From contig NZ_AMSI01000017.1 of NCBI RefSeq assembly GCF_000300515.1, positions 44,442 to 108,441 of the forward strand: DNA of 64,000 nucleotides, written 5' to 3'. The notes beneath the pieces are model-generated. The model did no database searches. It saw only the letters and a program-made list of their open reading frames with translations, and was not told the origin of the DNA. The stretch comes from Nitratireductor indicus C115 (GTDB lineage Bacteria > Pseudomonadota > Alphaproteobacteria > Rhizobiales > Rhizobiaceae). Of the stretch, positions 1 through 64,000 are shown one piece after another. The translations under genes were made by a program, and so were the position numbers. Each line of letters opens with the position of its first letter. Positions within the stretch are counted from its first letter, which is position 1.

Positions 1-1
1 G

Positions 2-40
2 GCTCAGGAAGCCGCCGCTGCAGAGGGCAACGCCGAATAG
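2..40 (+). CDS. rplS: 50S ribosomal protein L19, C-terminal end (partial)
   Basis: Only the last twelve codons and the TAG stop are in the window; they read AQEAAAAEGNAE, an Ala/Glu-rich tail of the kind found at the end of L19 in Hyphomicrobiales. A strong terminator follows within 30 bases and leuC is the next gene, an order I associate with rplS-leuC in this group. The identification rests on the tail and the neighbour, so it is tentative. Confidence 0.5.
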   Translation, partial: AQEAAAAEGNAE

Positions 41-61
41 GCTGCTTTTCATTGAGTTTCG

Positions 62-90
62 AAAGAGCGCGCTTCGGCGCGCTTTTTTGT
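62..90 (+). terminator. Rho-independent terminator after rplS
   Basis: A 7-bp GC-rich stem (AGCGCGC at 66-72 with GCGCGCT at 77-83) closed by a TTCG tetraloop is followed by a run of six T. It lies 26 bases after the upstream stop codon and separates that gene from leuC. Confidence 0.9.
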
Positions 91-191
91 TTTAGAGGCG
101 CGGAAGCGGCCCTGCCGGGGCGGCAAGATATGCCGTCCGCGTCGTCATGGGGCGATTGCCCAGCCTGTGAAAGGCTGGTAATAGGCAGGCC

Positions 192-308
192 ATGGAAGAC
201 CTTTTCGGAAATCCGACCTACAAGGGTTTTGTGCTGCAGGACGTCAAGCGCTTGCCGGCACGCTTTTTCTCGTGGGTTTCCGGCTCGCTTTTAAGCCGAC
301 TTCCTTAG
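192..308 (+). other. Possible 38-codon leader ORF in the rplS-leuC gap
   Basis: The gap between the terminator and leuC (91-380) has no recognisable gene. It contains a short ORF starting MEDLFGNPTYKGF and ending LLSRLP, preceded by a purine-rich AGGCAGG at 183-189, a plausible ribosome binding site. It has five leucines but I see no attenuator hairpins after it, so a leucine leader peptide is only a guess. It may be chance. Confidence 0.2.
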
Positions 309-380
309 GCGGACCACGCCACCCGGTGCCACGAGGGTTGCCGGCAAGCCTTCCATCACGTTCCGCTAGGGATGACCAAA

Positions 381-1796
381 ATGACCAAATCACGCACGCT
401 CTACGACAAGATTTTCGATGACCATCTGGTCGATCAGCAGGATGACGGCACGTGCCTCCTGTATATCGACCGTCACCTCGTGCATGAGGTGACCAGCCCG
501 CAGGCCTTCGAGGGGCTGCGCATGGCAAGCCGCGCCGTGCGCCACCCGGAGAAGACGCTGGCTGTGGTGGATCATAATGTTCCGACCTCGCCCGACCGCA
601 AGTTCGGCATCAAGAACGAGGAAAGCCGCATCCAGGTCGATGCGCTCGCCAGGAACGCCGCCGATTTCGGGATCGAGTACTACGACGCCAATGACGAACG
701 TCAGGGCATCGTGCACATCGTGGGACCTGAGCAGGGTTTCACGCTGCCGGGTATGACCATTGTGTGCGGCGACAGCCACACCTCGACCCACGGCGCCTTT
801 GGCGCGCTGGCACACGGTATCGGCACCTCCGAGGTCGAGCATGTTCTGGCCACGCAGACGCTGATCCAGCGCCGTGCCAAGAACATGCTGATCCAGGTGG
901 ACGGCAAGCTGCCGGACGGCGTGACGGCAAAGGACATCATTCTCGCCATCATCGGCGAGATCGGTACTGCCGGCGGTACCGGCCATGTGATGGAATATGC
1001 GGGCGAAGCGATCCGTGCGCTTTCCATGGAAGGCCGCATGACCGTCTGCAACATGTCGATTGAAGGCGGCGCGCGCGCCGGCCTGATCGCGCCGGACGAA
1101 ACTACCTATGCCTATATCCAGGACCGTCCGCGCGCCCCCAAGGGCAAGGCGTGGGATCTGGCCCGCGCCTACTGGGATACGCTGAACACGGAAGAGGGGG
1201 CGGAATTCGACCGTATCGTGCGGCTCGATGCGGCCAATCTGCCGCCCATCGTGACCTGGGGCTCCTCTCCCGAGGACGTTGTGTCGATCACCGGCGTTGT
1301 TCCGAATCCGGACGATATCGCTGACGAGACCAAGCGTATCTCCAAGAAGCGTGCGCTCGAATATATGGGCCTCAATGCCGGTACGAAGATCACCGACATT
1401 GCCATTGACCGCGTCTTCATCGGCTCTTGCACCAATGGCCGCATCGAGGATCTGCGCGCAGCCGCCAAGGTTGCCGAGGGCAAAAAGGTAAATGACCGGG
1501 TCAATGCCATGATCGTGCCGGGTTCGGGCCTCGTGAAGGCGCAGGCCGAGGCCGAAGGGCTCGACAAGATCTTCAAGGCTGCCGGCTTCGACTGGCGTGA
1601 GCCGGGTTGCTCCATGTGTCTTGCCATGAACGACGACCGGCTGAGGCCGGGCGAGCGCTGCGCTTCCACCTCGAATCGCAATTTCGAGGGCCGTCAGGGC
1701 TTTAAGGGCCGCACGCATCTCGTCTCGCCGGCCATGGCTGCCGCTGCCGCCATCACCGGCCATTTCGTGGATATCCGCGAGTGGCCGCAGGGCTGA
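381..1796 (+). CDS. leuC: 3-isopropylmalate dehydratase large subunit
   Basis: LeuC with LeuD isomerises 2-isopropylmalate to 3-isopropylmalate in leucine biosynthesis, in the cytoplasm. The 471-residue protein is the usual length and shows the aconitase-family features: [20 protein letters not shown] near the N-terminus, the [13 protein letters not shown] segment, and the [4Fe-4S] ligand cysteines in [12 protein letters not shown] and [10 protein letters not shown]. The start at 381 is chosen because AGGG at 368-371 sits nine bases before it; an ATG at 372 lies almost on top of that site. leuD is not adjacent, as is common in alphaproteobacteria. A hairpin follows the stop. Confidence 0.97.
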
Positions 1797-1809
1797 TCCA
1801 GCAGTGTTG

Positions 1810-1841
1810 CAGCCCGGTGCATGCCGGGCTGTAACGTTTGT
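1810..1841 (+). terminator. Terminator after leuC
   Basis: An 8-bp stem CAGCCCGG (1810-1817) with CCGGGCTG (1824-1831) and a 6-base loop is followed by a T-rich stretch. It lies between the convergent leuC and lipoprotein genes and could serve leuC. Confidence 0.6.
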
Positions 1842-1873
1842 TCGGGCGCCAAGCGACTGCATGACAAAATGCT

Positions 1874-2488
1874 TCAGCGTGGACGGACCTCTTTGCAGGC
1901 CGGAATCTCCTGAGCTGAAAGCGCGGCTTTGCCGAAAACCTCCGACAATGGTATTTCTCCGCTCAACGGGAAGAAGTCTCCGTTCGCCACGGTGCGCATA
2001 TAGTTTCGCACCGTAGGCTTTGCGGATGACAGGGGGCCGGTCCTGCACAATCCGCTGACGGATATGGACAATGTGCCCTTGCCCTTCGTGGTGTTTTGCG
2101 CGCGCGCAGTGCGTGCTTTCTCCTGAACAATTCTGAAACGTGATTGATCCTGCGGCGCAATCGCCGCCGCCAGAACATGATCGTGGGGACCGAGTTCCTT
2201 TGCGAGATTTCCAGGCGCAGCAGCGCCATCCACGGACAGAATGAAGCGTTCGTCGAAGGTCTGTTTCGGATTTTCACTTTCCAGGGCGACGCGCAGTTCG
2301 ACGTCACCCGTCTGCACGCGCAGGTTCCGGTCGGTTTTCACGGCCACGCCGATAGCGTCTGGCTCCGCATTGAATGGGTCGAAGCGGGAGAGCTCGTAAA
2401 GCGCTCGTGGATTGGCGGTCATGCAGGCGCACAGGGCCAGCGGCGAGAGGAGGGTGAGCAGGCGTTTGGAAAAAAAGGGGCGTGGCAT
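1874..2488 (-). CDS. Hypothetical lipoprotein
   Basis: 204 residues. The N-terminus (MPRPFFSKRLLTLLSPLALCACM) is a positively charged, hydrophobic signal peptide ending in a lipobox LCAC, so the mature protein should be a lipid-anchored envelope protein. The rest is soluble, about 180 residues, with two further cysteines (GLCRTG and IPACKEV near the C-terminus) that could form a disulfide. I recognise no catalytic motif or named family. It stands alone, convergent with leuC and divergent from the DUF2975 gene. Confidence 0.75.
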   Translation of the reverse strand: MPRPFFSKRLLTLLSPLALCACMTANPRALYELSRFDPFNAEPDAIGVAVKTDRNLRVQTGDVELRVALESENPKQTFDERFILSVDGAAAPGNLAKELGPHDHVLAAAIAPQDQSRFRIVQEKARTARAQNTTKGKGTLSISVSGLCRTGPLSSAKPTVRNYMRTVANGDFFPLSGEIPLSEVFGKAALSAQEIPACKEVRPR

Positions 2489-2512
2489 TGAATCTCTCTT
2501 GCAATCTAAACG

Positions 2513-2551
2513 GTATTGGATAATTAATTATCGTAATACAGTAATTTTTAG
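2513..2551 (+). promoter_or_regulatory. AT-rich promoter/operator region of the DUF2975-XRE pair
   Basis: The 40 bases before the DUF2975 gene are strikingly AT-rich in a GC-rich neighbourhood, with ATTAATTAT and repeated GTAAT/TAAT units. The downstream gene pair encodes its own XRE repressor, so this is a plausible self-regulated promoter. The exact -35/-10 cannot be assigned. Confidence 0.3.
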
Positions 2552-2569
2552 ATGCAACAGGAGAATCTT

Positions 2570-3115
2570 ATGGCCGATATGGAGCGCTTGCGCCGCTTGA
2601 GCCGCCTCATGCAAAACATCGTGCTCGTCTTCACGGGCGTTCTTTTTGTCGCCGCCTGCTGGGTGATACTCGGCTCGTTTTCGGACAAGGCGGGCTTTGA
2701 AGGGGTGTTGCGCCAGAGCCTTTCCATCGACGGGCCGATTGCGCTTACCTCATCTTCAATCGGTGTAACGGTGGTGTTGATGCTGGTGCAGCTCGGACTG
2801 TTCGTCGCCGCGCTTTATTGTGTCTGGCGCATGTTCGGGGCATTTGCCGCCGAAGAGCCTCTTTCGGGAGATTCAGCACTTTGGATGCGCCGCACCGGTC
2901 TTTCCTTCGTGGCGGTTGCCGGGGGGAGTATCGTGTTGCAGACGGTCATTATCCTCGTCCTGACGCTGGGCAATCCGCCCGGGCAGAAGATGCTCGCCGT
3001 GGGTGTCGGTAGCTCGGAGCTGCTGGCGCTGCTGATTGCCTCGATCATGTATATGACGAGCCGCCTGATCACCGTGGCGGCTGAAGTGCGCGCAGACCAG
3101 AAGGGTTTCATCTAA
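2570..3115 (+). CDS. DUF2975 family membrane protein
   Basis: 181 residues with four hydrophobic segments (about residues 14-36, 60-85, 105-135 and 145-165), the layout of DUF2975 proteins, which have no known biochemical role. The start is set by AGGAG at 2559-2563, six bases before the ATG; an ATG 18 bases upstream precedes that site. The stop is followed three bases later by an XRE regulator gene, the usual partner of DUF2975 genes, so the two form a bicistronic unit. Inner-membrane location is inferred from the hydrophobicity. Confidence 0.8.
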   Translation: MADMERLRRLSRLMQNIVLVFTGVLFVAACWVILGSFSDKAGFEGVLRQSLSIDGPIALTSSSIGVTVVLMLVQLGLFVAALYCVWRMFGAFAAEEPLSGDSALWMRRTGLSFVAVAGGSIVLQTVIILVLTLGNPPGQKMLAVGVGSSELLALLIASIMYMTSRLITVAAEVRADQKGFI

Positions 3116-3118
3116 GCC

Positions 3119-3343
3119 ATGGCTATTGTCGTCAATCTCGATGTCATGCTGGCCCGGCGTAAGATGCGTTCGAAGGAACTGGCGGAGCAGATCGGAATCA
3201 CCGAGCAGAATGTTTCCCTGCTCAAGTCCGGCAAGGTGCGGGGCGTCCGCTTCGAAACGCTGGAAAAGATCTGCCAGGTTCTGGGCTGCCAGCCGGGCGA
3301 TATTCTCGAATACAGGGCGGATGAGGGCGGTGAAGCCTCCTGA
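3119..3343 (+). CDS. Small XRE/Cro-family transcriptional regulator (YozG-like)
   Basis: A 74-residue protein that is almost entirely one helix-turn-helix: MLARRKMRSKELAEQIG, then ITEQNVSLLKSGKVRGVRFE, then LEKICQVLGCQPGDILEY, the full Cro/C1-type signature. It starts three bases after the DUF2975 stop, so it is translated from the same message. YozG-like HTH proteins commonly accompany DUF2975 membrane proteins. Autoregulation of the AT-rich upstream promoter is likely but inferred. Confidence 0.9.
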   Translation: MAIVVNLDVMLARRKMRSKELAEQIGITEQNVSLLKSGKVRGVRFETLEKICQVLGCQPGDILEYRADEGGEAS

Positions 3344-3472
3344 GGGCCCCTGAATCCGCTTGAAGTCGAAAGCTGCGAGCGCCTCGCCATTCTATGGTAA
3401 CGGCAAGTCGCTCGATCTTATTCTCTTCTTGTAATTATGCGGGCGTCAGGTGAACCGCCCGCCTGCGAACAT

Positions 3473-4273
3473 TTAGAGACGGGTCGTCAGCCTGTAGGCC
3501 TGCAACTCCTCGCCCGTGAGGCGGTAGAGGCGCTGCGGTGGCGTGTCGAGCGCGTGCAGCCACAGGGCCGGATCGACGCCCATGGTCGAGAGATGGCGGG
3601 AGATGCGCGCGGTCACAAGCTGGGCGTCGGCCATGGCCTGCGCCGGGGTCTCCTGCGCATGCGTCGCGTAAAACTGATGGATGCTGACGGAGGCGCCAAC
3701 TTCCACCGTTCGCTTCACACCGCCGGCCAGAACCAGGGGACAGGACGAGGCGCAAGTGCCGCCGGCTTTAACCCGCGTCGCAAGGCCACGGTCGCGGATG
3801 AGCCGGGCCATGGCCATTGCATCGCCCAGAGAGCCTCCGGGAGAATCGAGCACAATCGTGCCGATCGTGCGGCCTCGGGTTTCGAGTTCGTCGCGGAATC
3901 TGCCTGCCGCGCCCTGCTCGATCGTGCCGGAGACAATCAACTTCCCGCCCTGCTCGAGAGACAGTTTCATTGCATGGCCTGAACCCGGTACAAGCCGAAG
4001 CGGGCGGGATGCGGTCGAAGGACGGCACAGTTCTGCCGGCTTCTCCACTGGGATTTCCGCCACGGGCCGGGTCGGCTCCGAAGGCCAGAGACCACCGCGA
4101 CGGTCGACAAGATCGCGCAGTGACATACCAAGCACGACGGTTGCGCCGATCAGCGCGCCGACGAGGGCGGCTTCGATCAAGGTTGCGTCGCCTCTCCAGC
4201 GGAAGCGCTGCCTATTGTCGCGCCTTGCCGGGCTGTCTGTTTGTCCGGCCTGCGTGTCCTCGATGGTCTGCAT
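3473..4273 (-). CDS. ClpP/crotonase-fold membrane-anchored hypothetical protein
   Basis: 266 residues with one transmembrane helix (LIEAALVGALIGATVVLGM) after a short cytoplasmic tail. The rest resembles the ClpP/SppA-like fold: GTIEQGAAGRF, then TIVLDSPGGSLGDAMAMARLIR, then TCASSCPLVLAGG with the nucleophile-like serine after Ala-Ser-Ser-Cys, then SIHQFY. The SPGGS and ASSCP spacing matches the periplasmic ClpP-like proteins common in Hyphomicrobiales. A peptidase function is therefore possible but unproven. It lies 11 bases downstream of the small secreted-protein gene on the same strand, probably in one operon. The ATG at 4273 is used because the longer reading would start inside that gene. 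Confidence 0.75.
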   Translation of the reverse strand: MQTIEDTQAGQTDSPARRDNRQRFRWRGDATLIEAALVGALIGATVVLGMSLRDLVDRRGGLWPSEPTRPVAEIPVEKPAELCRPSTASRPLRLVPGSGHAMKLSLEQGGKLIVSGTIEQGAAGRFRDELETRGRTIGTIVLDSPGGSLGDAMAMARLIRDRGLATRVKAGGTCASSCPLVLAGGVKRTVEVGASVSIHQFYATHAQETPAQAMADAQLVTARISRHLSTMGVDPALWLHALDTPPQRLYRLTGEELQAYRLTTRL

Positions 4274-4284
4274 CGGGTGCCCGG

Positions 4285-4635
4285 TCAGCGGCAGGGAGCG
4301 GTCAAGACCGGCAGAACGCCGTCCGGCAGGCCGTACATATAGCTGCGTCCCTTGATGAGAACGCCCTCGCTGCACGGGCGCCCGCGACGCACGTAGAGCT
4401 CGCCATTGCGGCGCTCCAGATAGGCGACGCGCGGGCTTTCTACGCCAAGACCTGCATAGTCTTGCGCCATATAGCCGCGCCCGACAAGGATGCGCTTGTA
4501 ACCGGTGCGACTGTGGATCACCAGGTTTCCATAGGCGTCCGCATAGACGCGTTCACCCGTAAGCCCGCCGGCTGCAGCCGGCACGGCCATTGCTGCGGCA
4601 AGCGCCGCCGCCACGATCAGAGATTTCAAAGGCAT
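4285..4635 (-). CDS. Small secreted hypothetical protein
   Basis: 116 residues with a classical signal peptide (MPLKSLIVAAALAAAMAVPAAAGG, probable cleavage after AAA). The mature part of about 94 residues contains DAYGNLVIHSRTGYKRILVG and two cysteines (GRPCSEG, TAPCR) that could pair in the periplasm. I do not recognise a family. It is the first gene of a two-gene minus-strand unit with the ClpP-like protein, hinting at a shared envelope role. Confidence 0.75.
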   Translation of the reverse strand: MPLKSLIVAAALAAAMAVPAAAGGLTGERVYADAYGNLVIHSRTGYKRILVGRGYMAQDYAGLGVESPRVAYLERRNGELYVRRGRPCSEGVLIKGRSYMYGLPDGVLPVLTAPCR

Positions 4636-4772
4636 CGCGCCATCGCTCCTTTACAATCCTCGTGGCCTCCTCGATTTCTCTAAATTAAGACTTTCTTAAC
4701 CTTTGTCACGCGGAGCATGATGCCCGAACATGTCGATTGACAGACATGGTTAATATCGAGGATGGGTGACGC

Positions 4773-5261
4773 ATGGGCGAGAATCATCAGATCGACATTC
4801 AACCGCTGCGTCTCAAAGATGCGCATCTTCTGGCGCCGCTTCTGGCCGCATACACCCAGTCGCTTAAGCGCGGTGCGCCGCGAAGGCCGGACGAATATTA
4901 CGCCGAGACCCTGTTACAGGATCGCGCGGCGGAGATCGTCGGTGCGCGGCTCGATGGCGAGCTTGTCGGCTTCGCCGTTTATTATGACCTGCCGGATCCC
5001 GTTTCGGGCATGCGGTATGGGCTTGTCGACCATCTCTATGTGCACCACGCGCATCGCCGCAAGGGTATCGGCAAGGCGCTCGTGGATGTGATCGCCGATC
5101 AGGCGGAAGAGCGCGGCTGGACAAGGCTCGCCTTCAATGCACCGCGCCAACCCGAAGACGGCCGCAAATTATATGAAACCGTGGCTGCTCCTGCAGACTG
5201 GACGAGCCACGTCATCCGTTTCGAGCAGGGCGCCGGAGAAGCGCACGACAAGGAGCGGTAG
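4773..5261 (+). CDS. GNAT family N-acetyltransferase
   Basis: 162 residues with the GNAT fold: N-terminal IDIQPLRLKDA, a central DHLYVHHAHRRKGIGKALVD containing the acetyl-CoA pyrophosphate-binding R-R-K-G-I-G-K loop, and C-terminal GWTRLAFNAPRQPEDGRKLYE. Substrate unknown; the family acetylates small amines, aminoglycosides or protein N-termini. A lipoprotein gene starts six bases after the stop, so the two are likely cotranscribed. Confidence 0.9.
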   Translation: MGENHQIDIQPLRLKDAHLLAPLLAAYTQSLKRGAPRRPDEYYAETLLQDRAAEIVGARLDGELVGFAVYYDLPDPVSGMRYGLVDHLYVHHAHRRKGIGKALVDVIADQAEERGWTRLAFNAPRQPEDGRKLYETVAAPADWTSHVIRFEQGAGEAHDKER

Positions 5262-5267
5262 TCCGAT

Positions 5268-5642
5268 ATGTCGGTTCCAGGCGTGCGCAGGCAAAACCGC
5301 TCGATCGGCTTGAAGCCGGGGGCGGTGCTGGCGCTCGCGGCGGTGCTGTTCACTTCGGCATGCACGACAGAAGGCGGACAGCCTCCGGGGCAGGAAAAGA
5401 CAGGTGCTGCAGCCTTCTCGGGCCCGGTCACCTATCGCTGCGAAGAGGAAATGGAGATGACGCTCGAGCGGCGAGGATCGCTGTTGAGTGTTCATAGTCC
5501 GCGCGGCATTGATCTGGATCTGCCGCCAGCCCCGCCGGGGCAGACCGAACGTTTCGGCGAGGCGCTGTACGCAGTGGTTCTGGACGGGCGCGATGCTCTC
5601 TGGATGGTCAGCGGAAAAGAGCCGATCACCTGTACACGGTAG
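5268..5642 (+). CDS. Lipoprotein with a possible MliC-like domain
   Basis: 124 residues. A signal peptide with lipobox TSAC (cysteine near residue 31) indicates lipid anchoring. The mature part begins GPVTYRCEEEMEMTLERRG and ends EPITCTR, so two cysteines frame a compact beta domain; a Y-x-C opening and C-terminal Cys resemble MliC-type lysozyme inhibitors, but similarity is weak. It follows the GNAT gene by six bases. Function is unproven. Confidence 0.7.
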   Translation: MSVPGVRRQNRSIGLKPGAVLALAAVLFTSACTTEGGQPPGQEKTGAAAFSGPVTYRCEEEMEMTLERRGSLLSVHSPRGIDLDLPPAPPGQTERFGEALYAVVLDGRDALWMVSGKEPITCTR

Positions 5643-5981
5643 AGCAGGGCGCATTCCTTCGGGGAATCAGTCAGGCATCCGGCTGCGCGTCGCTCCAGGT
5701 AATGCCACGAACGCCGGGGTGCTTGATCGACATGTCGTTTTTCATGCGAAAACAGGAAGAAGGACAGTTGCGCAAAGTTCAAAGGTCTTCAATCGTTTGA
5801 AGTACCAAAGGCCTATATGCATAGTTCTCATGTAGGGGGTAAATATAGGTCCCGGAACGCTTTTGCGGCTTTGACGCACCGCAAAAAGCGCATTAGAAAG
5901 CCACAGCCGGAAGGCGCGGGCAGGGTATAGTGTCGTGATCGCGGCACCCGCGTCGCACGCCGGTTTCGAATTGGGGTAGCC
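5643..5981 (+). other. Intergenic region upstream of sdhC
   Basis: No gene is supported in these 339 bases. A perfect 6-bp dyad CTTCAATCGTTTGAAG sits at 5787-5802, and the segment around it (5760-5860) is AT-richer than its surroundings, so it probably holds the promoter and a regulatory site of the sdh operon. I cannot assign a regulator. Confidence 0.4.
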
Positions 5982-6389
5982 ATGAGCAAAACCACGAGCA
6001 TCCACGCCAGGCCGCTTTCGCCACACCTGCAGATTTATCGCCTGATCCCGACCATGTTGATGTCGATCATCCACCGCATCACCGGTGGGGCGCTTTATTT
6101 CGGCATTGTGCTTTTCGTCGTCTGGGTGGCCGCCGCCGCCGCTTCCAAGGAAGCTTTCGATCTCGTCAATGCCGTTTACGGGTCGTGGTTCGGCCGACTT
6201 GTGCTGTTCGGCTTCACCTGGGCGCTGCTGCACCACATGATTGGCGGCCTGCGCCATCTTGTCTGGGATACCGGCAGGGCGCTTGAGAAGGCTACGTCAA
6301 CTAAAATGGCCAAGGCCTCGATCGTCATTTCCGTCATCCTCACGGTTCTCGTCTGGATCGCCGGCTACGCCGTTCGCGGAGGGTTCTGA
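5982..6389 (+). CDS. sdhC: Succinate dehydrogenase cytochrome b556 subunit
   Basis: 135 residues, three transmembrane helices (about 30-52, 65-85 and 110-130). It is one of two membrane anchors of complex II and helps bind heme b and ubiquinone. Family hallmarks are the N-terminal RPLSPHLQIYRLIPTMLMSI with the following SIIHRITG, and HHMIGGLRHLVWD, whose first histidines include the axial heme ligand. sdhD starts two bases after the stop and the order CDAB is conserved. Confidence 0.97.
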   Translation: MSKTTSIHARPLSPHLQIYRLIPTMLMSIIHRITGGALYFGIVLFVVWVAAAAASKEAFDLVNAVYGSWFGRLVLFGFTWALLHHMIGGLRHLVWDTGRALEKATSTKMAKASIVISVILTVLVWIAGYAVRGGF

Positions 6390-6391
6390 TC

Positions 6392-6775
6392 ATGAGCGAC
6401 ATGCGCACACCGCTGAAACGCGCCCGCGGCATGGGAGCGGCCAAGGAAGGCACCGGGCATTTCTGGCATCAGCGCCTGACGGCGCTTGCCAACATTCCGC
6501 TGGTGATCTTCTTCGTGGGTTTCGTGATTACCTATAACGGAGCCTCCTACGAGGAAATCCGCGGCGTTCTGGCCAATCCGGTCATCACCGTCATCATGAT
6601 GCTGGCGCTGTTGTCGATCCTCTATCACATGAAGCTCGGCATGCAGATGATCATCGAGGATTACGCCGAGAAGGAAGGCATGAAGGTTCTTCTGCTGCTC
6701 CTCAACATTTCATTCGTTTTCATTCTGGGCGTCGTTTCCTTCTTCGCCCTCGTCAAGATCGCCTTCGGAGGCTGA
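6392..6775 (+). CDS. sdhD: Succinate dehydrogenase hydrophobic membrane anchor
   Basis: 127 residues with three hydrophobic helices and the conserved [16 protein letters not shown] segment and [14 protein letters not shown], which carries the histidine and aspartate-tyrosine motif typical of SdhD near the quinone site. With SdhC it holds the catalytic subunits to the inner membrane. It sits between sdhC (2-base gap) and sdhA (8-base gap) in one operon. Confidence 0.97.
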
Positions 6776-6783
6776 ACCCGGTT

Positions 6784-8616
6784 ATGGCACAGGCAAACGA
6801 AAAGAAGGCGGCAGACGCCTATACCTATGTCGACCACAAGTTTGATGTCGTTGTCGTCGGTGCCGGTGGTGCCGGTTTGCGCGCAACGCTCGGCATGGCC
6901 GAACAGGGCCTGAAGACGGCCTGCATCACCAAGGTCTTTCCTACCCGTTCCCATACGGTGGCGGCGCAGGGCGGCATTGCCGCCTCGTTGAAGAACATGG
7001 GTCCGGACCATTGGCAGTGGCATCTCTACGACACGGTTAAGGGCTCGGACTGGCTCGGTGACGTGGACGCGATGGAATATCTCGCGCGTGAGGCGCCGGC
7101 CGCTGTCTACGAGCTCGAGCATTATGGCGTGCCCTTCTCGCGCACCGAGGAAGGCAAGATCTACCAGCGGCCCTTCGGCGGCCACATGCAGAATTTCGGC
7201 GACGGCCCACCCGTGCAGCGCACATGCGCCGCGGCAGACCGTACCGGCCATGCCATCCTGCACACGCTCTACGGCCAGTCGGTGAAGAACCACGCACAGT
7301 TCTTCATTGAGTATTTCGCCCTCGATCTGATCATGACCGACGGTGTTTGCACCGGTGTTGTGGCGTGGAACCTCGAGGACGGCACCATCCATCGCTTCGC
7401 CGCCAAGATGGTGGTGCTGGCGACGGGCGGCTATGGCCGGGCCTATTTCTCCTGCACCTCCGCACATACCTGCACGGGCGATGGCAACGGCATGGTTGCC
7501 CGCGCTGGCCTGCCGCTGCAGGACATGGAGTTCGTGCAGTTCCACCCGACCGGCATCTATGGTGCCGGCTGCCTCATCACCGAGGGTGTGCGCGGCGAAG
7601 GCGGTTATCTGGTCAATGCCGAGGGCGAGCGCTTCATGGAGCGCTATGCGCCGTCGGCGAAGGACCTTGCCTCGCGTGACGTGGTTTCGCGCTGCATGAC
7701 CGTGGAAATTCGCGAAGGCCGCGGCGTCGGCAAGAACAAGGACCACATCTTCCTGCATCTCGACCACCTGGACCCGGCGGTCATTCACGAGCGCCTGCCC
7801 GGTATCGCCGAATCGGCGAAGATCTTCGCCGGCGTCGACGTGACGCGAGAGCCGATCCCGGTGCTGCCGACCGTGCACTACAATATGGGCGGCATTCCCA
7901 CCAACTACTGGGGCGAAGTGCTGAACCCGACAAAGGAAAGTCCGGATGCGGTTGCTCCCGGCCTGATGGCTGTGGGCGAGGCGGCCTGCGCTTCCGTGCA
8001 TGGCGCCAACCGTCTTGGTTCCAACTCGCTCATCGATCTGGTTGTGTTCGGCCGCGCTGCGGCCATCCGCGCTGGCGAGGTGGTGGATCGCGAAGCGCCG
8101 GTGCCGGCGATCAACGAGGCGGCCTGCGAGAAGATCATGGAACGCTTCGATCGCTTGCGTTATGCCAACGGTTCCACGCCGACGGCAGCACTGCGCGAGA
8201 AGATGCAGCGTGCCATGCAGGAAGATGCCGCGGTGTTCCGCACCCAGGAGTCGCTGGAGCAGGGCTGCAAGCGCATTTCCGAGGTCTGGAACGAGCTGCC
8301 GGATATCAAGGTCACGGACCGTTCGTTGATCTGGAACTCGGATCTGATGGAGACGCTGGAGTTGGAAAATCTGATGACCAACGCCATCACGACCGTCTAC
8401 TCGGCCGAAGCACGCAAGGAGAGCCGCGGTGCGCACGCCCGCGAGGACTTTACCGAGCGCGACGACAAGAAATGGCGTGTCCACACGCTCTCGCATGTGA
8501 ACGACAAGGGCAAGGTGAAGCTCACCTACCGTCCGGTGCACACCGAGCCGATGCTGAAGCCCGAGGACGGCGGCATCGATCCCGCAAAGATCGCGCCCAA
8601 GGCGCGGGTTTACTGA
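6784..8616 (+). CDS. sdhA: Succinate dehydrogenase flavoprotein subunit
   Basis: 610 residues, the normal length. It oxidises succinate to fumarate in the TCA cycle using covalent FAD. Visible features: the FAD-binding [20 protein letters not shown] near residue 23, the flavinylation-site segment [15 protein letters not shown] with its histidine, the substrate-site [15 protein letters not shown], and [15 protein letters not shown] and [17 protein letters not shown] near the active site. The reading frame is intact. The very long antisense ORF across it is a codon-bias shadow. Confidence 0.99.
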
Positions 8617-8628
8617 GGCGAGGACGTC

Positions 8629-9411
8629 ATGGTTCAACTTACCCTTCCCAAGAACTCCAAAGTCAAGCAGGGCAAGGTCTGGCCGAAGCCCGAGGGCGCC
8701 AAGAACCTGCGTGAGTACAAGATCTACCGCTGGTCGCCGGACGATGGCGAGAATCCCCGCGTCGACACCTATTATGTCGACATGGACGATTGCGGGCCGA
8801 TGGTGCTCGACGGGCTGATCTACATCAAGAACAAGATCGATCCGACGCTGACCTTCCGCCGCTCCTGCCGTGAGGGCATTTGCGGTTCCTGTGCGATGAA
8901 TATCGACGGGACCAATACGCTCGCCTGCACCAAGGGCATGGACGAGGTTACGCAGGATACGGTGAAGATCTATCCACTGCCGCACATGCCGGTGGTGAAG
9001 GATCTGGTGCCGGACCTGTCGGTTCCGTACGCGCAGCTTTCCTCCATTGAGCCCTGGCTGCAGACCGTAACGCCGGAACCGGCCACCGAGTGGAAGCAAA
9101 GCCATGAGGACCGGGTCAAGCTCGACGGCCTCTACGAGTGCATCCTGTGTTTCTGTTGCCAGACTTCCTGTCCGAGCTACTGGTGGAACGGTGAACGCTA
9201 TCTCGGCCCTGCCGTGTTGCTTCAGGCCTATCGTTGGCTGATCGACTCCCGCGATGAGGCGACGGGCGAGCGGCTCGATAATCTGGAAGATCCCTTCCGG
9301 CTGTATCGCTGCCACACGATCATGAACTGCACGCAGGCATGTCCGAAGGGTCTGAACCCTGCCAAGGCAATCGCCAACATCAAGAAGATGATGGTCGAAC
9401 GCCGCATCTAG
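8629..9411 (+). CDS. sdhB: Succinate dehydrogenase iron-sulfur subunit
   Basis: 260 residues. It relays electrons from SdhA to quinone through three clusters whose ligands are visible: [16 protein letters not shown] with the later TLACTKG ([2Fe-2S]), [16 protein letters not shown] ([4Fe-4S]) and [17 protein letters not shown] ([3Fe-4S]). It is the last gene of the sdh operon. Its TAG stop is the first three bases of a dispersed palindromic repeat, suggesting the repeat inserted at the gene end. Confidence 0.98.
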
Positions 9412-9510
9412 AGCATTTTGCAGTCAGGTGGAATCACCTGACGTCTGCGTAAATGCGGAAAACAAAGAGATAGTTCGGTTCAGGGTTTTCCTGAAACGGT
9501 GAACCGATCT
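9409..9510 (+). repeat. Dispersed palindromic intergenic repeat, copy 1
   Basis: The element begins TAGAGCATTTTGCAGTCAGG and holds the 8-bp dyad GTCAGGTG/CACCTGAC, an ACAAAGAGATAG spacer and a second dyad (GGTTCA with TGAACC). Its reverse complement is nearly identical to 29925-30058, and a partial copy lies at 12181-12216. It can form two stem-loops in RNA and may end or stabilise the sdh transcript. It looks like the mosaic palindromic repeats of Hyphomicrobiales. Confidence 0.85.
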
Positions 9511-9521
9511 AGAATGGTGCT

Positions 9522-9597
9522 ACCTGCCGCTCTTCACTGGGCGGCAGGTCCCGGTTCCATATCATGCCAACCATCCGCAGCCGGGCAGCCGGCTGCG
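9522..9597 (+). terminator. Two hairpins after sdhB, possible terminator
   Basis: ACCTGCCGC (9522-9530) pairs with GCGGCAGGT (9541-9549), and CGCAGCCGG (9576-9584) with CCGGCTGCG (9589-9597). The second is followed by pyrimidine-rich CGGCCTTTCTCTCT. Neither has a clean U-tract, so terminator activity is uncertain. Beyond them, 9598-9705 shows nothing but the leader of msrA. Confidence 0.35.
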
Positions 9598-9705
9598 CGG
9601 CCTTTCTCTCTGCTTCGACAAGTTCTCCTCACGCAAGCGTGTAGCGGCTTGATTTGAATTTGCCGACCGTCGCGGTAGGTCTTGCGAGCAACGGGAGAGA
9701 CCTAA

Positions 9706-10353
9706 ATGCGACGTATTATTTCCCCGGCCTTTCTGGCCGCCGCCTTTCTTGCCTTCGCAGGATTTCCGCAGTCCGCGTCTGCCGCCAAGCAGACGGCGAT
9801 TTTCGCCGGCGGGTGCTTCTGGTGTGTCGAGGCGGATTTCGACAAGGTACCCGGCGTGCTTGACACGATCTCGGGCTATGCCGGTGGCAAGACGGAGAAC
9901 CCCACCTACCGGAACTATTCTTCCGGAGGCCATCGGGAGGTGGTGAAGATCGATTTCGACGACACGAAGGTCAGCTACGACCGTCTGCTTGAAATCTTTT
10001 TCCGCTCGGTCGATCCCACGGATGCCGGCGGCCAATTCTGTGATCGCGGCGAATCCTACACCACGGCTGTCTACGCGCTCGACGACGCCCAGAAAGCAGC
10101 GGCTGAAAAGGCCAAGGTGGAGGCCAATGCAGCACTTGGCGGCAAGGTCGTGACACCGATCCTCGGCAAGGTGCCCTTCTGGCCGGCGGAGGATTACCAT
10201 CAGAACTATTACAAGGGCGAGAATCGGACTCTCACCCGCTTTGGCTATGTAAAGCAGTCGGATGCCTATCATGGCTATCGCGAGGGCTGCGGGCGCGATG
10301 TGCGTGTGAAGCAGGTCTGGGGGAATGCTGCCTATACGGGCATCAATAAATAG
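9706..10353 (+). CDS. msrA: Peptide-methionine (S)-S-oxide reductase, exported form
   Basis: 215 residues. MsrA reduces methionine-S-sulfoxide in proteins. The catalytic motif GGCFWCVEADFDKVPGV follows a signal peptide (MRRIISPAFLAAAFLAFAGF to SASAA), so this copy should act in the periplasm. GGHREVVKIDFDD, PTDAGGQFCDRGESYTT, and the C-terminal YREGCG with its resolving cysteine complete the family pattern. No msrB or thiol-disulfide partner is adjacent, so its electron donor is not evident. Confidence 0.95.
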   Translation: MRRIISPAFLAAAFLAFAGFPQSASAAKQTAIFAGGCFWCVEADFDKVPGVLDTISGYAGGKTENPTYRNYSSGGHREVVKIDFDDTKVSYDRLLEIFFRSVDPTDAGGQFCDRGESYTTAVYALDDAQKAAAEKAKVEANAALGGKVVTPILGKVPFWPAEDYHQNYYKGENRTLTRFGYVKQSDAYHGYREGCGRDVRVKQVWGNAAYTGINK

Positions 10354-10400
10354 TTTGTCCGGCCTCCCCCGTCCGGGAGAAGACCGGAGCATGCTTCGGA

Positions 10401-11522
10401 TCAAGTAGTCCGTGCTGCGGCGATGCGCTCGTCGGCGATTTCAGCCGCAACGTCGTTGGTAGGGCGTCGGTCTGCCTCGGCTCGCTGAAAAATTCCGGTC
10501 AGCGTTTCGGGAATGCGGGCAACCTCCTCCATCGTCGCGGCGCGGTCGTAACCGCCGGGAGACAGTTCCGCCGCGACATTCAGCAGGCCGCCGGCATTGA
10601 TCACATAGTCAGGCGCATAGAGAATGCCGCGCTCCATGAGAAGGCGGGCGTCCTCGTGGCGCGCGAGCTGGTTGTTGGCGGCGCCGGCCACGATCCCGGC
10701 ATGCAGGGAGGGAATGGTTTCGGCGGAAAGTACGCCGCCCAGGGCGCATGGCGCGAAAACATCGGCAGGCGCCGACAGGATTTCACCGGGAGCGACGGAG
10801 GTGGCATGGAAGCTGCGGCATGCCTCTTCCACGCGAGCGGTGTCGATATCCGTCACGAAGAGCTTTGCGCCCTCGGCGTAGAGTTTCTCGCACAATGTCC
10901 AGCCGACGGACCCAAGGCCCTGAACGGCGATAGTCACACCTTCCAATGCGTTCACACCGCGATGACGGAGCGCCGCCTTGAGGCCGAGGAACACCCCGTG
11001 CGCGGTGACGGAGGAGGGATTGCCGCTGCCGCCCAGCGTGGTGCCGGTCACATTGTCGGTGCGTGCACGCAGGAAATCGGCGTCGGCGAGTGTGAAGCCG
11101 ACATCCTCGGCCGTGTAATATTGACCGGAAAGCGCGGCCAGCATTTCCGCATAGGCCTCAAGCAGGGCGGGTGTTTTTTCTTTCTTGGCATCGCCGATGA
11201 TGACCGCCTTGCCGCCGCCGAAATGCATGCCCGCGACGGCAGCCTTGTAGGTCATGCCGCGAGACAGGCGCAGGACGTCCGTCAAAGCCGCCTCGAAGCT
11301 CTCGTGCGGCCACATGCGCGTGCCACCGAGAGCGGGGCCAAGGGCGGTGTTGTGAATGGCGACGATGGCATTCAGCTCACGCGCTTCGTCGCGGCCGTGC
11401 CAGACATGTTCATGATGATCGAACGCTTCGAGGTGCGCCGCATCCGCCGTAATGTCGGTGATGGTCAGTGTTGAACCTTGCAGCGTGTCTTTGAGGATTC
11501 TCGGGGTGTGTGCGTGCAGCAT
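10401..11522 (-). CDS. Leucine/Glu/Phe/Val dehydrogenase family protein
   Basis: 373 residues. The family reversibly deaminates amino acids with NAD. It shows the substrate-binding NTALGPALGGTRMW, the catalytic lysine in GMTYKAAVAGMHFGGGKAVI, and a Rossmann fold VAVQGLGSVGW-like segment (IAVQGLGSVGWTLCE) followed by FVTDID, the acidic residue that favours NAD over NADP. The size and the GPALGGTR motif point to the leucine/valine dehydrogenase branch rather than glutamate dehydrogenase. The start at 11522 is supported by GGGAGG seven bases upstream; the longer ORF has no such site. Convergent with msrA. Confidence 0.88.
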   Translation of the reverse strand: MLHAHTPRILKDTLQGSTLTITDITADAAHLEAFDHHEHVWHGRDEARELNAIVAIHNTALGPALGGTRMWPHESFEAALTDVLRLSRGMTYKAAVAGMHFGGGKAVIIGDAKKEKTPALLEAYAEMLAALSGQYYTAEDVGFTLADADFLRARTDNVTGTTLGGSGNPSSVTAHGVFLGLKAALRHRGVNALEGVTIAVQGLGSVGWTLCEKLYAEGAKLFVTDIDTARVEEACRSFHATSVAPGEILSAPADVFAPCALGGVLSAETIPSLHAGIVAGAANNQLARHEDARLLMERGILYAPDYVINAGGLLNVAAELSPGGYDRAATMEEVARIPETLTGIFQRAEADRRPTNDVAAEIADERIAAARTT

Positions 11523-11651
11523 GTCATTCCTCCCGAACGACTTGTTTCGTAAGGAGATTTTAGCCGCATCAACCGGTTTTTGGTTGCGAAGTGCATGCCT
11601 GGCGCGACCTTCCGTTGCGCCAGGCGCGGGCATTTCATCGCAAATCTGTCG

Positions 11652-12095
11652 TCAGCCGTATTTGGCGTCCAGCGTCACCTCGATGGCCCCCAGCGCCTTC
11701 GAGACGGGGCATGAGGCTTTCGCCTTCTCGGCGATCTCGATGAATTTCGCTTCGTCGAGGCCGGGAACATTGCCTACCAGGGTCAGGGCGCTTTTCGTGA
11801 TCTCGAAGCCTCCGCCGGCTGCCGGCTGCAAGGTGACATCGGCGCGCACGTCGAGCTTTTCGGCCGGCGTGTCGTTTCCAGCGAGCATATGGGAAAGCTG
11901 CATGGCGAAGCAGCCCGCATGGGCGCCCGCGATCAGCTCCTCGGGATTGGTGCCGGTCTTTCCGCTCTCATCCTCGAAGCGGGCCTTGAAGCCGAGAGGC
12001 AGGCCCGAAAGAGCGCCGCTCTGGGTGTCGAGAGAGCCCGCGCCTTCGACCAGCGACCCCTTCCAGACAACATTCGCATGCCGTTTCATTGCCAT
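11652..12095 (-). CDS. osmC: OsmC/Ohr family peroxiredoxin-like protein
   Basis: 147 residues. OsmC-type proteins reduce organic hydroperoxides with two cysteines. Both are present: GAHAGCFAMQLSHML and KAKASCPVSKALG, in the OsmC rather than the Ohr arrangement, and the N-terminal MAMKRHANVVWKGSLVEGAG is typical of OsmC. The start at 12095 has AAGGAG about eight bases upstream; the longer ORF would begin inside a palindromic repeat. It is transcribed in the same direction as the upstream monooxygenase gene, 118 bases away. Confidence 0.92.
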   Translation of the reverse strand: MAMKRHANVVWKGSLVEGAGSLDTQSGALSGLPLGFKARFEDESGKTGTNPEELIAGAHAGCFAMQLSHMLAGNDTPAEKLDVRADVTLQPAAGGGFEITKSALTLVGNVPGLDEAKFIEIAEKAKASCPVSKALGAIEVTLDAKYG

Positions 12096-12180
12096 GGTCT
12101 TCTCCTTCTGATGATCGAAATCCGTTTCTGGCGTGGCATGTGTTCTTCCGTCTGTCGTTCTGCCTTCCACATTGATGTGA

Positions 12181-12216
12181 AAGTCAGATGATGCCACCTG
12201 ACTGCATCATGCTTCA
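12181..12216 (-). repeat. Partial degenerate copy of the palindromic repeat
   Basis: The segment reading AGTCAGATGATGCCACCTGA followed by CTGCATCATGCTTCAG matches one hairpin module of the repeats at 9409 and 29925 with a few substitutions. It fills the gap between osmC and the monooxygenase gene and reaches the latter's stop codon. Confidence 0.6.
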
Positions 12217-13458
12217 GATCGCCTCGCCGCGCAGCAGGCGGGGTGTCCCAGCAGTCAGCCCCGAGGCCTGCTTGATGAAGTAACGTTTCATGGCCGGCAT
12301 TCGTTCAACCAGACCCAGGCCAAAATCGCGGAGTGCGCGAACTGGTGTGATGTCGTTCGAGAACAGCCGGTTCAAAACATCGGTCGTCACGCCCATCTGC
12401 ACCGTGTCGAAACGGCGCCAGCGCTCGTAGCGCTGCAACACGTTGAGCGCGCCTATATCCTCGCCCAGGCGGTCAGCCTCAACCAGCACCTCTGCAAGGG
12501 CTGCGGCATCGCGGAAGCCCAGATTGAGGCCTTGGCCCGCGATCGGGTGAATGCCGTGGGCGGCGTCGCCCGCCAGCGCGAAGCGCGGTTTCACGAAGTC
12601 GCGCGCCAGCGTCAGGCCGAGCGGCCAGGCCCGGCGGGGACCGTCGACGCGGATTTCGCCGAGCTTCAGGCCGAAGCGCAACTCCAGTTCCTGTTCGAAG
12701 ATCAGATCGTCTTCCTTTACCAGCCGTTCGGCATCCGCCGTGCGTTCCGTCCAGACGATGGAAGAGCGGTTTCCCTTGAGGGGCAGCGTCGCGAAGGGGC
12801 CGGCGGGCAGAAAGTGTTCTTCGGCGCGGCCATTGTGGGGGCGCTCATGCGCGACGGTGCACACGATGCCGGACTGACCGTAATCCCAATGCACGGTCTT
12901 GATACCAGCCATATCACGCAGGCGTGAGCGAACGCCGTCCGCGGCGATCAGCAGCCGGGCCGTGCAGGTCGATCCGTCGGCGAGGCGGGCTTCGACATGT
13001 CCGCCAAGATCGGCGAAGCCCTCCACGGCAACGCCCTCGATAATCTCGATACCGCATTCGGCTGCGCGGGTTCTGAGTGCGCCGTTCAGCACCCGGTTCA
13101 TCACCATATGCGCGAAGGGCTCGCCTTCCTCCGCCTCGCCGCCGAAGGTGAGGAAGGCCGGGCGAACGGGATCGGAAGTGCGCGAGTCGGTAATGATCAT
13201 CTCCGTGATCGGCTGGGCTTCCGGCTCGATTTCCTTCCAGCAGTCAAGGCGCTGCAGCATGCGGCATGCGGCGGCCGCGATGGCCGATGCGCGCCCATCG
13301 CGCTGCCAGACGCCTTCGGGCGCGGCATCGACGAGGGCGACCTTGAGGCCGGGCTGGGCACGGCAAATGGAGACCGCCGTTGCAAGGCCGACATAACCGG
13401 CCCCCGCAATCAGTATATCCACGGTCCGTCGGGTTTCGCTTTTCGTGCGCCTGGCCAT
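12214..13458 (-). CDS. UbiH/UbiF/VisC-type FAD-dependent monooxygenase
   Basis: 414 residues. Such flavoproteins hydroxylate the ubiquinone ring. Visible are the N-terminal dinucleotide fold DILIAGAGYVGLATAVS, the middle DG motif LLIAADGVRSRLRDMAG, and the C-terminal ribityl-binding GDAAHGIHPIAGQGLNLGFR, which is the UbiH-family signature. Which ring position it acts on cannot be told from sequence, so no symbol is given. The ATG at 13458 has a GGAG nine bases upstream and is preferred to the GTG at 13473. Confidence 0.9.
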   Translation of the reverse strand: MARRTKSETRRTVDILIAGAGYVGLATAVSICRAQPGLKVALVDAAPEGVWQRDGRASAIAAAACRMLQRLDCWKEIEPEAQPITEMIITDSRTSDPVRPAFLTFGGEAEEGEPFAHMVMNRVLNGALRTRAAECGIEIIEGVAVEGFADLGGHVEARLADGSTCTARLLIAADGVRSRLRDMAGIKTVHWDYGQSGIVCTVAHERPHNGRAEEHFLPAGPFATLPLKGNRSSIVWTERTADAERLVKEDDLIFEQELELRFGLKLGEIRVDGPRRAWPLGLTLARDFVKPRFALAGDAAHGIHPIAGQGLNLGFRDAAALAEVLVEADRLGEDIGALNVLQRYERWRRFDTVQMGVTTDVLNRLFSNDITPVRALRDFGLGLVERMPAMKRYFIKQASGLTAGTPRLLRGEAI

Positions 13459-13616
13459 TGCCGTCTGCTCCACTTTTCATCCGTTTCCCGCATTTCTGCA
13501 AAGATGGCGGATAGCTGCCTTGCAGAAAGATTGCGGGGTCGCTGCCTTGACTTGAAGCCAACCTTCATCTTGGAAACCTTCAGCAACCATATTATCGGCG
13601 CCGGAGGGGCAATTTC

Positions 13617-14480
13617 ATGTCGGCCATGCAGGACCTGCTTGCCATACTCGATCTTGAGCAACTCGAACACAATCTGTTTCGTGGTCGCAGCCCGCAATCG
13701 GCCTGGCAGCGGGTTTTCGGCGGACAGGTGATCGGCCAGGCGCTGGTGGCGGCGCAGCGGACCGTTGCAACGGAACGCCATGTGCACTCGCTGCATTGCT
13801 ATTTCATGCGTCCCGGCGACCCCACGGTGCCCATCATCTATGAGGTGGATCGCATCCGCGATGGCGGTAGCTTCACCACAAGGCGGGTGGTGGCTATCCA
13901 GCATGGGCATGCGATCTTTTCGCTGTCCGCTTCGTTTCAACGCGAGGAGCCGGGTCTCGACCACCAGATTCCAATGCCTGAAGATGTCACGCCGCCCGAC
14001 CACCTGCGTACGCAGCGCGAGTTTCTGCAGGAGCTGGGCGACCAGGTTCCGGAAAGCATTCGTCGCTACTGGGCGCGTGAACGGCCCATCGAGGTTCGTC
14101 CCGTCATGATCGAACACTATACGAGCCGCGAGAAGCTGCCTCCGAGACAGGATGTCTGGATCCGGACAACGGGACCGGTGCCCGAAAACCGGGCGCTGCA
14201 AGCGGCCGTTCTTGCCTATCTCTCCGACATGACGTTGCTCGATACGTCGACCTTCGCCCATGGGCGCTCCGGTTTCGACCCCGATATCCAGATGGCGAGC
14301 CTTGATCACGCCATGTGGTTTCACCGCCCGCACAAGCTCGACGACTGGCTCCTCTACACCCAGGACAGCCCTTCCGCGCAGGGTGCCCGCGGCTTCTCGC
14401 GTGGCAGTCTCTATGGGCGCGATGGAACCCTCATTGCATCGGTGGCGCAGGAGGGACTCGTGAGGGTGCGTACAAAATAG
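13617..14480 (+). CDS. tesB: Acyl-CoA thioesterase II
   Basis: 287 residues, the usual TesB length. It hydrolyses medium- and long-chain acyl-CoA. The double hot-dog fold is visible as two halves: RVFGGQVIGQALVAAQRTV, HSLHCYFMRPGD and VVAIQHGHAIFSLSASFQ in the first, and YLSDMTLLDTS, SLDHAMWFHRP and GARGFSRGSLYGRDGTLIAS in the second, with the catalytic Asp and Thr/Gln residues in family-typical positions. It is divergent from the monooxygenase gene and ends at a strong terminator before glnK. Confidence 0.96.
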   Translation: MSAMQDLLAILDLEQLEHNLFRGRSPQSAWQRVFGGQVIGQALVAAQRTVATERHVHSLHCYFMRPGDPTVPIIYEVDRIRDGGSFTTRRVVAIQHGHAIFSLSASFQREEPGLDHQIPMPEDVTPPDHLRTQREFLQELGDQVPESIRRYWARERPIEVRPVMIEHYTSREKLPPRQDVWIRTTGPVPENRALQAAVLAYLSDMTLLDTSTFAHGRSGFDPDIQMASLDHAMWFHRPHKLDDWLLYTQDSPSAQGARGFSRGSLYGRDGTLIASVAQEGLVRVRTK

Positions 14481-14516
14481 GCAAATCGTATTTTTTGCAT
14501 ATTTATTGTGCATTTC

Positions 14517-14544
14517 AATGCCGGGCCATGCCCGGCATTTTTGT
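14517..14544 (+). terminator. Rho-independent terminator after tesB
   Basis: A 10-bp stem AATGCCGGGC (14517-14526) with GCCCGGCATT (14530-14539), a 3-base loop and a T-tract. It isolates tesB from the nitrogen-regulated glnK-amtB operon. Confidence 0.92.
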
Positions 14545-14584
14545 TCGGCGTAAAATTTTTTTCTTTTAAATCAGTATTTTGAGC

Positions 14585-14615
14585 TGCGCTTTGCGCAACT
14601 GGCACGGCATTTGAT
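14585..14615 (+). promoter_or_regulatory. Probable sigma-54 promoter of glnK-amtB
   Basis: TGGCACGGCATTTGAT at 14600-14615 matches the -24/-12 consensus TGGCAC-N5-TTGCW with one departure in the -12 part. A short dyad TGCGCTTTGCGCA lies just upstream at 14585-14597. glnK-amtB operons are classically driven by sigma-54 and NtrC under nitrogen limitation. NtrC sites are not assigned. Confidence 0.65.
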
Positions 14616-14693
14616 TCTCCTTTGCAGTCGCGGTCCGCCTGCGGGTGACCGGCGATGCAGGCAACCCGCGGGACCCCGCAAAAACAAAGGTGA

Positions 14694-15038
<345 letters not shown>

Positions 15039-15066
15039 GCGGCACGCAAATCCGATGGAGAAACCC

Positions 15067-16410
15067 ATGAACTACCGTATTCTGACAAGCGCCGCGCGTC
15101 CGCTGGCGCTGGGCGGCCTTGCCCTTGCCGCCCTTACCTTTCCCGCGCTTGCCCAGGAGACCGCGGAAGCGGCTCCCGAGTTCGCCACGGCCGCTGACAC
15201 GGCCTTCATCTTCAACACGCTCTTGTTTCTGATCGGCGGCTTCCTGGTCATGTGGATGGCGGCGGGCTTCGCCATGCTCGAGGCCGGCATGGTGCGCACC
15301 AAGAACGTGTCTATGCAGCTTTTGAAGAACGTGGTGCTCTATGCCATCGCTGGCATCATGTACTGGCTGATCGGCTATGGCCTCATGTATGTCGATGTCT
15401 CGGGCTATATCGGCTCCTTCACCAGTTACAGCTGGCCCGCAGCCGGCACGGCCAATGAAGGCGATTATTCGGTGGCCTCCGACTGGTTCTTCCAGATGGT
15501 GTTCGTCGCCACGGCCGCCTCGATCGTCTCCGGTACCCTTGCCGAGCGCATCAAGCTTTGGCCCTTCCTGGCCTTCGTGGTGGTTCTGACCGGCTTCATC
15601 TATCCGATTGCCGGTTCGTGGAAGTGGGGTGGCGGCTGGCTCGATGCCATGGGCTTCCAGGATTTCGCCGGCTCGACACTCGTGCATTCGGTCGGTGGCT
15701 GGGCGGCCCTGGCCGGCGCCATCCTGCTTGGCGCCCGTAATGGCAAGTTCAACAGCGACGGCAAGGTGAACCCGATCCCGGGCTCCAACATGGCGCTCGC
15801 AACGCTCGGCACCTTCATCCTGTGGCTCGGCTGGTTCGGCTTCAACGGCGCATCGCAGCTTGCCATGGGCTCCAATTCCGACGTGTCCGACATCAGCCGC
15901 ATCTTCGCCAACACGAACCTTGCGGCTGCCGGCGGCGTGGTCGCCGCGCTGATCCTGACGCAGATCCTCTACAAGAAGGTCGACATCACCTTCGTGCTCA
16001 ACGGCGCGCTGGCCGGCCTGGTCTCGATCACCGCCGAGCCGCTGACCCCGAGCCCGCTGATGGCCATCATCATCGGTGCAATCGGCGGCATCATCGTCGT
16101 GTTCGCCGTGCCGATGCTCGACAAGCTGAAGATCGACGACGTGGTGGGCGCCATTCCGGTTCACCTGATCGCCGGTATCTGGGGCACGCTTGCCGTGCCG
16201 CTGACCAACAGCGACGCCAGCTTCGGCGTCCAGTTCATCGGCATCGTCGCCTATGCGGTCTTCACGCTGGTTGCTTCGCTCATCGTGTGGGCGATCCTCA
16301 AGGCGACCATTGGCCTGCGCGTCAGCGCCGAAGACGAGATGAACGGCCTCGACCTCGCGGAAGTCGGTGTCGAAGCCTATCCGGAGTTCATCGCCGTTCA
16401 CGGCCGTTGA
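15067..16410 (+). CDS. amtB: Ammonium transporter
   Basis: 447 residues. A signal peptide (MNYRILTSAARPLALGG to ALAQ) precedes eleven transmembrane helices. Family features are the FLVMWMAAGFAMLEAGMVRTKN segment (first helix), DFAGSTLVHSVGGWAAL with a pore histidine, ILWLGWFGFNGASQL, and AIPVHLIAGIWGTLAV with the second pore histidine. It imports ammonium as part of the nitrogen-stress operon with glnK. The start at 15067 has GGAG six bases upstream; the ATG twelve bases earlier lies before it. Confidence 0.97.
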   Translation: MNYRILTSAARPLALGGLALAALTFPALAQETAEAAPEFATAADTAFIFNTLLFLIGGFLVMWMAAGFAMLEAGMVRTKNVSMQLLKNVVLYAIAGIMYWLIGYGLMYVDVSGYIGSFTSYSWPAAGTANEGDYSVASDWFFQMVFVATAASIVSGTLAERIKLWPFLAFVVVLTGFIYPIAGSWKWGGGWLDAMGFQDFAGSTLVHSVGGWAALAGAILLGARNGKFNSDGKVNPIPGSNMALATLGTFILWLGWFGFNGASQLAMGSNSDVSDISRIFANTNLAAAGGVVAALILTQILYKKVDITFVLNGALAGLVSITAEPLTPSPLMAIIIGAIGGIIVVFAVPMLDKLKIDDVVGAIPVHLIAGIWGTLAVPLTNSDASFGVQFIGIVAYAVFTLVASLIVWAILKATIGLRVSAEDEMNGLDLAEVGVEAYPEFIAVHGR

Positions 16411-16500
16411 ACCTTTGCGGCCAGAGAGCCGCGCACAGAATGTCCTCCCAGGACTTACCCCGGCAATCGGCGCATTTGCGCCGGTTGCCCTCCTGAAAGG

Positions 16501-16528
16501 GGCCCGGTTCACGCCGGGCCTCTTTTTT
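16501..16528 (+). terminator. Rho-independent terminator after amtB
   Basis: GGCCCGG (16501-16507) pairs with CCGGGCC (16514-16520), loop of six, followed by TCTTTTTT. Confidence 0.93.
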
Positions 16529-16642
16529 GTTGGGCGCAAGGCGGCATGGTTAATGCCGTCTTAACCTTCCGCTGGCTAGTTTCAGGCCTGATAATGAGGC
16601 GACCGCTGTGTTGCCGCAAACGCGCGAGCGGAGAGAATGCGC

Positions 16643-19216
16643 ATGAGTTCCGGGTCTTCCGTATTTCCTGCCATGGGTGACAATGCTTACGGGCTGCAGG
16701 GCTTTCTGCGCCGACAGGCGGCCCGGTTCGGTGGACTGGCGCTTCTGGCTTTCGTGGCCTTCGCCATCGCAAGCCTTGCCACCTGGAACGTGGCCGATCC
16801 CAGCTTCAGCCATGCGACCGACAATCCCGTGACCAATGCCATGGGCTATCCCGGTGCAGTCTTTTCCGACCTCGCCATGCAGTTTTATGGCCTTGCCGCC
16901 GTTGTGGGGCTTGTGCCTGCGGTGGCCTGGGGCGTTCTCCTGATGATCGGGCGACAGCTCGACCGGCCGCTCAAGCGTGCCGGCGCGTGGTTCATTGGCG
17001 CAATCTTTTCGGCGGCGGTTGTCGGCGCTTTTGCGCCGCCGACAACGTGGCCTTTGCCGACGGGGCTGGGCGGTGTGTTCGGCGACATGATCCTGTCCCT
17101 GCCCGCCAAGTTCATCGGCGATTATCCCGGCGGCTTTGTCGGCTTCCTGATTGCAGCCGTACTGTGCTTGCCGGCTGGCTGGATGCTGCTTTTCGGCGCG
17201 GGCATCCTCTCGCGGCCGGATGGCGATGTTTTTGCCGCTCCGGAGGAGGACGATACGCCGTTCGACGATCTTGACGAAGACGAGGGCGAGAGCGGCATGT
17301 CGGTCGTCCTCGGCTATATGGCGCATTGGTGGCTTTCACTGGCGGCGTTCTTCCGGCGCAATCTCGGCGGTCGTTCGCGGGAGCGCGAGCGCTATGTCCA
17401 TGATGAGCCGCTCGACCTCGATGAAGATCCACCCTTCGACGATTTCGATGTGGCGCCGCGCCGGCAGATGCATGTGGAGCCCGATTTCGACGAGGACGAT
17501 GTTCCCATGGAGCGCGGTCCGATGGTGGAGACGGAGCGGGCTGCCCCTCAGGCTCGCGGTTATGCGCAACCTGCCCCGCAGGCCGGTGATGCTCCCGTTC
17601 AGGACAAGCGCGTGGACAATCCCGCGCCGCGACCGGTTGAAGGCGCGCGCGTGCGTCGCGAGGCGCAGGCTTCCTTCCTCGACAACGGCACATTTGAACT
17701 GCCGCAGCTTCACCTGCTCGCGGAGCCGAAGGCTTCCACGCGCGATCCGCTTCTCTCCAAGGAAGCGCTGGAGCAGAATGCGCGCCTTCTCGAAGGCGTT
17801 CTGGAAGATTTCGGCGTCAAGGGCGAGATCATCCATGTGCGGCCGGGCCCAGTCGTCACGCTGTACGAGCTCGAACCGGCGCCGGGCATCAAGTCTTCGC
17901 GCGTCATCGGACTTGCCGACGATATCGCGCGCTCCATGAGCGCCATCGCTGCCCGCGTCGCGGTTGTACCCGGTCGCAATGCGATCGGTATCGAACTGCC
18001 GAACTCGACACGTGAGACTGTTTATCTGCGCGAGCTTCTGGCCAGCCGCGATTTCGAAACGAGCAAGGCATGGCTGGCGCTTTCGCTGGGCAAGACCATC
18101 AACGGCGAAGCCGTGATTGCGGATCTCGCAAAGATGCCTCACCTGCTCGTTGCAGGCACCACGGGTTCGGGCAAGTCGGTCGCCATCAACACGATGATCC
18201 TGTCACTGCTTTATCGCATGTCGCCGGAGCAATGCCGCCTCATCATGATCGACCCGAAGATGCTCGAACTGTCGATCTATGACGGTATTCCGCATCTCCT
18301 CACCCCGGTGGTGACTGACCCGAAGAAGGCGGTCGTGGCGCTCAAATGGACCGTGCGGGAAATGGAAGACCGCTACCGCAAGATGTCCAAGGTGGGCGTG
18401 CGCAACATCGAGGGCTTCAACCAGCGCGTGGTCGCGGCCAAGAAGAATGGCGAGACGATCACCCGCACGGTGCAGACAGGCTTCGACCGCGAGACGGGCG
18501 AGGCGATCTACGAGAGCGAACATCTCGACCTTGATCCGATGCCGTTCATCGTCGTCATCATCGACGAGATGGCCGACCTGATGATGGTGGCCGGCAAGGA
18601 CATCGAGGGGGCGGTGCAGCGCCTTGCGCAGATGGCGCGTGCGGCGGGCATCCATGTCATCATGGCCACGCAAAGACCCTCGGTGGATGTCATTACCGGC
18701 ACGATCAAAGCAAACTTCCCGACCCGTATCTCCTTCCAGGTGACGTCCAAGATCGACAGCCGCACCATTCTCGGTGAGCAGGGCGCAGAGCAGCTTTTGG
18801 GCATGGGCGACATGCTCTATATGGCTGGCGGCGGGCGTATTCAGCGCGTGCATGGCCCCTTTGTCTCCGACGGCGAGGTGGAGAGCATCGTCAATCATCT
18901 CAAGCGTCAGGGTGTGCCGGATTATCTGGATGCCGTCACTGAGGACGACGAGGACGAGGATGGCGGCTCCGGCAGTGGCAGCGGGGGCGGCGGGGCCGGC
19001 AATATGGGCGATTCGGACGATCCCTACGACCAGGCGGTTGCGGTGGTTCTGCGCGACGGCAAGGCCTCAACGAGCTATATCCAGCGGCGTCTTGGCATCG
19101 GCTATAATCGTGCCGCCTCGATCATCGAGCGGATGGAAGAGGAAGGCATTGTCGGCCCGGCCAACCATGCCGGAAAGCGCGAAATTCTGGTGCCCACCGA
19201 GCAGGACGAGGTTTAG
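16643..19216 (+). CDS. ftsK: DNA translocase FtsK
   Basis: 857 residues. FtsK pumps chromosome DNA at the division septum toward the XerCD/dif site. Layout: four or five N-terminal transmembrane helices (about 25-195), an acidic and proline-rich linker (about 200-340), the alpha/beta motor with Walker [13 protein letters not shown] near residue 510 and Walker [16 protein letters not shown], and after a glycine-serine stretch the C-terminal winged-helix gamma domain ([27 protein letters not shown]) that reads KOPS sites. The start at 16643 is chosen from GGAGAG seven bases upstream. The stop is a TAGAGC motif like those at repeat borders. Confidence 0.97.
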
Positions 19217-19310
19217 AGCGTTTTCCGCAAGCGGACCGCGTTTGTCCAGGCAGCCAAATTTAAGCCCAACTGGACGGTTATCCGAGGGGCAAATGTGGAG
19301 ACTTGATACC

Positions 19311-19949
19311 ATGATTCATCGGATAGCCGCCTATCGCAGACGGCCGGCAGCCATTCTTGCAGCGGCGTTTCTCGGTTTTGCGGCCGCGCTCACGCCATCC
19401 ATGGCAGCGGCACCGGAAAGCGCTGAGCGCATTGCTTCGCATTTTTCGAGCGTGCGCACCATGATGGGCGAGTTCGTGCAGTTCGGTCCACGCGGAGAGC
19501 AGACGGGTGGCAAGTTCTACATCCAGAGGCCTGGCAGGATTCGCTTCGATTATGAGGAGCCATCCGGCTTCCGGGTGACATCCGATGGCGATTCGGTCGT
19601 GCTGTTCAACAAGAAGCTCAACACTGCCGATCTTTACCCGCTGTCGAAAACACCGCTGAAGCTTCTGCTCGACGAGCGAATCGATCTTTCGGGCAACAAG
19701 GTGCAGACGGTGAAGGAGGACAGCGACCTCACCACGGTCAAGCTGGTCGACAAGTCCGTGTTCGGAAATGCGACCATCACGATGATGTTCGATTCCAAGA
19801 CCTATGAACTGCGTCAGTGGACCATCACGGACGCGCAAGGCAAGGACACGACGGTGATGATCTTCAACGTCAAGCAGGGCGTGACCTTCGATCCGAGCGT
19901 GTTCAAGATCGATTACCGCCGCGTCGAGGAGATCAACCGCAGAAAATAG
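19311..19949 (+). CDS. lolA: Outer-membrane lipoprotein carrier LolA family protein
   Basis: 212 residues with a signal peptide (to PSMAAA). LolA ferries lipoproteins across the periplasm. Matching features are ERIASHFSSVRTMMGEFVQFG, GKFYIQRPGRIRFDYEEPSG, and DLTTVKLVDKSVFGNATITMMFD, the beta-sheet core of the LolA fold, and the C-terminal GVTFDPSVFKIDY. The gene directly downstream of ftsK is the standard place for lolA in proteobacteria. The start is uncertain: 19311 has GGAG ten bases upstream, but an ATG at 19293 with GAGGGG three bases before it is also possible. Confidence 0.9.
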   Translation: MIHRIAAYRRRPAAILAAAFLGFAAALTPSMAAAPESAERIASHFSSVRTMMGEFVQFGPRGEQTGGKFYIQRPGRIRFDYEEPSGFRVTSDGDSVVLFNKKLNTADLYPLSKTPLKLLLDERIDLSGNKVQTVKEDSDLTTVKLVDKSVFGNATITMMFDSKTYELRQWTITDAQGKDTTVMIFNVKQGVTFDPSVFKIDYRRVEEINRRK

Positions 19950-19980
19950 CGGTTTGCGCATATCCTACGCTTTCAGATGG

Positions 19981-20009
19981 CGCCGGGCTGTGGACAGCCC
20001 GGCGTTTTC
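19981..20009 (+). terminator. Terminator after lolA
   Basis: A perfect 10-bp stem CGCCGGGCTG (19981-19990) with CAGCCCGGCG (19995-20004), a TGGA loop and TTTTC after it. Confidence 0.88.
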
Positions 20010-20089
20010 GTCTCAGCCGGGCCGCCGTGCTTGTGTTCAAGGCGGGGAGAGGGCAGTTTTGCTTCCCGATCAGGAGCCCGGTCCGTCTC

Positions 20090-20896
20090 ATGCCCTTCAC
20101 AATCGCCACCTGGAACATCAATTCCGTCCGGCTGCGCATGCCTCTCGTGCAGCTGTTCCTGGAGCGGCACCAGCCCGATGTGCTGTGCCTGCAGGAAACC
20201 AAATGCCAGGACGACCAGTTTCCCTCCGCAGCCTTCCGCAAGCTTGGCTATGAACATATGGCGATCCATGGCCAGAAGGGCTATCACGGTGTGGCTACCG
20301 TTTCACGCCGTCCGCTTGAACTCGTCGAAAAGCGTGAATTCTGCCGCATGGGCGATAGCCGGCATGTCTCGGTTGCTGTGGACGCGGGAGTGCGCAAGGT
20401 GCTTCTGCACAATTTCTACGTTCCTGCTGGCGGCGACGAGCCGGATCCCGAGATCAACCCCAAGTTCCGTCACAAGCTCGACTTTCTGGCCGAAATGCAT
20501 TCAGTGCAGGCCGAAGAGGACGATACGATGGGAAGCGTCCTTGTCGGCGACCTGAACATTGCTCCGCTCGAGACGGATGTCTGGTCGCACAAACAACTCC
20601 TCAAGGTCGTCAGCCATACCCCCGTCGAGACGGAGGGGCTGGAGCGCCTGCGCCAGGAGGGCGGCTGGGTGGATCTGATGCGGCAGATCATCCCGCCGGA
20701 GGAAAAGATTTTCACCTGGTGGAGCTATCGGGCGCGCGACTGGGATGTCTCCGATCGCGGACGCCGGCTCGACCATATCTGGTCGTCGCCCAACCTGTCG
20801 CCGGCGCTCAGGAGCATCGAGGTGCTGCGCGAGGCGCGTGGCTGGGAGCGCCCGTCCGACCATGTACCGGTGATTGCCGGCTTCGATTTCGGATAG
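20090..20896 (+). CDS. xthA: Exodeoxyribonuclease III
   Basis: 268 residues. ExoIII is an AP endonuclease and 3' phosphatase/exonuclease of base-excision repair. Motifs: ATWNINSVRLRM, DVLCLQETKCQD with the metal-binding glutamate, NFYVPAGGDEPD, the catalytic VLVGDLNIAP, and the C-terminal RRLDHIW and SDHVPVI with the active-site Asp-His. Length and order of motifs are complete. It stands alone after the lolA terminator and convergent with the cyclic-nucleotide-binding gene. Confidence 0.97.
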   Translation: MPFTIATWNINSVRLRMPLVQLFLERHQPDVLCLQETKCQDDQFPSAAFRKLGYEHMAIHGQKGYHGVATVSRRPLELVEKREFCRMGDSRHVSVAVDAGVRKVLLHNFYVPAGGDEPDPEINPKFRHKLDFLAEMHSVQAEEDDTMGSVLVGDLNIAPLETDVWSHKQLLKVVSHTPVETEGLERLRQEGGWVDLMRQIIPPEEKIFTWWSYRARDWDVSDRGRRLDHIWSSPNLSPALRSIEVLREARGWERPSDHVPVIAGFDFG

Positions 20897-20937
20897 AGTT
20901 GTGGCGGCGCCAAGCCAAAAAATGCTCCGGCGAGGCC

Positions 20938-21393
20938 CTATCTGATCAGCCGCGAAGCCGTTGCTTCCATGCGAGCGATCATCGCCTGAAGGTTCTTCGA
21001 AATACGCCGGTGCAACAGCACTGCCGTTTCGGGGAATTCTTCGAGAATGCGATGGAAGGTGGAGCGGCTCAGGCGCACGAGACGGGTTTCGCTTTCGGTC
21101 ATCGCACTGGTGAGGCGGCGCCCCTCCGTGATGAGGGCGAGTTCGCCAAGGATTTCGCCCGGTCCGAGCTTGTCGACGACCTGCCGTCGCTCTTCCTGTT
21201 CGCTGAACAGGACCACGCTGCCCGAAGCGATGATGAAGGCACAATCGGCAGGAGCCCCTTCCGCATAGATATCGCGTCCGGCTCCGAGTGTCATGCTCTC
21301 GGCGCCGAAGGCTATCAGGCGCAACTGCTCCCGCGTGAACCCTTCAAAAAGACCCACGCCGGACAGAACGCGTATGTCATCGTCCAGCGCCAT
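20938..21393 (-). CDS. Cyclic nucleotide-binding domain protein
   Basis: 151 residues, made of one CAP-type effector domain with no DNA-binding domain. The core shows GVGLFEGFTREQLRLIAFGAE, GRDIYAEGAPADCAFIIASG, and the phosphate-binding cassette-like LGPGEILGELALITEGRRLTSAMTE, where the conserved G-E-L and later R/T contact the cyclic nucleotide. It is followed by a short helical tail. Its partner is unknown; it lies 54 bases downstream of the CenR-like regulator gene on the same strand and may be co-expressed with it. Confidence 0.88.
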   Translation of the reverse strand: MALDDDIRVLSGVGLFEGFTREQLRLIAFGAESMTLGAGRDIYAEGAPADCAFIIASGSVVLFSEQEERRQVVDKLGPGEILGELALITEGRRLTSAMTESETRLVRLSRSTFHRILEEFPETAVLLHRRISKNLQAMIARMEATASRLIR

Positions 21394-21447
21394 TTGCGTC
21401 GTCCCCGACCCGTTCCCTCACATCCCTGCGCGCCGTCATGGCGCCCC

Positions 21448-22131
21448 TCAGGGAACGAGCTTGTAACCACCGCTTTCTGTCACAAGAATTTCAGCTTTGG
21501 AAGGATCGCGTTCGATCTTTTGCCGGAGGCGGTAGACATGCGTCTCGAGCGTGTGGGTGGTGACGCCCGAATTATACCCCCAGACCTCCTCCAGGAGCAC
21601 GTCGCGGGTGACGACCTTCTGCTCGGCGCGATAGAGGTATTTGATGATGGCCGCTTCCTTTTCCGTCAGGCGAATCTTGCCGCCGCGCTCGTCGATCAGA
21701 AGTTTCTGGGACGGCTTGAACGTGTAGGGGCCGACGCTGAAGGTAGCGTCCTCGCTCTGTTCGTGCTGACGCAGCTGGGCGCGGATGCGGGCCAGGAGAA
21801 CGGCAAAGCGGAACGGCTTCGTGACGTAATCGTTGGCGCCCGCTTCCAGCCCAAGGATCGTGTCCGAATCAGTGTCCTGCGCGGTCAGCATGATGATCGG
21901 TGCCCGATAGCCGCCCTTGCGCAGGAGTTTCACCGCCTCGCGCCCATCCATGTCCGGCAAGCCGACATCCATGATGAGTATGTCGACGATCGCGTTGCGC
22001 GCCGTCTGGATACCCTTGGTTGCAGTGGCTTCCTGCAGGATGTCGAATTCCTCGTACAGCGCAAGCTGCTCCACAAGCGTGGCGCGGAGGTCTTCGTCAT
22101 CATCGACGATGAGAATGGTGCGTGACGTCAT
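21448..22131 (-). CDS. cenR: OmpR-family response regulator, CenR-like
   Basis: 227 residues. Receiver domain with the acidic pair DDDED, phospho-aspartate in DILIMDVGLPDMDG (about residue 54), the switch threonine in IIMLTAQDTDSD and the lysine in NDYVTKPF, then a winged-helix domain (FSVGPYTFKPSQKLL to ESGGYKLVP). The central GLEAGANDYVTKPFRFAVLL and the wing region match CenR, the alphaproteobacterial regulator of envelope growth. The cognate kinase is not next to it. The L,D-transpeptidase gene just upstream, divergent, fits an envelope regulon, though that is inference. Confidence 0.8.
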   Translation of the reverse strand: MTSRTILIVDDDEDLRATLVEQLALYEEFDILQEATATKGIQTARNAIVDILIMDVGLPDMDGREAVKLLRKGGYRAPIIMLTAQDTDSDTILGLEAGANDYVTKPFRFAVLLARIRAQLRQHEQSEDATFSVGPYTFKPSQKLLIDERGGKIRLTEKEAAIIKYLYRAEQKVVTRDVLLEEVWGYNSGVTTHTLETHVYRLRQKIERDPSKAEILVTESGGYKLVP

Positions 22132-22286
22132 GCTTCAGTCCACTATCCAGGAACTCGGAGTTCGTTCGAATGGAAATGCCGGATTGACCATTCCAGCTTT
22201 ATGCGGAACGTGACAGTGCGAAAAGACCATGGCGAACATTTGTTCCACAGGGCAACAGATAAGCCAAGAGGCGGGGATTTCGAGAC

Positions 22287-22835
22287 ATGAGTGAAAAAGC
22301 CGGCAAAATAATCGGGCTGATCGAGGTGCGGCGCAGGCCCGGGCGGCCGAGCCAGGGGCTCGTCAATGCCGGCGGGCTCGTGTTTCGTTGCGCCCTGGGG
22401 CGGGGTGGGACGACGATGCTGAAGCGCGAGGGGGATGGGGCCACGCCCGTCTGCGAGATGCGTCTGCTCTACGGGTATTTCCGTGGAGACCGGGCCCCTT
22501 GCGGCCCTCCGCCGTCACGGTTTGCCATCCGTGCCATTGCTTCTTCGGATGGTTGGTGCGACGCGCCGGGGGACCGGAACTACAACCGACCGGTGAAGCT
22601 GCCTTATCCGGCAAGCTGCGAGGAGATGCGCCGTCAGGACAGGCTTTATGACATATGCATGGTCAGCGACTGGAACATGAGGCCCGCCATTCGGGGGCGT
22701 GGAAGCGCCATTTTTTTCCACATCGCAAAACCCGGTTTTCCACCGACAGCGGGCTGTATCGCCATCGAACCGCGCGCCATGGCCCGTCTCCTGCCGCTGA
22801 TCGGGCCGCAGACCCGAATCAGGGTGTATCGCTGA
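22287..22835 (+). CDS. L,D-transpeptidase (YkuD domain)
   Basis: 182 residues. The family forms 3-3 peptidoglycan cross-links or ties outer-membrane proteins to peptidoglycan. The catalytic signature is complete: SAIFFHIAKPGFPPTAGCIA with the nucleophilic cysteine and its histidine. There is no clear signal peptide in this reading, so export or a start further upstream is unresolved. It belongs to the short-form YkuD proteins of alphaproteobacteria. It is divergent from the cenR-like gene, 155 bases away. Confidence 0.88.
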   Translation: MSEKAGKIIGLIEVRRRPGRPSQGLVNAGGLVFRCALGRGGTTMLKREGDGATPVCEMRLLYGYFRGDRAPCGPPPSRFAIRAIASSDGWCDAPGDRNYNRPVKLPYPASCEEMRRQDRLYDICMVSDWNMRPAIRGRGSAIFFHIAKPGFPPTAGCIAIEPRAMARLLPLIGPQTRIRVYR

Positions 22836-22853
22836 AGCTGCCTTCGCCGGACC

Positions 22854-23420
22854 TCAACGCGCCATGGCGTGATACTCGTGGTTCGGATGCATGTCGACGG
22901 CGGCGGCGAGACGGTTCGACATGTTGAAGAAAGCGGCGACCGCCGCGATGTCCCAGATGTCGCGCTCGGAAAAACCGGCATCGCGCAGTGCCTGGCGGTC
23001 TGCCTCCTCGATCCTGGCCGGTGTCTCGGTCAGCTTTACCGCAAAGTCGAGCATGGCCTTCTGGCGCGGATCGAGCCTTGCCGCGCGATAGTTCATCACC
23101 ATCAGCTCACCCAGTTCCGGGTCGCCGGAAAGCTGGCGCACGGCCGCCCCATGCGCGGCGAGACAATAGAAACAGTGGTTCACGCTTGACACCGCAACGG
23201 CGATCATCTCGCGTTCGAGCTTGGTGAGACCCGAATCCGCGAGCATCAGGTCATTGTACATTGCGGTGAAGGCGTTGAGCTTATTCTCGTCGAATGCATA
23301 GGCCAGAAGCACATTCGGGACGAGACCGAGTTTTTCGCGACATTTGTCGAAATAGGCCTCGGTTTTCTCGCTGAGACCCTCCAAAGGGGGCAAATGAAGC
23401 GCTGTGACGGGCTTTGACAT
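22854..23420 (-). CDS. AhpD/carboxymuconolactone-decarboxylase-like peroxidase-related protein
   Basis: 188 residues. The CXXC redox pair in VSSVNHCFYCLAAHGAAVR together with the downstream histidine matches the AhpD-like core, and the length and LTKLEREMIAVAVS segment match the uncharacterized peroxidase-related enzymes. The likely role is thiol-dependent peroxide removal in the cytoplasm; substrate is unknown. It is convergent with the L,D-transpeptidase gene (18-base gap) and divergent from the glutamate dehydrogenase gene. Confidence 0.88.
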   Translation of the reverse strand: MSKPVTALHLPPLEGLSEKTEAYFDKCREKLGLVPNVLLAYAFDENKLNAFTAMYNDLMLADSGLTKLEREMIAVAVSSVNHCFYCLAAHGAAVRQLSGDPELGELMVMNYRAARLDPRQKAMLDFAVKLTETPARIEEADRQALRDAGFSERDIWDIAAVAAFFNMSNRLAAAVDMHPNHEYHAMAR

Positions 23421-23544
23421 GGCTTGGATACCCTTTCGAGAGGAATAACGGTGTATTCAGCCTGCACGGAGCAATGACGGGTCGTCAAATTGCTTTCGTC
23501 TGCATACGATAGTCATGGCCGGTCAACCAACAGGGATTTTTCGA

Positions 23545-26500
23545 ATGGTCGCCAAGGCAAAAACCTCCAAAACCTCTGGAAAAAGCGGGACCAAGGGCAA
23601 GGTCGGAGGTGCCGAATGCCTGTATCAACTCATTTTGTCGCGTGCACCGTCGGAGGACCTGAAGTCCTACGATGACGCGGCGCTTCTCAAAACGGCGGAG
23701 GTGGCCGCCCGGACGGTGGCTGCACATCTGCCGGGCGAAAGCGTGTTGCGGGTGGACAACGATACCGGCATCGAGCGGCTCGGCCGTCCGGTAACGGTTG
23801 TCACCGTTGTCAACGACAACATGCCGTTTCTTTTCGATTCCGTGATGGGAGAGCTCAGCGACAGTGCCGGCGAACCGAGCCTGGTGCTGCATCCGGTTCT
23901 CTTCGTCAAACATGAAAAGAAGGGGGCAGCCGAGATCGTCGGAGACGCCTCTTCAGCAAAGCCGTCGGGCGATGTCGACAAGGTCAGCCTCATCCATGTG
24001 CATCTGCCGCGCATGTCCGACGACGAATGCAAGGCGCTGGAGAAGCGGCTTGGCAAGGTGCTGAAGCAGGTGCGCGCGACGGTGGCCGACTGGAAGCCCA
24101 TGCTGGCGCGTCTCGACCAGGAAATCACGGAGCTGCGCTATGCGCCGGTGCCCCTGGAACAGGACGCCGTGGCCGAGGCCATCGCTTTCCTCGAATGGTT
24201 GCGCGACGACAATTTCACCTTCCTGGGCATGCGGGAATTCCGCTACACGGGCGGTGAAGAGAACGGAACCCTGGAGCGCGCGGACAAGAAGGGGCTTGGG
24301 ATTCTGGCAGACCCCGACGTGCTGGTGCTCAGGCGCGGCACGGAAGCGGTGTCGACGACGCCTGAAATTCGTGCATTCCTGCACGGTCCAGACCCCCTGA
24401 TCGTGACGAAGGCCAATGCCAAGTCGGTGGTGCATCGTCGCGCCTATCTCGATTACATTGGCGTCAAGACCTTCGATGAGAAGGGCAAGCTTACGGGCGA
24501 ATTGCGCATCGTCGGGCTCTTCACGTCTTCGGCCTACACGCATTCGGTGATGAAGATTCCCTATCTTCGCTCCAAGGCAATGGCGGTTCTCGCCAAGTCG
24601 GGCTTTGCGCCGACGGATCATTCCGGCAAGGCGTTGACGAATGTGCTGGAATCCTATCCGCGCGACGAGGTTTTCCAGATCGGCGTTCCGATCCTGCGCA
24701 AGCATGCGGAGGCGATCCTGGCGCTTGGCGAGCGGCCGCGCGTGCGCGCGCTCTACCGGGTTGACCAATTCGACCGTTTCGTCTCGGTGATCGTCTTCGT
24801 TCCGCGCGACCGCTACGATTCGGCGGCGCGCGTGGCAATCGGCAACTATCTGAAGACCGTGTTCCAGGGGCGCCTGTCCGCCTTTTATCCGGCTTTTCCG
24901 GAAGGATCGCTGGCGCGTGTCCATTTCATCATCGGCCGGTCGGGCGGCAAGACGCCACGCGTCGAGCCGGATGTCCTGGAAGAGGGTATCCGCAAGATCG
25001 TTCGCACCTGGGACGACGCATTGCAGGAAGCGGCGGAGGAAACCGGGGCGGATCCGCGTTTTGCCCGCATCGCCGCAGCCTTTCCCGAAAGCTACCGGAA
25101 TGGCTTCTCCGCCGAGACGGCGCTGGTGGATGCCGAGCGCATGGCCGTGCTTTCGCCTGAAAACACGATTGCCATCGACTTCCATCGTCATGAAGACCAG
25201 GCCGACAATCAGGCCGCGCTCAAGATTTATCATTACGGCACGCCCGTGCCGCTGACCGAGCGTGTTCCGCTGTTGGAAAACATGGGCTTCCGGGTCATCA
25301 GCGAGCGCACCTTCGAGGTGGGCGAGGACGATGACGCGGCTGCGCAGGTCTTCATCCACGACATGGAACTGGAGAATGCCTTCGAAGGGTCGATCGACCT
25401 TGCCGATGGCGGTGCATTGTTCGAGGAGATGTTCCTTGCCGTGTGGCGGAACGAACACGACAATGACCGCCTCAATGCGCTGGCCCAGACTGCGCGGCTC
25501 AGGGCGAGCGAGATCGCCATTCTGCGCGCCTACAGCCGTTATCTGCAGCAGGCTGGCATTCCGCAGAGCCAGGATTTCATCGCGGCGACGCTGAACCGCT
25601 ATCCGCATATCGCGCAGAAGCTGTTCTCGCTGTTTGTGACGCGTTTCGATCCGGCCACCGCCAACGGTAAAAAGGCGGGTGAACAAGCGCATGCCATCGA
25701 AACGGCGATCGAGGACGATCTGGACAAGGTGCCCAATCTCGATGACGACACGATTGTCCGGCGCTTCCTGAACCTGATCCACTCCACCTTGCGCACCAAC
25801 CATTATGCGCCGCGTGAGGAGGGGGGCGCTCGCTCGCTGGCTCTGAAGCTGGATTCGCGCTCGATCACGGGGCTGCCGCAGCCGCGTCCATGGCGGGAAA
25901 TCTTCGTCTACGGTCAGGAGGTCGAGGGGGTTCATCTGCGCTTCGGCCCGGTGGCGCGTGGCGGCCTGCGCTGGTCCGACCGGGCGCAGGACTATCGCAC
26001 GGAGGTGCTCGGCCTGGTGAAGGCGCAGCAGGTGAAGAATGCCGTCATCGTGCCGGTCGGTGCGAAAGGCGGCTTCTATCCGCGCCAGCTGCCGGCCGGT
26101 GGAAACCGGCAGGAGATTTTCGAGGCGGGGCGTTCGGCCTATATCAACTTCGTCTCAAGCCTTCTGTCGCTTACCGACAATCTGGACGGGGACAAGGTTG
26201 TGCCGCCTCAGGGTGTCGTGCGCCACGACAAGAACGATCCCTATTTCGTGGTGGCGGCGGACAAGGGCACGGCGACCTTCTCCGATACGGCCAACGCGAT
26301 CAGCCAGGCACATGGTTTCTGGCTCGACGATGCTTTCGCTTCGGGCGGCTCGGCGGGCTATGACCACAAGAAGATGGGCATCACGGCGCGCGGCGCCTGG
26401 GAAGCGGTGAAGCGGCATTTCCGCGAGATGAACCGTGATATCCAGACGGAGCCCTTCACGGCGGTTGGCGTGGGCGACATGTCGGGCGATGTCTTTGGCA

Positions 26501-28341
26501 ATGGCATGCTCCTTTCGACCTGCACCAAACTCGTGGCGGCGTTCGATCATCGGGATATCTTCATCGATCCCGAACCCGATCCCGCCATTGCCTATGCGGA
26601 GCGCAAACGGCTGTTCGACCTGCCGCGCTCAAGCTGGCAGGATTACGATCAGTCGAAACTCTCCAAGGGCGGCATCATCGCCTCACGTTCGCAGAAATCG
26701 ATCACGCTCAGCAAGGCGGCGGCAGAGGCTATCGGCCTCGACAAGACCACAGCCTCGCCGACGGAGATCATGATGGCGATCCTCAAGGCCCAGGTCGATC
26801 TTCTGTGGTTCGGCGGCATCGGCACCTATGTGCGGGGCAGTGCCGAATCCAACCAGGATGCCGGCGACCGCGCCAACGATCCGATCCGCGTGACCGCGCG
26901 CGAGGTGGGGGCGAAGGTCATCGGCGAGGGTGCCAATCTCGGCATGACGCAACGCGCGCGCATCGAGTTCGGCCTGAAGGGCGGTCACTGCAACTCCGAT
27001 GCCATCGACAATTCCGGCGGCGTGAACTCCTCCGACGTGGAGGTGAACATCAAGATCGCGCTGGCGGCGGCGATGCGTGGCGGCGGGCTGCAACGGCCTG
27101 CGCGCAACAAGCTGCTCGCCGAGATGACGGAGGAAGTGGCCGGGCTGGTGCTTGCCAACAACTACCAGCAGACGCTCGCCATCTCGCAGGTGGAACGCCG
27201 CGGCCTGACGGAGTTGCCGCATCAGGCACGCATGATGACGCTGTTCGAGCAGCGCGGCCTTCTCGACCGGGCGGTGGAATATCTGCCGGGGCCGCAGGAA
27301 CTCGCTGAGCGCGAAAGCCGGGGCGAAGCTCTGACGCGCGCGGAGATCGGCGTGTTGCTCGCCTATGCGAAAATCGTCCTGTTCGACGAGATCGTCGCGA
27401 GCCGGGTGCCGGACGAGCCGCATCTGACATCCGATCTTCTGGGGTATTTCCCGGACAAGATGTCGGGGAAATATGGGGCCGAAATCCGCGAACACCGGCT
27501 GCGCCGCGAGATCGTTGCGACGGAGCTTGCCAACAATATCATCAATCGGGGTGGTCCGAGCTTCGTCACGAGGTTGCAGGATCTCACCGGTCGCCCATCG
27601 GCGGATATCGTGGCGGCCTATACCGTCGTTCGCGAGGGCTTCGAGCTGCCGGCGCTCTATGCGGCAATCGATGCGCTCGACAACAAGATCGACGGTTCGG
27701 CTCAGCTTGAGCTCTACCAGATCCTGTGGCGGCTCATCTATTCGGCGACGGCCTGGCAGCTCAAGAACGAGACCGCACATGCTCCGCTCGGCGAACGGGT
27801 GGAGCGGTTGCGCGCTGCGCGCGCCGCGCTGGAGCCGAAGATGATGTCGATGCTTCCCGCCGTGATCCGAGAACATGTCTCGACGCGGAAGGGACAGCTC
27901 GTCAGCTCCGGGGCGCCAGAAGCGCTGGCGGGCAAGCTCGCCTTCCTGGAGGTCACCGAAATGGTGCCGGATATCGCGCTGGTGGCCGATCGGGCAGGCG
28001 CGGATCTGCCCAAGGCGGCCAAGGCGTTCTTCGGCATCATGGAGGCGTTCAGGATCGGGCGCATCGAGGAGGCGGCGAGCGCTCTCGTTCCGACCGACTA
28101 TTATGACGGTCTGGCGCTGTTCCGCTCCATGGACATGATCAATGCCGCGCGACGGGGAATGGCGCTGGCTGCGCTGTCAGAACATGGCAAGGCCGACGAT
28201 CCGGCTTCCGCCTGGGTGGATGCGGGGGGCGAGCATGTGATGCGCGTGCGCGACAGGCTCCAGTCTCTGGTGGAAGGCGGTGAAATCACCGTTTCCCGCC
28301 TGACGGTCGCCTCCGGCCTGATGAGCGACCTGAGCCTCTGA
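23545..28341 (+). CDS. gdhB: NAD-specific glutamate dehydrogenase, large (~180 kDa) type
   Basis: 1598 residues, the normal size for the giant bacterial NAD-GDH that converts glutamate to 2-oxoglutarate and ammonia. The first half (to about 690) holds the ACT-like regulatory region. The catalytic core follows: LRFGPVARGGLRWSDRAQDY, LVKAQQVKNAVIVPVGAKGG with the catalytic lysine, DGDKVVPPQGVVRHD, and TAVGVGDMSGDVFGNGML in the dinucleotide fold. The C-terminal helical region is complete. The start at 23545 is favoured by AGGGA upstream; an ATG at 23515 without a visible site would add ten residues. A hairpin follows. The symbol varies among species. Confidence 0.95.
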   Translation: MVAKAKTSKTSGKSGTKGKVGGAECLYQLILSRAPSEDLKSYDDAALLKTAEVAARTVAAHLPGESVLRVDNDTGIERLGRPVTVVTVVNDNMPFLFDSVMGELSDSAGEPSLVLHPVLFVKHEKKGAAEIVGDASSAKPSGDVDKVSLIHVHLPRMSDDECKALEKRLGKVLKQVRATVADWKPMLARLDQEITELRYAPVPLEQDAVAEAIAFLEWLRDDNFTFLGMREFRYTGGEENGTLERADKKGLGILADPDVLVLRRGTEAVSTTPEIRAFLHGPDPLIVTKANAKSVVHRRAYLDYIGVKTFDEKGKLTGELRIVGLFTSSAYTHSVMKIPYLRSKAMAVLAKSGFAPTDHSGKALTNVLESYPRDEVFQIGVPILRKHAEAILALGERPRVRALYRVDQFDRFVSVIVFVPRDRYDSAARVAIGNYLKTVFQGRLSAFYPAFPEGSLARVHFIIGRSGGKTPRVEPDVLEEGIRKIVRTWDDALQEAAEETGADPRFARIAAAFPESYRNGFSAETALVDAERMAVLSPENTIAIDFHRHEDQADNQAALKIYHYGTPVPLTERVPLLENMGFRVISERTFEVGEDDDAAAQVFIHDMELENAFEGSIDLADGGALFEEMFLAVWRNEHDNDRLNALAQTARLRASEIAILRAYSRYLQQAGIPQSQDFIAATLNRYPHIAQKLFSLFVTRFDPATANGKKAGEQAHAIETAIEDDLDKVPNLDDDTIVRRFLNLIHSTLRTNHYAPREEGGARSLALKLDSRSITGLPQPRPWREIFVYGQEVEGVHLRFGPVARGGLRWSDRAQDYRTEVLGLVKAQQVKNAVIVPVGAKGGFYPRQLPAGGNRQEIFEAGRSAYINFVSSLLSLTDNLDGDKVVPPQGVVRHDKNDPYFVVAADKGTATFSDTANAISQAHGFWLDDAFASGGSAGYDHKKMGITARGAWEAVKRHFREMNRDIQTEPFTAVGVGDMSGDVFGNGMLLSTCTKLVAAFDHRDIFIDPEPDPAIAYAERKRLFDLPRSSWQDYDQSKLSKGGIIASRSQKSITLSKAAAEAIGLDKTTASPTEIMMAILKAQVDLLWFGGIGTYVRGSAESNQDAGDRANDPIRVTAREVGAKVIGEGANLGMTQRARIEFGLKGGHCNSDAIDNSGGVNSSDVEVNIKIALAAAMRGGGLQRPARNKLLAEMTEEVAGLVLANNYQQTLAISQVERRGLTELPHQARMMTLFEQRGLLDRAVEYLPGPQELAERESRGEALTRAEIGVLLAYAKIVLFDEIVASRVPDEPHLTSDLLGYFPDKMSGKYGAEIREHRLRREIVATELANNIINRGGPSFVTRLQDLTGRPSADIVAAYTVVREGFELPALYAAIDALDNKIDGSAQLELYQILWRLIYSATAWQLKNETAHAPLGERVERLRAARAALEPKMMSMLPAVIREHVSTRKGQLVSSGAPEALAGKLAFLEVTEMVPDIALVADRAGADLPKAAKAFFGIMEAFRIGRIEEAASALVPTDYYDGLALFRSMDMINAARRGMALAALSEHGKADDPASAWVDAGGEHVMRVRDRLQSLVEGGEITVSRLTVASGLMSDLSL

Positions 28342-28356
28342 GGGACGAACTGACAC

Positions 28357-28383
28357 CCACCGCCCCGCGTGACGGGGCGGTGG
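28357..28383 (+). terminator. Hairpin after the glutamate dehydrogenase gene
   Basis: CCACCGCCCCG (28357-28367) pairs perfectly with CGGGGCGGTGG (28373-28383) across a 5-base loop, 16 bases after the stop. The U-tract is weak (CGGTTCCC), so it may be a transcript stabiliser or a less efficient terminator. Confidence 0.55.
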
Positions 28384-28496
28384 CGGTTCCCTCAGCTTCC
28401 GTGGAATAATTCGCTGGCGAATTGCCGGCGTGTCGCCGCCGCCTTTCCTGAGCGGAAGAGGGCAGTTGCGCCCGATGGAGTGTGAAGGAACGCAAG

Positions 28497-29939
28497 ATGA
28501 GCCATGAAGCCGCTGTGCCCGAAAAGGCTTCCGGTCCCGATATCCAGCCGCCGATTTCCGTTCCCCGTCGGGGCATATGGGGCTGGATGCTTTTCGACTG
28601 GGCGCAGCAGCCATTTCACACGCTCATCATCACCTTCGTGTTCGCGCCCTATTTCGCTTCCGCCGTTGCGCCGGATGCGGCGCGGGGGCAGGAACTGTGG
28701 GGTCTGGCCACGGGCATTGGCGGGCTCGCCATCGCTTTGTCCTCGCCCGTGCTCGGCGCCATCGCCGATGCCACGGGCCCGCGCAAACCGTGGATTTTCT
28801 TCTTTTCCGCCCTGGGTATTCTGGCCTGTGCATCCCTGTGGTTTGCAACACCAGGCGGCGAGCATATCACGCTGGTGCTGATCGCGGTGGCGCTGGCGGT
28901 CATCGGCATGGAATTCTCGGCGGTCTTCAACAATGCGATGATGCCGGACCTCGTGCCGCGCTCGGAGCTTGGGCGTCTTTCGGGCTCGGCCTGGGGGCTC
29001 GGCTATGTGGGCGGGCTGTTATCGCTGATTCTGGTGCTCGGCTTCATGGCTGCCCAACCGGATACAGGCCGCACGTTGCTGGGACTGGAGCCGATCTTCG
29101 GGCTCGACGCGGCCATGCGCGAGGGCGACCGGGCCGCAGGGCCGCTGACGGCGTTGTGGTATGCGGTTTTCGTCCTGCCGATGTTTCTTTTCACGCCTGA
29201 CATTGCGCGCCGGCAAGCGGCAGCGGGCGCGGTGCGCGACGGGCTTGGGCGTCTGCGCCAGACATTGCGCCGCCTGCCGCGTGAGCGCAGCTATTTCAGC
29301 TTTCTTGCCGCCTCGATGTTCTACCGGGATGCGCTCAACGCGCTCTATGCCTTCGGGGGCATCTATGCAGCGGGCGTTCTTTCCTGGTCGATCACACAGA
29401 TTGGCCTGTTTGGCATTCTCGCCAATGTTACCGGCGCCATAGGCGCCTGGCTTGGCGGGCGCATGGACAAGGCATTCGGCCCGAAGGTCGTGGTCAGCCT
29501 GTCCATCGTCATTCTGACGCTCTGCTCGCTGCTCGTGATTTCAACCACGCGTGAGGAAATCCTGTTCATGCCGCTGGCGGGCGAGGGGATGCGCAACCTG
29601 CCGGATATCGCCTTCTTCGTGGCGGGGGCATTCATCGGGGCTACGGGCGGCTCCATTCAGGCCGCCTCGCGCACGCTTCTGGTTGATCAGGTGCCGCGCG
29701 AGCGGGTGACGGAAGCCTTTGGGCTTTATGCGCTCTCCGGCAAGGCGACGAGCTTCATCGGTCCCTTCGCGATCTCGCTGGCGACCGGGTTCTTCGCTTC
29801 TTCCGCATTCGGGTTTTCGACGGAAGACGCACAGCGGCTCGGCGTGGCCCCCATTGTGGCCCTGTTCCTGATCGGCCTCGTGCTCCTGCCTTTTGTGAAG
29901 AGCTGGCACAAGGAACCGACACCAGGTGATTCCACCTGA
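28497..29939 (+). CDS. UMF1-family MFS transporter
   Basis: 480 residues, about twelve transmembrane helices. The N-terminal GWMLFDWAQQPFHTLIITFV followed by FAPYF is the signature of the UMF1/Atg22-like branch of the major facilitator superfamily, whose bacterial substrates are unknown. GAIADATGPRKPW is the inter-helix loop typical of MFS proteins. The start at 28497 has GAAGGA about seven bases upstream. The last codons (PGDST) and the TGA stop lie inside the palindromic repeat, so the C-terminus was probably remodelled by the repeat. Confidence 0.9.
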   Translation: MSHEAAVPEKASGPDIQPPISVPRRGIWGWMLFDWAQQPFHTLIITFVFAPYFASAVAPDAARGQELWGLATGIGGLAIALSSPVLGAIADATGPRKPWIFFFSALGILACASLWFATPGGEHITLVLIAVALAVIGMEFSAVFNNAMMPDLVPRSELGRLSGSAWGLGYVGGLLSLILVLGFMAAQPDTGRTLLGLEPIFGLDAAMREGDRAAGPLTALWYAVFVLPMFLFTPDIARRQAAAGAVRDGLGRLRQTLRRLPRERSYFSFLAASMFYRDALNALYAFGGIYAAGVLSWSITQIGLFGILANVTGAIGAWLGGRMDKAFGPKVVVSLSIVILTLCSLLVISTTREEILFMPLAGEGMRNLPDIAFFVAGAFIGATGGSIQAASRTLLVDQVPRERVTEAFGLYALSGKATSFIGPFAISLATGFFASSAFGFSTEDAQRLGVAPIVALFLIGLVLLPFVKSWHKEPTPGDST

Positions 29940-30058
29940 CTGTAAAATGCGCTGGAGCGGTTCATCGTTTCATGGAAACCCTGAACCGCTCTATCTCTTT
30001 GTTTTTCCACATTTGTGCAGACGTCAGGTGATTCCACCTGACTGCAAAATGCTCTAGC
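29925..30058 (-). repeat. Dispersed palindromic intergenic repeat, copy 2 (extended)
   Basis: On the minus strand this reads TAGAGCATTTTGCAGTCAGG, the GTCAGGTG/CACCTGAC dyad, a GGAAAAACAAAGAGATAGAG spacer, a nested dyad GAGCGGTTCA/TGAACCGCTC enclosing GTTTC/GAAAC, and then a second copy of the first module. It closely matches copy 1 at 9409-9510 in the opposite orientation. Both convergent genes end inside it: the MFS gene's TGA on one side and the DUF2254 gene's TAG on the other. Confidence 0.88.
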
Positions 30059-31400
30059 CACGCGCCGTGCCCCGTCCGCGCGAGGCGCGTTTTCTGGGCG
30101 CGGCGTGGGGTGCGTTGGCAGGCGTCTCGCCAGCCTGTTTCCGCACATTGCGAATGGCTTCGCGCAACCGGGTTTTCTCGCTTTTGAGGACGAGTGCTGC
30201 CTCGGCATGCTCCTGGGCGCGCCTGGCTTCAGTGAGTGCGGCGTCGTGAAAGTCGCGGTCGCCCATGCGGCTCAGCGCCAGCAGGGCTTTTTGCAGGCGC
30301 AGTTGCACCTCGACCATGGCTGCGCCATCGCGAGCTATGGGCATGAAACCGTCCTCGAACATGTCGCGCGTTTCCAGCATTGGCACATGCACCTGTGGAA
30401 AGCGGGGCTCTTCTGGCTTTTCGTGGACGTCGTCGCCTGCCCAAAGGCTCATCAGGCGGACCAGGCGGCCGATGACGTCGATGGCCGTACCCGGGTCGTT
30501 GACCGCCGGTGAGAGCGCGCGTGAGGCAATCTCGCTCATTACGGCCAGGCCGAAGCGCGGATCCTGATCGAAACTGCGTTCGCGCGCTATGGTGAAAGCG
30601 TTGCGCACATCCTCCAGAGTGTCGCCGTCCTGTTCCGTATTGCGTGCGTTCACGCGCGCCAGCGTCGTATCGGGGTAGACGAATGTGCCGGGGATCGCCG
30701 CAAGGAAGATGTCTTTATCGATCTTGCCGGCCAGGCGTGAGAGCGCGGCCATATCGACATGCTGGATGTAGCCGATGGCGTTGGCGCTGACATGCTTCGC
30801 CGCGGCGGGAATGGCACGCCTGTCCTTCAACGGGGTGCCGCCGAGATAAGGCAGTTCGAGCCGTGCCTCGATGGCCTGCCGTGTTGCTTCCTCGACGCGA
30901 TCCGTCGTTTCGCCGACGCGGCCGAGACGGGTCAGATGGTCGATCCAGCGCAGGAGCGACACCACGATGAGCACAATCACCCCTACTGTCACGAAGAACA
31001 GGATGACACGACCGCGGTCGCCATAGGCGCCGGTTTTCAAGACGACGATGCCTACGATGCTGAACAGGAACGAACCAATAAAGGTGGACAGGACATTCTG
31101 CGTGACGCGGTCTTCCATCAGGAGCTTTGTCGCACGCGGGGTGACATTGCTGGTCGCCGAACCATAGGCGGAGGTCATAACGCTCAGCGAAAAAGTCGTC
31201 ACGGCCAGCATGCTGGAGGCAATGATGTTGAGAATGCTGTCGACAGCGTCGGCGCCGATACTGCCTGGCAGGCTCCATGGCACGAAGCGTTCGACTACCG
31301 CTGCCAGGATCGCCGCGACCACGCCCAGAACGCCGATCAGCGTGGCGCGCACCCAGAGCCGCCGGGTCAGTTGCTTTAACATCCAAAGCCAGCGCGGCAT
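30054..31400 (-). CDS. DUF2254 domain membrane protein
   Basis: 448 residues. Four transmembrane helices near the N-terminus (about 15-38, 55-75, 100-125, 130-150) are followed by a long soluble domain. ADAVDSILNIIASSMLAVTT, FSLSVMTSAYGSATSNVTPR and FIGSFLFSIVGIVVLK are diagnostic for DUF2254, a family of unknown function. The C-terminal tail is Arg/Lys/Ala-rich. GGGAGG three bases or so before the ATG supports the start. Its TAG stop is supplied by the palindromic repeat. Confidence 0.88.
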   Translation of the reverse strand: MPRWLWMLKQLTRRLWVRATLIGVLGVVAAILAAVVERFVPWSLPGSIGADAVDSILNIIASSMLAVTTFSLSVMTSAYGSATSNVTPRATKLLMEDRVTQNVLSTFIGSFLFSIVGIVVLKTGAYGDRGRVILFFVTVGVIVLIVVSLLRWIDHLTRLGRVGETTDRVEEATRQAIEARLELPYLGGTPLKDRRAIPAAAKHVSANAIGYIQHVDMAALSRLAGKIDKDIFLAAIPGTFVYPDTTLARVNARNTEQDGDTLEDVRNAFTIARERSFDQDPRFGLAVMSEIASRALSPAVNDPGTAIDVIGRLVRLMSLWAGDDVHEKPEEPRFPQVHVPMLETRDMFEDGFMPIARDGAAMVEVQLRLQKALLALSRMGDRDFHDAALTEARRAQEHAEAALVLKSEKTRLREAIRNVRKQAGETPANAPHAAPRKRASRGRGTARG

Positions 31401-31552
31401 GGTCCCTCCCGCTTGTCGTCAGCCTCACAATGAAGGCTGCTCTTCCGCAGATTGTAAAGAAAAACAAGCTTCTCAGGTTCCCATGCAGGTGGGCGTACAA
31501 AATTCACGAACAGAGCCTTGCATCCGCTTGTCAAATAGGGTGTCGCCATATA

Positions 31553-31566
31553 ATAAGGCACCTTAT
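31553..31566 (+). promoter_or_regulatory. MarR-type operator overlapping the marR start codon
   Basis: A perfect inverted repeat ATAAGGCACCTTAT ends within the ATG of the MarR gene, and CCATATAAT just upstream resembles a -10 element. Position and symmetry fit autorepression by the MarR protein. Confidence 0.6.
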
Positions 31567-32083
31567 GATAAATCTCGATCAAAAGTATGCTGCGCTTCTC
31601 GGCCATGCCGGCGACGATGGGGCGGGTTTCGCGGAGGGGATGCGCCTGTGCTTCGAGGTGCTGGCGCTTGCCTCGGCCATCGATGGCGATTGTGCTGCCC
31701 GACTTGGCGTTCATGGGCTTTCGGAAGGCAAGTTCGTTCTTCTGTTTCTGCTGGAGCAGGCTGACGGGGAGCTCTCGCCGCATGAGCTCGCCGAACGCGC
31801 AGGCGTAACGCGCGCAACGGTGACGGGCTTGCTGGACGGGCTGGAGCGCGCGGGACTGGTGCGCCGCTGTGCGCATGAGAGCGACCGTCGCAAGCTGATC
31901 GTGCAACTGACGCCTAAGGGACGGCAACTGGCGAAGGCATTAACGCTTGAGCATAGCCGCTGGATCGGAACGCTTTTCTCCGACTTCACATCCGAGGAGC
32001 GCGCTCTTCTCAGGCGGTTGCTTGGCCGTGCCTATATGCGCACGGACGCCGGGTCCCGCGAGATGGAGGGGCCGAACCCATGA
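31565..32083 (+). CDS. MarR-family transcriptional regulator
   Basis: 172 residues. Winged-helix core: GLSEGKFVLLFLLEQADGEL, SPHELAERAGVTRATVTGLL (recognition helix), and RRCAHESDRRKLIVQLTPKG, the Asp-x-Arg wing typical of MarR. The ATG at 31565 overlaps a palindromic operator. Its stop overlaps the start of the next gene by the ATGA arrangement, so regulator and HEAT-repeat protein are translationally coupled and probably controlled together. Confidence 0.93.
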   Translation: MINLDQKYAALLGHAGDDGAGFAEGMRLCFEVLALASAIDGDCAARLGVHGLSEGKFVLLFLLEQADGELSPHELAERAGVTRATVTGLLDGLERAGLVRRCAHESDRRKLIVQLTPKGRQLAKALTLEHSRWIGTLFSDFTSEERALLRRLLGRAYMRTDAGSREMEGPNP

Positions 32084-32841
32084 GTGTTCCTGTCGCACGT
32101 CGTCAATTGCTGCAATCCGGTCAAATGGAAGCTGCGACATTGCAGGAAATCCTGTCGGTCGATTTTGCCGCACTTCTTGAAGCGGTGCTGCCCGAGCTTG
32201 CCCAACAGCAAGCCGATGCGGTGCGGGAGATTGCAAGCCTGGGAATTTCCGCGCGCATGACACGGATGGGAAAGCTGCTTCTGGCTAACCTCAGCGAGGA
32301 AGAGATTGCCGGACTCCAGACGCAACGGAGCGATACGGTGCGCGGTTGGGCCTGCTTCATCATCGGCGCAAGGGATATGGGCCTTGCCGCGCGGCTTGCT
32401 GCAATCAGGCCGTTTGCCGACGATCCGCATTTCGGTGTGCGCGAATGGGCGTGGCTTGCCGTCAGGACAACCATCGTGCTGGAACTCGACGATGCACTTA
32501 CGCTTCTGGCGGGCTGGAGCCAGGACCCATCCGAAAGGGTCCGACGCTTTGCGAGTGAGGCCACACGTCCGCGCGGCGTCTGGTGTTCTCACATCGCTTC
32601 CTTGAAGCTCAATCCCGAGCCGGGCCGCGCGATACTTGATCCGCTGCGGGACGATCCTTCCACCTATGTGCAGGATTCCGTCGGGAACTGGTTGAATGAC
32701 GCCGCGAAGTCTCAGCCGGGCTGGGTTCGCGCGCTGGGTGCTGAATGGCTGGCGTCTTCGCCGACGCCTGCAACACAGCGCATTGTGCGCAGGGGGCTGC
32801 GTTCCATCGACACGATATCCAAACCCAAAAGGAAACAGTGA
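32080..32841 (+). CDS. HEAT-repeat DNA alkylation repair-like protein
   Basis: 253 residues of alpha-helical repeats. The region DPHFGVREWAWLAVR, then SERVRRFASEATRPRGVWCS, then LRDDPSTYVQDSVGNWLNDA matches the AlkC/AlkD class, HEAT-like glycosylases that excise alkylated bases. The catalytic and DNA-contact residues cannot be confirmed by eye, so a non-catalytic HEAT protein is possible. It overlaps marR by four bases and is followed one base later by the DUF6616 gene, giving a three-gene operon. Confidence 0.8.
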   Translation: MSVPVARRQLLQSGQMEAATLQEILSVDFAALLEAVLPELAQQQADAVREIASLGISARMTRMGKLLLANLSEEEIAGLQTQRSDTVRGWACFIIGARDMGLAARLAAIRPFADDPHFGVREWAWLAVRTTIVLELDDALTLLAGWSQDPSERVRRFASEATRPRGVWCSHIASLKLNPEPGRAILDPLRDDPSTYVQDSVGNWLNDAAKSQPGWVRALGAEWLASSPTPATQRIVRRGLRSIDTISKPKRKQ

Positions 32842-32842
32842 C

Positions 32843-33181
32843 GTGAGCTTCACATTGATCGAACTCTATTCGCCCCGCGCAGCATGGCTTTCGCTGGATG
32901 CGGAAGGGCGCAACGAGGTCTTCGCCCGTATCGGTGCTGGTATGGGAGGGGTTCTGGCGCTTGGTGTCGAGCCGATTGCCTTCGGAGCGGTGGACAGCGC
33001 GGTGCCGCACGCGCCCGACGCATTCTTCTTCGGTGCATGGCGGGCTCCGGATCGTGCTGCGCTCGATGCCCTTGTGGCGGGCATCGCAACCACCGGCTGG
33101 CATGACTATTTCGAGACCGTCAATGCCGGTGGGGAAACCGTCGATCTGACGGCGCATCTCGGGCAGCTGGCTGCGGCCTGA
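32843..33181 (+). CDS. DUF6616 family hypothetical protein
   Basis: 112 residues beginning with a GTG codon, MSFTLIELYSPRAAWLSLD, followed by a ferredoxin-like pattern (VLALGVEPIAFG, DAFFFGAWRAPDRAALDALV, WHDYFETVNAGG). DUF6616 proteins of this length are common in alphaproteobacteria and resemble Dabb/ABM-type small-molecule-binding or monooxygenase folds, but no activity is known. It starts one base after the HEAT-repeat gene stop, so it is the last gene of the MarR operon. Confidence 0.75.
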   Translation: MSFTLIELYSPRAAWLSLDAEGRNEVFARIGAGMGGVLALGVEPIAFGAVDSAVPHAPDAFFFGAWRAPDRAALDALVAGIATTGWHDYFETVNAGGETVDLTAHLGQLAAA

Positions 33182-33186
33182 TTTCC

Positions 33187-34047
33187 TCAGGCGAACCGGC
33201 GCGCCAGCACGACGCAGATCATAACGAGGCCCGTGGCGGCTATCATGCCCAGCGCCACGGGCTCCCCGAGGACGAGGCCGGCCAGTGCCAGTCCCAGAAA
33301 CGGCTGGAGAAGTTGCAGCTGGCCGACGCTTGCCGTGCCGCCAAGCGCCAATCCCCGATACCAGAAGACGAAACCGACGAGCATGCTGAAGACGGAAACG
33401 TAGGCCAGCCCAAGCCAGGCGGGCAGGCCGATGCCCGCCCAGGTGGAGGGCAGCGTGGCCAGCGCGAGAACCAGCATGAAGGGGGCTGCCAGAATGAGCG
33501 CCCAGGATATGACCTGCCAGCCGCCGATCCGCCTGGAAAGCGCGGCGCCTTCCGCATAGCCGAGACCGCAGACAAGAACCGCAGCCACCATCAGGAGGCC
33601 ACCGCTGAGCGAGGTGCTGCCGTCTGAGGAGAGGGCGAAGCCTGCGACAATGACGCTGCCCAGTATGGAGAATACCCAGAACAGGGGCTTTGGCCTTTCG
33701 CCGCCGCGAAGCACGCCGAAGATCGCCGTCGCCAGCGGCAGCAGGCCGATGAAGACGATCGAATGTGCGGAAGTGATCCGCTGCAATGCAAGTGCGGTCA
33801 AAAGGGGAAAGCCGACGACGACGCCCAGCGAAACGATGGCCAGTGAGGGCAGGTCTCTCCGTTCCGGTTTGCGTTGGCGCAATGCGATGAGCAGTGCGGC
33901 GCCGAGCAGTGCGGCGATGGCTGCGCGGGCGGATGTGAGGAAGAGCGGCGAAAACCCCGCAACGGCAACCCGCGTTGCCGGCAACGATCCGCTGAAGATG
34001 ATGACGCCGAGCAAACCGTTGCCCCAGCCATTTCCCGTATTTGTCAT
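33187..34047 (-). CDS. EamA/DMT-family transporter
   Basis: 286 residues with ten predicted transmembrane helices in two EamA halves (about 1-140 and 145-286). The opening LLGVIIFSGSLPATRVAVAG and internal LITALALQ- and LQLLQPFLGLALAG-type segments are characteristic. Such carriers export amino acids or other metabolites. A MocR-type regulator gene is transcribed divergently 190 bases away, the common arrangement in which the MocR protein controls the exporter. Confidence 0.9.
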   Translation of the reverse strand: MTNTGNGWGNGLLGVIIFSGSLPATRVAVAGFSPLFLTSARAAIAALLGAALLIALRQRKPERRDLPSLAIVSLGVVVGFPLLTALALQRITSAHSIVFIGLLPLATAIFGVLRGGERPKPLFWVFSILGSVIVAGFALSSDGSTSLSGGLLMVAAVLVCGLGYAEGAALSRRIGGWQVISWALILAAPFMLVLALATLPSTWAGIGLPAWLGLAYVSVFSMLVGFVFWYRGLALGGTASVGQLQLLQPFLGLALAGLVLGEPVALGMIAATGLVMICVVLARRFA

Positions 34048-34181
34048 GCGCTTCCCGACAGGTGGTTTCAGTTCACTCGCCTTGCCGCATTCCAGGGCGT
34101 CGAGGTGACGCCGTTTCGCTGTAACGCATCAAGCCGCTAGAGGATTGTCGGTTTGTGCTTGGAAGAAACAGGGACAATCCC

Positions 34182-34203
34182 ATACAATTCGGTCAAACTG
34201 TAT
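34182..34203 (+). promoter_or_regulatory. Imperfect palindrome between the DMT and MocR genes
   Basis: An ATACA...TGTAT dyad (22 bases, ATACAATTC and AACTGTAT arms) lies 35 bases before the MocR start and between the divergent genes. A shared operator is plausible but unproven. Confidence 0.4.
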
Positions 34204-34237
34204 CGGTGTGATACTCAATACGGCTGATGAGGATGCG

Positions 34238-35668
34238 ATGAAGGATCGGGGTGCTTCCCGCACTGAAGCGGTGATGGATGCCATTCGTTCCAGGATTGCG
34301 GGCCGGGCCCTGTCCTCCGGCGACCGATTGCCGTCGATCCGCAGCTTCGCGGCGGCGATGCGCGTTTCGCCCTCCACTGTGGTGGAGGCTTATGACCGGC
34401 TGGCGGCCGAAGGCCTTATCCGGGCACGGCGCGGCTCAGGCTTCTATGTGGCTTCGTCGGCCCTGCCGCCATTGACGCTCGGTGAAGAAGGGGGAGGCCG
34501 TATCCCCGAGGTGGACCCCTTCTGGGTTTCGCGCCAATCGCTGGATGCGGATCCCGATGCGGCAAAGCCCGGTTGCGGCTGGTTGCCGCCATCGTGGATG
34601 CCGGAGGCAGCCTTGCGCCGCGCGCTCAGAAATCTTGCCCGAGGCGAAAGCAGCTTGTTGACCGATTATGGAGGAACGCGCGGTGCGGTCGCGCTGCGCC
34701 GTCTCCTTCTGGCCCGGCTTGTGGACGAAGGGCTTCAGGTTTCCGGTGAAAATCTCATGCTTACGGGCTCGGGCACGGAAGCGATCGATCTCATCTGCCG
34801 CTATGTTCTGAGGCCGGGCGATACGGTCCTTGTGGACGATCCCTGTTATTTCAATTTCCGGGCATTGCTGCGGGCGCACCAGGTTCGTGTCGTTTCCGTG
34901 CCCTATACGCCGTCGGGCCCGGATGTGGAACTGTTCGAGGCTGTCCTCGCACAGGAGGGCCCCAGGCTCTACATCACCAATTCGGCGCTGCATAACCCAA
35001 CCGGGGCGACGCTTTCGCCGCAAACCGCCCATCGGGTTCTCGTGGCCGCTGCGGCCCATGACGTGACAATCGTGGAGGACGATATTTTTGCGGATTTCGA
35101 GCCGGAGCCGTCCGTCAGACTGGCGGCGCTGGATGGGTTGAACCGGGTTGTCCGCATTGGCAGCTTTTCCAAAACTCTCTCGGCCTCCATGCGGTGCGGC
35201 TACATCGCGGGCGCCATGGAGCATATCGAGACATTGGTCGACCTGCAGGTAGCCACCCGTTTCGGCGGGCCCAGCCCCATGGTGACGGAAGTGATTGCCG
35301 ATGTGCTGTCGGCGGGAAATTATCGCAAGCATGTGGAGGAGTTGCGCCGCAGATTGACAGGCGCGCGCCGCGCGGTGGGCGACAGGCTGCGGGCGATGGG
35401 CATCGAGCCCTGGCTGATGCCGCGCGGCGGATTCTATCTCTGGTGCCGTCTGCCCGAGGGTTGCGATTCCACAGCAATGGCGCGGGCGGCGCTGGCGGAA
35501 GGGCTCGTGCTTGCGCCGGGCAATGTGTTCAGCGTTTCGGAGAGCGCCTCGCCCTTCCTGCGCATCAATGTCGCCCAGTGCGCGGATGAGCGTATCTGGG
35601 GCATCATGCAGAGATCGCTCAATGCGTGCAGCCAGAGCGAACCGGGAGCCGCAGTCCCGGGACGGTGA
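34238..35668 (+). CDS. MocR-type PLP-binding transcriptional regulator
   Basis: 476 residues. N-terminal GntR winged helix (MDAIRSRIAGRALSSGDRLP, SIRSFAAAMRVSPSTVVEAY, GLIRARRGSGFYV) fused to an aminotransferase-I domain. The PLP lysine is intact in IGSFSKTLSASMRCGY, and YITNSALHNPTGATLSP and EDDIFADFEP are the substrate- and cofactor-side motifs. It probably senses an amine or amino acid and regulates the divergent DMT exporter. The ATG at 34238 has GAGG seven bases upstream. Confidence 0.92.
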   Translation: MKDRGASRTEAVMDAIRSRIAGRALSSGDRLPSIRSFAAAMRVSPSTVVEAYDRLAAEGLIRARRGSGFYVASSALPPLTLGEEGGGRIPEVDPFWVSRQSLDADPDAAKPGCGWLPPSWMPEAALRRALRNLARGESSLLTDYGGTRGAVALRRLLLARLVDEGLQVSGENLMLTGSGTEAIDLICRYVLRPGDTVLVDDPCYFNFRALLRAHQVRVVSVPYTPSGPDVELFEAVLAQEGPRLYITNSALHNPTGATLSPQTAHRVLVAAAAHDVTIVEDDIFADFEPEPSVRLAALDGLNRVVRIGSFSKTLSASMRCGYIAGAMEHIETLVDLQVATRFGGPSPMVTEVIADVLSAGNYRKHVEELRRRLTGARRAVGDRLRAMGIEPWLMPRGGFYLWCRLPEGCDSTAMARAALAEGLVLAPGNVFSVSESASPFLRINVAQCADERIWGIMQRSLNACSQSEPGAAVPGR

Positions 35669-35742
35669 TATCACCCTTCCCCGAAGCGGTATCATGGTCT
35701 GAGGTTTGATTTGTGGGGAATTCAAGTGGGGTGCAAATATCT

Positions 35743-36330
35743 CTAGCGGTCGTGCATGCCTTTGCCCTGGAGAATGCGCGGTGCGGCTTTCTCGATCCGT
35801 GCAATCCGCGTCGCCGGTTGCTTGGCCTGGGAGAAGTGCAGCACATAACCGCGCCGCCGCCCCGGCGTCAGATCTTCGAATGCCTCGCGGAATTCCGGGT
35901 CTGCATCCAGCTTGTCGGCAAGTTCTTCCGGGTATTCCAGATCATCCTTTGCAAACTCCACTTTCAGGCCGGCCTTCTCGACCTCTATCGCCCGATCCAG
36001 ATAGGTTCTCAGCGTGTCTTTCCGTTCGGCGATGGCGGAGGTGCTCGTGAAGCAGATCATGCGCATGGAACGCGAGTTCTCGCCCGGCGCGGTCAAAAGA
36101 CCTTCGTCATCTTCAAGCAGGGCGCCCTTGAAGAACGCCAGCGCGCAGCTTTCCTTCAATCCCCACAGGGTGGCGACATTGCCGCCTTCGAACGTGTAGC
36201 AAGGCGAATTCCATTTGTAGTCTTCGGTGAGGGGGCCTTCGAGAAGGATGGCGCGCAGGGCCGCGAGTTCAGCCCTCCATTTCCCGGCTTCGTCAAAAAA
36301 AGCTTCGATCTTCATATCGGGATCGCTCAT
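35743..36330 (-). CDS. YdeI/OmpD-associated family protein (DUF1801)
   Basis: 195 residues. The N-terminal two-thirds is DUF1801-like: DEAGKWRAELAALRAILLEG, DYKWNSPCYTFEGGNVATLW, CALAFFKGALL; the C-terminal part (YPEELADKLDADPEFREAFE, LTPGRRRGYVLHFSQAKQPA, TRIARIEKAAPRILQGKG) is the YdeI extension. These proteins have been tied to antimicrobial peptide and stress resistance, but the mechanism is unknown. AGGAG seven bases before the ATG at 36330 fixes the start. It lies alone on the minus strand. Confidence 0.88.
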   Translation of the reverse strand: MSDPDMKIEAFFDEAGKWRAELAALRAILLEGPLTEDYKWNSPCYTFEGGNVATLWGLKESCALAFFKGALLEDDEGLLTAPGENSRSMRMICFTSTSAIAERKDTLRTYLDRAIEVEKAGLKVEFAKDDLEYPEELADKLDADPEFREAFEDLTPGRRRGYVLHFSQAKQPATRIARIEKAAPRILQGKGMHDR

Positions 36331-36440
36331 CCGCCTGCTCCTCATTTGCCTGCCCTCACGCCATTTTCGATTGTCCTGCAGACGACCCGGGCTGTCCACC
36401 TGTCGCGCAATCGGCGGTAGATCGAAAGAGCAATTCGTCT

Positions 36441-36509
36441 TTAATTGCATGCGCATGCAAATATCTTGACGGACGGCGTGTCAATCTATATGTATGCGCA
36501 TGCAATTAA
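36441..36509 (+). promoter_or_regulatory. Promoter flanked by two copies of a palindromic operator
   Basis: TTGCATGCGCATGCA (near 36445-36459) and its reverse-oriented partner TGTATGCGCATGCAA (36491-36505) sit about 46 bases apart. Between them TTGAC at 36466-36470 and CTATAT at 36486-36491 could be the -35 and -10 for the DsbA-SMR operon. A third copy with one change overlaps the front of the MarR gene at 38409-38423, naming that protein as the likely binder. Confidence 0.7.
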
Positions 36510-36522
36510 ATGGGATGAATTG

Positions 36523-37143
36523 ATGAACACCGTCACGGTTTATGCCGATTATGTCTGCCCGTATTGCCTGTTGGCGGAGAGCGTTCTTTCCGAAGCAATC
36601 GGGCAGCGGGATATCGCCATATCCTGGCGGGCGTTTGAGCTGCGTCCGGAGCCGGTTCCGACGCTGAGGCCGGAAGGCCCCTATTTGCCCGACATCTGGA
36701 AGAGATCGGTCTATCCGCTCGCTGCAAGGCTCAATGTTCCGATTACGCTGCCCTCGATCTCGCCCCAGCCCAGAACAGCGCGTGCATTCGAACTCCTGAT
36801 CATGGCGCAGGATGAAGGACTCGATCACCTCTATTCGATGCGGATCCTGCGGGCGTTCTTTCAGGAAAATCGCGATATCGGCGATCCTGAAGTTCTGATC
36901 GAGCTTGCCTCGGATGCGGGGCTCGACCGGCAGGCTGCCCGTCATGTGCTGGAAAGCCGTGCCTATGCGGCGCGCCATGATGAAGCGTTGCGTCACGCCC
37001 GCATGGATATGGCGATTACGTCCGTTCCCACGATTGTCGTCGGCAATCGTCTCTTTCGCGGGACGCCTTCACTCGGCGACCTGAACGAGGCGGTCGACTT
37101 GCTCCAAAGCCCTAAGGGCGAACCCACACGAAAGGACAGATGA
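36523..37143 (+). CDS. DsbA/FrnE-family oxidoreductase
   Basis: 206 residues. The thioredoxin-like active site CPYC sits in VYADYVCPYCLLAESVL near the N-terminus, followed by the helical insertion and the cis-proline SVPTIVVGNRLFRG. This is the FrnE-like cytoplasmic branch, since no signal peptide is present. Its substrates are unknown; FrnE homologs act in polyketide and stress pathways. It is the first gene of a four-gene operon (DsbA, SMR, SMR, deaminase), the next gene starting two bases after its stop, and is controlled by the palindromes just upstream. Confidence 0.9.
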   Translation: MNTVTVYADYVCPYCLLAESVLSEAIGQRDIAISWRAFELRPEPVPTLRPEGPYLPDIWKRSVYPLAARLNVPITLPSISPQPRTARAFELLIMAQDEGLDHLYSMRILRAFFQENRDIGDPEVLIELASDAGLDRQAARHVLESRAYAARHDEALRHARMDMAITSVPTIVVGNRLFRGTPSLGDLNEAVDLLQSPKGEPTRKDR

Positions 37144-37144
37144 A

Positions 37145-37465
37145 ATGAGCTGGGTCTATCTCGGAATTGCCGTGGTCTTCGAGATCGCGGTTGCACTAAG
37201 CGCTGGGAAAGCAAAGGGTTTTACCAGGTTCTGGTGGACCATCGCGACGCTTGCAAGCGGTGCCGTCGCCACCTTTTTTCTCAGTCTGGCGCTCCTCACA
37301 TTCGATGTCGGGGTGGGATACGCGATCTGGACCTCCGTTGCAGGCGTGGGGATCGTCGTTCTGGGCGCACTTTTCTTCGGGCAGCAACTCAACTGGAAAA
37401 AGATAATCGGGATCGTTCTCGTCATCGGCGGCGTGGCTGGCCTGCGCCTGAGTGGGGCAGCCTAG
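37145..37465 (+). CDS. SMR-family small multidrug/guanidinium transporter, subunit 1
   Basis: 106 residues with four transmembrane helices. The essential membrane glutamate is in YLGIAVVFEIAVALSAG, and TFDVGVGYAIWTSVAGVGIV and GGVAGLRLS are standard SMR segments. It is likely half of a heterodimer with the next gene, as paired SMR genes usually encode. Direction of the substrate (drug cation, guanidinium or polyamine) cannot be read from sequence. It starts two bases after the DsbA-like gene. Confidence 0.9.
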   Translation: MSWVYLGIAVVFEIAVALSAGKAKGFTRFWWTIATLASGAVATFFLSLALLTFDVGVGYAIWTSVAGVGIVVLGALFFGQQLNWKKIIGIVLVIGGVAGLRLSGAA

Positions 37466-37513
37466 GGCGTCCTACCGATTTTCCGCATCTCTGCTTTTTG
37501 AAAGGAACAGAAT

Positions 37514-37888
37514 ATGACAGCGACAGATCAGAAGAGCCCGGGCAATGGCCGGGCATGGGCCATGCTGCTTCTTGCCGGTGTATTCGAGATCGGTTACGCG
37601 CTGAGCGTTGGCGGCAGTCAGGCGTTCACCGTTCCGAGCTGGTCGATAGCGGCCCTCGTCTTTTTCCTGCTGACGCTCTATTTCCTCAGCGGCGCCCTGC
37701 GATCCATCGATGTGGGGATAGGCTATGCGGTGTGGGCCGGCATCGGTTCGGTCGGGGCGGCCGTGTTCGGCAGTGTGCTGCTCGACCAACCGCTCACCAT
37801 CGCGCAGACCTTCTGGCTGGCGGTGATCATTGCCGGCGTCGTGTGGCTGAAGCTGGCCGACAGCATCAAACTGCAAGGGCGGGCATGA
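37514..37888 (+). CDS. SMR-family small multidrug/guanidinium transporter, subunit 2
   Basis: 124 residues, four helices, with a longer N-terminal tail than its partner (MTATDQKSPGNGRAWAMLLL). The membrane glutamate is in LAGVFEIGYALSVGGS, and SIDVGIGYAVWAGIGSVGAA is the conserved third helix. The pair of unequal SMR proteins resembles YkkCD/EbrAB-type heterodimers. The stop overlaps the deaminase start in an ATGA arrangement, indicating translational coupling. Confidence 0.9.
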   Translation: MTATDQKSPGNGRAWAMLLLAGVFEIGYALSVGGSQAFTVPSWSIAALVFFLLTLYFLSGALRSIDVGIGYAVWAGIGSVGAAVFGSVLLDQPLTIAQTFWLAVIIAGVVWLKLADSIKLQGRA

Positions 37889-38400
37889 TGTCCGCCGATA
37901 CCGAAATCCCTTACGAGCAATTGATGGAAGAGGTCGTTGCCTCCTCCCTGGACCATGTCCTGCATGGCGGCATTCCCTTCAGCGCCTTTGTCGTCGACAG
38001 AGACGGGACCGTTCTGGGGCGAGGGGTCAACCATGTGCGGGAACGTCACGACCCGACCGCGCATGCGGAAGTCGAGGCTATACGAAATGCCTGTCTCACC
38101 CATGGGCGAAGCCATCTTGCCGGCGCCACACTTCTGGCTTCGGGGGAGCCCTGTGCCTTGTGCTATATGAGCGCGCATTTTGCGGGGGTCTCGCAAGTTC
38201 TGTTTGCCGCAGACCGGCATGAAGCGGCTGGCTTCGGCTTCGATTACAGCGGATCCTACAATCTCCTTGCGCACGATCCGCAGCTATGGCGCGCACCTGC
38301 AGCGAGGGCGCTTAAAGTGGCCGGGGCGCTGCGCCCATTCGAGGCATTTCGCGATGGAGCGCGGAGAGGAGAGCCGCTGGGAGGGCGCGTCATCCCTTGA
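37885..38400 (+). CDS. Nucleoside/cytosine-guanine deaminase family protein
   Basis: 171 residues. Zinc-dependent deaminase fold with the catalytic HAEVEAIR (His-Ala-Glu) and PCALCYMS (Pro-Cys-x-x-Cys) motifs at about residues 53 and 85. It most resembles the guanine deaminase/tRNA adenosine deaminase-like group, so the substrate is probably a purine, a pterin or a related heterocycle. Coupling to an SMR transporter pair and a DsbA-like protein suggests a detoxification unit rather than salvage. The overlap with the SMR stop supports the ATG at 37885. Confidence 0.88.
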   Translation: MMSADTEIPYEQLMEEVVASSLDHVLHGGIPFSAFVVDRDGTVLGRGVNHVRERHDPTAHAEVEAIRNACLTHGRSHLAGATLLASGEPCALCYMSAHFAGVSQVLFAADRHEAAGFGFDYSGSYNLLAHDPQLWRAPAARALKVAGALRPFEAFRDGARRGEPLGGRVIP

Positions 38401-38408
38401 GATGATAC

Positions 38409-38423
38409 TTGCATGAGCATACA
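38409..38423 (+). promoter_or_regulatory. Operator in front of marR, same motif as 36441-36509
   Basis: TTGCATGAGCATACA differs by one base from the TTGCATGCGCATACA reading of the operators before the DsbA gene. It lies between the deaminase stop and the MarR start used here, so the MarR protein probably controls both itself and the upstream operon. Confidence 0.65.
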
Positions 38424-38466
38424 CGTGGGGAAGACGCCGCCGATATTCGTGGGAGCCATTCCGATC

Positions 38467-38880
38467 ATGTCCAAGAATAGCGACGCCTGGTTCAGGCTGA
38501 CCCAGATCGTGGCCACCGTGGAAGCCGAGCTCGGGAAGGCTCTGCAGGTTGAGCACGGGCTTGGCCTGTCCGAATATCGCGCCCTTGAGGCCCTTTCGCG
38601 CTCCGCGGATTCGGAACTTCGCATGCAGGAGCTGGCGGCGCATCTGCATCTGAACCAGAGCTCGGTATCGCGCATGGCCGAGCGCCTGGAACGCGAGGGG
38701 CTTGCCATTCGCGATCTCTGCCCTGACGACAAGCGCGGGGTCTATACGGTTCTCACCGACAAGGGGCGTGCGCGTTTTGAAAATGCGCGGTCGGATTTCG
38801 AACGCACGCTGAATGCGGCTCTTGGCGAAGGGGAGTGGGAAGAGCTTCTGTCGGCACGACTTGTCGCCAGGGGCGATTGA
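38467..38880 (+). CDS. MarR-family transcriptional regulator
   Basis: 137 residues. ALQVEHGLGLSEYRALEALS, SELRMQELAAHLHLNQSSVS (recognition helix) and RDLCPDDKRGVYTVLTDKGR (wing with D-K-R-G) are the MarR winged helix. The ATG at 38467 is chosen over 38413 because the latter lies inside an operator copy. It follows the four-gene operon and carries the same operator, so it is probably its repressor, sensing the toxic compound the operon handles. Confidence 0.9.
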   Translation: MSKNSDAWFRLTQIVATVEAELGKALQVEHGLGLSEYRALEALSRSADSELRMQELAAHLHLNQSSVSRMAERLEREGLAIRDLCPDDKRGVYTVLTDKGRARFENARSDFERTLNAALGEGEWEELLSARLVARGD

Positions 38881-38903
38881 ACCCGTATCGGTATCTCACG
38901 GTA

Positions 38904-39830
38904 CTATGTTGAGGGCTTGGCGCGTCCAGTCGCGTCCTGGTCGATGCCCACATGCTGCTTGCTCCTGACGAGGGCAATGCCCGATGCAATTACAATCGCG
39001 AGGCCGACAAACACCCAGACATCCGGCATGTCCGCGAAGACAAGATATCCAAGGACCGCGCCCATTATGATTTCCGTGTAGGTGTATGGCGCTATGATGC
39101 TCGCGCGTGCCCCTTCGAAAGACTTGATGATCAACAGGTGGGCGAGCGCGGCCACGATGCCGGTTGCGATCAACAGAAGCCATTGCGCGGGAAGCGGATT
39201 GATCCAGTGGGGAACGACCGCGAGAGACGCGATCACACAACCTGCAAGGCCGGTATGATAGACCGACACCACGGCGGGCGTCTTTGTGTCGATAAAGTGT
39301 GTCAGTAAAAGGAACAGCGCATAGAAAATGCCTGCAAGCACTCCGGTCAGATAAGCCCAATGCCAATCGACCAGTGTCGGTCTCATGGCGACGAGGATGC
39401 CGACAAAGCCCAACAGGACCGCCAACCATTGAAGGGGCGAGACTTTTTCTTTCAGGAAAACGGCGGCCATCAATGTCAGTATGAAGGGCTCGATAAACCA
39501 CAGGGTGAGAGAGGTGGTCAGGGGAAGATAGTGGATCGTCACATAAAACAAGCCAACGGCGGCAAATAGCGCCGCGCTGCGGGATAAAAGCATTATCGAC
39601 AGGGGCGGCTTCAGCACACTCGGGCCGTGGACCATTGCGGAGTATGCGCCTGTTGCGATGCAGTGGAAGAAGAAACGCCCCCATACGACCTGGATGAGGG
39701 GCAGGCTCAGCGATAGATATTTCGCCATGATGTCGGAGAATGGCAGGACCTGAAGTGCCGCGACGATCGTCAGAATTCCGAGCGCTTCTCCGGAAGGGCG
39801 GTTTGCCGTTTTGATGTTGCCGTGAAGCAT
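38904..39830 (-). CDS. EamA/DMT-family transporter
   Basis: 308 residues with ten transmembrane helices in two EamA repeats; QVVWGRFFFHCIATGAY and PLTTSLTLWFIEPFILTLMA mark the first and VAALAHLLIIKSFEGARASI the second half. These carriers move metabolites such as amino acids or carbohydrates. The start at 39830 has GGAG about ten bases upstream on the minus strand. A LysR regulator gene is transcribed divergently 187 bases away, the usual regulator-exporter pairing. The C-terminal tail is charged and cytoplasmic. Confidence 0.9.
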   Translation of the reverse strand: MLHGNIKTANRPSGEALGILTIVAALQVLPFSDIMAKYLSLSLPLIQVVWGRFFFHCIATGAYSAMVHGPSVLKPPLSIMLLSRSAALFAAVGLFYVTIHYLPLTTSLTLWFIEPFILTLMAAVFLKEKVSPLQWLAVLLGFVGILVAMRPTLVDWHWAYLTGVLAGIFYALFLLLTHFIDTKTPAVVSVYHTGLAGCVIASLAVVPHWINPLPAQWLLLIATGIVAALAHLLIIKSFEGARASIIAPYTYTEIIMGAVLGYLVFADMPDVWVFVGLAIVIASGIALVRSKQHVGIDQDATGRAKPST

Positions 39831-40017
39831 CTTTATGGTTCTCCGCAGGCTGTGCATCGAACCGAGATGGACCGCCGACCCCGTATGCAATGCTTGTGAA
39901 AGGAGCGTAGCGACGAACCCCGTGCGGGAGAAATTCGTAAGGCTGATAAATCTATTCGGCAGGTGAATAGGCCAGGGGCGTCGCCTCCGGTTTGTGTAAT
40001 GCTGGTTCCATGGCACA

Positions 40018-40962
40018 ATGATCCGCCTATGCGCTCCACCGGGAGCAGATGTGATTGCCGTGGAGGATACGGTGCTCCAGAATATTGAGACCAGCCTGCT
40101 CAGGACTTTTGCGACAATCGCGGAGACCCGTAGTTTCACACGCAGCGCGCAGCTTCTTTTCCGCACGCAATCCGCCATCACCATGCAGATGCAGAAGCTT
40201 GAAGACGTTCTGGGCTGTAAGCTCACCTACAAATCAGGGCGCACTATTCAGCTTACCAATGAGGGCGAGGCACTTCTGCCTTATGCGCTTGAAATCCTGC
40301 GCCTTAACGATGCGGTGCAGTCCGATATCAAGTCCATGAGGCGGCATTCAGAAATCCGGGTCGGCACATCCGACGATTACGCGGTGATCCTTCTGCCGCG
40401 CGTATTGGAAGCCTTTACGCTAGAGAATCCGGACATCACCATGACGATTCATTGCTCCAATCGCGATCAGAATATCGAGAAGCTCAAGAAGGGTGAACTG
40501 GACATGGTTCTTGCCCCGTCCACTCTGGGAGAGCAGTTGGGAGAGACCCTGCGCCTGGAAAGACTCGTGTGGGCCGGGGCGCCCGAGACCCAGATTGGGC
40601 ACGATGCGCCGGTTCCGCTGACTGGTTTTCCGGTTGGCTGCATCTGCCGCGATCTCATGATCCAGTCGCTCAATCAGAACAATCGGCAATGGAGATTCGT
40701 GTATTCGAGCAACAGCATTGTCTCCATTCACTCAGCCATCCTTTCGGGGCGTGTCGTGTCCGCCGTGGAAGAAAGCACGGTTCCGGCGGGTGCAGATATC
40801 ATCGACGGCAAGTTTGGCCTCCCATCGTTGCCACAGGTGAAGATCTCCGTTCTCCGCGGCACGGACCGGAGCAATCGCGCCTGCAATCGATTTTACGAAC
40901 ATTTGAAAGCGGGTCTTGGACCGGTCTCCGGGAGAAGCGCTGAAGCGCGGCTGGTGTCGTAG
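40018..40962 (+). CDS. LysR-family transcriptional regulator
   Basis: 314 residues. N-terminal helix-turn-helix: LLRTFATIAETRSFTRSAQL, FRTQSAITMQMQKLEDVLGC, LTYKSGRTIQLTNEGEALLP, then the two-lobed substrate-binding domain (from about residue 105). It is divergent from the DMT transporter and probably controls it. The true start may be a few codons later (a GTG at 40051 begins VIAVEDTVLQN); no ribosome site settles this. Confidence 0.9.
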   Translation: MIRLCAPPGADVIAVEDTVLQNIETSLLRTFATIAETRSFTRSAQLLFRTQSAITMQMQKLEDVLGCKLTYKSGRTIQLTNEGEALLPYALEILRLNDAVQSDIKSMRRHSEIRVGTSDDYAVILLPRVLEAFTLENPDITMTIHCSNRDQNIEKLKKGELDMVLAPSTLGEQLGETLRLERLVWAGAPETQIGHDAPVPLTGFPVGCICRDLMIQSLNQNNRQWRFVYSSNSIVSIHSAILSGRVVSAVEESTVPAGADIIDGKFGLPSLPQVKISVLRGTDRSNRACNRFYEHLKAGLGPVSGRSAEARLVS

Positions 40963-41066
40963 TCTGAAGCGAGCTTGGCGGACTAGCCTGAAATGGCCCG
41001 CCTGCAATGTCTCGCCAACTTAGCGGGGCGCCCTTCGAATTAGGAGGCGTCATCTATTTCGGCGCT

Positions 41067-41840
41067 TCATGGGACTGCACCCTGCGTTCTGGTGTGCACC
41101 GGCGGGCAGCCGAATCTTCTTGAGAAGGCCCGGGAAAACGCTGCGGCGCTGCCGAAGCCGACCTTGGCGGCAACGGATTTGACACTGTATCCGGAGCGCA
41201 GCTCCGCGCGCCCCAGCGCCAGACGCCAACCATTGAGATAGGCGGCAGGCGGCAGACCGACCGTTCGTTTGAACGCCGCGATGAACTGTCCGCGCGACAT
41301 CTCCGCCACGGCAGCAAGATCTGCGATCTGCCAGTTTCGTGCAGGGTCGTCGTGCATTGCTACGAGACTTGCATGAAGCCGGGGATGGGCCAGCCCGGCC
41401 AGCAGACCGGCATCGACCGTGCCTCTTGCGATTGCCTTGCGGATCGCCAGAACAATGACGATTTCGCACAGGCGCGCCTGAACCGTGCCCCTGCCGCAGC
41501 GGGTCACCTCAACCTCGGCCACGATCAGGTCGGAAAGCCCCAGAATTTGCGGCTCATCGGCCAGCTGGAACGACAATTCATCGGGCAGTGCACCAACCAA
41601 TGGATTGGCGCTGCCGCCAAATTCAACCCTGGCGGCGGCAAACAGACTGGCTCCGTCCGGCAGACTGCAAGTCGATCGCGCCCGGTAGATGAGATGGCTC
41701 GGTCGGCCGCGACCGTCTGCATCGAGAATCACGAGGTTCGCAGCTTCCGCCACGTCGCAATGGGTGGCGCTCAGGGGAAAAGCCTTCAGAAACGCGGTCA
41801 AACGATCATGCTTTTGCGGGAGGCTTGAATTTTCGATCAT
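41067..41840 (-). CDS. AraC-family regulator with N-terminal cupin
   Basis: 257 residues. The N-terminal part (to about 150) is an AraC cupin-type ligand domain of the kind in AraC-binding-like-2 proteins, with RARSTCSLPDGASLFAAARV and PDELSFQLADEPQ. The C-terminal two HTH motifs are WQIADLAAVAEMSRGQFIAA and SVKSVAAKVGFGSAAAFSRA, with the closing FGCPPVHTRTQ. It is divergent from the methyltransferase gene 84 bases away, which it is likely to regulate. The first ATG of the open frame is four codons earlier. Confidence 0.9.
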   Translation of the reverse strand: MIENSSLPQKHDRLTAFLKAFPLSATHCDVAEAANLVILDADGRGRPSHLIYRARSTCSLPDGASLFAAARVEFGGSANPLVGALPDELSFQLADEPQILGLSDLIVAEVEVTRCGRGTVQARLCEIVIVLAIRKAIARGTVDAGLLAGLAHPRLHASLVAMHDDPARNWQIADLAAVAEMSRGQFIAAFKRTVGLPPAAYLNGWRLALGRAELRSGYSVKSVAAKVGFGSAAAFSRAFSRRFGCPPVHTRTQGAVP

Positions 41841-41924
41841 GTATTTACTCAATATCCTGATCCAAAATCTCTATCCTGAACGGTAGTGGCACGCCAACCC
41901 GTTTGAAAACAAAGACGAGACACC

Positions 41925-42629
41925 ATGACAAAGGATTCCGCCGCCAAGTTCGATGCTTCCCGCGCCGGAGAGTATGCGCGCCAGAGCCGGATCGCCCTGG
42001 CGGGTTACGACGCTTGCCATGAGCTTTCCGCTTGCATGCTCTCCGCCAGCCTTGGCGAAGGCAGGCAGGCGCGGGTGCTGGTTGTTGGTGCTGGAGGCAC
42101 GGCTGGAGAAATCATCGCTGCGGCGCGCCTGGAGCCGGATTGGTCCTTCATTGCAGTGGACCCGTCCGAGCCCATGCTTGATCTTGCGCGCTTGCAGCTC
42201 GCCAAGGCCGGGCTTTCCGACCGCGTGGAGAGCATTCTCGGTTCCGTCGCCGATCTGGACGCGACCGCTTCATTCGATGCCGGGATCATGATCGGCGTTT
42301 TGCATCATCTGCCCGGCGCCGCCGCCAAACATGATATCCTGTCGCAGATCGCCAAACGGCTGAAGCCGGGCGCACCCCTCGTGCTCGCGGGGAATTACAG
42401 GGCTTACGCATCGCAGCCATTGTTCATGGCGGCCTGGGCGACGCGCTGGCGGATGAGCGGTGCGGAGCCGGATGAGGTACACGCCAAGATGGGACGGATC
42501 CTGCAAGGTGCGGAGCCGCCCGGATCGGAGGAAGAGGTGGCCTCCCTGCTCACCGAGGCCGGTTTTGAGGAACCTGTCCGTTTTTTTGCGAGCCTGTTCT
42601 GGGGCGCCTGGCTCACGCATCGCATGTAG
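41925..42629 (+). CDS. Class I SAM-dependent methyltransferase
   Basis: 234 residues. Motif I VLVVGAGGTAGEIIAAARLE and the acidic IAVDPSEPMLDLA (motif II) are the SAM-binding core, with FDAGIMIGVLHHLPG later (motif IV/V). The substrate is unknown. It lies 84 bases from, and divergent to, an AraC-type regulator, an inducible pair. It is outside the island that carries the biosynthetic operon, about 19 kb from KamA, so a link to that pathway is not supported. Confidence 0.88.
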   Translation: MTKDSAAKFDASRAGEYARQSRIALAGYDACHELSACMLSASLGEGRQARVLVVGAGGTAGEIIAAARLEPDWSFIAVDPSEPMLDLARLQLAKAGLSDRVESILGSVADLDATASFDAGIMIGVLHHLPGAAAKHDILSQIAKRLKPGAPLVLAGNYRAYASQPLFMAAWATRWRMSGAEPDEVHAKMGRILQGAEPPGSEEEVASLLTEAGFEEPVRFFASLFWGAWLTHRM

Positions 42630-42678
42630 AGGAAGCGCGCGCGGACAGCCCCTCCGGGGGCATCACCATATCCGTCAC

Positions 42679-42963
42679 TCAGCCCTTCAGAAAGGCGAGC
42701 CGTTCGTCTGTCCGTCCCGGCGCAATTGCGAGGATTTCTGCGCTGACGATACCCTGGGCAACGAAGGGATCGTCCTTAACCCGTGCCTCGATCTCTTCGG
42801 CCGATGCATTGTGCGCAAGGATTGCACCACCCGCCTTCGGCTTCAGGCTTCCAACCAGTAGGAATACGCCGTCGTCGAAACCGCGTCGAATCCAGGCATT
42901 GTGCCCATCCATGAATTGCGGCGCTCTGGTCTTGTCGGCAAAGCGGAGGGTAATGACGAACAT
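42679..42963 (-). CDS. YciI-family protein
   Basis: 94 residues. A ferredoxin-like fold with FVITLRFADKTRAPQFMDGH, containing the conserved Asp-His, and FLLVGSLKPKAGGAILAHNA. YciI-like proteins have been linked to chlorinated aromatic and other metabolism but have no settled activity. The start at 42963 begins the family's usual first residues. The gene starts ten bases after the TetR gene's stop on the same strand, so the two are one transcript and TetR probably controls it. Confidence 0.85.
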   Translation of the reverse strand: MFVITLRFADKTRAPQFMDGHNAWIRRGFDDGVFLLVGSLKPKAGGAILAHNASAEEIEARVKDDPFVAQGIVSAEILAIAPGRTDERLAFLKG

Positions 42964-42973
42964 GATGGCTCCA

Positions 42974-43573
42974 TCAGGCGGGTTTGCGGGAATCGGACGG
43001 TGATGCAGGCAGGCACTGGGCTTGCAGCCAATTCTCCATGTCTGCGACCTCTCGGCGGATGAAATCCTCATCCCGAAAGGCGGTCGAAAGCGCCGCGACA
43101 CCCTGGCTGCGCATCAGGATGTGGAGAGCCAGCGCATCCGCATCGGCTTCCCTTCCCAGAGCGCAGAATTGCCGGGCGAGCCAGTCGCGAAACAGGCTGA
43201 ACAGAAAGGCCGCATCGCCCCTTGCGGCATGATCGAGTTTTGCCAGTTCGTTGCAAAGCGTGCCGACCGGGCAGCCATGCGCCATGATTTTCGTGCGGTT
43301 GGCGACGAGAACGTTGGCGAAGCTGCGGATGCGTTCGGAGGGCGACGGCATGGCCTCCTCCCAGGATTCCAGCATGGCGCGGGTGGCCGAAACGCGCCGG
43401 GCGATAACGGCGTCGAGTATCTCGTCCTTGGTCTTGAAGTGGTAATAGAAATTGCCGCGCGACAACCCCACATCGCCGGCTATGTCGGCAAAGGAGGTCG
43501 CTTCGAAACCGTTCTCGTAAAAGAGCCGGTCGGCAGCTTCGACGATGTGCCGGCGGGTATCGCTCGCGCCCAT
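42974..43573 (-). CDS. TetR-family transcriptional regulator
   Basis: 199 residues. HTH at the N-terminus: RRHIVEAADRLFYENGFEAT, SFADIAGDVGLSRGNFYYHF (recognition helix with Tyr-Tyr-His-Phe) and KTKDEILDAVIARRV. The C-terminal ligand domain includes HGCPVGTLCNELAKLD, typical of the NemR/AcuR-like group whose cysteine senses electrophiles. The ATG at 43573 has GGGGAGA six to eight bases upstream. Two palindromes upstream (43623-43668) are likely its autoregulatory operators. Confidence 0.92.
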   Translation of the reverse strand: MGASDTRRHIVEAADRLFYENGFEATSFADIAGDVGLSRGNFYYHFKTKDEILDAVIARRVSATRAMLESWEEAMPSPSERIRSFANVLVANRTKIMAHGCPVGTLCNELAKLDHAARGDAAFLFSLFRDWLARQFCALGREADADALALHILMRSQGVAALSTAFRDEDFIRREVADMENWLQAQCLPASPSDSRKPA

Positions 43574-43622
43574 ATCCATTCTCCCCGGTCCCGGTCTGCA
43601 TGAGAATGCAGCGCTCATCATG

Positions 43623-43668
43623 TTCTAGGACAATTGACCTAGCGATGTTTAGGGCAAATGTCCTAGAA
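43623..43668 (-). promoter_or_regulatory. Two TetR-type operators in inverted orientation
   Basis: TAGGACAATTGACCTA (43627-43642) and, on the other strand, TAGGACATTTGCCCTA (43649-43664 read in reverse) are near-palindromes that agree at 14 of 16 positions. They lie 50-95 bases upstream of the TetR gene and also in front of the AraC gene on the plus strand, so they may control both. Confidence 0.7.
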
Positions 43669-43750
43669 TGGCAATATGGTAATGCGCAATGTGTTGCCCT
43701 GAGCGATGGGCAGATAGGAGGACGGCCAGCACACCGGGCGGTGCCTCATC

Positions 43751-44634
43751 GTGTTTGACCGCTGCGGCGGTTGGTATATTCGTGTTCGTGGCGCAATGCC
43801 TTGCGGAGCCAGCCGGATGACCATCGACAAGACTGCAGGAGAGGTGACCGTGTTCACCATCTCGCAGGCGACAGCCGCCACCTTCGCCGATCTTTACATC
43901 GACCAGACATTCCTCTGTTTTGTCCGCTCGGGGACAAAAAGAGTTCTCTGTCCTATCAATGGCGAGCTCATCGCCGGGGAAGGAGACCTACTTGTTTTTC
44001 CGTCCGGATCGTTCGTAACGCTGGAGAACAGGCCGCTGCGCAATGCGGCCTACAGGGCGGAAGGCGTCTGCTTCGCGCATGATCTGATTGCTTCGGTTTT
44101 CACCGGGCCGGCCCATTTGGAACGGGGAGCGGTGTCGGCGGAGAGAATGACGGGTATTCGCGTCATCCCTGCGGAGTTGCGCAGCAGCGAGAGGATGCTG
44201 GCCCAGATCCGGGAAACGATCGCATGCGCAGATATCCCTGCTCCTATTCGGCGCCATCGTTTGCTGGAACCGTTGATCTGGTTGCGTCATCTGGGCGTGG
44301 AACTCGACCCGCCGCAGGACAACCGGCCGGTCAGCCGGGTGCGGCGGCTTCTGGAAACCGATCTCACCCATCCCTGGCGGATATCCGAAGTTGCCCGGCA
44401 TTTCGGCATGAGCGAAGCGACGATGCGCCGCTGGCTTGCCGAATCCGGCCATGCTTTCTCGAAGATATTGCAGAATGCCCGTCTCGAACGGGGATTGGTC
44501 CTGCTTCAGACAACGGATGTGCCCATCTCCCGTATCGCTCTGGAATGCGGCTTCAGCACGCATCGCATTTCAGCGATTCATTCAGGAAACGGTTTTCGAT
44601 AGCGCCGAAGTGTATCAGATCGACTGCTGAATGA
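43751..44634 (+). pseudogene. AraC-family regulator, C-terminus disrupted by a -1 frameshift
   Basis: The frame starting at 43751 encodes an AraC protein with an N-terminal cupin-like sensor and most of the two-HTH domain (WRISEVARHFGMSEATMRRW, then TDVPISRIALECGFST) but then reads HRISAIHSGNGFR and stops at 44602. The plus-one frame resumes the expected ending, ASHFSDSFRKRFSIAPK, up to 44634. One missing base near 44562 explains it; the 884-base span is one short of a multiple of three. The AraC family normally ends this way, so the second HTH is lost. It may be a real mutation or a sequencing error. The true start may be a later ATG at 43817. Confidence 0.8.
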
Positions 44635-44730
44635 GCGATTTTCGATAGTCTTTGATCGTTCCCCGAAGGTGCTGGGCACTCGGTTTGTGTATTCCGAGAT
44701 TGTCCCTTGTTCAGAAGGAAAGGATCGGAC

Positions 44731-45270
44731 ATGCGTATCGTGATCGCTCTTGCCGGCATCGGCGCCATCTTGTCGGCGCTGCCGGCTGTGGCGCAGGATT
44801 TTACCCTCACAAGCAGGTCAATTGCCGAGGGCGCTCAGCTCTCCAACGATCAGGTTTTCAAGGGTTTTGGCTGCGAGGGTGGTAACACCTCTCCGCAGCT
44901 TGCCTGGGTCAATCCGCCCGAGGGCACAAAGAGTTTCGCCGTGACCGCTTACGACCCCGATGCCCCGACGGGATCGGGCTGGTGGCACTGGAACGTCGTC
45001 GACATTCCCGCCTCGGTGAGCGAGCTTCCCTCCGGAGTCAGCGGTTCCATGGACAATGGCGCCACGGAGCTTGCGAACGACTTTGGCGTGAAGGGCTTCG
45101 GCGGAGCCTGTCCGCCTGCAGGTGAAGTGCATCGCTACATCTTCACCGTCCATGCCCTCGGCGTCGAGACGCTGGACTTGCCCGCGCATGCAAGTAACGC
45201 CCTGGCGGGCTACATGATCAACGCCAACTTGATCGGCACGGCTCACATCACCGCGATTTACACACGCTGA
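44731..45270 (+). CDS. YbhB/YbcL (Raf kinase inhibitor-like) protein, exported
   Basis: 179 residues. A signal peptide (MRIVIALAGIGAILSALPAV, cleaved before QDF) precedes a PEBP domain: GFGCEGGNTSPQLAWVNPPE, SFAVTAYDPDAPTGSGWWHW, GVKGFGGACPPAGEVHRYIF carry the anion-binding-site residues. It is likely periplasmic. Bacterial PEBP proteins have no settled role; a small-molecule binding function is inferred. AAGGAAAGGA gives a good ribosome site before the ATG at 44731. Confidence 0.93.
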   Translation: MRIVIALAGIGAILSALPAVAQDFTLTSRSIAEGAQLSNDQVFKGFGCEGGNTSPQLAWVNPPEGTKSFAVTAYDPDAPTGSGWWHWNVVDIPASVSELPSGVSGSMDNGATELANDFGVKGFGGACPPAGEVHRYIFTVHALGVETLDLPAHASNALAGYMINANLIGTAHITAIYTR

Positions 45271-45281
45271 AGAAGCCCCTT

Positions 45282-45305
45282 GCGGCGCCTTGGCCAAGGC
45301 GCCGC
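45282..45305 (+). terminator. Perfect 24-bp palindrome after the PEBP gene
   Basis: GCGGCGCCTTGG (45282-45293) is followed directly by its exact reverse complement (45294-45305), 12 bases after the stop. There is no T-tract, so it could be a terminator stem, a cruciform or a protein site. The following 45306-45424 shows nothing else. Confidence 0.4.
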
Positions 45306-45424
45306 GGCCCTTGAAGGCCTGCTTTTATATACTATTGATATCACTTGACTTTTAGTTTTGCAGCCGAGATGGGACGAGGCTGCGGAATGAAGAATTACGT
45401 CTGGCCATAGTCCTCGACAAATCA

Positions 45425-46684
45425 TCACTGATGCAGCCTGTTTTTGGCCTTAGTGTCTGGTTGGCTAAGCACTAAGGCGATTGCGACGATGATCAAGGCG
45501 CTGGCCGTGAGGAAGGTCAGGCGCATTCCGCTGGTGATCGAGGATGCGTCGGCATGGGCAAAGTCTTCTGTACCGACGCCGAAGGCGAAGATGGCGCCCA
45601 TAATGGATGCCCCCGCAATAAGGCCGATATTGCGCGACAAGCCGAGCAGCCCCGAAACGGTGCCTCGGTGCGACGCGAGGACATGCTCAAACGCTGCGGT
45701 GTTGTTGGCGGCCTGGAAAAGCTGGTAGCCGGGCGTCAGCACGATGAGCGACAGAATGTAGCCGGGGACGCCAATTGTGTTTGGCAAGAACGCCAGAAGA
45801 AATGCTCCCAAGGCCAATAGTCCCAGCCCGACGGCAAGCACCGGACGACTGCCCCAAGCGTCTACGAGCCTTCCAGAGGGAAGCCCGCTGAATATAGAGA
45901 TCACAGGGCCGATTGCCATGGCGAGGCCGGTCTCCGTGGCAGTCAGCCCAAGCCCGAGGCTAAGATAGAAAGGACCGACCACCAGCGTCGTCATCATGAC
46001 GGCGGCGACGAGGATGTTGATGAGAAGACTGGGTGTGAGCCTTCTGTCCAGCACCGACCAAAGGCTTGTCGACGTGGTATTGCCTGCGCCCTGTTCGCCG
46101 GGAAGGATCAATATGGTGAGGATCAGTGCGAAAACCGCCAATGGCACCTGCACCCAGAAGATGCTGCGCCATCCTCCCATTTGGCCTTCCATCTGGATCA
46201 GCAGTCCGCCAAGTGATGGGCCGAGTGCGGTTCCAAGCGCGGAGACGGTGCCGAGCAGTCCCATGGCCCGCCCGATATGCGCTTCGTCGACCGTATGGCG
46301 CATCAGTGCCATGGCAAACGTCATCAGAAAGGCCGCGCCGATACCCTGAAGGGCGCGCGCTCCGATCAGCAGCCAGAGGCTCGACGCGGCGGCGCTTAAC
46401 AGTGAGGCGGCGATGAAAAGGGTGAGCCCCATAATAAGCATTGCCTTCAATCCAAAGCGGTCGCCGGCGCGGCCGGCAATGACGACAGAGATTGTCATGG
46501 TTCCGAGATAAGCGACGACGACAGCCTGCACTTGCGGAAACGATGCGGAAAACGCTTCGGCCAGCGCCGGCAGTGCGATGTTGGCGATGCTGGTACCGAG
46601 CGAAGCCAGCAGCATTGCCAGTGCGAGCGTGGTCGTAATTCCCGCTCGAGTCTTTTTCGATGCCGACGATTGAGCCTGTATCAA
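45425..46684 (-). CDS. MFS transporter, EmrB/QacA-like
   Basis: About 420 residues with twelve transmembrane helices. The MFS loop motif GRAGDRFGLKAMLIMG and the family motif C-like GLLGTVSALGTALGPSLGGL indicate a drug:H+ antiporter. Start unclear: an ATG at 46729 has no ribosome site, whereas a TTG at 46684 (IQAQSSASKK) has AGAGGGA six bases before it and leaves room for a promoter; I use the latter. Divergent from a MerR regulator gene, with a perfect dyad between. Confidence 0.88.
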   Translation of the reverse strand: MIQAQSSASKKTRAGITTTLALAMLLASLGTSIANIALPALAEAFSASFPQVQAVVVAYLGTMTISVVIAGRAGDRFGLKAMLIMGLTLFIAASLLSAAASSLWLLIGARALQGIGAAFLMTFAMALMRHTVDEAHIGRAMGLLGTVSALGTALGPSLGGLLIQMEGQMGGWRSIFWVQVPLAVFALILTILILPGEQGAGNTTSTSLWSVLDRRLTPSLLINILVAAVMMTTLVVGPFYLSLGLGLTATETGLAMAIGPVISIFSGLPSGRLVDAWGSRPVLAVGLGLLALGAFLLAFLPNTIGVPGYILSLIVLTPGYQLFQAANNTAAFEHVLASHRGTVSGLLGLSRNIGLIAGASIMGAIFAFGVGTEDFAHADASSITSGMRLTFLTASALIIVAIALVLSQPDTKAKNRLHQ

Positions 46685-46730
46685 TGTTTTCCCTCTTGTC
46701 TCGATGGTCAATGGCGAGCAGACTGCCATT

Positions 46731-46744
46731 TCAAGTCAACTTGA
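46731..46744 (+). promoter_or_regulatory. MerR-type operator between the MFS and MerR genes
   Basis: TCAAGTCAACTTGA is a perfect 14-bp inverted repeat directly upstream of the MerR start (46753) and of the MFS gene. It resembles the ACTTGA-type dyads seen in SoxR/MerR-like operators, where the activator bends a promoter with long spacing. Confidence 0.65.
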
Positions 46745-46752
46745 GGTCAAGC

Positions 46753-47184
46753 GTGAAATTTCTCGATATCGGCGAGGTCGCGGCACAAAGCGGGGTCAAG
46801 CCTTCGGCGCTGCGCTACTACGAGGAGATTGGCCTGATCTCCTCGGTCTCGCGCCATGGCTTACGCAGGCAGTTCGTATCCGAAGTGCTGTTGCAGCTCA
46901 ACTTGATCGCGATGGGGAAAACAGCAGGCTTCTCACTAGACGAGATCGCCGGCATGTTTGGCCGGAACGGCATGCCGGACTTGCCGCGGGATGTGCTGCA
47001 TGCCAAAGCCGACGCGATAGACCGGAAAATCCTCGAACTCAGCGCTTTGCGTGATACGCTCCGCCATGTCGCTGACTGCCCCGCGCCCTCGCATATGGAG
47101 TGCCCTACATTCCGACGGCTGGTGAGCCTGGCAGGCACCCCCAGGAAAACGAAAGTGTTCAAAAGAGGCTTTCCGTCTTCTTGA
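46753..47184 (+). CDS. MerR-family transcriptional regulator (SoxR-like)
   Basis: 143 residues from a GTG start with GAGG six bases upstream. The MerR HTH is KFLDIGEVAAQSGVKPSALR, followed by YYEEIGLISSVSRHGLRRQF, and the helical dimerisation region ends HVADCPAPSHMECPTFRRLV. The two cysteines (DCPAPSHMEC, seven residues between) differ from SoxR's four-cysteine cluster, so it is a SoxR-like sensor of another signal. Divergent from the MFS transporter it probably controls. Confidence 0.9.
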   Translation: MKFLDIGEVAAQSGVKPSALRYYEEIGLISSVSRHGLRRQFVSEVLLQLNLIAMGKTAGFSLDEIAGMFGRNGMPDLPRDVLHAKADAIDRKILELSALRDTLRHVADCPAPSHMECPTFRRLVSLAGTPRKTKVFKRGFPSS

Positions 47185-47690
47185 CGAAACTCACCAGAGT
47201 GCGGCCTCAGCGGATCGTCCGGACAAACATGTGGTTCTTGGGAGGCGGAATTCGGGGACAAGAGACGGAGCATGGGGGGCGCCTGCTGGTCCTTGCCATG
47301 CCCCTTGTGGAAGAGTTCGACAAGATGTTCTTCGCTCACAATCCACCCAAGTAACCCTGGTTGGTGAGGAATGGCGTCGGTCCGCCATCGAGCCGACAAT
47401 GTGGGGTGCAAGGAGGCGGATAGGCTATTATAAGTAGTGCTTGGCGGAGAGGGAGGTAGTCTCCCAGCATAGCAAACTCAAATACTTATCTTTCCCAACC
47501 TACAAAAAACCATCTATTGAAAGCATTATAGAATTTCCGGTGATGTCCAACCGGATTTTCCTGCTTTGCTCAGGGAAGACGCACAAAGCCACTCTTGTTG
47601 GACAGACCCGCAGTTCCCCTTCCAAAACTGAGTATCACGAGCCGAACCAGGATGCGCAGGGTCTGCCCCTTCTAACTGCGGGATGCTGAC
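47185..47690. other. Left flank of the island and AT-rich leader
   Basis: No supported gene. 47185-47441 is GC-rich, with short chance ORFs on both strands and no recognised motif. 47442-47456 is the left direct repeat of the island. 47457-47690 is clearly AT-richer, consistent with foreign DNA upstream of the HTH gene. I see no integrase or excisionase in this stretch. Confidence 0.5.
47442..47456. repeat. Left attachment repeat (attL-like)
   Basis: TGGCGGAGAGGGAGG matches 15 of 15 bases with 63980-63994. The surrounding bases differ, which sets the repeat limits. It would be the displaced 3' end of the tRNA gene after integration. Confidence 0.75.
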
Positions 47691-48661
47691 ATGAGCATCC
47701 AGGCCGTTGCGTGGGCGATCCGGCAGCGGGTCGGCTCTCCCACCGGCAAGGTGCTGTTGATGTGCCTTGCCAATTACGCTGACGAGAATGGCGAATGCTG
47801 GCCGTCGCAGGCGACGATCTCGGCCGAGGCCGAACTCGGCGAACGCGCCGCGCGCGATTGGCTGAAGACACTTGAGGATCGCGGTTTCATCGAGCGGCAG
47901 CGCAGAAACCGTAGCGACGGTTCCCGCACATCCGATTTGATCCGACTGTGCCTCAATCGACCGCTGGAAACTCCTGCTTCCGACCTACCGGCAGAATCTG
48001 CCGGTAGGCCAAACCAACCGGCATCTGGTGCCGCGCCTACCGGCAGGAGATGCCGGGCATTGAATCCGTCAGGGAACCATCAAAAGAACCAAACCAGCGC
48101 GCGCGAGCGCGCGAGGAGGTCGGGTTTTCGGAATTTTGGGATAGCTGGCCGTTGGAGACGCGGCCGGACAAGCGCGCTTATGCGCAACGTCTGTTCGAGC
48201 GCCTGTCGCGTGAAAATCGCGGCAAGGCGATCAAACGTGCATCGGTCTATCGAGCGCAATGGACCGCGTGTGACAAACCCGCCCTCATGATCCCCTATCT
48301 GAAGGGCCGGGTGTTCCTCGAATGTGAAGACGCGCCATGCAGCCGAAATGGCATTGCCGCTCGGCCGGACAAAAACCGGTGGGCGATGCGCCAGGCCGTG
48401 CCGCAGCTCTTTGTTGCCACTGACCAGGAAGCTCAGATCGGCCAATGGCAGAACTGGCTCGCCTGCAATGAGCTTCCGCCGCTTGAAACGCTCGGCGTCG
48501 AAGACCGCCGGAACGGCAAGCCGGGATACCGTCTGCCCAGCTATTGGCCACCGGAGGCCGGGAGCCCGAAGGCGCTCGAATGGACCGCCTATTTTCGGCG
48601 CAGGTTGAAGCGCGGCCGACATGAAGCGCCGCACGAACCTGCCGACCGGAGGACGTCATGA
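47691..48661 (+). pseudogene. HTH/replication-initiator-like protein, frameshifted
   Basis: The first frame (47691-) gives MSIQAVAWAIRQRVGSPTGK, then an HTH_36-type winged helix, CLANYADENGECWPSQATIS, EAELGERAARDWLKTLEDRG, typical of plasmid or ICE replication-associated proteins. After about 48050 its sequence loses sense, while the next frame takes over with EEVGFSEFWDSWPLETRPDK, RAYAQRLFERLSRENRGKAI and on to 48661. A single missing base between roughly 48050 and 48120 would join them; the 971-base span is one short of a multiple of three. An inverted repeat, CCTACCGGCAG and CTGCCGGTAGG, lies near 47985-48008. Confidence 0.7.
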
Positions 48662-48682
48662 CGGCCGGCGCGTTTCAGGGAG

Positions 48683-48738
48683 CAAGGCGACCCGTGTCAT
48701 ACGACACGGAGCCTTGTGAGGGGAGGCAAGCCTCCCCT
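48683..48738 (+). promoter_or_regulatory. Candidate origin of transfer (oriT)
   Basis: Two adjacent perfect stem-loops lie directly before mobC. The first (48683-48716) nests CCGTGTC/GACACGG around ATAC with outer CAAGGC/GCCTTG arms. The second is AGGGGAGGC (48719-48727), AA, GCCTCCCCT (48730-48738). Nested dyads immediately upstream of a mobC-relaxase pair are the usual oriT layout. The nick site is not assigned. Confidence 0.55.
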
Positions 48739-48893
48739 TCAAACCCCTCCGAAATGCTGCGGCAGGGTGACGATGGCGATCGTCACGGCTCCCATGCGGG
48801 AGCGCCGCAGCAAGTGGTGGGCGACCGTGGTGACGGTCGCGCGTCTACTGCCTCCCGGCTGGCATCGACCGCCGATGGCCTGGACGCCGCATC

Positions 48894-49271
48894 GTGTTCC
48901 GCTGCACGCCGGCCGAGAAGTCCGCGCTGCTGGCGAAAGCCGAAGCGTCGGGCGGCAGCAACTCTCATGTGATGCGCGCAGCTCTTGGCCTGGTCGCTGA
49001 GAAGCGCCGCCGTCCGGTGCCGAAGGCCGATCCCGCCCTGGTTCGCGAGATCGGCCGCATCGGCGGCAATCTGAACCAGATTGCCCGCTGGCTGAACGCG
49101 GCCACGCTTGCCGGTCATTGCCACGACATTGATGCCCTCGTCGTGACGGCCCGTCTCGTCGCTATTGAGAGAGCTATGAGCCGTGCCGCCACTCCTCGCG
49201 CATGGGCTACGCCCGAACGCGGTGCGCGTGTGGATGCTTCGACGGATACGAACGAGCCGCCGCCATGCTGA
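48894..49271 (+). CDS. mobC: MobC-like relaxosome accessory protein
   Basis: 125 residues in this reading. The core VFRCTPAEKSALLAKAEASG and REIGRIGGNLNQIARWLNAA is the MobC signature: a ribbon-helix-helix-like first half and the conserved RIGGNLNQIARWLN. MobC binds oriT and helps the relaxase melt the DNA. The start is doubtful: the frame opens only after a TGA at about 48826, and a GTG at 48894 is the only usual start codon, without a ribosome site. An N-terminal frameshift is possible. The gene overlaps the relaxase start by seven bases. Confidence 0.75.
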   Translation: MFRCTPAEKSALLAKAEASGGSNSHVMRAALGLVAEKRRRPVPKADPALVREIGRIGGNLNQIARWLNAATLAGHCHDIDALVVTARLVAIERAMSRAATPRAWATPERGARVDASTDTNEPPPC

Positions 49272-51058
49272 TCAAGTTTTTTCGCAACGGTCAGGGTCGC
49301 GGCGCAGGTCCGGTCGGCTATCTGGTTGCGCGGGAGGTGCGGGCCTATGACGAAAACCGCAACGTCATGCGCGATGCGGATGGCCGGGCGCTCATGTTCG
49401 AGCGCGACCCGCTACCGGAGGTGCTGCGCGGCAATGCCGAGCGCATGGAATCGCTGATCGATTCTTGCCCGCACCAGTGGACCTATCGGGCCGGTGTTCT
49501 CTCCTTCACGGCCGAGGATGCTCCCACGGAGCGCCAGCAGCAGATCGCGATGGACGCCTTCGAGGAACTGGCCTTTGCCGGGCTGGAACCAGACCAGCAC
49601 GAAATCCTCTGGGTGCGCCATACCCATGAGCGGCGGGTGGAACTGCACTTCCTCACGCCACGCATGGAGTTGGAGCGTGGCCGCAGCCTGAACATCGCAC
49701 CACCCGGCTATCAGCGTGCCTATGACGCCTTGCGCGAGGTTCTGAACAAGGAACAGGGCTGGACCGACCCGAAAGCGCCCGAGCGCGCTCGCGATGTCCG
49801 TTCCATCATCGAGGAGGTGCGGCGAGGGGAAGCACGCGAAAAGCTGCATGACTGGCTGCTCGACCGCATCGCCGACGGTGCGGTTCAGGACCGCAGCACG
49901 ATGGTGGAAACCTTGCGTGATGCCGGTTTCGAGATTCCGCGCACCGGAAAGAACTACCTCACGGTGCGCGATCCCGAAACCGACGAACGGTTCCGGCTGA
50001 AGGGAGAGATTTTTCGTGAAGATTGGACGCGAACGGCAACCCTTGAGCGCGCGGTTGGCCGAGAAAATGGAGAGCGAGACCGGACAGGCAGCCGCCTGGC
50101 TGGCATCGAACTTGGAGAGCTTCAGGAGCGATTGCGCGGCCATGTCGAAAAACGTGCGCGATACCATCGCCAGCGATATGGAAGCGAGCGTGGACGCTTG
50201 CCGCAGCGCGAACCGGAAAGCCTTGAGCGCGATCACGGCCGACCTGCAAATGATCCGGCGGCTGACGCGGTTCGATCCCTGGGCGGTGATGATCTTCCTG
50301 GCGCTCGCGATCGGGAGCACCTTCGCCGCGAGTTACTGGTGGGGCCGGACGATGATTCGCGAGGCCATGACCACGAACTATCAGCAGATCGGGCTGAGAA
50401 CACACTTCACCGAGACCGGCCTGGTGCTGACCTGGGACGAAGCGCGGCTGAGCTTGAGCGAATGCCAGGCGGGCGAGAGATCGGTGCCCTGTCTGATCTT
50501 CAGGACGCAGGAATAGAGCGCCGGCAGCAGCATGACGGCCATCCACGACAGACAAGAGGAATTGCAGATGCCGCAGCACGGAACGGCTTCACAGAACCAG
50601 CCAGGGAACCAGCAGGACGAACCGGCGCTGACCGGGCTGGAGCGCGAATTGCTCGGCTACGTCGAGCGGTTGACACAGGCTTGCGAAACCTCAGCGACGC
50701 AGTGCAACGCCTTGGAGCAACGCTCGACCGCCATGATCGAGACACGGCAGAAAGCCTTGGAAGATGGCGTCAGATTGCTGATCGCTTCACAGACATCGTT
50801 GGTAGCGGCGTTGATCGACTTCGTGGAGGCATCGCAGGATTCCGCGACCGTGCGGCGGCACTTGGCCGTGAGCAGGCAGGCATTGACGAGCGCGGGACAG
50901 CTCCTGAACGACAGGCCGGTGGAATAGATCGCCGCCATGACGTGGCGGCGGCCGGAAGAAGCTACGCCGTCAGTACCGCTCCCGCCCATTCCCATCAACC
51001 GTCCTGCGTCCCCGCAACCCGCGCGATCGGCCTCACGAGAGCCGGGCCGTCGCGGTGA
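49265..51058 (+). CDS. Relaxase/mobilisation nuclease
   Basis: 597 residues. The N-terminal relaxase domain starts MLIKFFRNGQGRGAGPVGYL and includes HEILWVRHTHERRVELHFLT, where the histidines would bind the metal that nicks oriT; the nucleophile tyrosine is not certain. From about residue 270 the sequence becomes Arg/Asp/Glu/Gly-rich and low-complexity. This region is read in another frame as two well-formed small proteins (50016-50516 and 50532-50927), so the C-terminus is either overprinted, as in ColE1-type mob operons, or not truly translated. The ATG at 49265 overlaps mobC. Confidence 0.8.
   Translation: MLIKFFRNGQGRGAGPVGYLVAREVRAYDENRNVMRDADGRALMFERDPLPEVLRGNAERMESLIDSCPHQWTYRAGVLSFTAEDAPTERQQQIAMDAFEELAFAGLEPDQHEILWVRHTHERRVELHFLTPRMELERGRSLNIAPPGYQRAYDALREVLNKEQGWTDPKAPERARDVRSIIEEVRRGEAREKLHDWLLDRIADGAVQDRSTMVETLRDAGFEIPRTGKNYLTVRDPETDERFRLKGEIFREDWTRTATLERAVGRENGERDRTGSRLAGIELGELQERLRGHVEKRARYHRQRYGSERGRLPQREPESLERDHGRPANDPAADAVRSLGGDDLPGARDREHLRRELLVGPDDDSRGHDHELSADRAENTLHRDRPGADLGRSAAELERMPGGREIGALSDLQDAGIERRQQHDGHPRQTRGIADAAARNGFTEPAREPAGRTGADRAGARIARLRRAVDTGLRNLSDAVQRLGATLDRHDRDTAESLGRWRQIADRFTDIVGSGVDRLRGGIAGFRDRAAALGREQAGIDERGTAPERQAGGIDRRHDVAAAGRSYAVSTAPAHSHQPSCVPATRAIGLTRAGPSR
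50016..50516 (+). CDS. MobB-like protein nested in the relaxase gene
   Basis: 166 residues in the +1 frame relative to the relaxase. The protein is helical to about residue 85 (RLAEKMESETGQAAAWLASN, TIASDMEASVDACRSANRKA), then has one membrane helix (WAVMIFLALAIGSTFAASYW) and a short soluble tail with a cysteine pair region (LSECQAGERSVPCLIF). Gene position and layout match MbeB/MobB proteins of mobilisable plasmids, which stabilise the relaxase at oriT. Its sequence looks more like a real protein than the relaxase frame over the same bases. Confidence 0.7.
   Translation: MKIGRERQPLSARLAEKMESETGQAAAWLASNLESFRSDCAAMSKNVRDTIASDMEASVDACRSANRKALSAITADLQMIRRLTRFDPWAVMIFLALAIGSTFAASYWWGRTMIREAMTTNYQQIGLRTHFTETGLVLTWDEARLSLSECQAGERSVPCLIFRTQE
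50532..50927 (+). CDS. MobD-like protein nested in the relaxase gene
   Basis: 131 residues in the same frame as the MobB-like gene, 15 bases after it. It is rich in Gln/Glu/Ala and helical (LTGLERELLGYVERLTQACE, ATQCNALEQRSTAMIETRQK), with coiled-coil character. Small coiled-coil proteins follow mobB in ColE1-type operons (MbeD/MobD). The assignment rests on position and composition; no sequence motif is decisive. Confidence 0.6.
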   Translation: MTAIHDRQEELQMPQHGTASQNQPGNQQDEPALTGLERELLGYVERLTQACETSATQCNALEQRSTAMIETRQKALEDGVRLLIASQTSLVAALIDFVEASQDSATVRRHLAVSRQALTSAGQLLNDRPVE

Positions 51059-51090
51059 TGAGGCGCGGCCGTATTCGAGGAACCATTCCC

Positions 51091-52949
51091 ATGACCAGTC
51101 TTTCCGTCACACCGCTTCGCATGATCGTGAGCGTTGGTATGTTGGCGCTTTGCGCCGTGCTGGCCATCGGCCTTCCCAATATCTGGCCCTATCTTTTTCC
51201 GGGCACGCAGCTCGCCGCTTTTGCGCTGGGTGCTGCCTTTGTCGCTCTCATCTGGGCGGGTGGGTTGTATGGGCCGGAAAGGGGATTGCTCAAGGCGCTG
51301 GGCATTTGCCTAGCGCTGGCAGCGTCCGCTTTCGCCTTGTGGGATTATGTGCACCTGTTTCGCGTCTTCGGTGAGACCATCGGCGCATGGCGAGCGGCCG
51401 GCCATTCCGGCATCCGCAGCCTGCGCGAAGGGTTCGGTGTGATCGATACGCTGTCCCTTGGCCAGAAACGCGCTTTTACCACCGCCGCCATTGTCGGCCT
51501 GCCGCCGCTTCTCATGCTTATCATCAGCGTCATCATGGCCGTGACTCCGACCAAAAGCAGCCGTGTGGCGAAATCCGGTCCCTGGCAGGCGCAATGGATG
51601 GGGGCGGTTGGCATCCGCTACCTGAAGTCTCTTTCCGCGGTCTGCCCCTCGGGCTGAGCAACGGTCATCTGCTACGCTACCAGCCGGACCCGCAACGCGG
51701 TTGGCGTGGCGGGCATCATTGCGTGATCGCCGGTACGCGAGCCGGCAAGGGCGTGTCGGCGGTCATTCCCGCCATCATCGACCATGACGGGCCGGTGGTC
51801 GTGCTGGACGTGAAGGGAGAAAACTTCGCCATCACCCGCCGCTGGCGGCAGGCCCAGGGCCGGCATGTCGTAGTGTTCAATCCGTTCGGCGTTATCGAAG
51901 CACCGTTGGACGGTTTCAATCCGCTTGACTATGTGCGCCACAATCATCTCGTGCGCGACATCGACATCATCGCCGATGGCCTCGTCCGTCCCGAGAGCGG
52001 CGCGGGATCGCACTTTGCCGAAATCTCGCGCCAGATCGTCGCGGCGGCGATCGAGGTGATCATCACCACCCATGACGCCGAAGATCGCAACCTGAATGCG
52101 GTTGCGGATCTTCTGTTAGGCGCGGAGGTCGAACAGACCTTGCAAGCCTGGGCCAACGATCCCGGCCGCTTTGGTCGCCGTCCGGCACAGGCCGCCGCCA
52201 CGCTCCTGTCGGCCGGCGACAACGAACGTGGCGGCGTGAAGACCACCATCAAGAAGGCGTTCGAGTGGGCGCGCTTCGACGAGATGCGCAGTTTCCTGCA
52301 AAGCTCCACCGCCGCTCTGGATGAATTGCTGGACGACACTATTGATCTCTTCATTGCCGTTCCGCTCGACCAGCTCGACGGTCAGGCCGTGTTCATGCGC
52401 CTGCTCGTTAATCTCGTGCTTGGCACGGTGGTGGGCCAGGACGGTCGGCGCACGGCGAACAAGCGCATTCTTCTGGTGCTTGACGAGTTCGTGCGCCTTG
52501 GCCGCATGGAAAAGCTCATGAACATCGCCAATGTCGCGGCCGGAGCCGGTATCGAGGCGCTGTTCGTCACCCAGGACAAAGGGCAGATCGAGGCCGTCTA
52601 TGGCGCGAACGACACCGCCAGCCTGCTTGGCTCCTGTGTCACCACCCGAATCTTCGGCCTTGGCCGCGCCGAAACGAAAACCGCCGAATGGGCAGCACAC
52701 GCCCTTGGCGATCAGACCGTGCTCACCAAGTCCAAACAGGCAGGAGCGAAGATCGGCGAGCCCGCCCGCATCTCCATCAACGAACACAAGCAGAAGCTCA
52801 TGGCGGCCGATCAGATACTGGAAATGCCCGCTGACGAAATGCTCTGCCTGATCGGCTCAAAGCCACCGCTGCGCCTCAAGGCTATCGTCTCGCACGCCCA
52901 TCCGGCGTATCGGAAAAAGCTCGATCCGAACCCGACCATGCGGTCGTGA
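51091..52949 (+). pseudogene. traG: TraG/VirD4 type IV coupling protein, frameshifted
   Basis: The N-terminal part (51091 on) has a ribosome site GAGG ten bases upstream and a membrane-spanning segment (MIVSVGMLALCAVLAIGLPN, then AAFALGAAFVALIWAGGLYG). It ends at 51657. The +1 frame continues EVSFRGLPLGLSNGHLLRYQ, the Walker A segment VIAGTRAGKGVSAVIPAIID, RILLVLDEFVRLGRMEKL (Walker B) and the C-terminal coupling domain to 52949. Together these are one VirD4/TraG ATPase that carries the relaxosome to the export channel. The shift lies near 51600-51640; the 1859-base span is one short of a multiple of three. Confidence 0.8.
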
Positions 52950-53045
52950 GCACGGCCGAACACAAACAGGTCAACAGTTTTACTGGAAATCCGAATGCAG
53001 TTTCTAAATAATAGCGCATCACTCACTCAAAAAGGTGACGCGTTC

Positions 53046-53525
53046 ATGCCGCAGAGTCATATCCCCCCCGACACTATCGACGGCAAGGCCGTCAAGAGCC
53101 TCGTGGATGCCCATGCGATCCAGAGCGCGGTCGTTCTCGGCCAGCCTGGCGGATGGGCGGTGCTGGTGCGCTACGGTGCCAACGAACGCGCCGTATCCGC
53201 GCAACGGGCACGCCGCCCGCGCCTGTGGCGAAACTTGAACACGGCCGCCGCCTTCGTGCGCGAGGAACTTGGGGTTTCGCGATTCGAGGTCGATACGGCC
53301 GACTATGACCCCGACGCGATTGAACGCAAGCGCCCCGACCAGGCCGAACGGCTTCGCCGGCAGCGCGAGGCGGCCGAGCACGATGCTTGGTTCCGTTCCG
53401 AAGTGCGAAGGACGTTGGACGGCATTGCGAGCGGCACGGTCGGCCTCGTGTCAGACGAGGAGCACCGGAAGCGCTGGCAGGAAAAGCGTGCTGAGTTGCT
53501 GGCCCGTGCCGGGCGGGCCGGATGA
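53046..53525 (+). CDS. Antitoxin of a ParE/RelE-type toxin-antitoxin pair
   Basis: 159 residues, larger than typical antitoxins. The N-terminal 100 residues (DGKAVKSLVDAHAIQSAVVL, RRPRLWRNLNTAAAFVREEL) are plasmid-stabilisation-like and the C-terminal helix-rich part (DQAERLRRQREAAEHDAWFR, SDEEHRKRWQEKRAELLARA) is the likely toxin-binding region. The ATGA overlap with the toxin gene is typical of these pairs. The ATG at 53046 is chosen over an ATG 17 codons upstream. Confidence 0.75.
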   Translation: MPQSHIPPDTIDGKAVKSLVDAHAIQSAVVLGQPGGWAVLVRYGANERAVSAQRARRPRLWRNLNTAAAFVREELGVSRFEVDTADYDPDAIERKRPDQAERLRRQREAAEHDAWFRSEVRRTLDGIASGTVGLVSDEEHRKRWQEKRAELLARAGRAG

Positions 53526-53805
53526 AGCGGCTCGTGTGGTCCGAAGACGCCGAAACCGATCTTGATTCCATCACCGACTATATCGCGCGCGACGATGTAA
53601 TGGCGGCGATCGGGATGCGCGACGAAATCGAAGGACAGATCGAGCGGCTGCGGGAGTTTCCCCTTTCCGGCCGGGAAGGAAGGATGCCACCCGCGAGCTA
53701 GTCGTGGTGCGTGCGCCGTTCATCGTCGTCTACACCGCGAGCGATGCCGTTCAGATCATTCGCGTCCTTCACGGCGCACAGCAATGGCCGTCCGGTCCCC
53801 TATGA
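53522..53805 (+). pseudogene. RelE/ParE-family toxin, frameshifted
   Basis: From the ATG at 53522 the frame encodes KRLVWSEDAETDLDSITDYI, ARDDVMAAIGMRDEIEGQIE, RLREFPLSGREGR and then stops at 53701. The expected ParE C-terminus, DATRELVVVRAPFIVVYTAS then IIRVLHGAQQWP, follows in the next frame to 53805. One missing base near 53682 accounts for it; the 284-base span is one short of a multiple of three. As read, the toxin lacks its active C-terminal strand and would be inactive beside an intact antitoxin. A sequencing error could also explain this. Confidence 0.8.
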
Positions 53806-53865
53806 GTTGGATGAGGATCGCCGTAGTGGAGCAGTTCATTGCGATCACGTCCTTACTACAAATTC

Positions 53866-55875
53866 TCAATTTAAACCCACATCGGTCGAACCAAGCGATA
53901 AATCAATTGTCAGGAAATCGGCCGGGAACCATGTGTCAATGCGCCAAGTTCCCGGGAACTGCGATAGTAGGTACTTTCCAAGGCGCGGTGCGATGGGTTC
54001 GACCGCCACAGCAATGGTCACGGTAGCCGCGGCAACCAAACGTGCCTCCGTTCTGAACTGAGATGCAGAGTAAGCATACATCTTGTCCGAACGGGTTTGT
54101 GCAGAATGAAGATACCGGGAAAGCCCATCCACCAGAGATTCCATATGCCGGGCCGCTGCTGAGAAATCCAGAACAGACAAATCGAAGCTCTTTTGAATTG
54201 CTGCTATGGCCGCCTTTGTCGACATGTACATGCTCACATCATCCCGGCTCCAGGCTCCCGGCATCGGTATCGATTGAGACGTCATGTTTTTCCGCAGAAA
54301 AGCCAGCGCTCCTGAAAGGGTGTCAACAATCCGGTCTTGCCAATGATTTGTAAGCCAGCGGTCGAATTCCTGCGGCAAGAAGTCGACCTGCTGCCCCACG
54401 GGGCTATTGCGTGCAATGTAGAAGCGGAATGGATCTGCATTTGTTCCATCAATGAACTCATTTACCCAAACTGCATGGTTCCGGGAAGTAGAGAATTTCT
54501 CGCCGTTCAGCAGCAAGAATTCATTCATGACGACCATGCGCGGCGCCGATTTGCTTAGCCCGAGGGCAATCATCAGCGCAGGGAACAGAATGAGGCGACC
54601 GAATGCATTATCCGCTCCAAAAAGTGCGACCGTTGTCGGAACCTGCTCAGGCCGGAGTTCTTCGAAACAAGACACGCCATAATGACGCGCGCCAAAGGTT
54701 TCCAAAGCAAATAGGTAGCGAACGACGCGCTCCAAGACATCGGTGTATTTCTGGTCCTCGAAGCCAGGCCGAGCAACCGCAATTCCTTCAGAGTATGGAT
54801 TGGAGAGACAAACATCAGGCAAAGGGCCTGCCAACCACTTTTCGATGTAAAGTCGAGCCCGGGTGGGCAAAAGCGCTGAAGCTGTATATTGCCTAATGGC
54901 ATCACGCAGCAACTCAGTGCGCAGAAACAGCCGCTTCAGCTTTCGCCGGCCAACCGGCTTGCCTTGATGATCAGTAACCTCTCCGAGGTCAGCATCTATG
55001 ATCGTGGCACCGCAACTCTCGCACTCGGATGTCGCCCCGGCACTGTGGCAATGGGGGCAAACACCCTTGGCCAATGCCTCGATGCGAAATTCCTGCATTT
55101 CCTCATCGAAGGGAGCGTCATGTTCGATTTCGGCCAGCAAATTTGCCTCATCCAGGCGTGACAGCAGACGGTGGCAAATCGAATCGAAGGCTTTGGGTTG
55201 TTCGCATTCCAGAAACAGGTCGAAATCTATGTTGAGCCGTCCCAGCGATTCCCGGATACTGTCGGCATATCGCCGAGCGACCTCATAGAACTCGCCGCCG
55301 TGCTTCTCCGCATTGATCCGTAGATATTGCAGGTGCCCCTGGCAACCTTGCAGGTGCAGCACCTCACGGCCGGCTGAACGCAATGCCCGTGCTGCAAAAT
55401 CAGCTTGAAGAAATGGCCCACTGGCATGCCCAAGGTGCATTTCGCCGTTCGGAGTAATCATCGGTGGCTGCACTATCACCCGGCTGCAGCCGTCTAAGTT
55501 TGCATCCAGCGATCGCTTCGCCGCTTCGGCGAAATATGCAGCATCTGTCCACCAAACAGCATGCATGATGGTGTCTTCTCTGGGGGACTCGATGCGATGA
55601 ATCTGCAAAGGCTCGACGCGGATGGAGTCTCCTTGATTCAATTCGATTTGATGATCGTCCATCCAAATGCGTAAACTCCCCGAGATCACCGTCCAGAATT
55701 CTATATCGTTGTGATTATGGTATTCGGTGATTGAGCCTGCGGGATAGGTAATAAGCCGCACGCTAACCTTGTCTTGTTCTTCAAATGGGTTCATCGCCCC
55801 TCTTTGGGTGGCGTCCGGTTTTGCATGAAGCGTTTCACGACGAGCACGGCGTGATTCTGGTAGGATATCAGTCAT
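53866..55875 (-). CDS. Cupin-MetRS fusion, likely hydrazine (N-N bond) synthetase
   Basis: 669 residues in two domains. An N-terminal cupin has the full metal motif: H53, H55 and E59 in GSITEYHNHNDIEFWTVISG and H93 in EPLQIHRIES. A class I aminoacyl-tRNA synthetase domain follows, closest to MetRS: HLGH (147-150) in PPMITPNGEMHLGHASG, a zinc knuckle CPHC-x8-CESC, and NGEKFSTSRNHAVW for the KMSKS loop. Such cupin-MetRS fusions join N6-hydroxylysine to glycine or glutamate through an N-N bond in hydrazine pathways. It overlaps the upstream gene by eight bases, with GGAGG near nine bases before the start. Confidence 0.9.
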   Translation of the reverse strand: MTDILPESRRARRETLHAKPDATQRGAMNPFEEQDKVSVRLITYPAGSITEYHNHNDIEFWTVISGSLRIWMDDHQIELNQGDSIRVEPLQIHRIESPREDTIMHAVWWTDAAYFAEAAKRSLDANLDGCSRVIVQPPMITPNGEMHLGHASGPFLQADFAARALRSAGREVLHLQGCQGHLQYLRINAEKHGGEFYEVARRYADSIRESLGRLNIDFDLFLECEQPKAFDSICHRLLSRLDEANLLAEIEHDAPFDEEMQEFRIEALAKGVCPHCHSAGATSECESCGATIIDADLGEVTDHQGKPVGRRKLKRLFLRTELLRDAIRQYTASALLPTRARLYIEKWLAGPLPDVCLSNPYSEGIAVARPGFEDQKYTDVLERVVRYLFALETFGARHYGVSCFEELRPEQVPTTVALFGADNAFGRLILFPALMIALGLSKSAPRMVVMNEFLLLNGEKFSTSRNHAVWVNEFIDGTNADPFRFYIARNSPVGQQVDFLPQEFDRWLTNHWQDRIVDTLSGALAFLRKNMTSQSIPMPGAWSRDDVSMYMSTKAAIAAIQKSFDLSVLDFSAAARHMESLVDGLSRYLHSAQTRSDKMYAYSASQFRTEARLVAAATVTIAVAVEPIAPRLGKYLLSQFPGTWRIDTWFPADFLTIDLSLGSTDVGLN

Positions 55876-56980
55876 GGCAACTGTCCTCCTCAAGAATGCG
55901 TTGTGTCTGGTGGCTGCCGGTCCAGCAAATGCTGGTTCCGCTACCGTCGGGTCCAAATTGCTGGACAATGTCCTTAAAACTATAAAAGACGGAATCGTTT
56001 CGATCTGCCGCCGGAAAAATACATCTCGCCTGATGTTCGATACTCATTCCGGCAACGAGAGCGGCGATGGAACCAAGTGCCGTCGCCCATGCCATAGCTG
56101 AAAATCCAGAACAGGGATCAGTCCGCACAATAATCTCGAATTGCCGATGATCCTTCTGGGCTCGCGCAGCCAACAGCACGACGTCTTCGCCCCGTGGTGT
56201 GACGGCGGCTGTTTTTTCGTTCGGACTGAGATCAGAAAGTGCAAATGCTGCGAAACCCGGCCAGCGCAGTGTACGCTGGTGCAAGGTCGGAACTGTGCTA
56301 AGGCTCGGTTCGCTCAACGTTTCAGGCAACAAAGCGTCGTCATAGCATTCTAGGACCCCAAAGTCGGGAAAGAACACCTGATCTCGGGTGTCAAACCGAG
56401 GGCGCTTCACTTCACATCCATTGATGCGCGCGAGGCTTGTTCGGTTGGTGAATGCGCTTTCCGTGGCGAAATTCATTTCATGCCAAGCGGGGGCCGAGGG
56501 AATGTGAGGCAGGCCGCCACAATAGGTCTCGATGCAGTCGGGCATGACCATCTTCTTGTGCAAGACCTGAAGCAGCGCTTCCGCCAAGCCCGGCTCAAGC
56601 CCGGCTCCGAAATGAATCGGTCGCCTGGTAAAAACTGCCGGGTCGACGTCGGCAGGTCGTCCCACGACCAAAAAACGGATCCCCTGCGATAGGCGTTGAT
56701 CCAATGGGATAAGCAGAGGATAGGCCTGTACATGGGAAAGTGCGAAAACGACCGCACATTTTTTTGCCGGGGTTTTGGAAAAGAATCGATTCAGCGCGGA
56801 TAATATTTTTTCAGTGTCATCGGAGATGAATAGCTCAGTTTCACTATTCATTCTTTGCGCACAATAGGGGACGTCCGCCCGATCGATGACCATGGCCCGG
56901 TAGCCGCCCAATCGAGCAGTGACAGCCTCAATTGCGGCGCCTACGCGACCACCACCAATGATTGCGATATGCGTCGTCAT
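55868..56980 (-). CDS. Saccharopine dehydrogenase-like oxidoreductase
   Basis: 370 residues. The N-terminus IAIIGGGRVGAAIEAVTARL is a Rossmann dinucleotide-binding loop, and HFGAGLEPGLAEALLQVLHK and FPDFGVLECYDDALLPETL fall in the catalytic region of the saccharopine dehydrogenase/homospermidine synthase superfamily. The product of the N-N-forming step would be a saccharopine-like N6-substituted lysine, so this could cleave or reduce it; that is inference. It overlaps the exporter gene by four bases and the cupin-MetRS gene by eight. Confidence 0.78.
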   Translation of the reverse strand: MTTHIAIIGGGRVGAAIEAVTARLGGYRAMVIDRADVPYCAQRMNSETELFISDDTEKILSALNRFFSKTPAKKCAVVFALSHVQAYPLLIPLDQRLSQGIRFLVVGRPADVDPAVFTRRPIHFGAGLEPGLAEALLQVLHKKMVMPDCIETYCGGLPHIPSAPAWHEMNFATESAFTNRTSLARINGCEVKRPRFDTRDQVFFPDFGVLECYDDALLPETLSEPSLSTVPTLHQRTLRWPGFAAFALSDLSPNEKTAAVTPRGEDVVLLAARAQKDHRQFEIIVRTDPCSGFSAMAWATALGSIAALVAGMSIEHQARCIFPAADRNDSVFYSFKDIVQQFGPDGSGTSICWTGSHQTQRILEEDSCHD

Positions 56981-58188
56981 AAGGTGCGTTGTTTTGAATA
57001 GCGCGAGCGATAAAACCCAAACTCGGCCACCACCATGGACATAGCGATCAACCCCGCGATAAAAAAGAGCTGATTATAGCCATGGATCGATACAAGAATG
57101 CCGGCGGCCAGCGGGGTGACGTAATACGAGATAAAATATGCCAAGCTGAAAGCAACCAAAAAGAAGCTTCGCGTAGAAATTGTGGCATATTTCACGGTCT
57201 CAGCTTGAACGATCGGATAAGAGAGGCCATAGAAAACACCCAACGAGACGGCGGCCATCCCATAAAGAAGGTTCGATGATGGCCCTGCAGCCAAAGCGAA
57301 CAGGGAAATGCCGAGGCACGCTGTTAAGATGGGCAGGACTATCCGATTGTCCCGCTTAGCAATCCAGCCGCCCAATACAAGGCGTGGCACCATAATTCCG
57401 ATTGCCCAACACGTGAAAAATACGGAAGAACTCAGTCCGTTCTGCTCGCCGAAAACGACCTGGAAGTTAATGATAATCGTGAATATTGCACTTTGCAGAA
57501 GAACCATGAACACAAAAAACAAGGCCGGAGACTGCAGAATTTCTCCGATGCCATCTGTTCGGGATGTTTCGCTTGCTGTTGAAGTGGACAAACCATCAGC
57601 CGAACCACCGCCGGTAGCTATCGACGCCATGAACCCCATCAAAGACAGGGCAATTAGCAGGCCGAATAGGTATGAGAAGCTATCGTCGACTGACAGCACC
57701 ATCTTGCCTATGATCGGTCCCAAGCTGATGCCCAATGTGCTGAAGGCTGCATAGATCATAAAGTTTTGCTGCCGTGTTGTGTCGGATGATGCGGCTGAGA
57801 CTTTGATAGATCCCAAAGTGAAGTGTGTAATCCAGCCTGCCGAAATCAGTGGAACGCAAACAAAGCCGAGGGCCTTTAGGCTCTCTGGCTGCTGATTCCC
57901 ATAGAGCAAAAGCGCGTATCCCGACAAAAAAAACATCCCGCTTGCGAGGGCTATTTTCTTCACGCGCACTTTTTTCATTATAAATGGCAAAAATAATATA
58001 ATAATTATTGCAATAACGGCACTTATAGCCGATGTCGATCCAAAATAAATTTCATCTAATCCATTTCCGATGAAATAAAAAGGGAGTAAGGCTGCCGATC
58101 CCATGCAGACGGCATGAAATATTCTCTCTATAATAAGAATTATGAAGATTCTCTGAGGGGTTGACGTATAAACTGCTTGGTCTGTCAT
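56977..58188 (-). CDS. MFS transporter, probable product exporter
   Basis: 403 residues, about eleven or twelve transmembrane helices. Residue pattern (RIFHAVCMGSAALLPFYFIG, SLMGFMASIATGGGSADGLS, WAIGIMVPRLVLGGWIAKRD) is that of a drug-efflux MFS protein. Its location in the middle of a biosynthetic operon, overlapping its neighbours by ATGA at both ends, makes export of, or self-resistance to, the pathway product the likely role. Its codon use is AT-richer than the host genes. Confidence 0.88.
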   Translation of the reverse strand: MTDQAVYTSTPQRIFIILIIERIFHAVCMGSAALLPFYFIGNGLDEIYFGSTSAISAVIAIIIILFLPFIMKKVRVKKIALASGMFFLSGYALLLYGNQQPESLKALGFVCVPLISAGWITHFTLGSIKVSAASSDTTRQQNFMIYAAFSTLGISLGPIIGKMVLSVDDSFSYLFGLLIALSLMGFMASIATGGGSADGLSTSTASETSRTDGIGEILQSPALFFVFMVLLQSAIFTIIINFQVVFGEQNGLSSSVFFTCWAIGIMVPRLVLGGWIAKRDNRIVLPILTACLGISLFALAAGPSSNLLYGMAAVSLGVFYGLSYPIVQAETVKYATISTRSFFLVAFSLAYFISYYVTPLAAGILVSIHGYNQLFFIAGLIAMSMVVAEFGFYRSRYSKQRTL

Positions 58189-59498
58189 ACTGCTATCTTT
58201 CGGCTGTGCGGCGCGCCTTGCTGGCTAAGCGGGAAGCTTGTGGCGACGCTTTCTTTATCAAGGGTGTAGTATTCCCTGCCCAAGATGGAATTTACGATCT
58301 TCGCACTACGCCATGCGCTCAAGCTGAGGTTTTGATCAGCAAGACCAAACTGGCTCACACCGGCATTTTGAAGGAAAAGGCGAGCCTTCTTGGACGTTTT
58401 CAGACGCGCGGAAAAATCTTCGTTCAGACAGATTTCACCGCTGGGCAGAAACGTTAGCAAAGTGGCGATGCCGTCCAAAAATGCCGGAGTTTCGTACCTG
58501 TATCCCGTCGCGTAAAGGACCTTGTCACAGTCAAATTCTTCGCGGAAATCAGTCAGGGTATTCCGAGTCGTAACGCTGCGACGGCCTTCGTGTCGTTTGG
58601 CAACATTCAGAACCTCGCAGCTACATTTGAGATGAACACTCGTGTGAGACTCGGTTTCGATATTGTTGCGGTAGAGCCGCGAATAGAGACTCTCTAGCGT
58701 CCGCATGGAAATCCCGTCGCTGGTCATCTTCAGGGATTCGTTGAGCCGAGCGCGAGCTGCTTCTGGCAGGCTGTAGAAGTATTCGGCGAAGGCCGGTGTG
58801 TAGATTTCATTAACAAAGGGAGAATCGTCCAGCGGCAGCAACATTGGACGACGGCAAATCCAATGTATCGTTGCTGGTGGAGTGGGAAGGTTCAGTAGAT
58901 ACTCCACAATTTCCGCTGCCGATTGTCCTCCGCCAACCACGCAGATATCCTGCCCCGCGTAACTTGCGGGCGCACGTTCCATGAAGTTCGCCGAGTGATA
59001 TCGGGTGCGATCCGGATCATCGAAGTTGGGAACGTAAGGTTTCTTGCCGATGCCTACAGAGACGTTGCTCGCAACATATCGCCCCGAGTTGGTCTCCACA
59101 TGGAACCCATCCGTGCCCATGGTAATCGCGGTCGCTTCTGTATTGAATTCAACGGCTTCGAGCCTGTTGATTGCCCAATTATAATACTTCTCGAACGCTT
59201 TTCTGCTAACAGAATATCTGCTCGCAACAAGTGTTCTGTATATGCTGCCCGTTGATTTTAAATATGAGAGAAAAGAATAAGGATTTGTCGGATCGGCCAG
59301 AGTTACCAGATCTTTTAGAAAAGAAACCTGCAATTCAGCACCGGGCAGTTGCATTCCGCTGTGCCATGTGAAGCTCGAAGACCGGTCGAGAATAACAGAG
59401 CCCGATTGTCCAGCCCCTATCCATAGAGCTATGAGGCTCAGATTTGACGGGCCACAGCCAATGGCCAAAAGGTCTTTCTTAAAGATCGAACTAACACT
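58185..59498 (-). CDS. SidA/IucD/PvdA-type lysine/ornithine N-monooxygenase
   Basis: 437 residues. FAD-dependent N-hydroxylase: FAD-binding LLAIGCGPSNLSLIALWIGA, NADPH-binding QDICVVGGGQSAAEIVEYLL, and the C-terminal YATGYRYETPAFLDG and NLSLSAWRSAKIVNSILG. IucD-type enzymes hydroxylate the side-chain amine of lysine and PvdA/SidA-type that of ornithine; the choice is not settled from sequence, but an aminomutase beside it favours lysine. N6-hydroxylysine is the substrate for the cupin-MetRS fusion. It overlaps the MFS gene by four bases and follows the oxygenase gene by 37. Confidence 0.92.
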   Translation of the reverse strand, partial: SVSSIFKKDLLAIGCGPSNLSLIALWIGAGQSGSVILDRSSSFTWHSGMQLPGAELQVSFLKDLVTLADPTNPYSFLSYLKSTGSIYRTLVASRYSVSRKAFEKYYNWAINRLEAVEFNTEATAITMGTDGFHVETNSGRYVASNVSVGIGKKPYVPNFDDPDRTRYHSANFMERAPASYAGQDICVVGGGQSAAEIVEYLLNLPTPPATIHWICRRPMLLPLDDSPFVNEIYTPAFAEYFYSLPEAARARLNESLKMTSDGISMRTLESLYSRLYRNNIETESHTSVHLKCSCEVLNVAKRHEGRRSVTTRNTLTDFREEFDCDKVLYATGYRYETPAFLDGIATLLTFLPSGEICLNEDFSARLKTSKKARLFLQNAGVSQFGLADQNLSLSAWRSAKIVNSILGREYYTLDKESVATSFPLSQQGAPHSRKIAV

Positions 59499-59535
59499 CA
59501 TTTTTGCCAAAACCTATTCCGAGAAGTTCAGCTCT

Positions 59536-60513
59536 TCAGAGATAGTTGATTTCGATACAGGCGCGTTGCAGCCAGCGACGTGCATCAACTGGGGTGGACG
59601 GAGCTTGGGACATGATCTGCCCTTTCCGGCCGTGCAACACACCACCATACCTGCCTTTGGCAACGCCGTTGGCGATTAAGAGTCCCGTCCCTGACGTCAT
59701 CTCAACGCTCCGGACGCATGAGGCTTTGGCCTCGGCAATCGCTGCCTTCAGCACATGGATTGCATCTCGCCCAGCAGGGTCATCTGTGTGAATGCGGTCT
59801 TCTTCGTATATCCGAGATATTGTCCAGCCGTTCGCGATGGCATCCAGTACTGGAGTTTCATCTAACGCCCTTGCCTGAAATCCGTCGCCGCTTCGAACGC
59901 TGTATATCGGCGCTTTCAGTTGCTCCAAATTCTCGGGCGTAAGCCTGTGCAGAATGTCAGCAACCGGTAGGTATTCGGTGAAAACCCCACTTTGCCCTTG
60001 CAGACAGAGCAGTGCCAGAAAACTTGGCGGTGTCTGCAGGAAAACGTTCTCGGCATGAAAGGGCAAGGGTGCCCGCCCCCGTCCAGAAGATTCTTGTTCG
60101 AATTTATCCACTGGATAAATCTGCTGAAGGAAATCCGGCTGGTGGCTACTGGGCTCACGTTGCAGTTTTGCTTTCATCAGTGCCGTCAGGCCGGATAGCA
60201 CCGTTTCGCTGACACGCCCCTTCGCTGCAATATTCTGTTCCAGGCCGCCTAAATCGGGGAGCGGATTGTCCACGGGCACGTCCTTGAGGATCAGAACATC
60301 TGGCCCCCGCCCTTCGCTCATAGAGGCCAAAAGTTCGCGCAACTCCGTTGATGCGACCGCTGCAAACTCAGCGCAAAAATCGTCGTGCCCGCATGCTGGA
60401 TCACGATAGAAATCATGGCTGACGAACTTCTGCGCAAGCGCTTCAAGACCGCGCTTTTCTGTTTCGGAAAACTCGTATTCTGCGCAGATTCTATCGGCAA
60501 CTATATCAAGCAT
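59536..60513 (-). CDS. VioC/AsnO-type Fe(II)/2-oxoglutarate amino-acid hydroxylase
   Basis: 325 residues. The double-stranded beta-helix oxygenase carries iron ligands H153 and E155 in PLPFHAENVFLQ (His-x-Glu rather than His-x-Asp, as in VioC and clavaminate synthase) and the distal H294 in GGVLHGRKG. The following ARRWLQR holds the 2-oxoglutarate-binding arginine in the way of the VioC/OrfP/AsnO family, which hydroxylate free amino acids. The likely substrate is lysine or beta-lysine; inferred from the neighbours. GGGAGG six bases before the ATG at 60513 sets the start, eight bases inside the KamA gene. Confidence 0.9.
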   Translation of the reverse strand: MLDIVADRICAEYEFSETEKRGLEALAQKFVSHDFYRDPACGHDDFCAEFAAVASTELRELLASMSEGRGPDVLILKDVPVDNPLPDLGGLEQNIAAKGRVSETVLSGLTALMKAKLQREPSSHQPDFLQQIYPVDKFEQESSGRGRAPLPFHAENVFLQTPPSFLALLCLQGQSGVFTEYLPVADILHRLTPENLEQLKAPIYSVRSGDGFQARALDETPVLDAIANGWTISRIYEEDRIHTDDPAGRDAIHVLKAAIAEAKASCVRSVEMTSGTGLLIANGVAKGRYGGVLHGRKGQIMSQAPSTPVDARRWLQRACIEINYL

Positions 60514-61864
60514 GAACACCTCCCATAATTCGTTCGGGCGCTGTCCATTGCGGTGCCGCAGGTTCGGTTGGCTTTCCTCGCGCCTCGAAGAAGAATTCTC
60601 CACCGCCTAGCGGCCTCAGATCGTCAAGCCAGCTCGCCGTTTCATCAAACTCTGCTAGGAATACGCGGCCGACAAATGTCGGCTCGCGGGCCTGAAGAAA
60701 CCGCAGCGAGAGCGCCCTTTGCCCGTGCACCTCAACAATGCCGTCAATTACTACCTTTCCAGGATGCGATGACATGACTGGCCCGCGTGCCGTGCGTGAC
60801 AGCCCGGACACCCGCGATATCGCGCTTGAATAGATTTCATGGGCGCGCCAGAGCGGAACGCGAAAATAGCCGGAAGGTCCGGTGTCGCGCTCGACGAACA
60901 TGTAATAAGGGTAGATTCCCAAGGCACTGCAGTCGGTCCAGAGTTTGGCCCAGACGACCGGGTCGTCATTGACGTGCTTCAAGAGAGGCGCCTGTGTGCG
61001 GATAGTCGCACCTGTTGCGCGAATGGCGTTTATCGCCGCCTTCACCTCTGGGGGCTCGAGTTCTCGCGAATGTGTTAAATGGGCCATGAATGCCAGCGAT
61101 TTCCCCGAGGCAACAATCTCCTCAAATAGCGATAGCAGGTCCGCGGCGTCCTCACCTGCGAGGAAGCGATGCGGCCAGTAGGTTACAGCTTTGGAACCAA
61201 ACCGGATCGTTTTTAGGCTTTCGACGGCCAGGAAGGGCTCCACATACCGGCGCAGATTCTTCGAATTCATGATCAGTGGATCGCCACCAGTGATCAGAAT
61301 ATCGGTGATCTCTTGGTGACACCGAAGATAGGATACAGCTTGAGCCGCTTCACGCGCCTGTATTTTCCATGCAGGTTCGCCAACGAATTGGGGCCAACGG
61401 AAGCAAAAACTGCAATAAGCATGGCAGGTCTGCCCGGCGCTGGGAAAGAACAAGGCAGTTTCCGCGTATTTATGCTGTATCCCATCGAGAATATCTTCGC
61501 CGAGAGTGGGAATATTATCCGTCATTTGGCCAGCCGGATGAGGATTGAGTTCCTCTCGGGTAACTCTCACCGCTTCGCGGAGGTCGGTTGACGTGGCATT
61601 CTGTGCCGCTTCAATTCGGGCAAACTGACTCCTTGTCAGCATACCTTCTTGCGGAAAGAGCAGCCGAAACATTGGATCGTCTTCGGGCGCACTCCAGTCG
61701 ATAAAATTTTCGAGAACATATTCGTTGACGCGAAAAGGAAGAACTTCTGAGGCGACTAAGAAAGTCTTTCGGTAGTCGACACTCAGATTATCCCAGTACC
61801 GCAATTCGGTGAGCTTCTTGGCCGTCACTGGTCGGTATTGGGTAATCGATCGCAACATGTTCAA
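60506..61864 (-). CDS. Lysine 2,3-aminomutase-like radical SAM enzyme
   Basis: 452 residues. KamA family: the radical SAM cluster motif CHAYCSFC (C147, C151, C154) in FFPSAGQTCHAYCSFCFRW, and EITDILITGGDPLI. The PLP-lysine region reads GPVMSSHPGKVVIDG, keeping the Pro-Gly-Lys but not the Gly-rich stretch of classic LAM. The enzyme moves the alpha-amino group of an amino acid to the beta carbon, giving for lysine beta-lysine; glutamate- or arginine-type relatives are also possible. It is the first gene of the operon. The next gene overlaps it by eight bases. Confidence 0.88.
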   Translation of the reverse strand: MNMLRSITQYRPVTAKKLTELRYWDNLSVDYRKTFLVASEVLPFRVNEYVLENFIDWSAPEDDPMFRLLFPQEGMLTRSQFARIEAAQNATSTDLREAVRVTREELNPHPAGQMTDNIPTLGEDILDGIQHKYAETALFFPSAGQTCHAYCSFCFRWPQFVGEPAWKIQAREAAQAVSYLRCHQEITDILITGGDPLIMNSKNLRRYVEPFLAVESLKTIRFGSKAVTYWPHRFLAGEDAADLLSLFEEIVASGKSLAFMAHLTHSRELEPPEVKAAINAIRATGATIRTQAPLLKHVNDDPVVWAKLWTDCSALGIYPYYMFVERDTGPSGYFRVPLWRAHEIYSSAISRVSGLSRTARGPVMSSHPGKVVIDGIVEVHGQRALSLRFLQAREPTFVGRVFLAEFDETASWLDDLRPLGGGEFFFEARGKPTEPAAPQWTAPERIMGGVHA

Positions 61865-61873
61865 CCCATAATA

Positions 61874-61932
61874 GAACCACTTGAGCGAACAGCTATTATC
61901 GACCTAGAAAGTCCGAAAGAACCACACTTGAG
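61874..61932. promoter_or_regulatory. Direct repeats between kamA-like and mocR-like genes
   Basis: GAACCACTTGAG (61874-61885) and GAACCACACTTGAG (61919-61932) are direct repeats about 46 bases apart in the 77-base gap between divergent genes. MocR proteins often bind tandem repeats, so these are candidate sites for the island's MocR protein. The second repeat includes the ribosome site of the mocR-like gene. Confidence 0.6.
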
Positions 61933-61941
61933 GTTTTTGAT

Positions 61942-63474
61942 ATGACCACTTTGGAGCGCCGCGGGCCTGCACTGTCACTTCGTCTCAACTTCGACAAGAC
62001 GAAACCGATTCCGTTATACGAACAGCTTAGAGTGCAGTTGGTCGCCCTTCTGAAAGAGAGGCAACTCCCCCCCGCCCAACGTATGCCGTCCGCCCGCAGT
62101 CTGGCGTTAGAAAATGGAGTTTCAAGGACCACCGTTGAGGAGAGTTACAATGCCCTGGTGCAAGAAGGCCTGCTGGTCCGCGTACCAGGATCGGGGACCT
62201 ATGTCGCACCGGTGCCGGCGGGGCTCCGTTATGCTGTGAAAGGGGTGCAGGTGGGTATCGGTTCCGGTCCTTCTTCCATTCACCACCGAAACTGTGGTGC
62301 GCCGATCACATCGCTTGTTGTTGAAACGGAGAAATTTGGGAAGGATTGGAACCTTGCGGCGAAAAATGTACTGCGTAAGTTTCCCAGGCGGTTGCTCGAA
62401 TATGGTGATCCACTTGGGCAACTAGGCCTGCGCGAGCAAATTGCACATCATTTAGCAAAGCGTCGCGGCATATTGTGCGACCCCGAACAGGTTGTCATCA
62501 CATCCGGGTCTCAACAGGCGATTTATCTCACTCTAAGCGTTCTACTGCAGGCGCGTGATAGGATCGTCGTGGAAGATCCCTGTTATCAAAACACCGTCGA
62601 TCTCCTGCGATTCCAGAAACTTGACATTATTCCCGTGCCGGTTGACGAGCACGGGCTCGTTGTTAAGCGTGCACCGCCTGCCCAAGCGGTCTACGTCACG
62701 CCGTCCTTTCAATATCCGCTTGGAGTGGAAATGAGCTTGGAGCGACGGCTACAGCTATTGGCTTGGGCCGAGCGGAATGATGCCTGGATCATCGAAGATG
62801 ATTACGGCAGTGAGTCCATCTATCAAAGTTGCCCAGAAACGTCACTGTTTACTTTGTCAAACTCGCGCCAAGTCATCTATACGGGCTCCTTTAGCCGGAC
62901 ACTCTTCCCTGGGCTGCGTCTCGGGTACATGGTCCTCCCCGCATCAATGGTAGATGCATTCGCCCGCCTGAAGGGCCTTATTGATCGCGAGACATCGGGC
63001 TGGAACCAACTCTTGCTTGAAGAGTTTCTGAGAAATGGCAAAATCGATCCCTATATTCGTCGAACTTGGAAAGCTTATGACCGACTGCGGACCGTCTTTA
63101 TCCAAGCCGCTGAGACACATTTATCCGATAAGCTGGTGATCACAAGGAAGAGTGCGGGGGCATTTGCTACATTTTTTCTGCGTGCGCATTGTAATGATGT
63201 CGCTATTGCCAAACACGCAGACGATTCCGGCCTTTTCGTACGTGCTCTTTCCCCATGCTATTTGACCGCACAGCCACGCTACGGATTATTGGTCTACTAC
63301 CATACGGTCTGCCTTGATACATATGAGCGACAAGTCCGTGGTCTCGCGAGAAGGATTTTACAGTGCGAGGCAGATGCTGGACATGCTCGCCGCTATAGCC
63401 CGCAAAGACTATGTGGACCGCCGCAGGAGGCAGGCCCAGGGCATCCAGAAGGCCAAGGCGGCGGGGGCGTATAG
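61942..63474 (+). CDS. MocR-type regulator lacking the PLP lysine
   Basis: 510 residues. GntR winged helix (YEQLRVQLVALLKERQLPPA, SARSLALENGVSRTTVEESY, QEGLLVRVPGSGTYVAPVPA) and aminotransferase-I domain (VVEDPCYQNTVDLLRFQKLD, YVTPSFQYPLGVEMSLERRL, IIEDDYGSESIYQ). The lysine that normally binds PLP is replaced: the loop reads GSFSRTLFPGLRLGYMV, Arg319, where the other MocR gene here has GSFSKT. It may not bind PLP as an aldimine. Divergent from, and likely controlling, the six-gene operon. The end is odd: the frame runs past its normal end (near ARRIL) into recombinase-remnant DNA, adding about 35 unrelated residues. Confidence 0.85.
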   Translation: MTTLERRGPALSLRLNFDKTKPIPLYEQLRVQLVALLKERQLPPAQRMPSARSLALENGVSRTTVEESYNALVQEGLLVRVPGSGTYVAPVPAGLRYAVKGVQVGIGSGPSSIHHRNCGAPITSLVVETEKFGKDWNLAAKNVLRKFPRRLLEYGDPLGQLGLREQIAHHLAKRRGILCDPEQVVITSGSQQAIYLTLSVLLQARDRIVVEDPCYQNTVDLLRFQKLDIIPVPVDEHGLVVKRAPPAQAVYVTPSFQYPLGVEMSLERRLQLLAWAERNDAWIIEDDYGSESIYQSCPETSLFTLSNSRQVIYTGSFSRTLFPGLRLGYMVLPASMVDAFARLKGLIDRETSGWNQLLLEEFLRNGKIDPYIRRTWKAYDRLRTVFIQAAETHLSDKLVITRKSAGAFATFFLRAHCNDVAIAKHADDSGLFVRALSPCYLTAQPRYGLLVYYHTVCLDTYERQVRGLARRILQCEADAGHARRYSPQRLCGPPQEAGPGHPEGQGGGGV

Positions 63475-63661
63475 AGGAAGGCCCGAGGACACCGAACGCA
63501 ATGCCGCCCTCATGGACATGCTAAAGCGTGGACAGACATGGGCCAGCATCGTGAAGGCCACAGGGGTCTCCACGTCAACGCTCTCCAGGCTACCGAGGCA
63601 TCCCTACGTTCCGTCATCGGCCTTATCTGCGGGTATTGTGACCCAGAGGTTGCCCGTATAG
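63365..63661 (+). pseudogene. Serine recombinase (resolvase) C-terminal remnant
   Basis: In the frame next to that of mocR, ARQMLDMLAAIARKDYVDRR then RRQAQGIQKAKAAGAYRGRP matches the C-terminal end of the resolvase catalytic domain and linker, and MLKRGQTWASIVKATGVSTS its helix-turn-helix. The N-terminal part with the active-site serine is missing, so it is a fragment. The break lies close to 63365 where the mocR gene joins it. It marks an old recombination scar at the island's right side. Confidence 0.75.
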
Positions 63662-63685
63662 GGGTCCTCTCACATTTGCAGGCCG

Positions 63686-63949
63686 TCAGCTATTGCCCGC
63701 TTCCGGCATCAATTCAGCCTTAACCCGTCCCCCTGTTAGGGACACCTCAAGGACTGGCAATAGCCCTGCCTTGAGAGTGGGGACTTCAAAAAGGCTTCCA
63801 ACATGGAAACCTCCTTTCTGCCCCATTAAGAGAGAGACGAAGAACATATCGTGATCATCGCTCTCAAAATCAAGGCCCGCATCTGACAAAAGTGGGGGAG
63901 CAATGTTGGGGGGATCAACTTGCGGCGGAGAGCCGCTAAGCTGTTGCAT
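63686..63949 (-). CDS. Hypothetical protein (87 residues)
   Basis: A small ORF on the minus strand: MQQLSGSPPQVDPPNIAPPL, LSDAGLDFESDDHDMFFVSL, then LMGQKGGFHVGSLFEVPTLK. It has an acidic, soluble composition and no signal or membrane segment. No motif is recognised. It has no strong ribosome site and lies between the recombinase remnant and the tRNA, so it could be chance or a small cargo gene. Confidence 0.35.
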   Translation of the reverse strand: MQQLSGSPPQVDPPNIAPPLLSDAGLDFESDDHDMFFVSLLMGQKGGFHVGSLFEVPTLKAGLLPVLEVSLTGGRVKAELMPEAGNS

Positions 63950-63979
63950 TATATCGCTTCTGGGGGAGCAAAATAGCTA

Positions 63980-64000
63980 TGGCGGAGAGGGAGGGATTCG
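63980..64000 (-). tRNA. tRNA-Ser, 3' end (partial), also right attachment repeat
   Basis: On the minus strand the last 21 bases end CGAATCCCTCCCTCTCCGCC plus A: the 3' part of the T-loop, the T-stem strand CCCTC, acceptor strand CCTCTCC, discriminator G and the CCA tail. Acceptor CCTCTCC implies a 5' end GGAGAGG, and discriminator G with this acceptor fits tRNA-Ser. The gene continues beyond the window. The first 15 bases are the right copy of the island's direct repeat. Confidence 0.8.

Follow-up and report, generated by a model that had tools for sequence, protein, structure and literature searches.

A six-gene operon of Nitratireductor indicus C115 predicted to make and export a small glutamate-derived hydrazino acid

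We analyzed a 64,000-nucleotide stretch of contig NZ_AMSI01000017.1 from Nitratireductor indicus C115, hereafter the window. The ORF listing contains all six minus-strand ORFs of the compact operon described in the original prediction, spanning 53866..61864, and a divergent regulator gene lies beside them. The features are as follows.

60506..61864, minus strand: KamA-like radical SAM/PLP 2,3-aminomutase (452 aa from TTG; an ATG lies at 61858)
59536..60513, minus strand: VioC/AsnO-like Fe(II)/2-oxoglutarate hydroxylase (325 aa from ATG; the ORF opens at GTG 60603)
58185..59510, minus strand: flavin N-hydroxylase of the SidA/IucD type, predicted to act on lysine N6 (Lys_Orn_oxgnase, 2.4e-93)
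56977..58188, minus strand: predicted MFS exporter (MFS_1, 2.5e-15)
55868..56980, minus strand: saccharopine-dehydrogenase-like enzyme, called by motifs and fold; its predicted role is C6-N cleavage of a hydrazine intermediate
53866..55875, minus strand: predicted cupin-MetRS hydrazine synthetase (669 aa from ATG; the ORF opens at TTG 55968)
61942..63474, plus strand: divergent MocR/PdxR-type regulator (PdxR model, 354.8 bits, cut-off 320)

With the starts revised to ATG 60513 for the VioC-like gene (preceded by GGAGGT) and ATG 55875 for the synthetase gene (preceded by GAGGAG), neighbouring genes overlap by 8, 4, 4 and 8 bases, as had been described for most junctions; only the VioC-to-SidA junction departs from this, with a gap of 25 bases. 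The regulator ORF is separated from the KamA-like ORF by 77 bases and likely controls the operon. The G+C content is 52.5% in the operon and 61.2% in window positions 1-53000, and related loci are scattered across genomes, which is consistent with horizontal transfer; the six-gene set was probably acquired in this way. Family searches detected neither an amide ligase nor an N-methyltransferase in the operon, in agreement with the original prediction, and no FAD (Spb39-type) cleavage enzyme is encoded there.

The synthetase fuses an N-terminal cupin (Cupin_2, 4e-12) to a MetRS-like domain (tRNA-synt_1g, 4.5e-50). Its zinc site is complete (HNHNDIE and QIHRI, i.e. His-x-His-x3-Glu ... His), the essential cupin Glu (PyrN Glu56, RHS1 Glu69) has a counterpart, and the class I motifs are HLGH (HIGH-type) and GEKFSTS, the Lys-containing ATP motif (PyrN Lys458). 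The amino acid pocket contains Arg417 and Arg458 (TTG-ORF numbering), at what we take to be positions 259 and 301 of the E. coli MetRS pocket. Arg occupies both positions in 7/7 saccharopine-dehydrogenase-linked rows and in 0/13 other hydrazine-synthetase rows (L073 and L080 being counted as FAD-enzyme-linked despite saccharopine dehydrogenase genes in the same clusters), nor is the pair present in Pyrococcus MetRS. A synthetase was found in 12 Mesorhizobium loci, at which no KamA was seen; seven of these loci were taken into a further alignment, the first pocket alignment, where both Arg were present in 7/7 rows, and two into the second pocket alignment and the tree. The Burkholderia locus (L003) is mixed, with KamA plus FAD oxidases, and its pocket reads Arg/His in the first alignment and Gly/His in the second.

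In a tree of 22 synthetase rows, including only one true MetRS, the window protein groups with other hydrazine synthetases, so that the hydrazine half of the original prediction withstood its test on the cupin-MetRS protein. More precisely, it falls with the Rhodococcus enzyme in the saccharopine-dehydrogenase-linked group (97/97). Its prediction as an N-N-forming hydrazine synthetase is well supported. The Rhodococcus synthetase, reported to join N6-hydroxylysine to L-glutamate (PMC8664883), is the only Glu-using reference in this comparison, and with this one reference the operon synthetase is classed by group and pocket as a putative glutamate-type (PyrN/RHS) enzyme. Because the pocket looks glutamate-type and not glycine-type, hydrazinoacetate is an unlikely product. 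A search with the synthetase alignment against 397 genomes of the order recovered the window alone at E 1e-70.

The N-hydroxylase belongs to a 20-row group (100/99) together with the Rhodococcus enzyme, called an N6-lysine hydroxylase (PMC8664883), azaserine-type enzymes and nine rows of other or undefined context. When 17 N-hydroxylases of the order were added, two of them (L098, L101) adjoined by a MetRS-like stretch, hydrazine-linked and other rows intermingled in the tree, with at least three changes forced; since the two kinds are not separated, we regard the N-hydroxylase evidence as neutral. A diamine substrate, suggested by the best PDB matches (6xbb, a desferrioxamine enzyme and a putrescine hydroxylase), was rejected because the Rhodococcus enzyme ranks identically.

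The saccharopine-dehydrogenase-like protein had no Pfam/NCBIfam match at 0.001 and a single PDB sequence match (3abi, 4.9e-4). It shares Gx[GA]GLEPGL-type and CGGxP motifs with its relatives, and a Foldseek search with its AF2 model, of moderate confidence (mean pLDDT 73.8), found the fold of lysine, carboxyspermidine and saccharopine dehydrogenases (E 6.8e-17 for 3abi, 1.0e-13 for 5l76). Such a fold would suit an N-alkyl-lysine substrate. Within the genus, 2/10 other genomes matched this query, only at 7e-4 and 1e-3, and 153 of 395 genomes of the family did so, including the window's own, with a best other match of 1.4e-10 and 22-27% identity among the matches listed; viral contigs contained no matching stretch. 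The operon MFS protein is 33-35% identical to its counterparts at the Mesorhizobium and Rhodobacter loci, with E 1e-57 to 1e-60 for unbroken matches.

The KamA-like protein matches the KamA family at 3.9e-37 (128 bits, under the 199-bit cut-off) and retains CxxxCxxC, Arg156 (LAM Arg134) and Lys370 at the place of LAM Lys337. Arg326 stands at LAM Asp293 and the neutral Val363 at the 330 position, where Asp293 and an acidic residue are presumably the contacts for the epsilon-amine of the substrate. This is not the pocket expected of a lysine 2,3-aminomutase, and it tells against the hydroxy-beta-lysine half that had been proposed. Arg occupies the Asp293 position in 24/24 subfamily rows, and position 330 is neutral there; all three aligned controls (L054-L056; two EpmB over the cut-off and one AblA-like protein below it) have Asp at 293 and Asp or Glu at 330. 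On the curated glutamate mutase model TIGR04368 the protein reached only about 80 bits (80.1, 80.2; cut-off 650), which indicates at least a different subfamily, and it scored higher on lysine-type models (AblA 93.7, AblA_like_2 111.7), all far under their cut-offs. Taken together, the Arg at the Asp293 place and the two pocket Arg of the synthetase point to an acidic substrate, most likely glutamate or beta-glutamate, and from these residues we predict that the KamA-like enzyme acts on glutamate. Regarding such an activity, an excerpt of PMC11284099 reports for IdnL4 a knockout that supports a glutamate-mutase role but inactivity in vitro, the eam gene is named for beta-glutamate in part of PMC9337991, and part of PMC1224877 describes a glutamate aminomutase route to beta-glutamate as ruled out by NMR, apparently in methanogens.

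Six lineages have a KamA of this subfamily next to an N-N synthetase: the window, a Rhodobacter MAG (L046), Xenorhabdus mauleonii (L036), Rahnella (L037), Rhodococcus (L002) and Burkholderia (L003). The KamAs of the first four form one tree group (99/99). Most Arg-type KamA loci examined are away from hydrazine genes, a synthetase adjoining in 2/8 plasmid loci opened. Among 398 genomes of the phylum, 12 others matched the KamA query at 1e-80, and the other five window proteins had no match in those loci (about 4.2 kb each), ten neighbour ORFs of which were checked by Pfam. The search for the same six-gene set elsewhere gave partial sets, namely five genes in one run in the Rhodobacter MAG (MFS, dehydrogenase, N-hydroxylase, synthetase and KamA) and four each in X. 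mauleonii and Rahnella; for the VioC-like gene, the searches described below brought up no close relative. These genes are rare around their carriers: the synthetase was found in 1/198 genomes of the Rahnella family at 1e-100 and in 1/295 of the Rhodobacter family, and KamA in 1/30 genomes of the X. mauleonii genus at 1e-60, in each case the carrier itself.

The VioC-type call comes from weak PDB matches (AsnO 2og5, 1.2e-7; lysine 3-hydroxylase 6f2a, 7.8e-6), and the iron triad is in place (FHAENV and a distal LHGR, i.e. His-x-Glu ... His). The match to GntD (3.1e-7) was far under the cut-off, and the AF2 single-sequence model had a pLDDT of only 35.5. No relatives were detected in plasmids at 1e-5, of the 30 stretches that exact 8-mers picked out in genome_contigs none could be confirmed, and the best E in 30 fetched loci, mostly hydrazine-type, was 0.74, none being meaningful.

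On this comparative evidence, we give slightly better than even odds (roughly 0.53) to a pathway in which a small hydrazino acid, its skeleton derived from glutamate, is made and then exported; such a product would probably be new, though not of the negamycin type. As its family suggests, the N-hydroxylase would convert L-lysine to N6-hydroxylysine. The MetRS-like domain would activate glutamate, or else beta-glutamate, as the adenylate and esterify this acidic amino acid to N6-hydroxylysine, and the zinc cupin would rearrange the ester into an N-N bonded product. This mechanism was shown for PyrN/RHS1 (PMC8664883), and we carry it over because the catalytic residues are present in the operon synthetase. 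The saccharopine-dehydrogenase-like enzyme may then oxidise the C6-N bond, as suggested for PyrL, freeing a hydrazinoglutarate-type acid along with aminoadipate semialdehyde. Judging from its pocket and neighbours, the KamA-like enzyme would move the C2 amino group of glutamate to C3, and the resulting beta-glutamate could be an alternative partner for the synthetase or a co-building block. The VioC-like oxygenase may hydroxylate one of these compounds, the MFS protein would export the product and the MocR-type protein would regulate the pathway. A more specific, ligase-free version, which we hold to be rather doubtful, has the synthetase join N6-hydroxylysine to KamA-made beta-glutamate, giving a 3-hydrazinoglutarate that would close to a pyrazolidinone and be hydroxylated by the VioC-like enzyme.

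Less probably, alpha-glutamate yields 2-hydrazinoglutarate instead, and a separate beta-glutamate block is attached to this by a ligase whose gene lies elsewhere or past the contig end, which coincides with the window end and leaves any further genes out of view. Two ATP-grasp proteins near the same four genes in both Xenorhabdus and Rahnella, ATP-grasp and AMP-binding enzymes in the Rhodococcus locus, and the reported use of alpha-Glu by the Rhodococcus synthetase (PMC8664883) favor this arrangement; however, no ATP-grasp match was found among 30 window ORFs scanned, and the five-gene Rhodobacter locus has no ligase among six neighbouring ORFs scanned. We consider it unlikely that the substrate of the KamA-like enzyme is a different acid (e.g. 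aspartate) or a pathway intermediate and not free glutamate: Arg at the side-chain position argues just for a negative charge, but subfamily KamA adjoins glutamate-type synthetases in several lineages, and in Streptomyces (L010) its neighbours are PKS genes and genes for an AMP-binding protein and a PLP enzyme, a layout as for the beta-glutamate-derived starter units in an excerpt of PMC11284099. The negamycin-like product originally envisaged, with hydroxy-beta-lysine from KamA and VioC and a hydrazinoacetate-type half from the other genes, is very improbable, since the KamA pocket has Arg instead of Asp, the synthetase is glutamate-type by pocket and tree group, the operon has no ligase or methyltransferase and negamycin hydrazinoacetate is reported from NegJ in an excerpt of PMC12154649, even if a KamA nearest the lysine model adjoins a glycine-type synthetase in Streptomyces SAT1 (L075) and an ORF for a SAM methyltransferase is found at a distance of 12 kb (41925-42629), in a chromosomal-looking stretch.

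The glutamate-type, saccharopine-dehydrogenase-linked synthetases would form a branch, linked to an aminomutase subfamily, whose two pocket Arg are a simple signature that could sort genomes. If the beta-glutamate reading is true, enzymatic N-N bond formation would extend to beta-amino acids. The Mesorhizobium loci, for their part, prompt one to ask whether plant symbionts export hydrazines.

Among known systems, negamycin shares the theme of a beta-amino acid plus a hydrazine, but an excerpt of PMC12154649 describes the heme enzyme NegJ for the hydrazine, with ATP-grasp, N-methylation and beta-lysine enzymes; judged by family, this set (NegJ, ATP-grasp ligase, N-methyltransferase) is absent from the operon, whose genes belong to other families. 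The hydrazinoacetate systems Spb38/39/40, Tri26/27/28 and AzsL/M/N follow the same N6-hydroxylysine and cupin-MetRS logic and differ in their glycine partner and in cleaving with an FAD-dependent enzyme; rows L073, L076 and L080, which are azaserine-like, keep Trp253 and Asp52 and do not have the Arg pair. The triacsin pathway speaks against the reading proposed here, since disrupting its saccharopine-dehydrogenase-like genes tri23 and tri24 was without effect, although that pathway also has an FAD enzyme (PMC10445470). The KamA-like enzyme resembles glutamate 2,3-aminomutase and, by description, IdnL4 of incednine in its radical SAM KamA family and proposed beta-glutamate product. Pyrazomycin PyrM/PyrN/PyrL offers an N-hydroxylase, a cupin-MetRS didomain of near-equal length (668 aa, judging from truncations named in section 7 of PMC8664883; PyrN was likened by description only) and a suggested saccharopine-dehydrogenase-like cleavage, but serves a C-nucleoside pathway for which PMC8664883 mentions no aminomutase. 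The RHS1 cluster of R. jostii RHA1 (PMC8664883), compared via the related strain DK17, has separate cupin and MetRS genes, no VioC-like gene and additional ATP-grasp, AMP-binding, PCP and luciferase-like genes; it shares with the operon the KamA-like, N-hydroxylase, MetRS-like, cupin, saccharopine-dehydrogenase-like and MFS functions as well as the pocket Arg pair.

The six genes of the original prediction were all present, and their families broadly matched those assigned to them:
Window 53866..61864, minus strand: operon encoding a KamA-like aminomutase, a VioC/AsnO-like hydroxylase, an N-hydroxylase, an MFS exporter, a saccharopine-dehydrogenase-like protein and a cupin-MetRS protein (hereafter, synthetase).
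With corrected starts, the described overlaps were recovered at four junctions (8, 4, 4 and 8 bases), but another junction is a 25-base gap. A MocR/PdxR-type regulator gene is divergent from the operon, with 77 bases between them.

We first consider the synthetase, 669 residues long from its ATG, which possesses a cupin zinc site including the essential glutamate, together with HLGH and KFSTS motifs. According to PMC8664883, enzymes of this type join N6-hydroxylysine and an amino acid into an ester that the cupin rearranges. The window protein scored 227 bits against PDB 9vq4 compared to at most 99 bits against true MetRS chains. The entries 9vq4, 9vqj, 9vr2 and 9l8v, all named methionine-tRNA ligase, aligned to it far better than true MetRS did; all four are probably MetRS-like proteins of hydrazine synthetases. 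In a 22-row tree that included one true MetRS fragment only, seven synthetases adjoined by a saccharopine-dehydrogenase-like gene (window and Rhodococcus included) split from nine linked to an FAD enzyme (97/97); no FAD oxidase was seen beside these seven among the part of their neighbours that was scanned. The window synthetase grouped with the Xenorhabdus, Rahnella, Rhodobacter and Mesorhizobium rows (100/100). Overall, we estimate at roughly 0.8 the probability that the operon forms an N-N bond from N6-hydroxylysine.

To map the amino acid pocket, we used what we take to be MetRS positions 253, 259 and 301. At these positions the window synthetase has Val in place of Trp253, Arg417 and Arg458, and the Rhodococcus synthetase has Ala, Arg and Arg. 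Both arginines occur in all seven dehydrogenase-linked rows and in the solved protein 9vq4, and in none of the 13 other hydrazine-synthetase rows nor in Pyrococcus MetRS; Trp253 is kept in 12 of these 13, the exception being Burkholderia, where the alignment is unsure. L-Glu is the reported substrate of the Rhodococcus jostii MetRS-like protein in PMC8664883. The arginine pair and its distribution therefore favour an acidic partner and disfavour glycine, and the partner is likely to be an acidic amino acid.

The KamA-like protein retains the residues that we assume to be the cluster cysteines, the carboxylate arginine and the PLP lysine. Numbered directly by alignment with 2a5h, its Arg326 stands at the place of Asp293 of lysine 2,3-aminomutase. 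All 24 rows of the subfamily, 12 of them from alignment A4 and 12 from a phylum search, have Arg at this position; their residue at position 330 is Val, Ile or Ser. In three aligned controls, position 293 is Asp and position 330 is Asp or Glu; two of these are EpmB above cut-off, and the other is an AblA-like protein that scored under the cut-off of each specific model. The window protein itself reached none of the mutase model cut-offs, scoring 80 bits against the glutamate model and 94-112 bits against the lysine types. It shares a single group with the KamAs of Rhodobacter, Xenorhabdus and Rahnella (99/99), and those of Rhodococcus and Burkholderia are placed elsewhere within the subfamily. 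Mainly because of the pocket charge and the neighbouring genes, we regard the protein, with moderate confidence, as a putative glutamate aminomutase. In PMC11284099, IdnL4 is described as a likely glutamate 2,3-aminomutase by knockout and feeding, in vitro proof being pending.

Beta-glutamate could enter the product as a separate unit, as favoured by the loci that carry ligases. It could also be the substrate of the synthetase itself, giving a beta-hydrazino acid, which is favoured a little by the Rhodobacter locus, where no ligase was found among the six neighbouring ORFs scanned. Among the papers listed by the literature searches, supplements aside, none was seen to describe an aminomutase in such a hydrazine synthetase pathway; the Rhodococcus cluster drawing in the supplement of PMC8664883 may well show an aminomutase gene.

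The hydroxy-beta-lysine half and the negamycin analogy of the original prediction were not supported, since Arg326 argues against the former and the hydrazinoacetate of negamycin, according to a report cited in PMC12154649, derives from glycine through the action of a heme enzyme, NegJ. A putatively better candidate for a product of beta-lysine and hydrazinoacetate is the following locus:
Streptomyces sp. SAT1 plasmid (L075), 1-7890: KamA, N-hydroxylase, FAD oxidoreductase, cupin-MetRS and PGM1-related peptide ligase.
This arrangement, which would fit such a product better, combines an FAD oxidoreductase, a peptide ligase-related gene and a mutase for which the nearest model is lysine 2,3-aminomutase, yet below cut-off, and which has Asp at the 293 position by eye. 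The window VioC/AsnO-like protein has an HxE...H triad and shows weak similarity to hydroxylases of asparagine and lysine. Searches of plasmids and of the compared loci, and an 8-mer scan against genome_contigs, yielded no close relative.

The window N-hydroxylase is 22-27% identical to the enzymes of the Rhodobacter, Xenorhabdus, Rahnella and Mesorhizobium loci, and 34-38% identical to the Rhodococcus, azaserine-type and Rhizobium rhizogenes enzymes, with which it groups (100/99), as if its gene had been exchanged. When 17 further N-hydroxylases were added, taken from 15 of 150 genomes in the order, this division was kept (100/99). Since 11 hydrazine-linked and 9 other rows share the window side, the tree is neutral on an N-N role, which rests on the neighbour genes. 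At two loci in genomes of the order (L098 and L101), a MetRS-like stretch adjoins the N-hydroxylase gene (1e-30 and 6e-17); these are possibly further hydrazine loci.

The second of two genome_contigs scans gave 15 loci. MFS, dehydrogenase, N-hydroxylase, synthetase and KamA genes lie in a single run in the Rhodobacter MAG; Xenorhabdus mauleonii and Rahnella carry the last four, each with two ATP-grasp genes and an MFS gene nearby. Mesorhizobium has the synthetase at 12 loci, with MFS and dehydrogenase genes in 11 (the twelfth, L045, is cut by the contig); a search with the window N-hydroxylase at 1e-3 detected this gene in nine. KamA was found in none of the 12 (L042 covers only 0.6 kb downstream), and in one of the Mesorhizobium genomes it matched only an AblA-like protein (6e-20). 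Because the Mesorhizobium synthetases nest inside KamA-bearing ones (98/97 and 99/97), KamA was probably lost there. At L041 (Mesorhizobium atlanticum, 6161-15319), the Mesorhizobium locus whose flanks were scanned, MFS, dehydrogenase-like, N-hydroxylase and cupin-MetRS genes lie near SIS/glutamine amidotransferase (GlmS/NodM-like) and sulfotransferase genes, so that a symbiosis region may here encode a hydrazine that is exported. Among other rhizobia, Sinorhizobium meliloti SM11 carries an azaserine-like cluster on plasmid pSmeSM11b (L076); Rhizobium sp. Kim5 (L079) has a separate cupin and MetRS-like pair with a phytanoyl-CoA dioxygenase gene, next to nodD2/nodD3; and on Rhizobium rhizogenes pC5.7b (L011), PEP mutase-like, TauD-type dioxygenase and dapA-like genes adjoin hydrazine-type genes.

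The operon has a G+C content of 52.5% compared to 61.2% for window 1-53000, and adjoins relaxase, conjugative coupling protein and ParC-like genes, all three with NCBIfam scores below cut-off. In 10 other genomes of the genus, the dehydrogenase-like gene had no good match (two weak ones, 7e-4 and 1e-3). For these reasons, the operon is probably a laterally gained island. The leftward part of the window looks chromosomal (aconitase and NAD-glutamate dehydrogenase genes), and the contig ends 2.1 kb from the operon end. Near that end, a serine recombinase C-terminal-like fragment (63314-63661) extends into the MocR-type gene at its 3' end; the fragment had no Pfam match, shares a 39-base match with a plasmid recombinase gene, and is likely the scar of a mobile element.

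Modelled together with five relatives (pLDDT 73.8, pTM 0.79), the dehydrogenase-like protein matched lysine dehydrogenase 3abi, carboxyspermidine dehydrogenases and saccharopine dehydrogenases. In PMC8664883, PyrL, a putative saccharopine dehydrogenase, is suggested to convert the conjugate to 2-hydrazinoglutarate. Two saccharopine-dehydrogenase-like genes are dispensable for triacsin according to PMC10445470; the triacsin pathway, however, possesses an FAD enzyme that is absent from the window operon.
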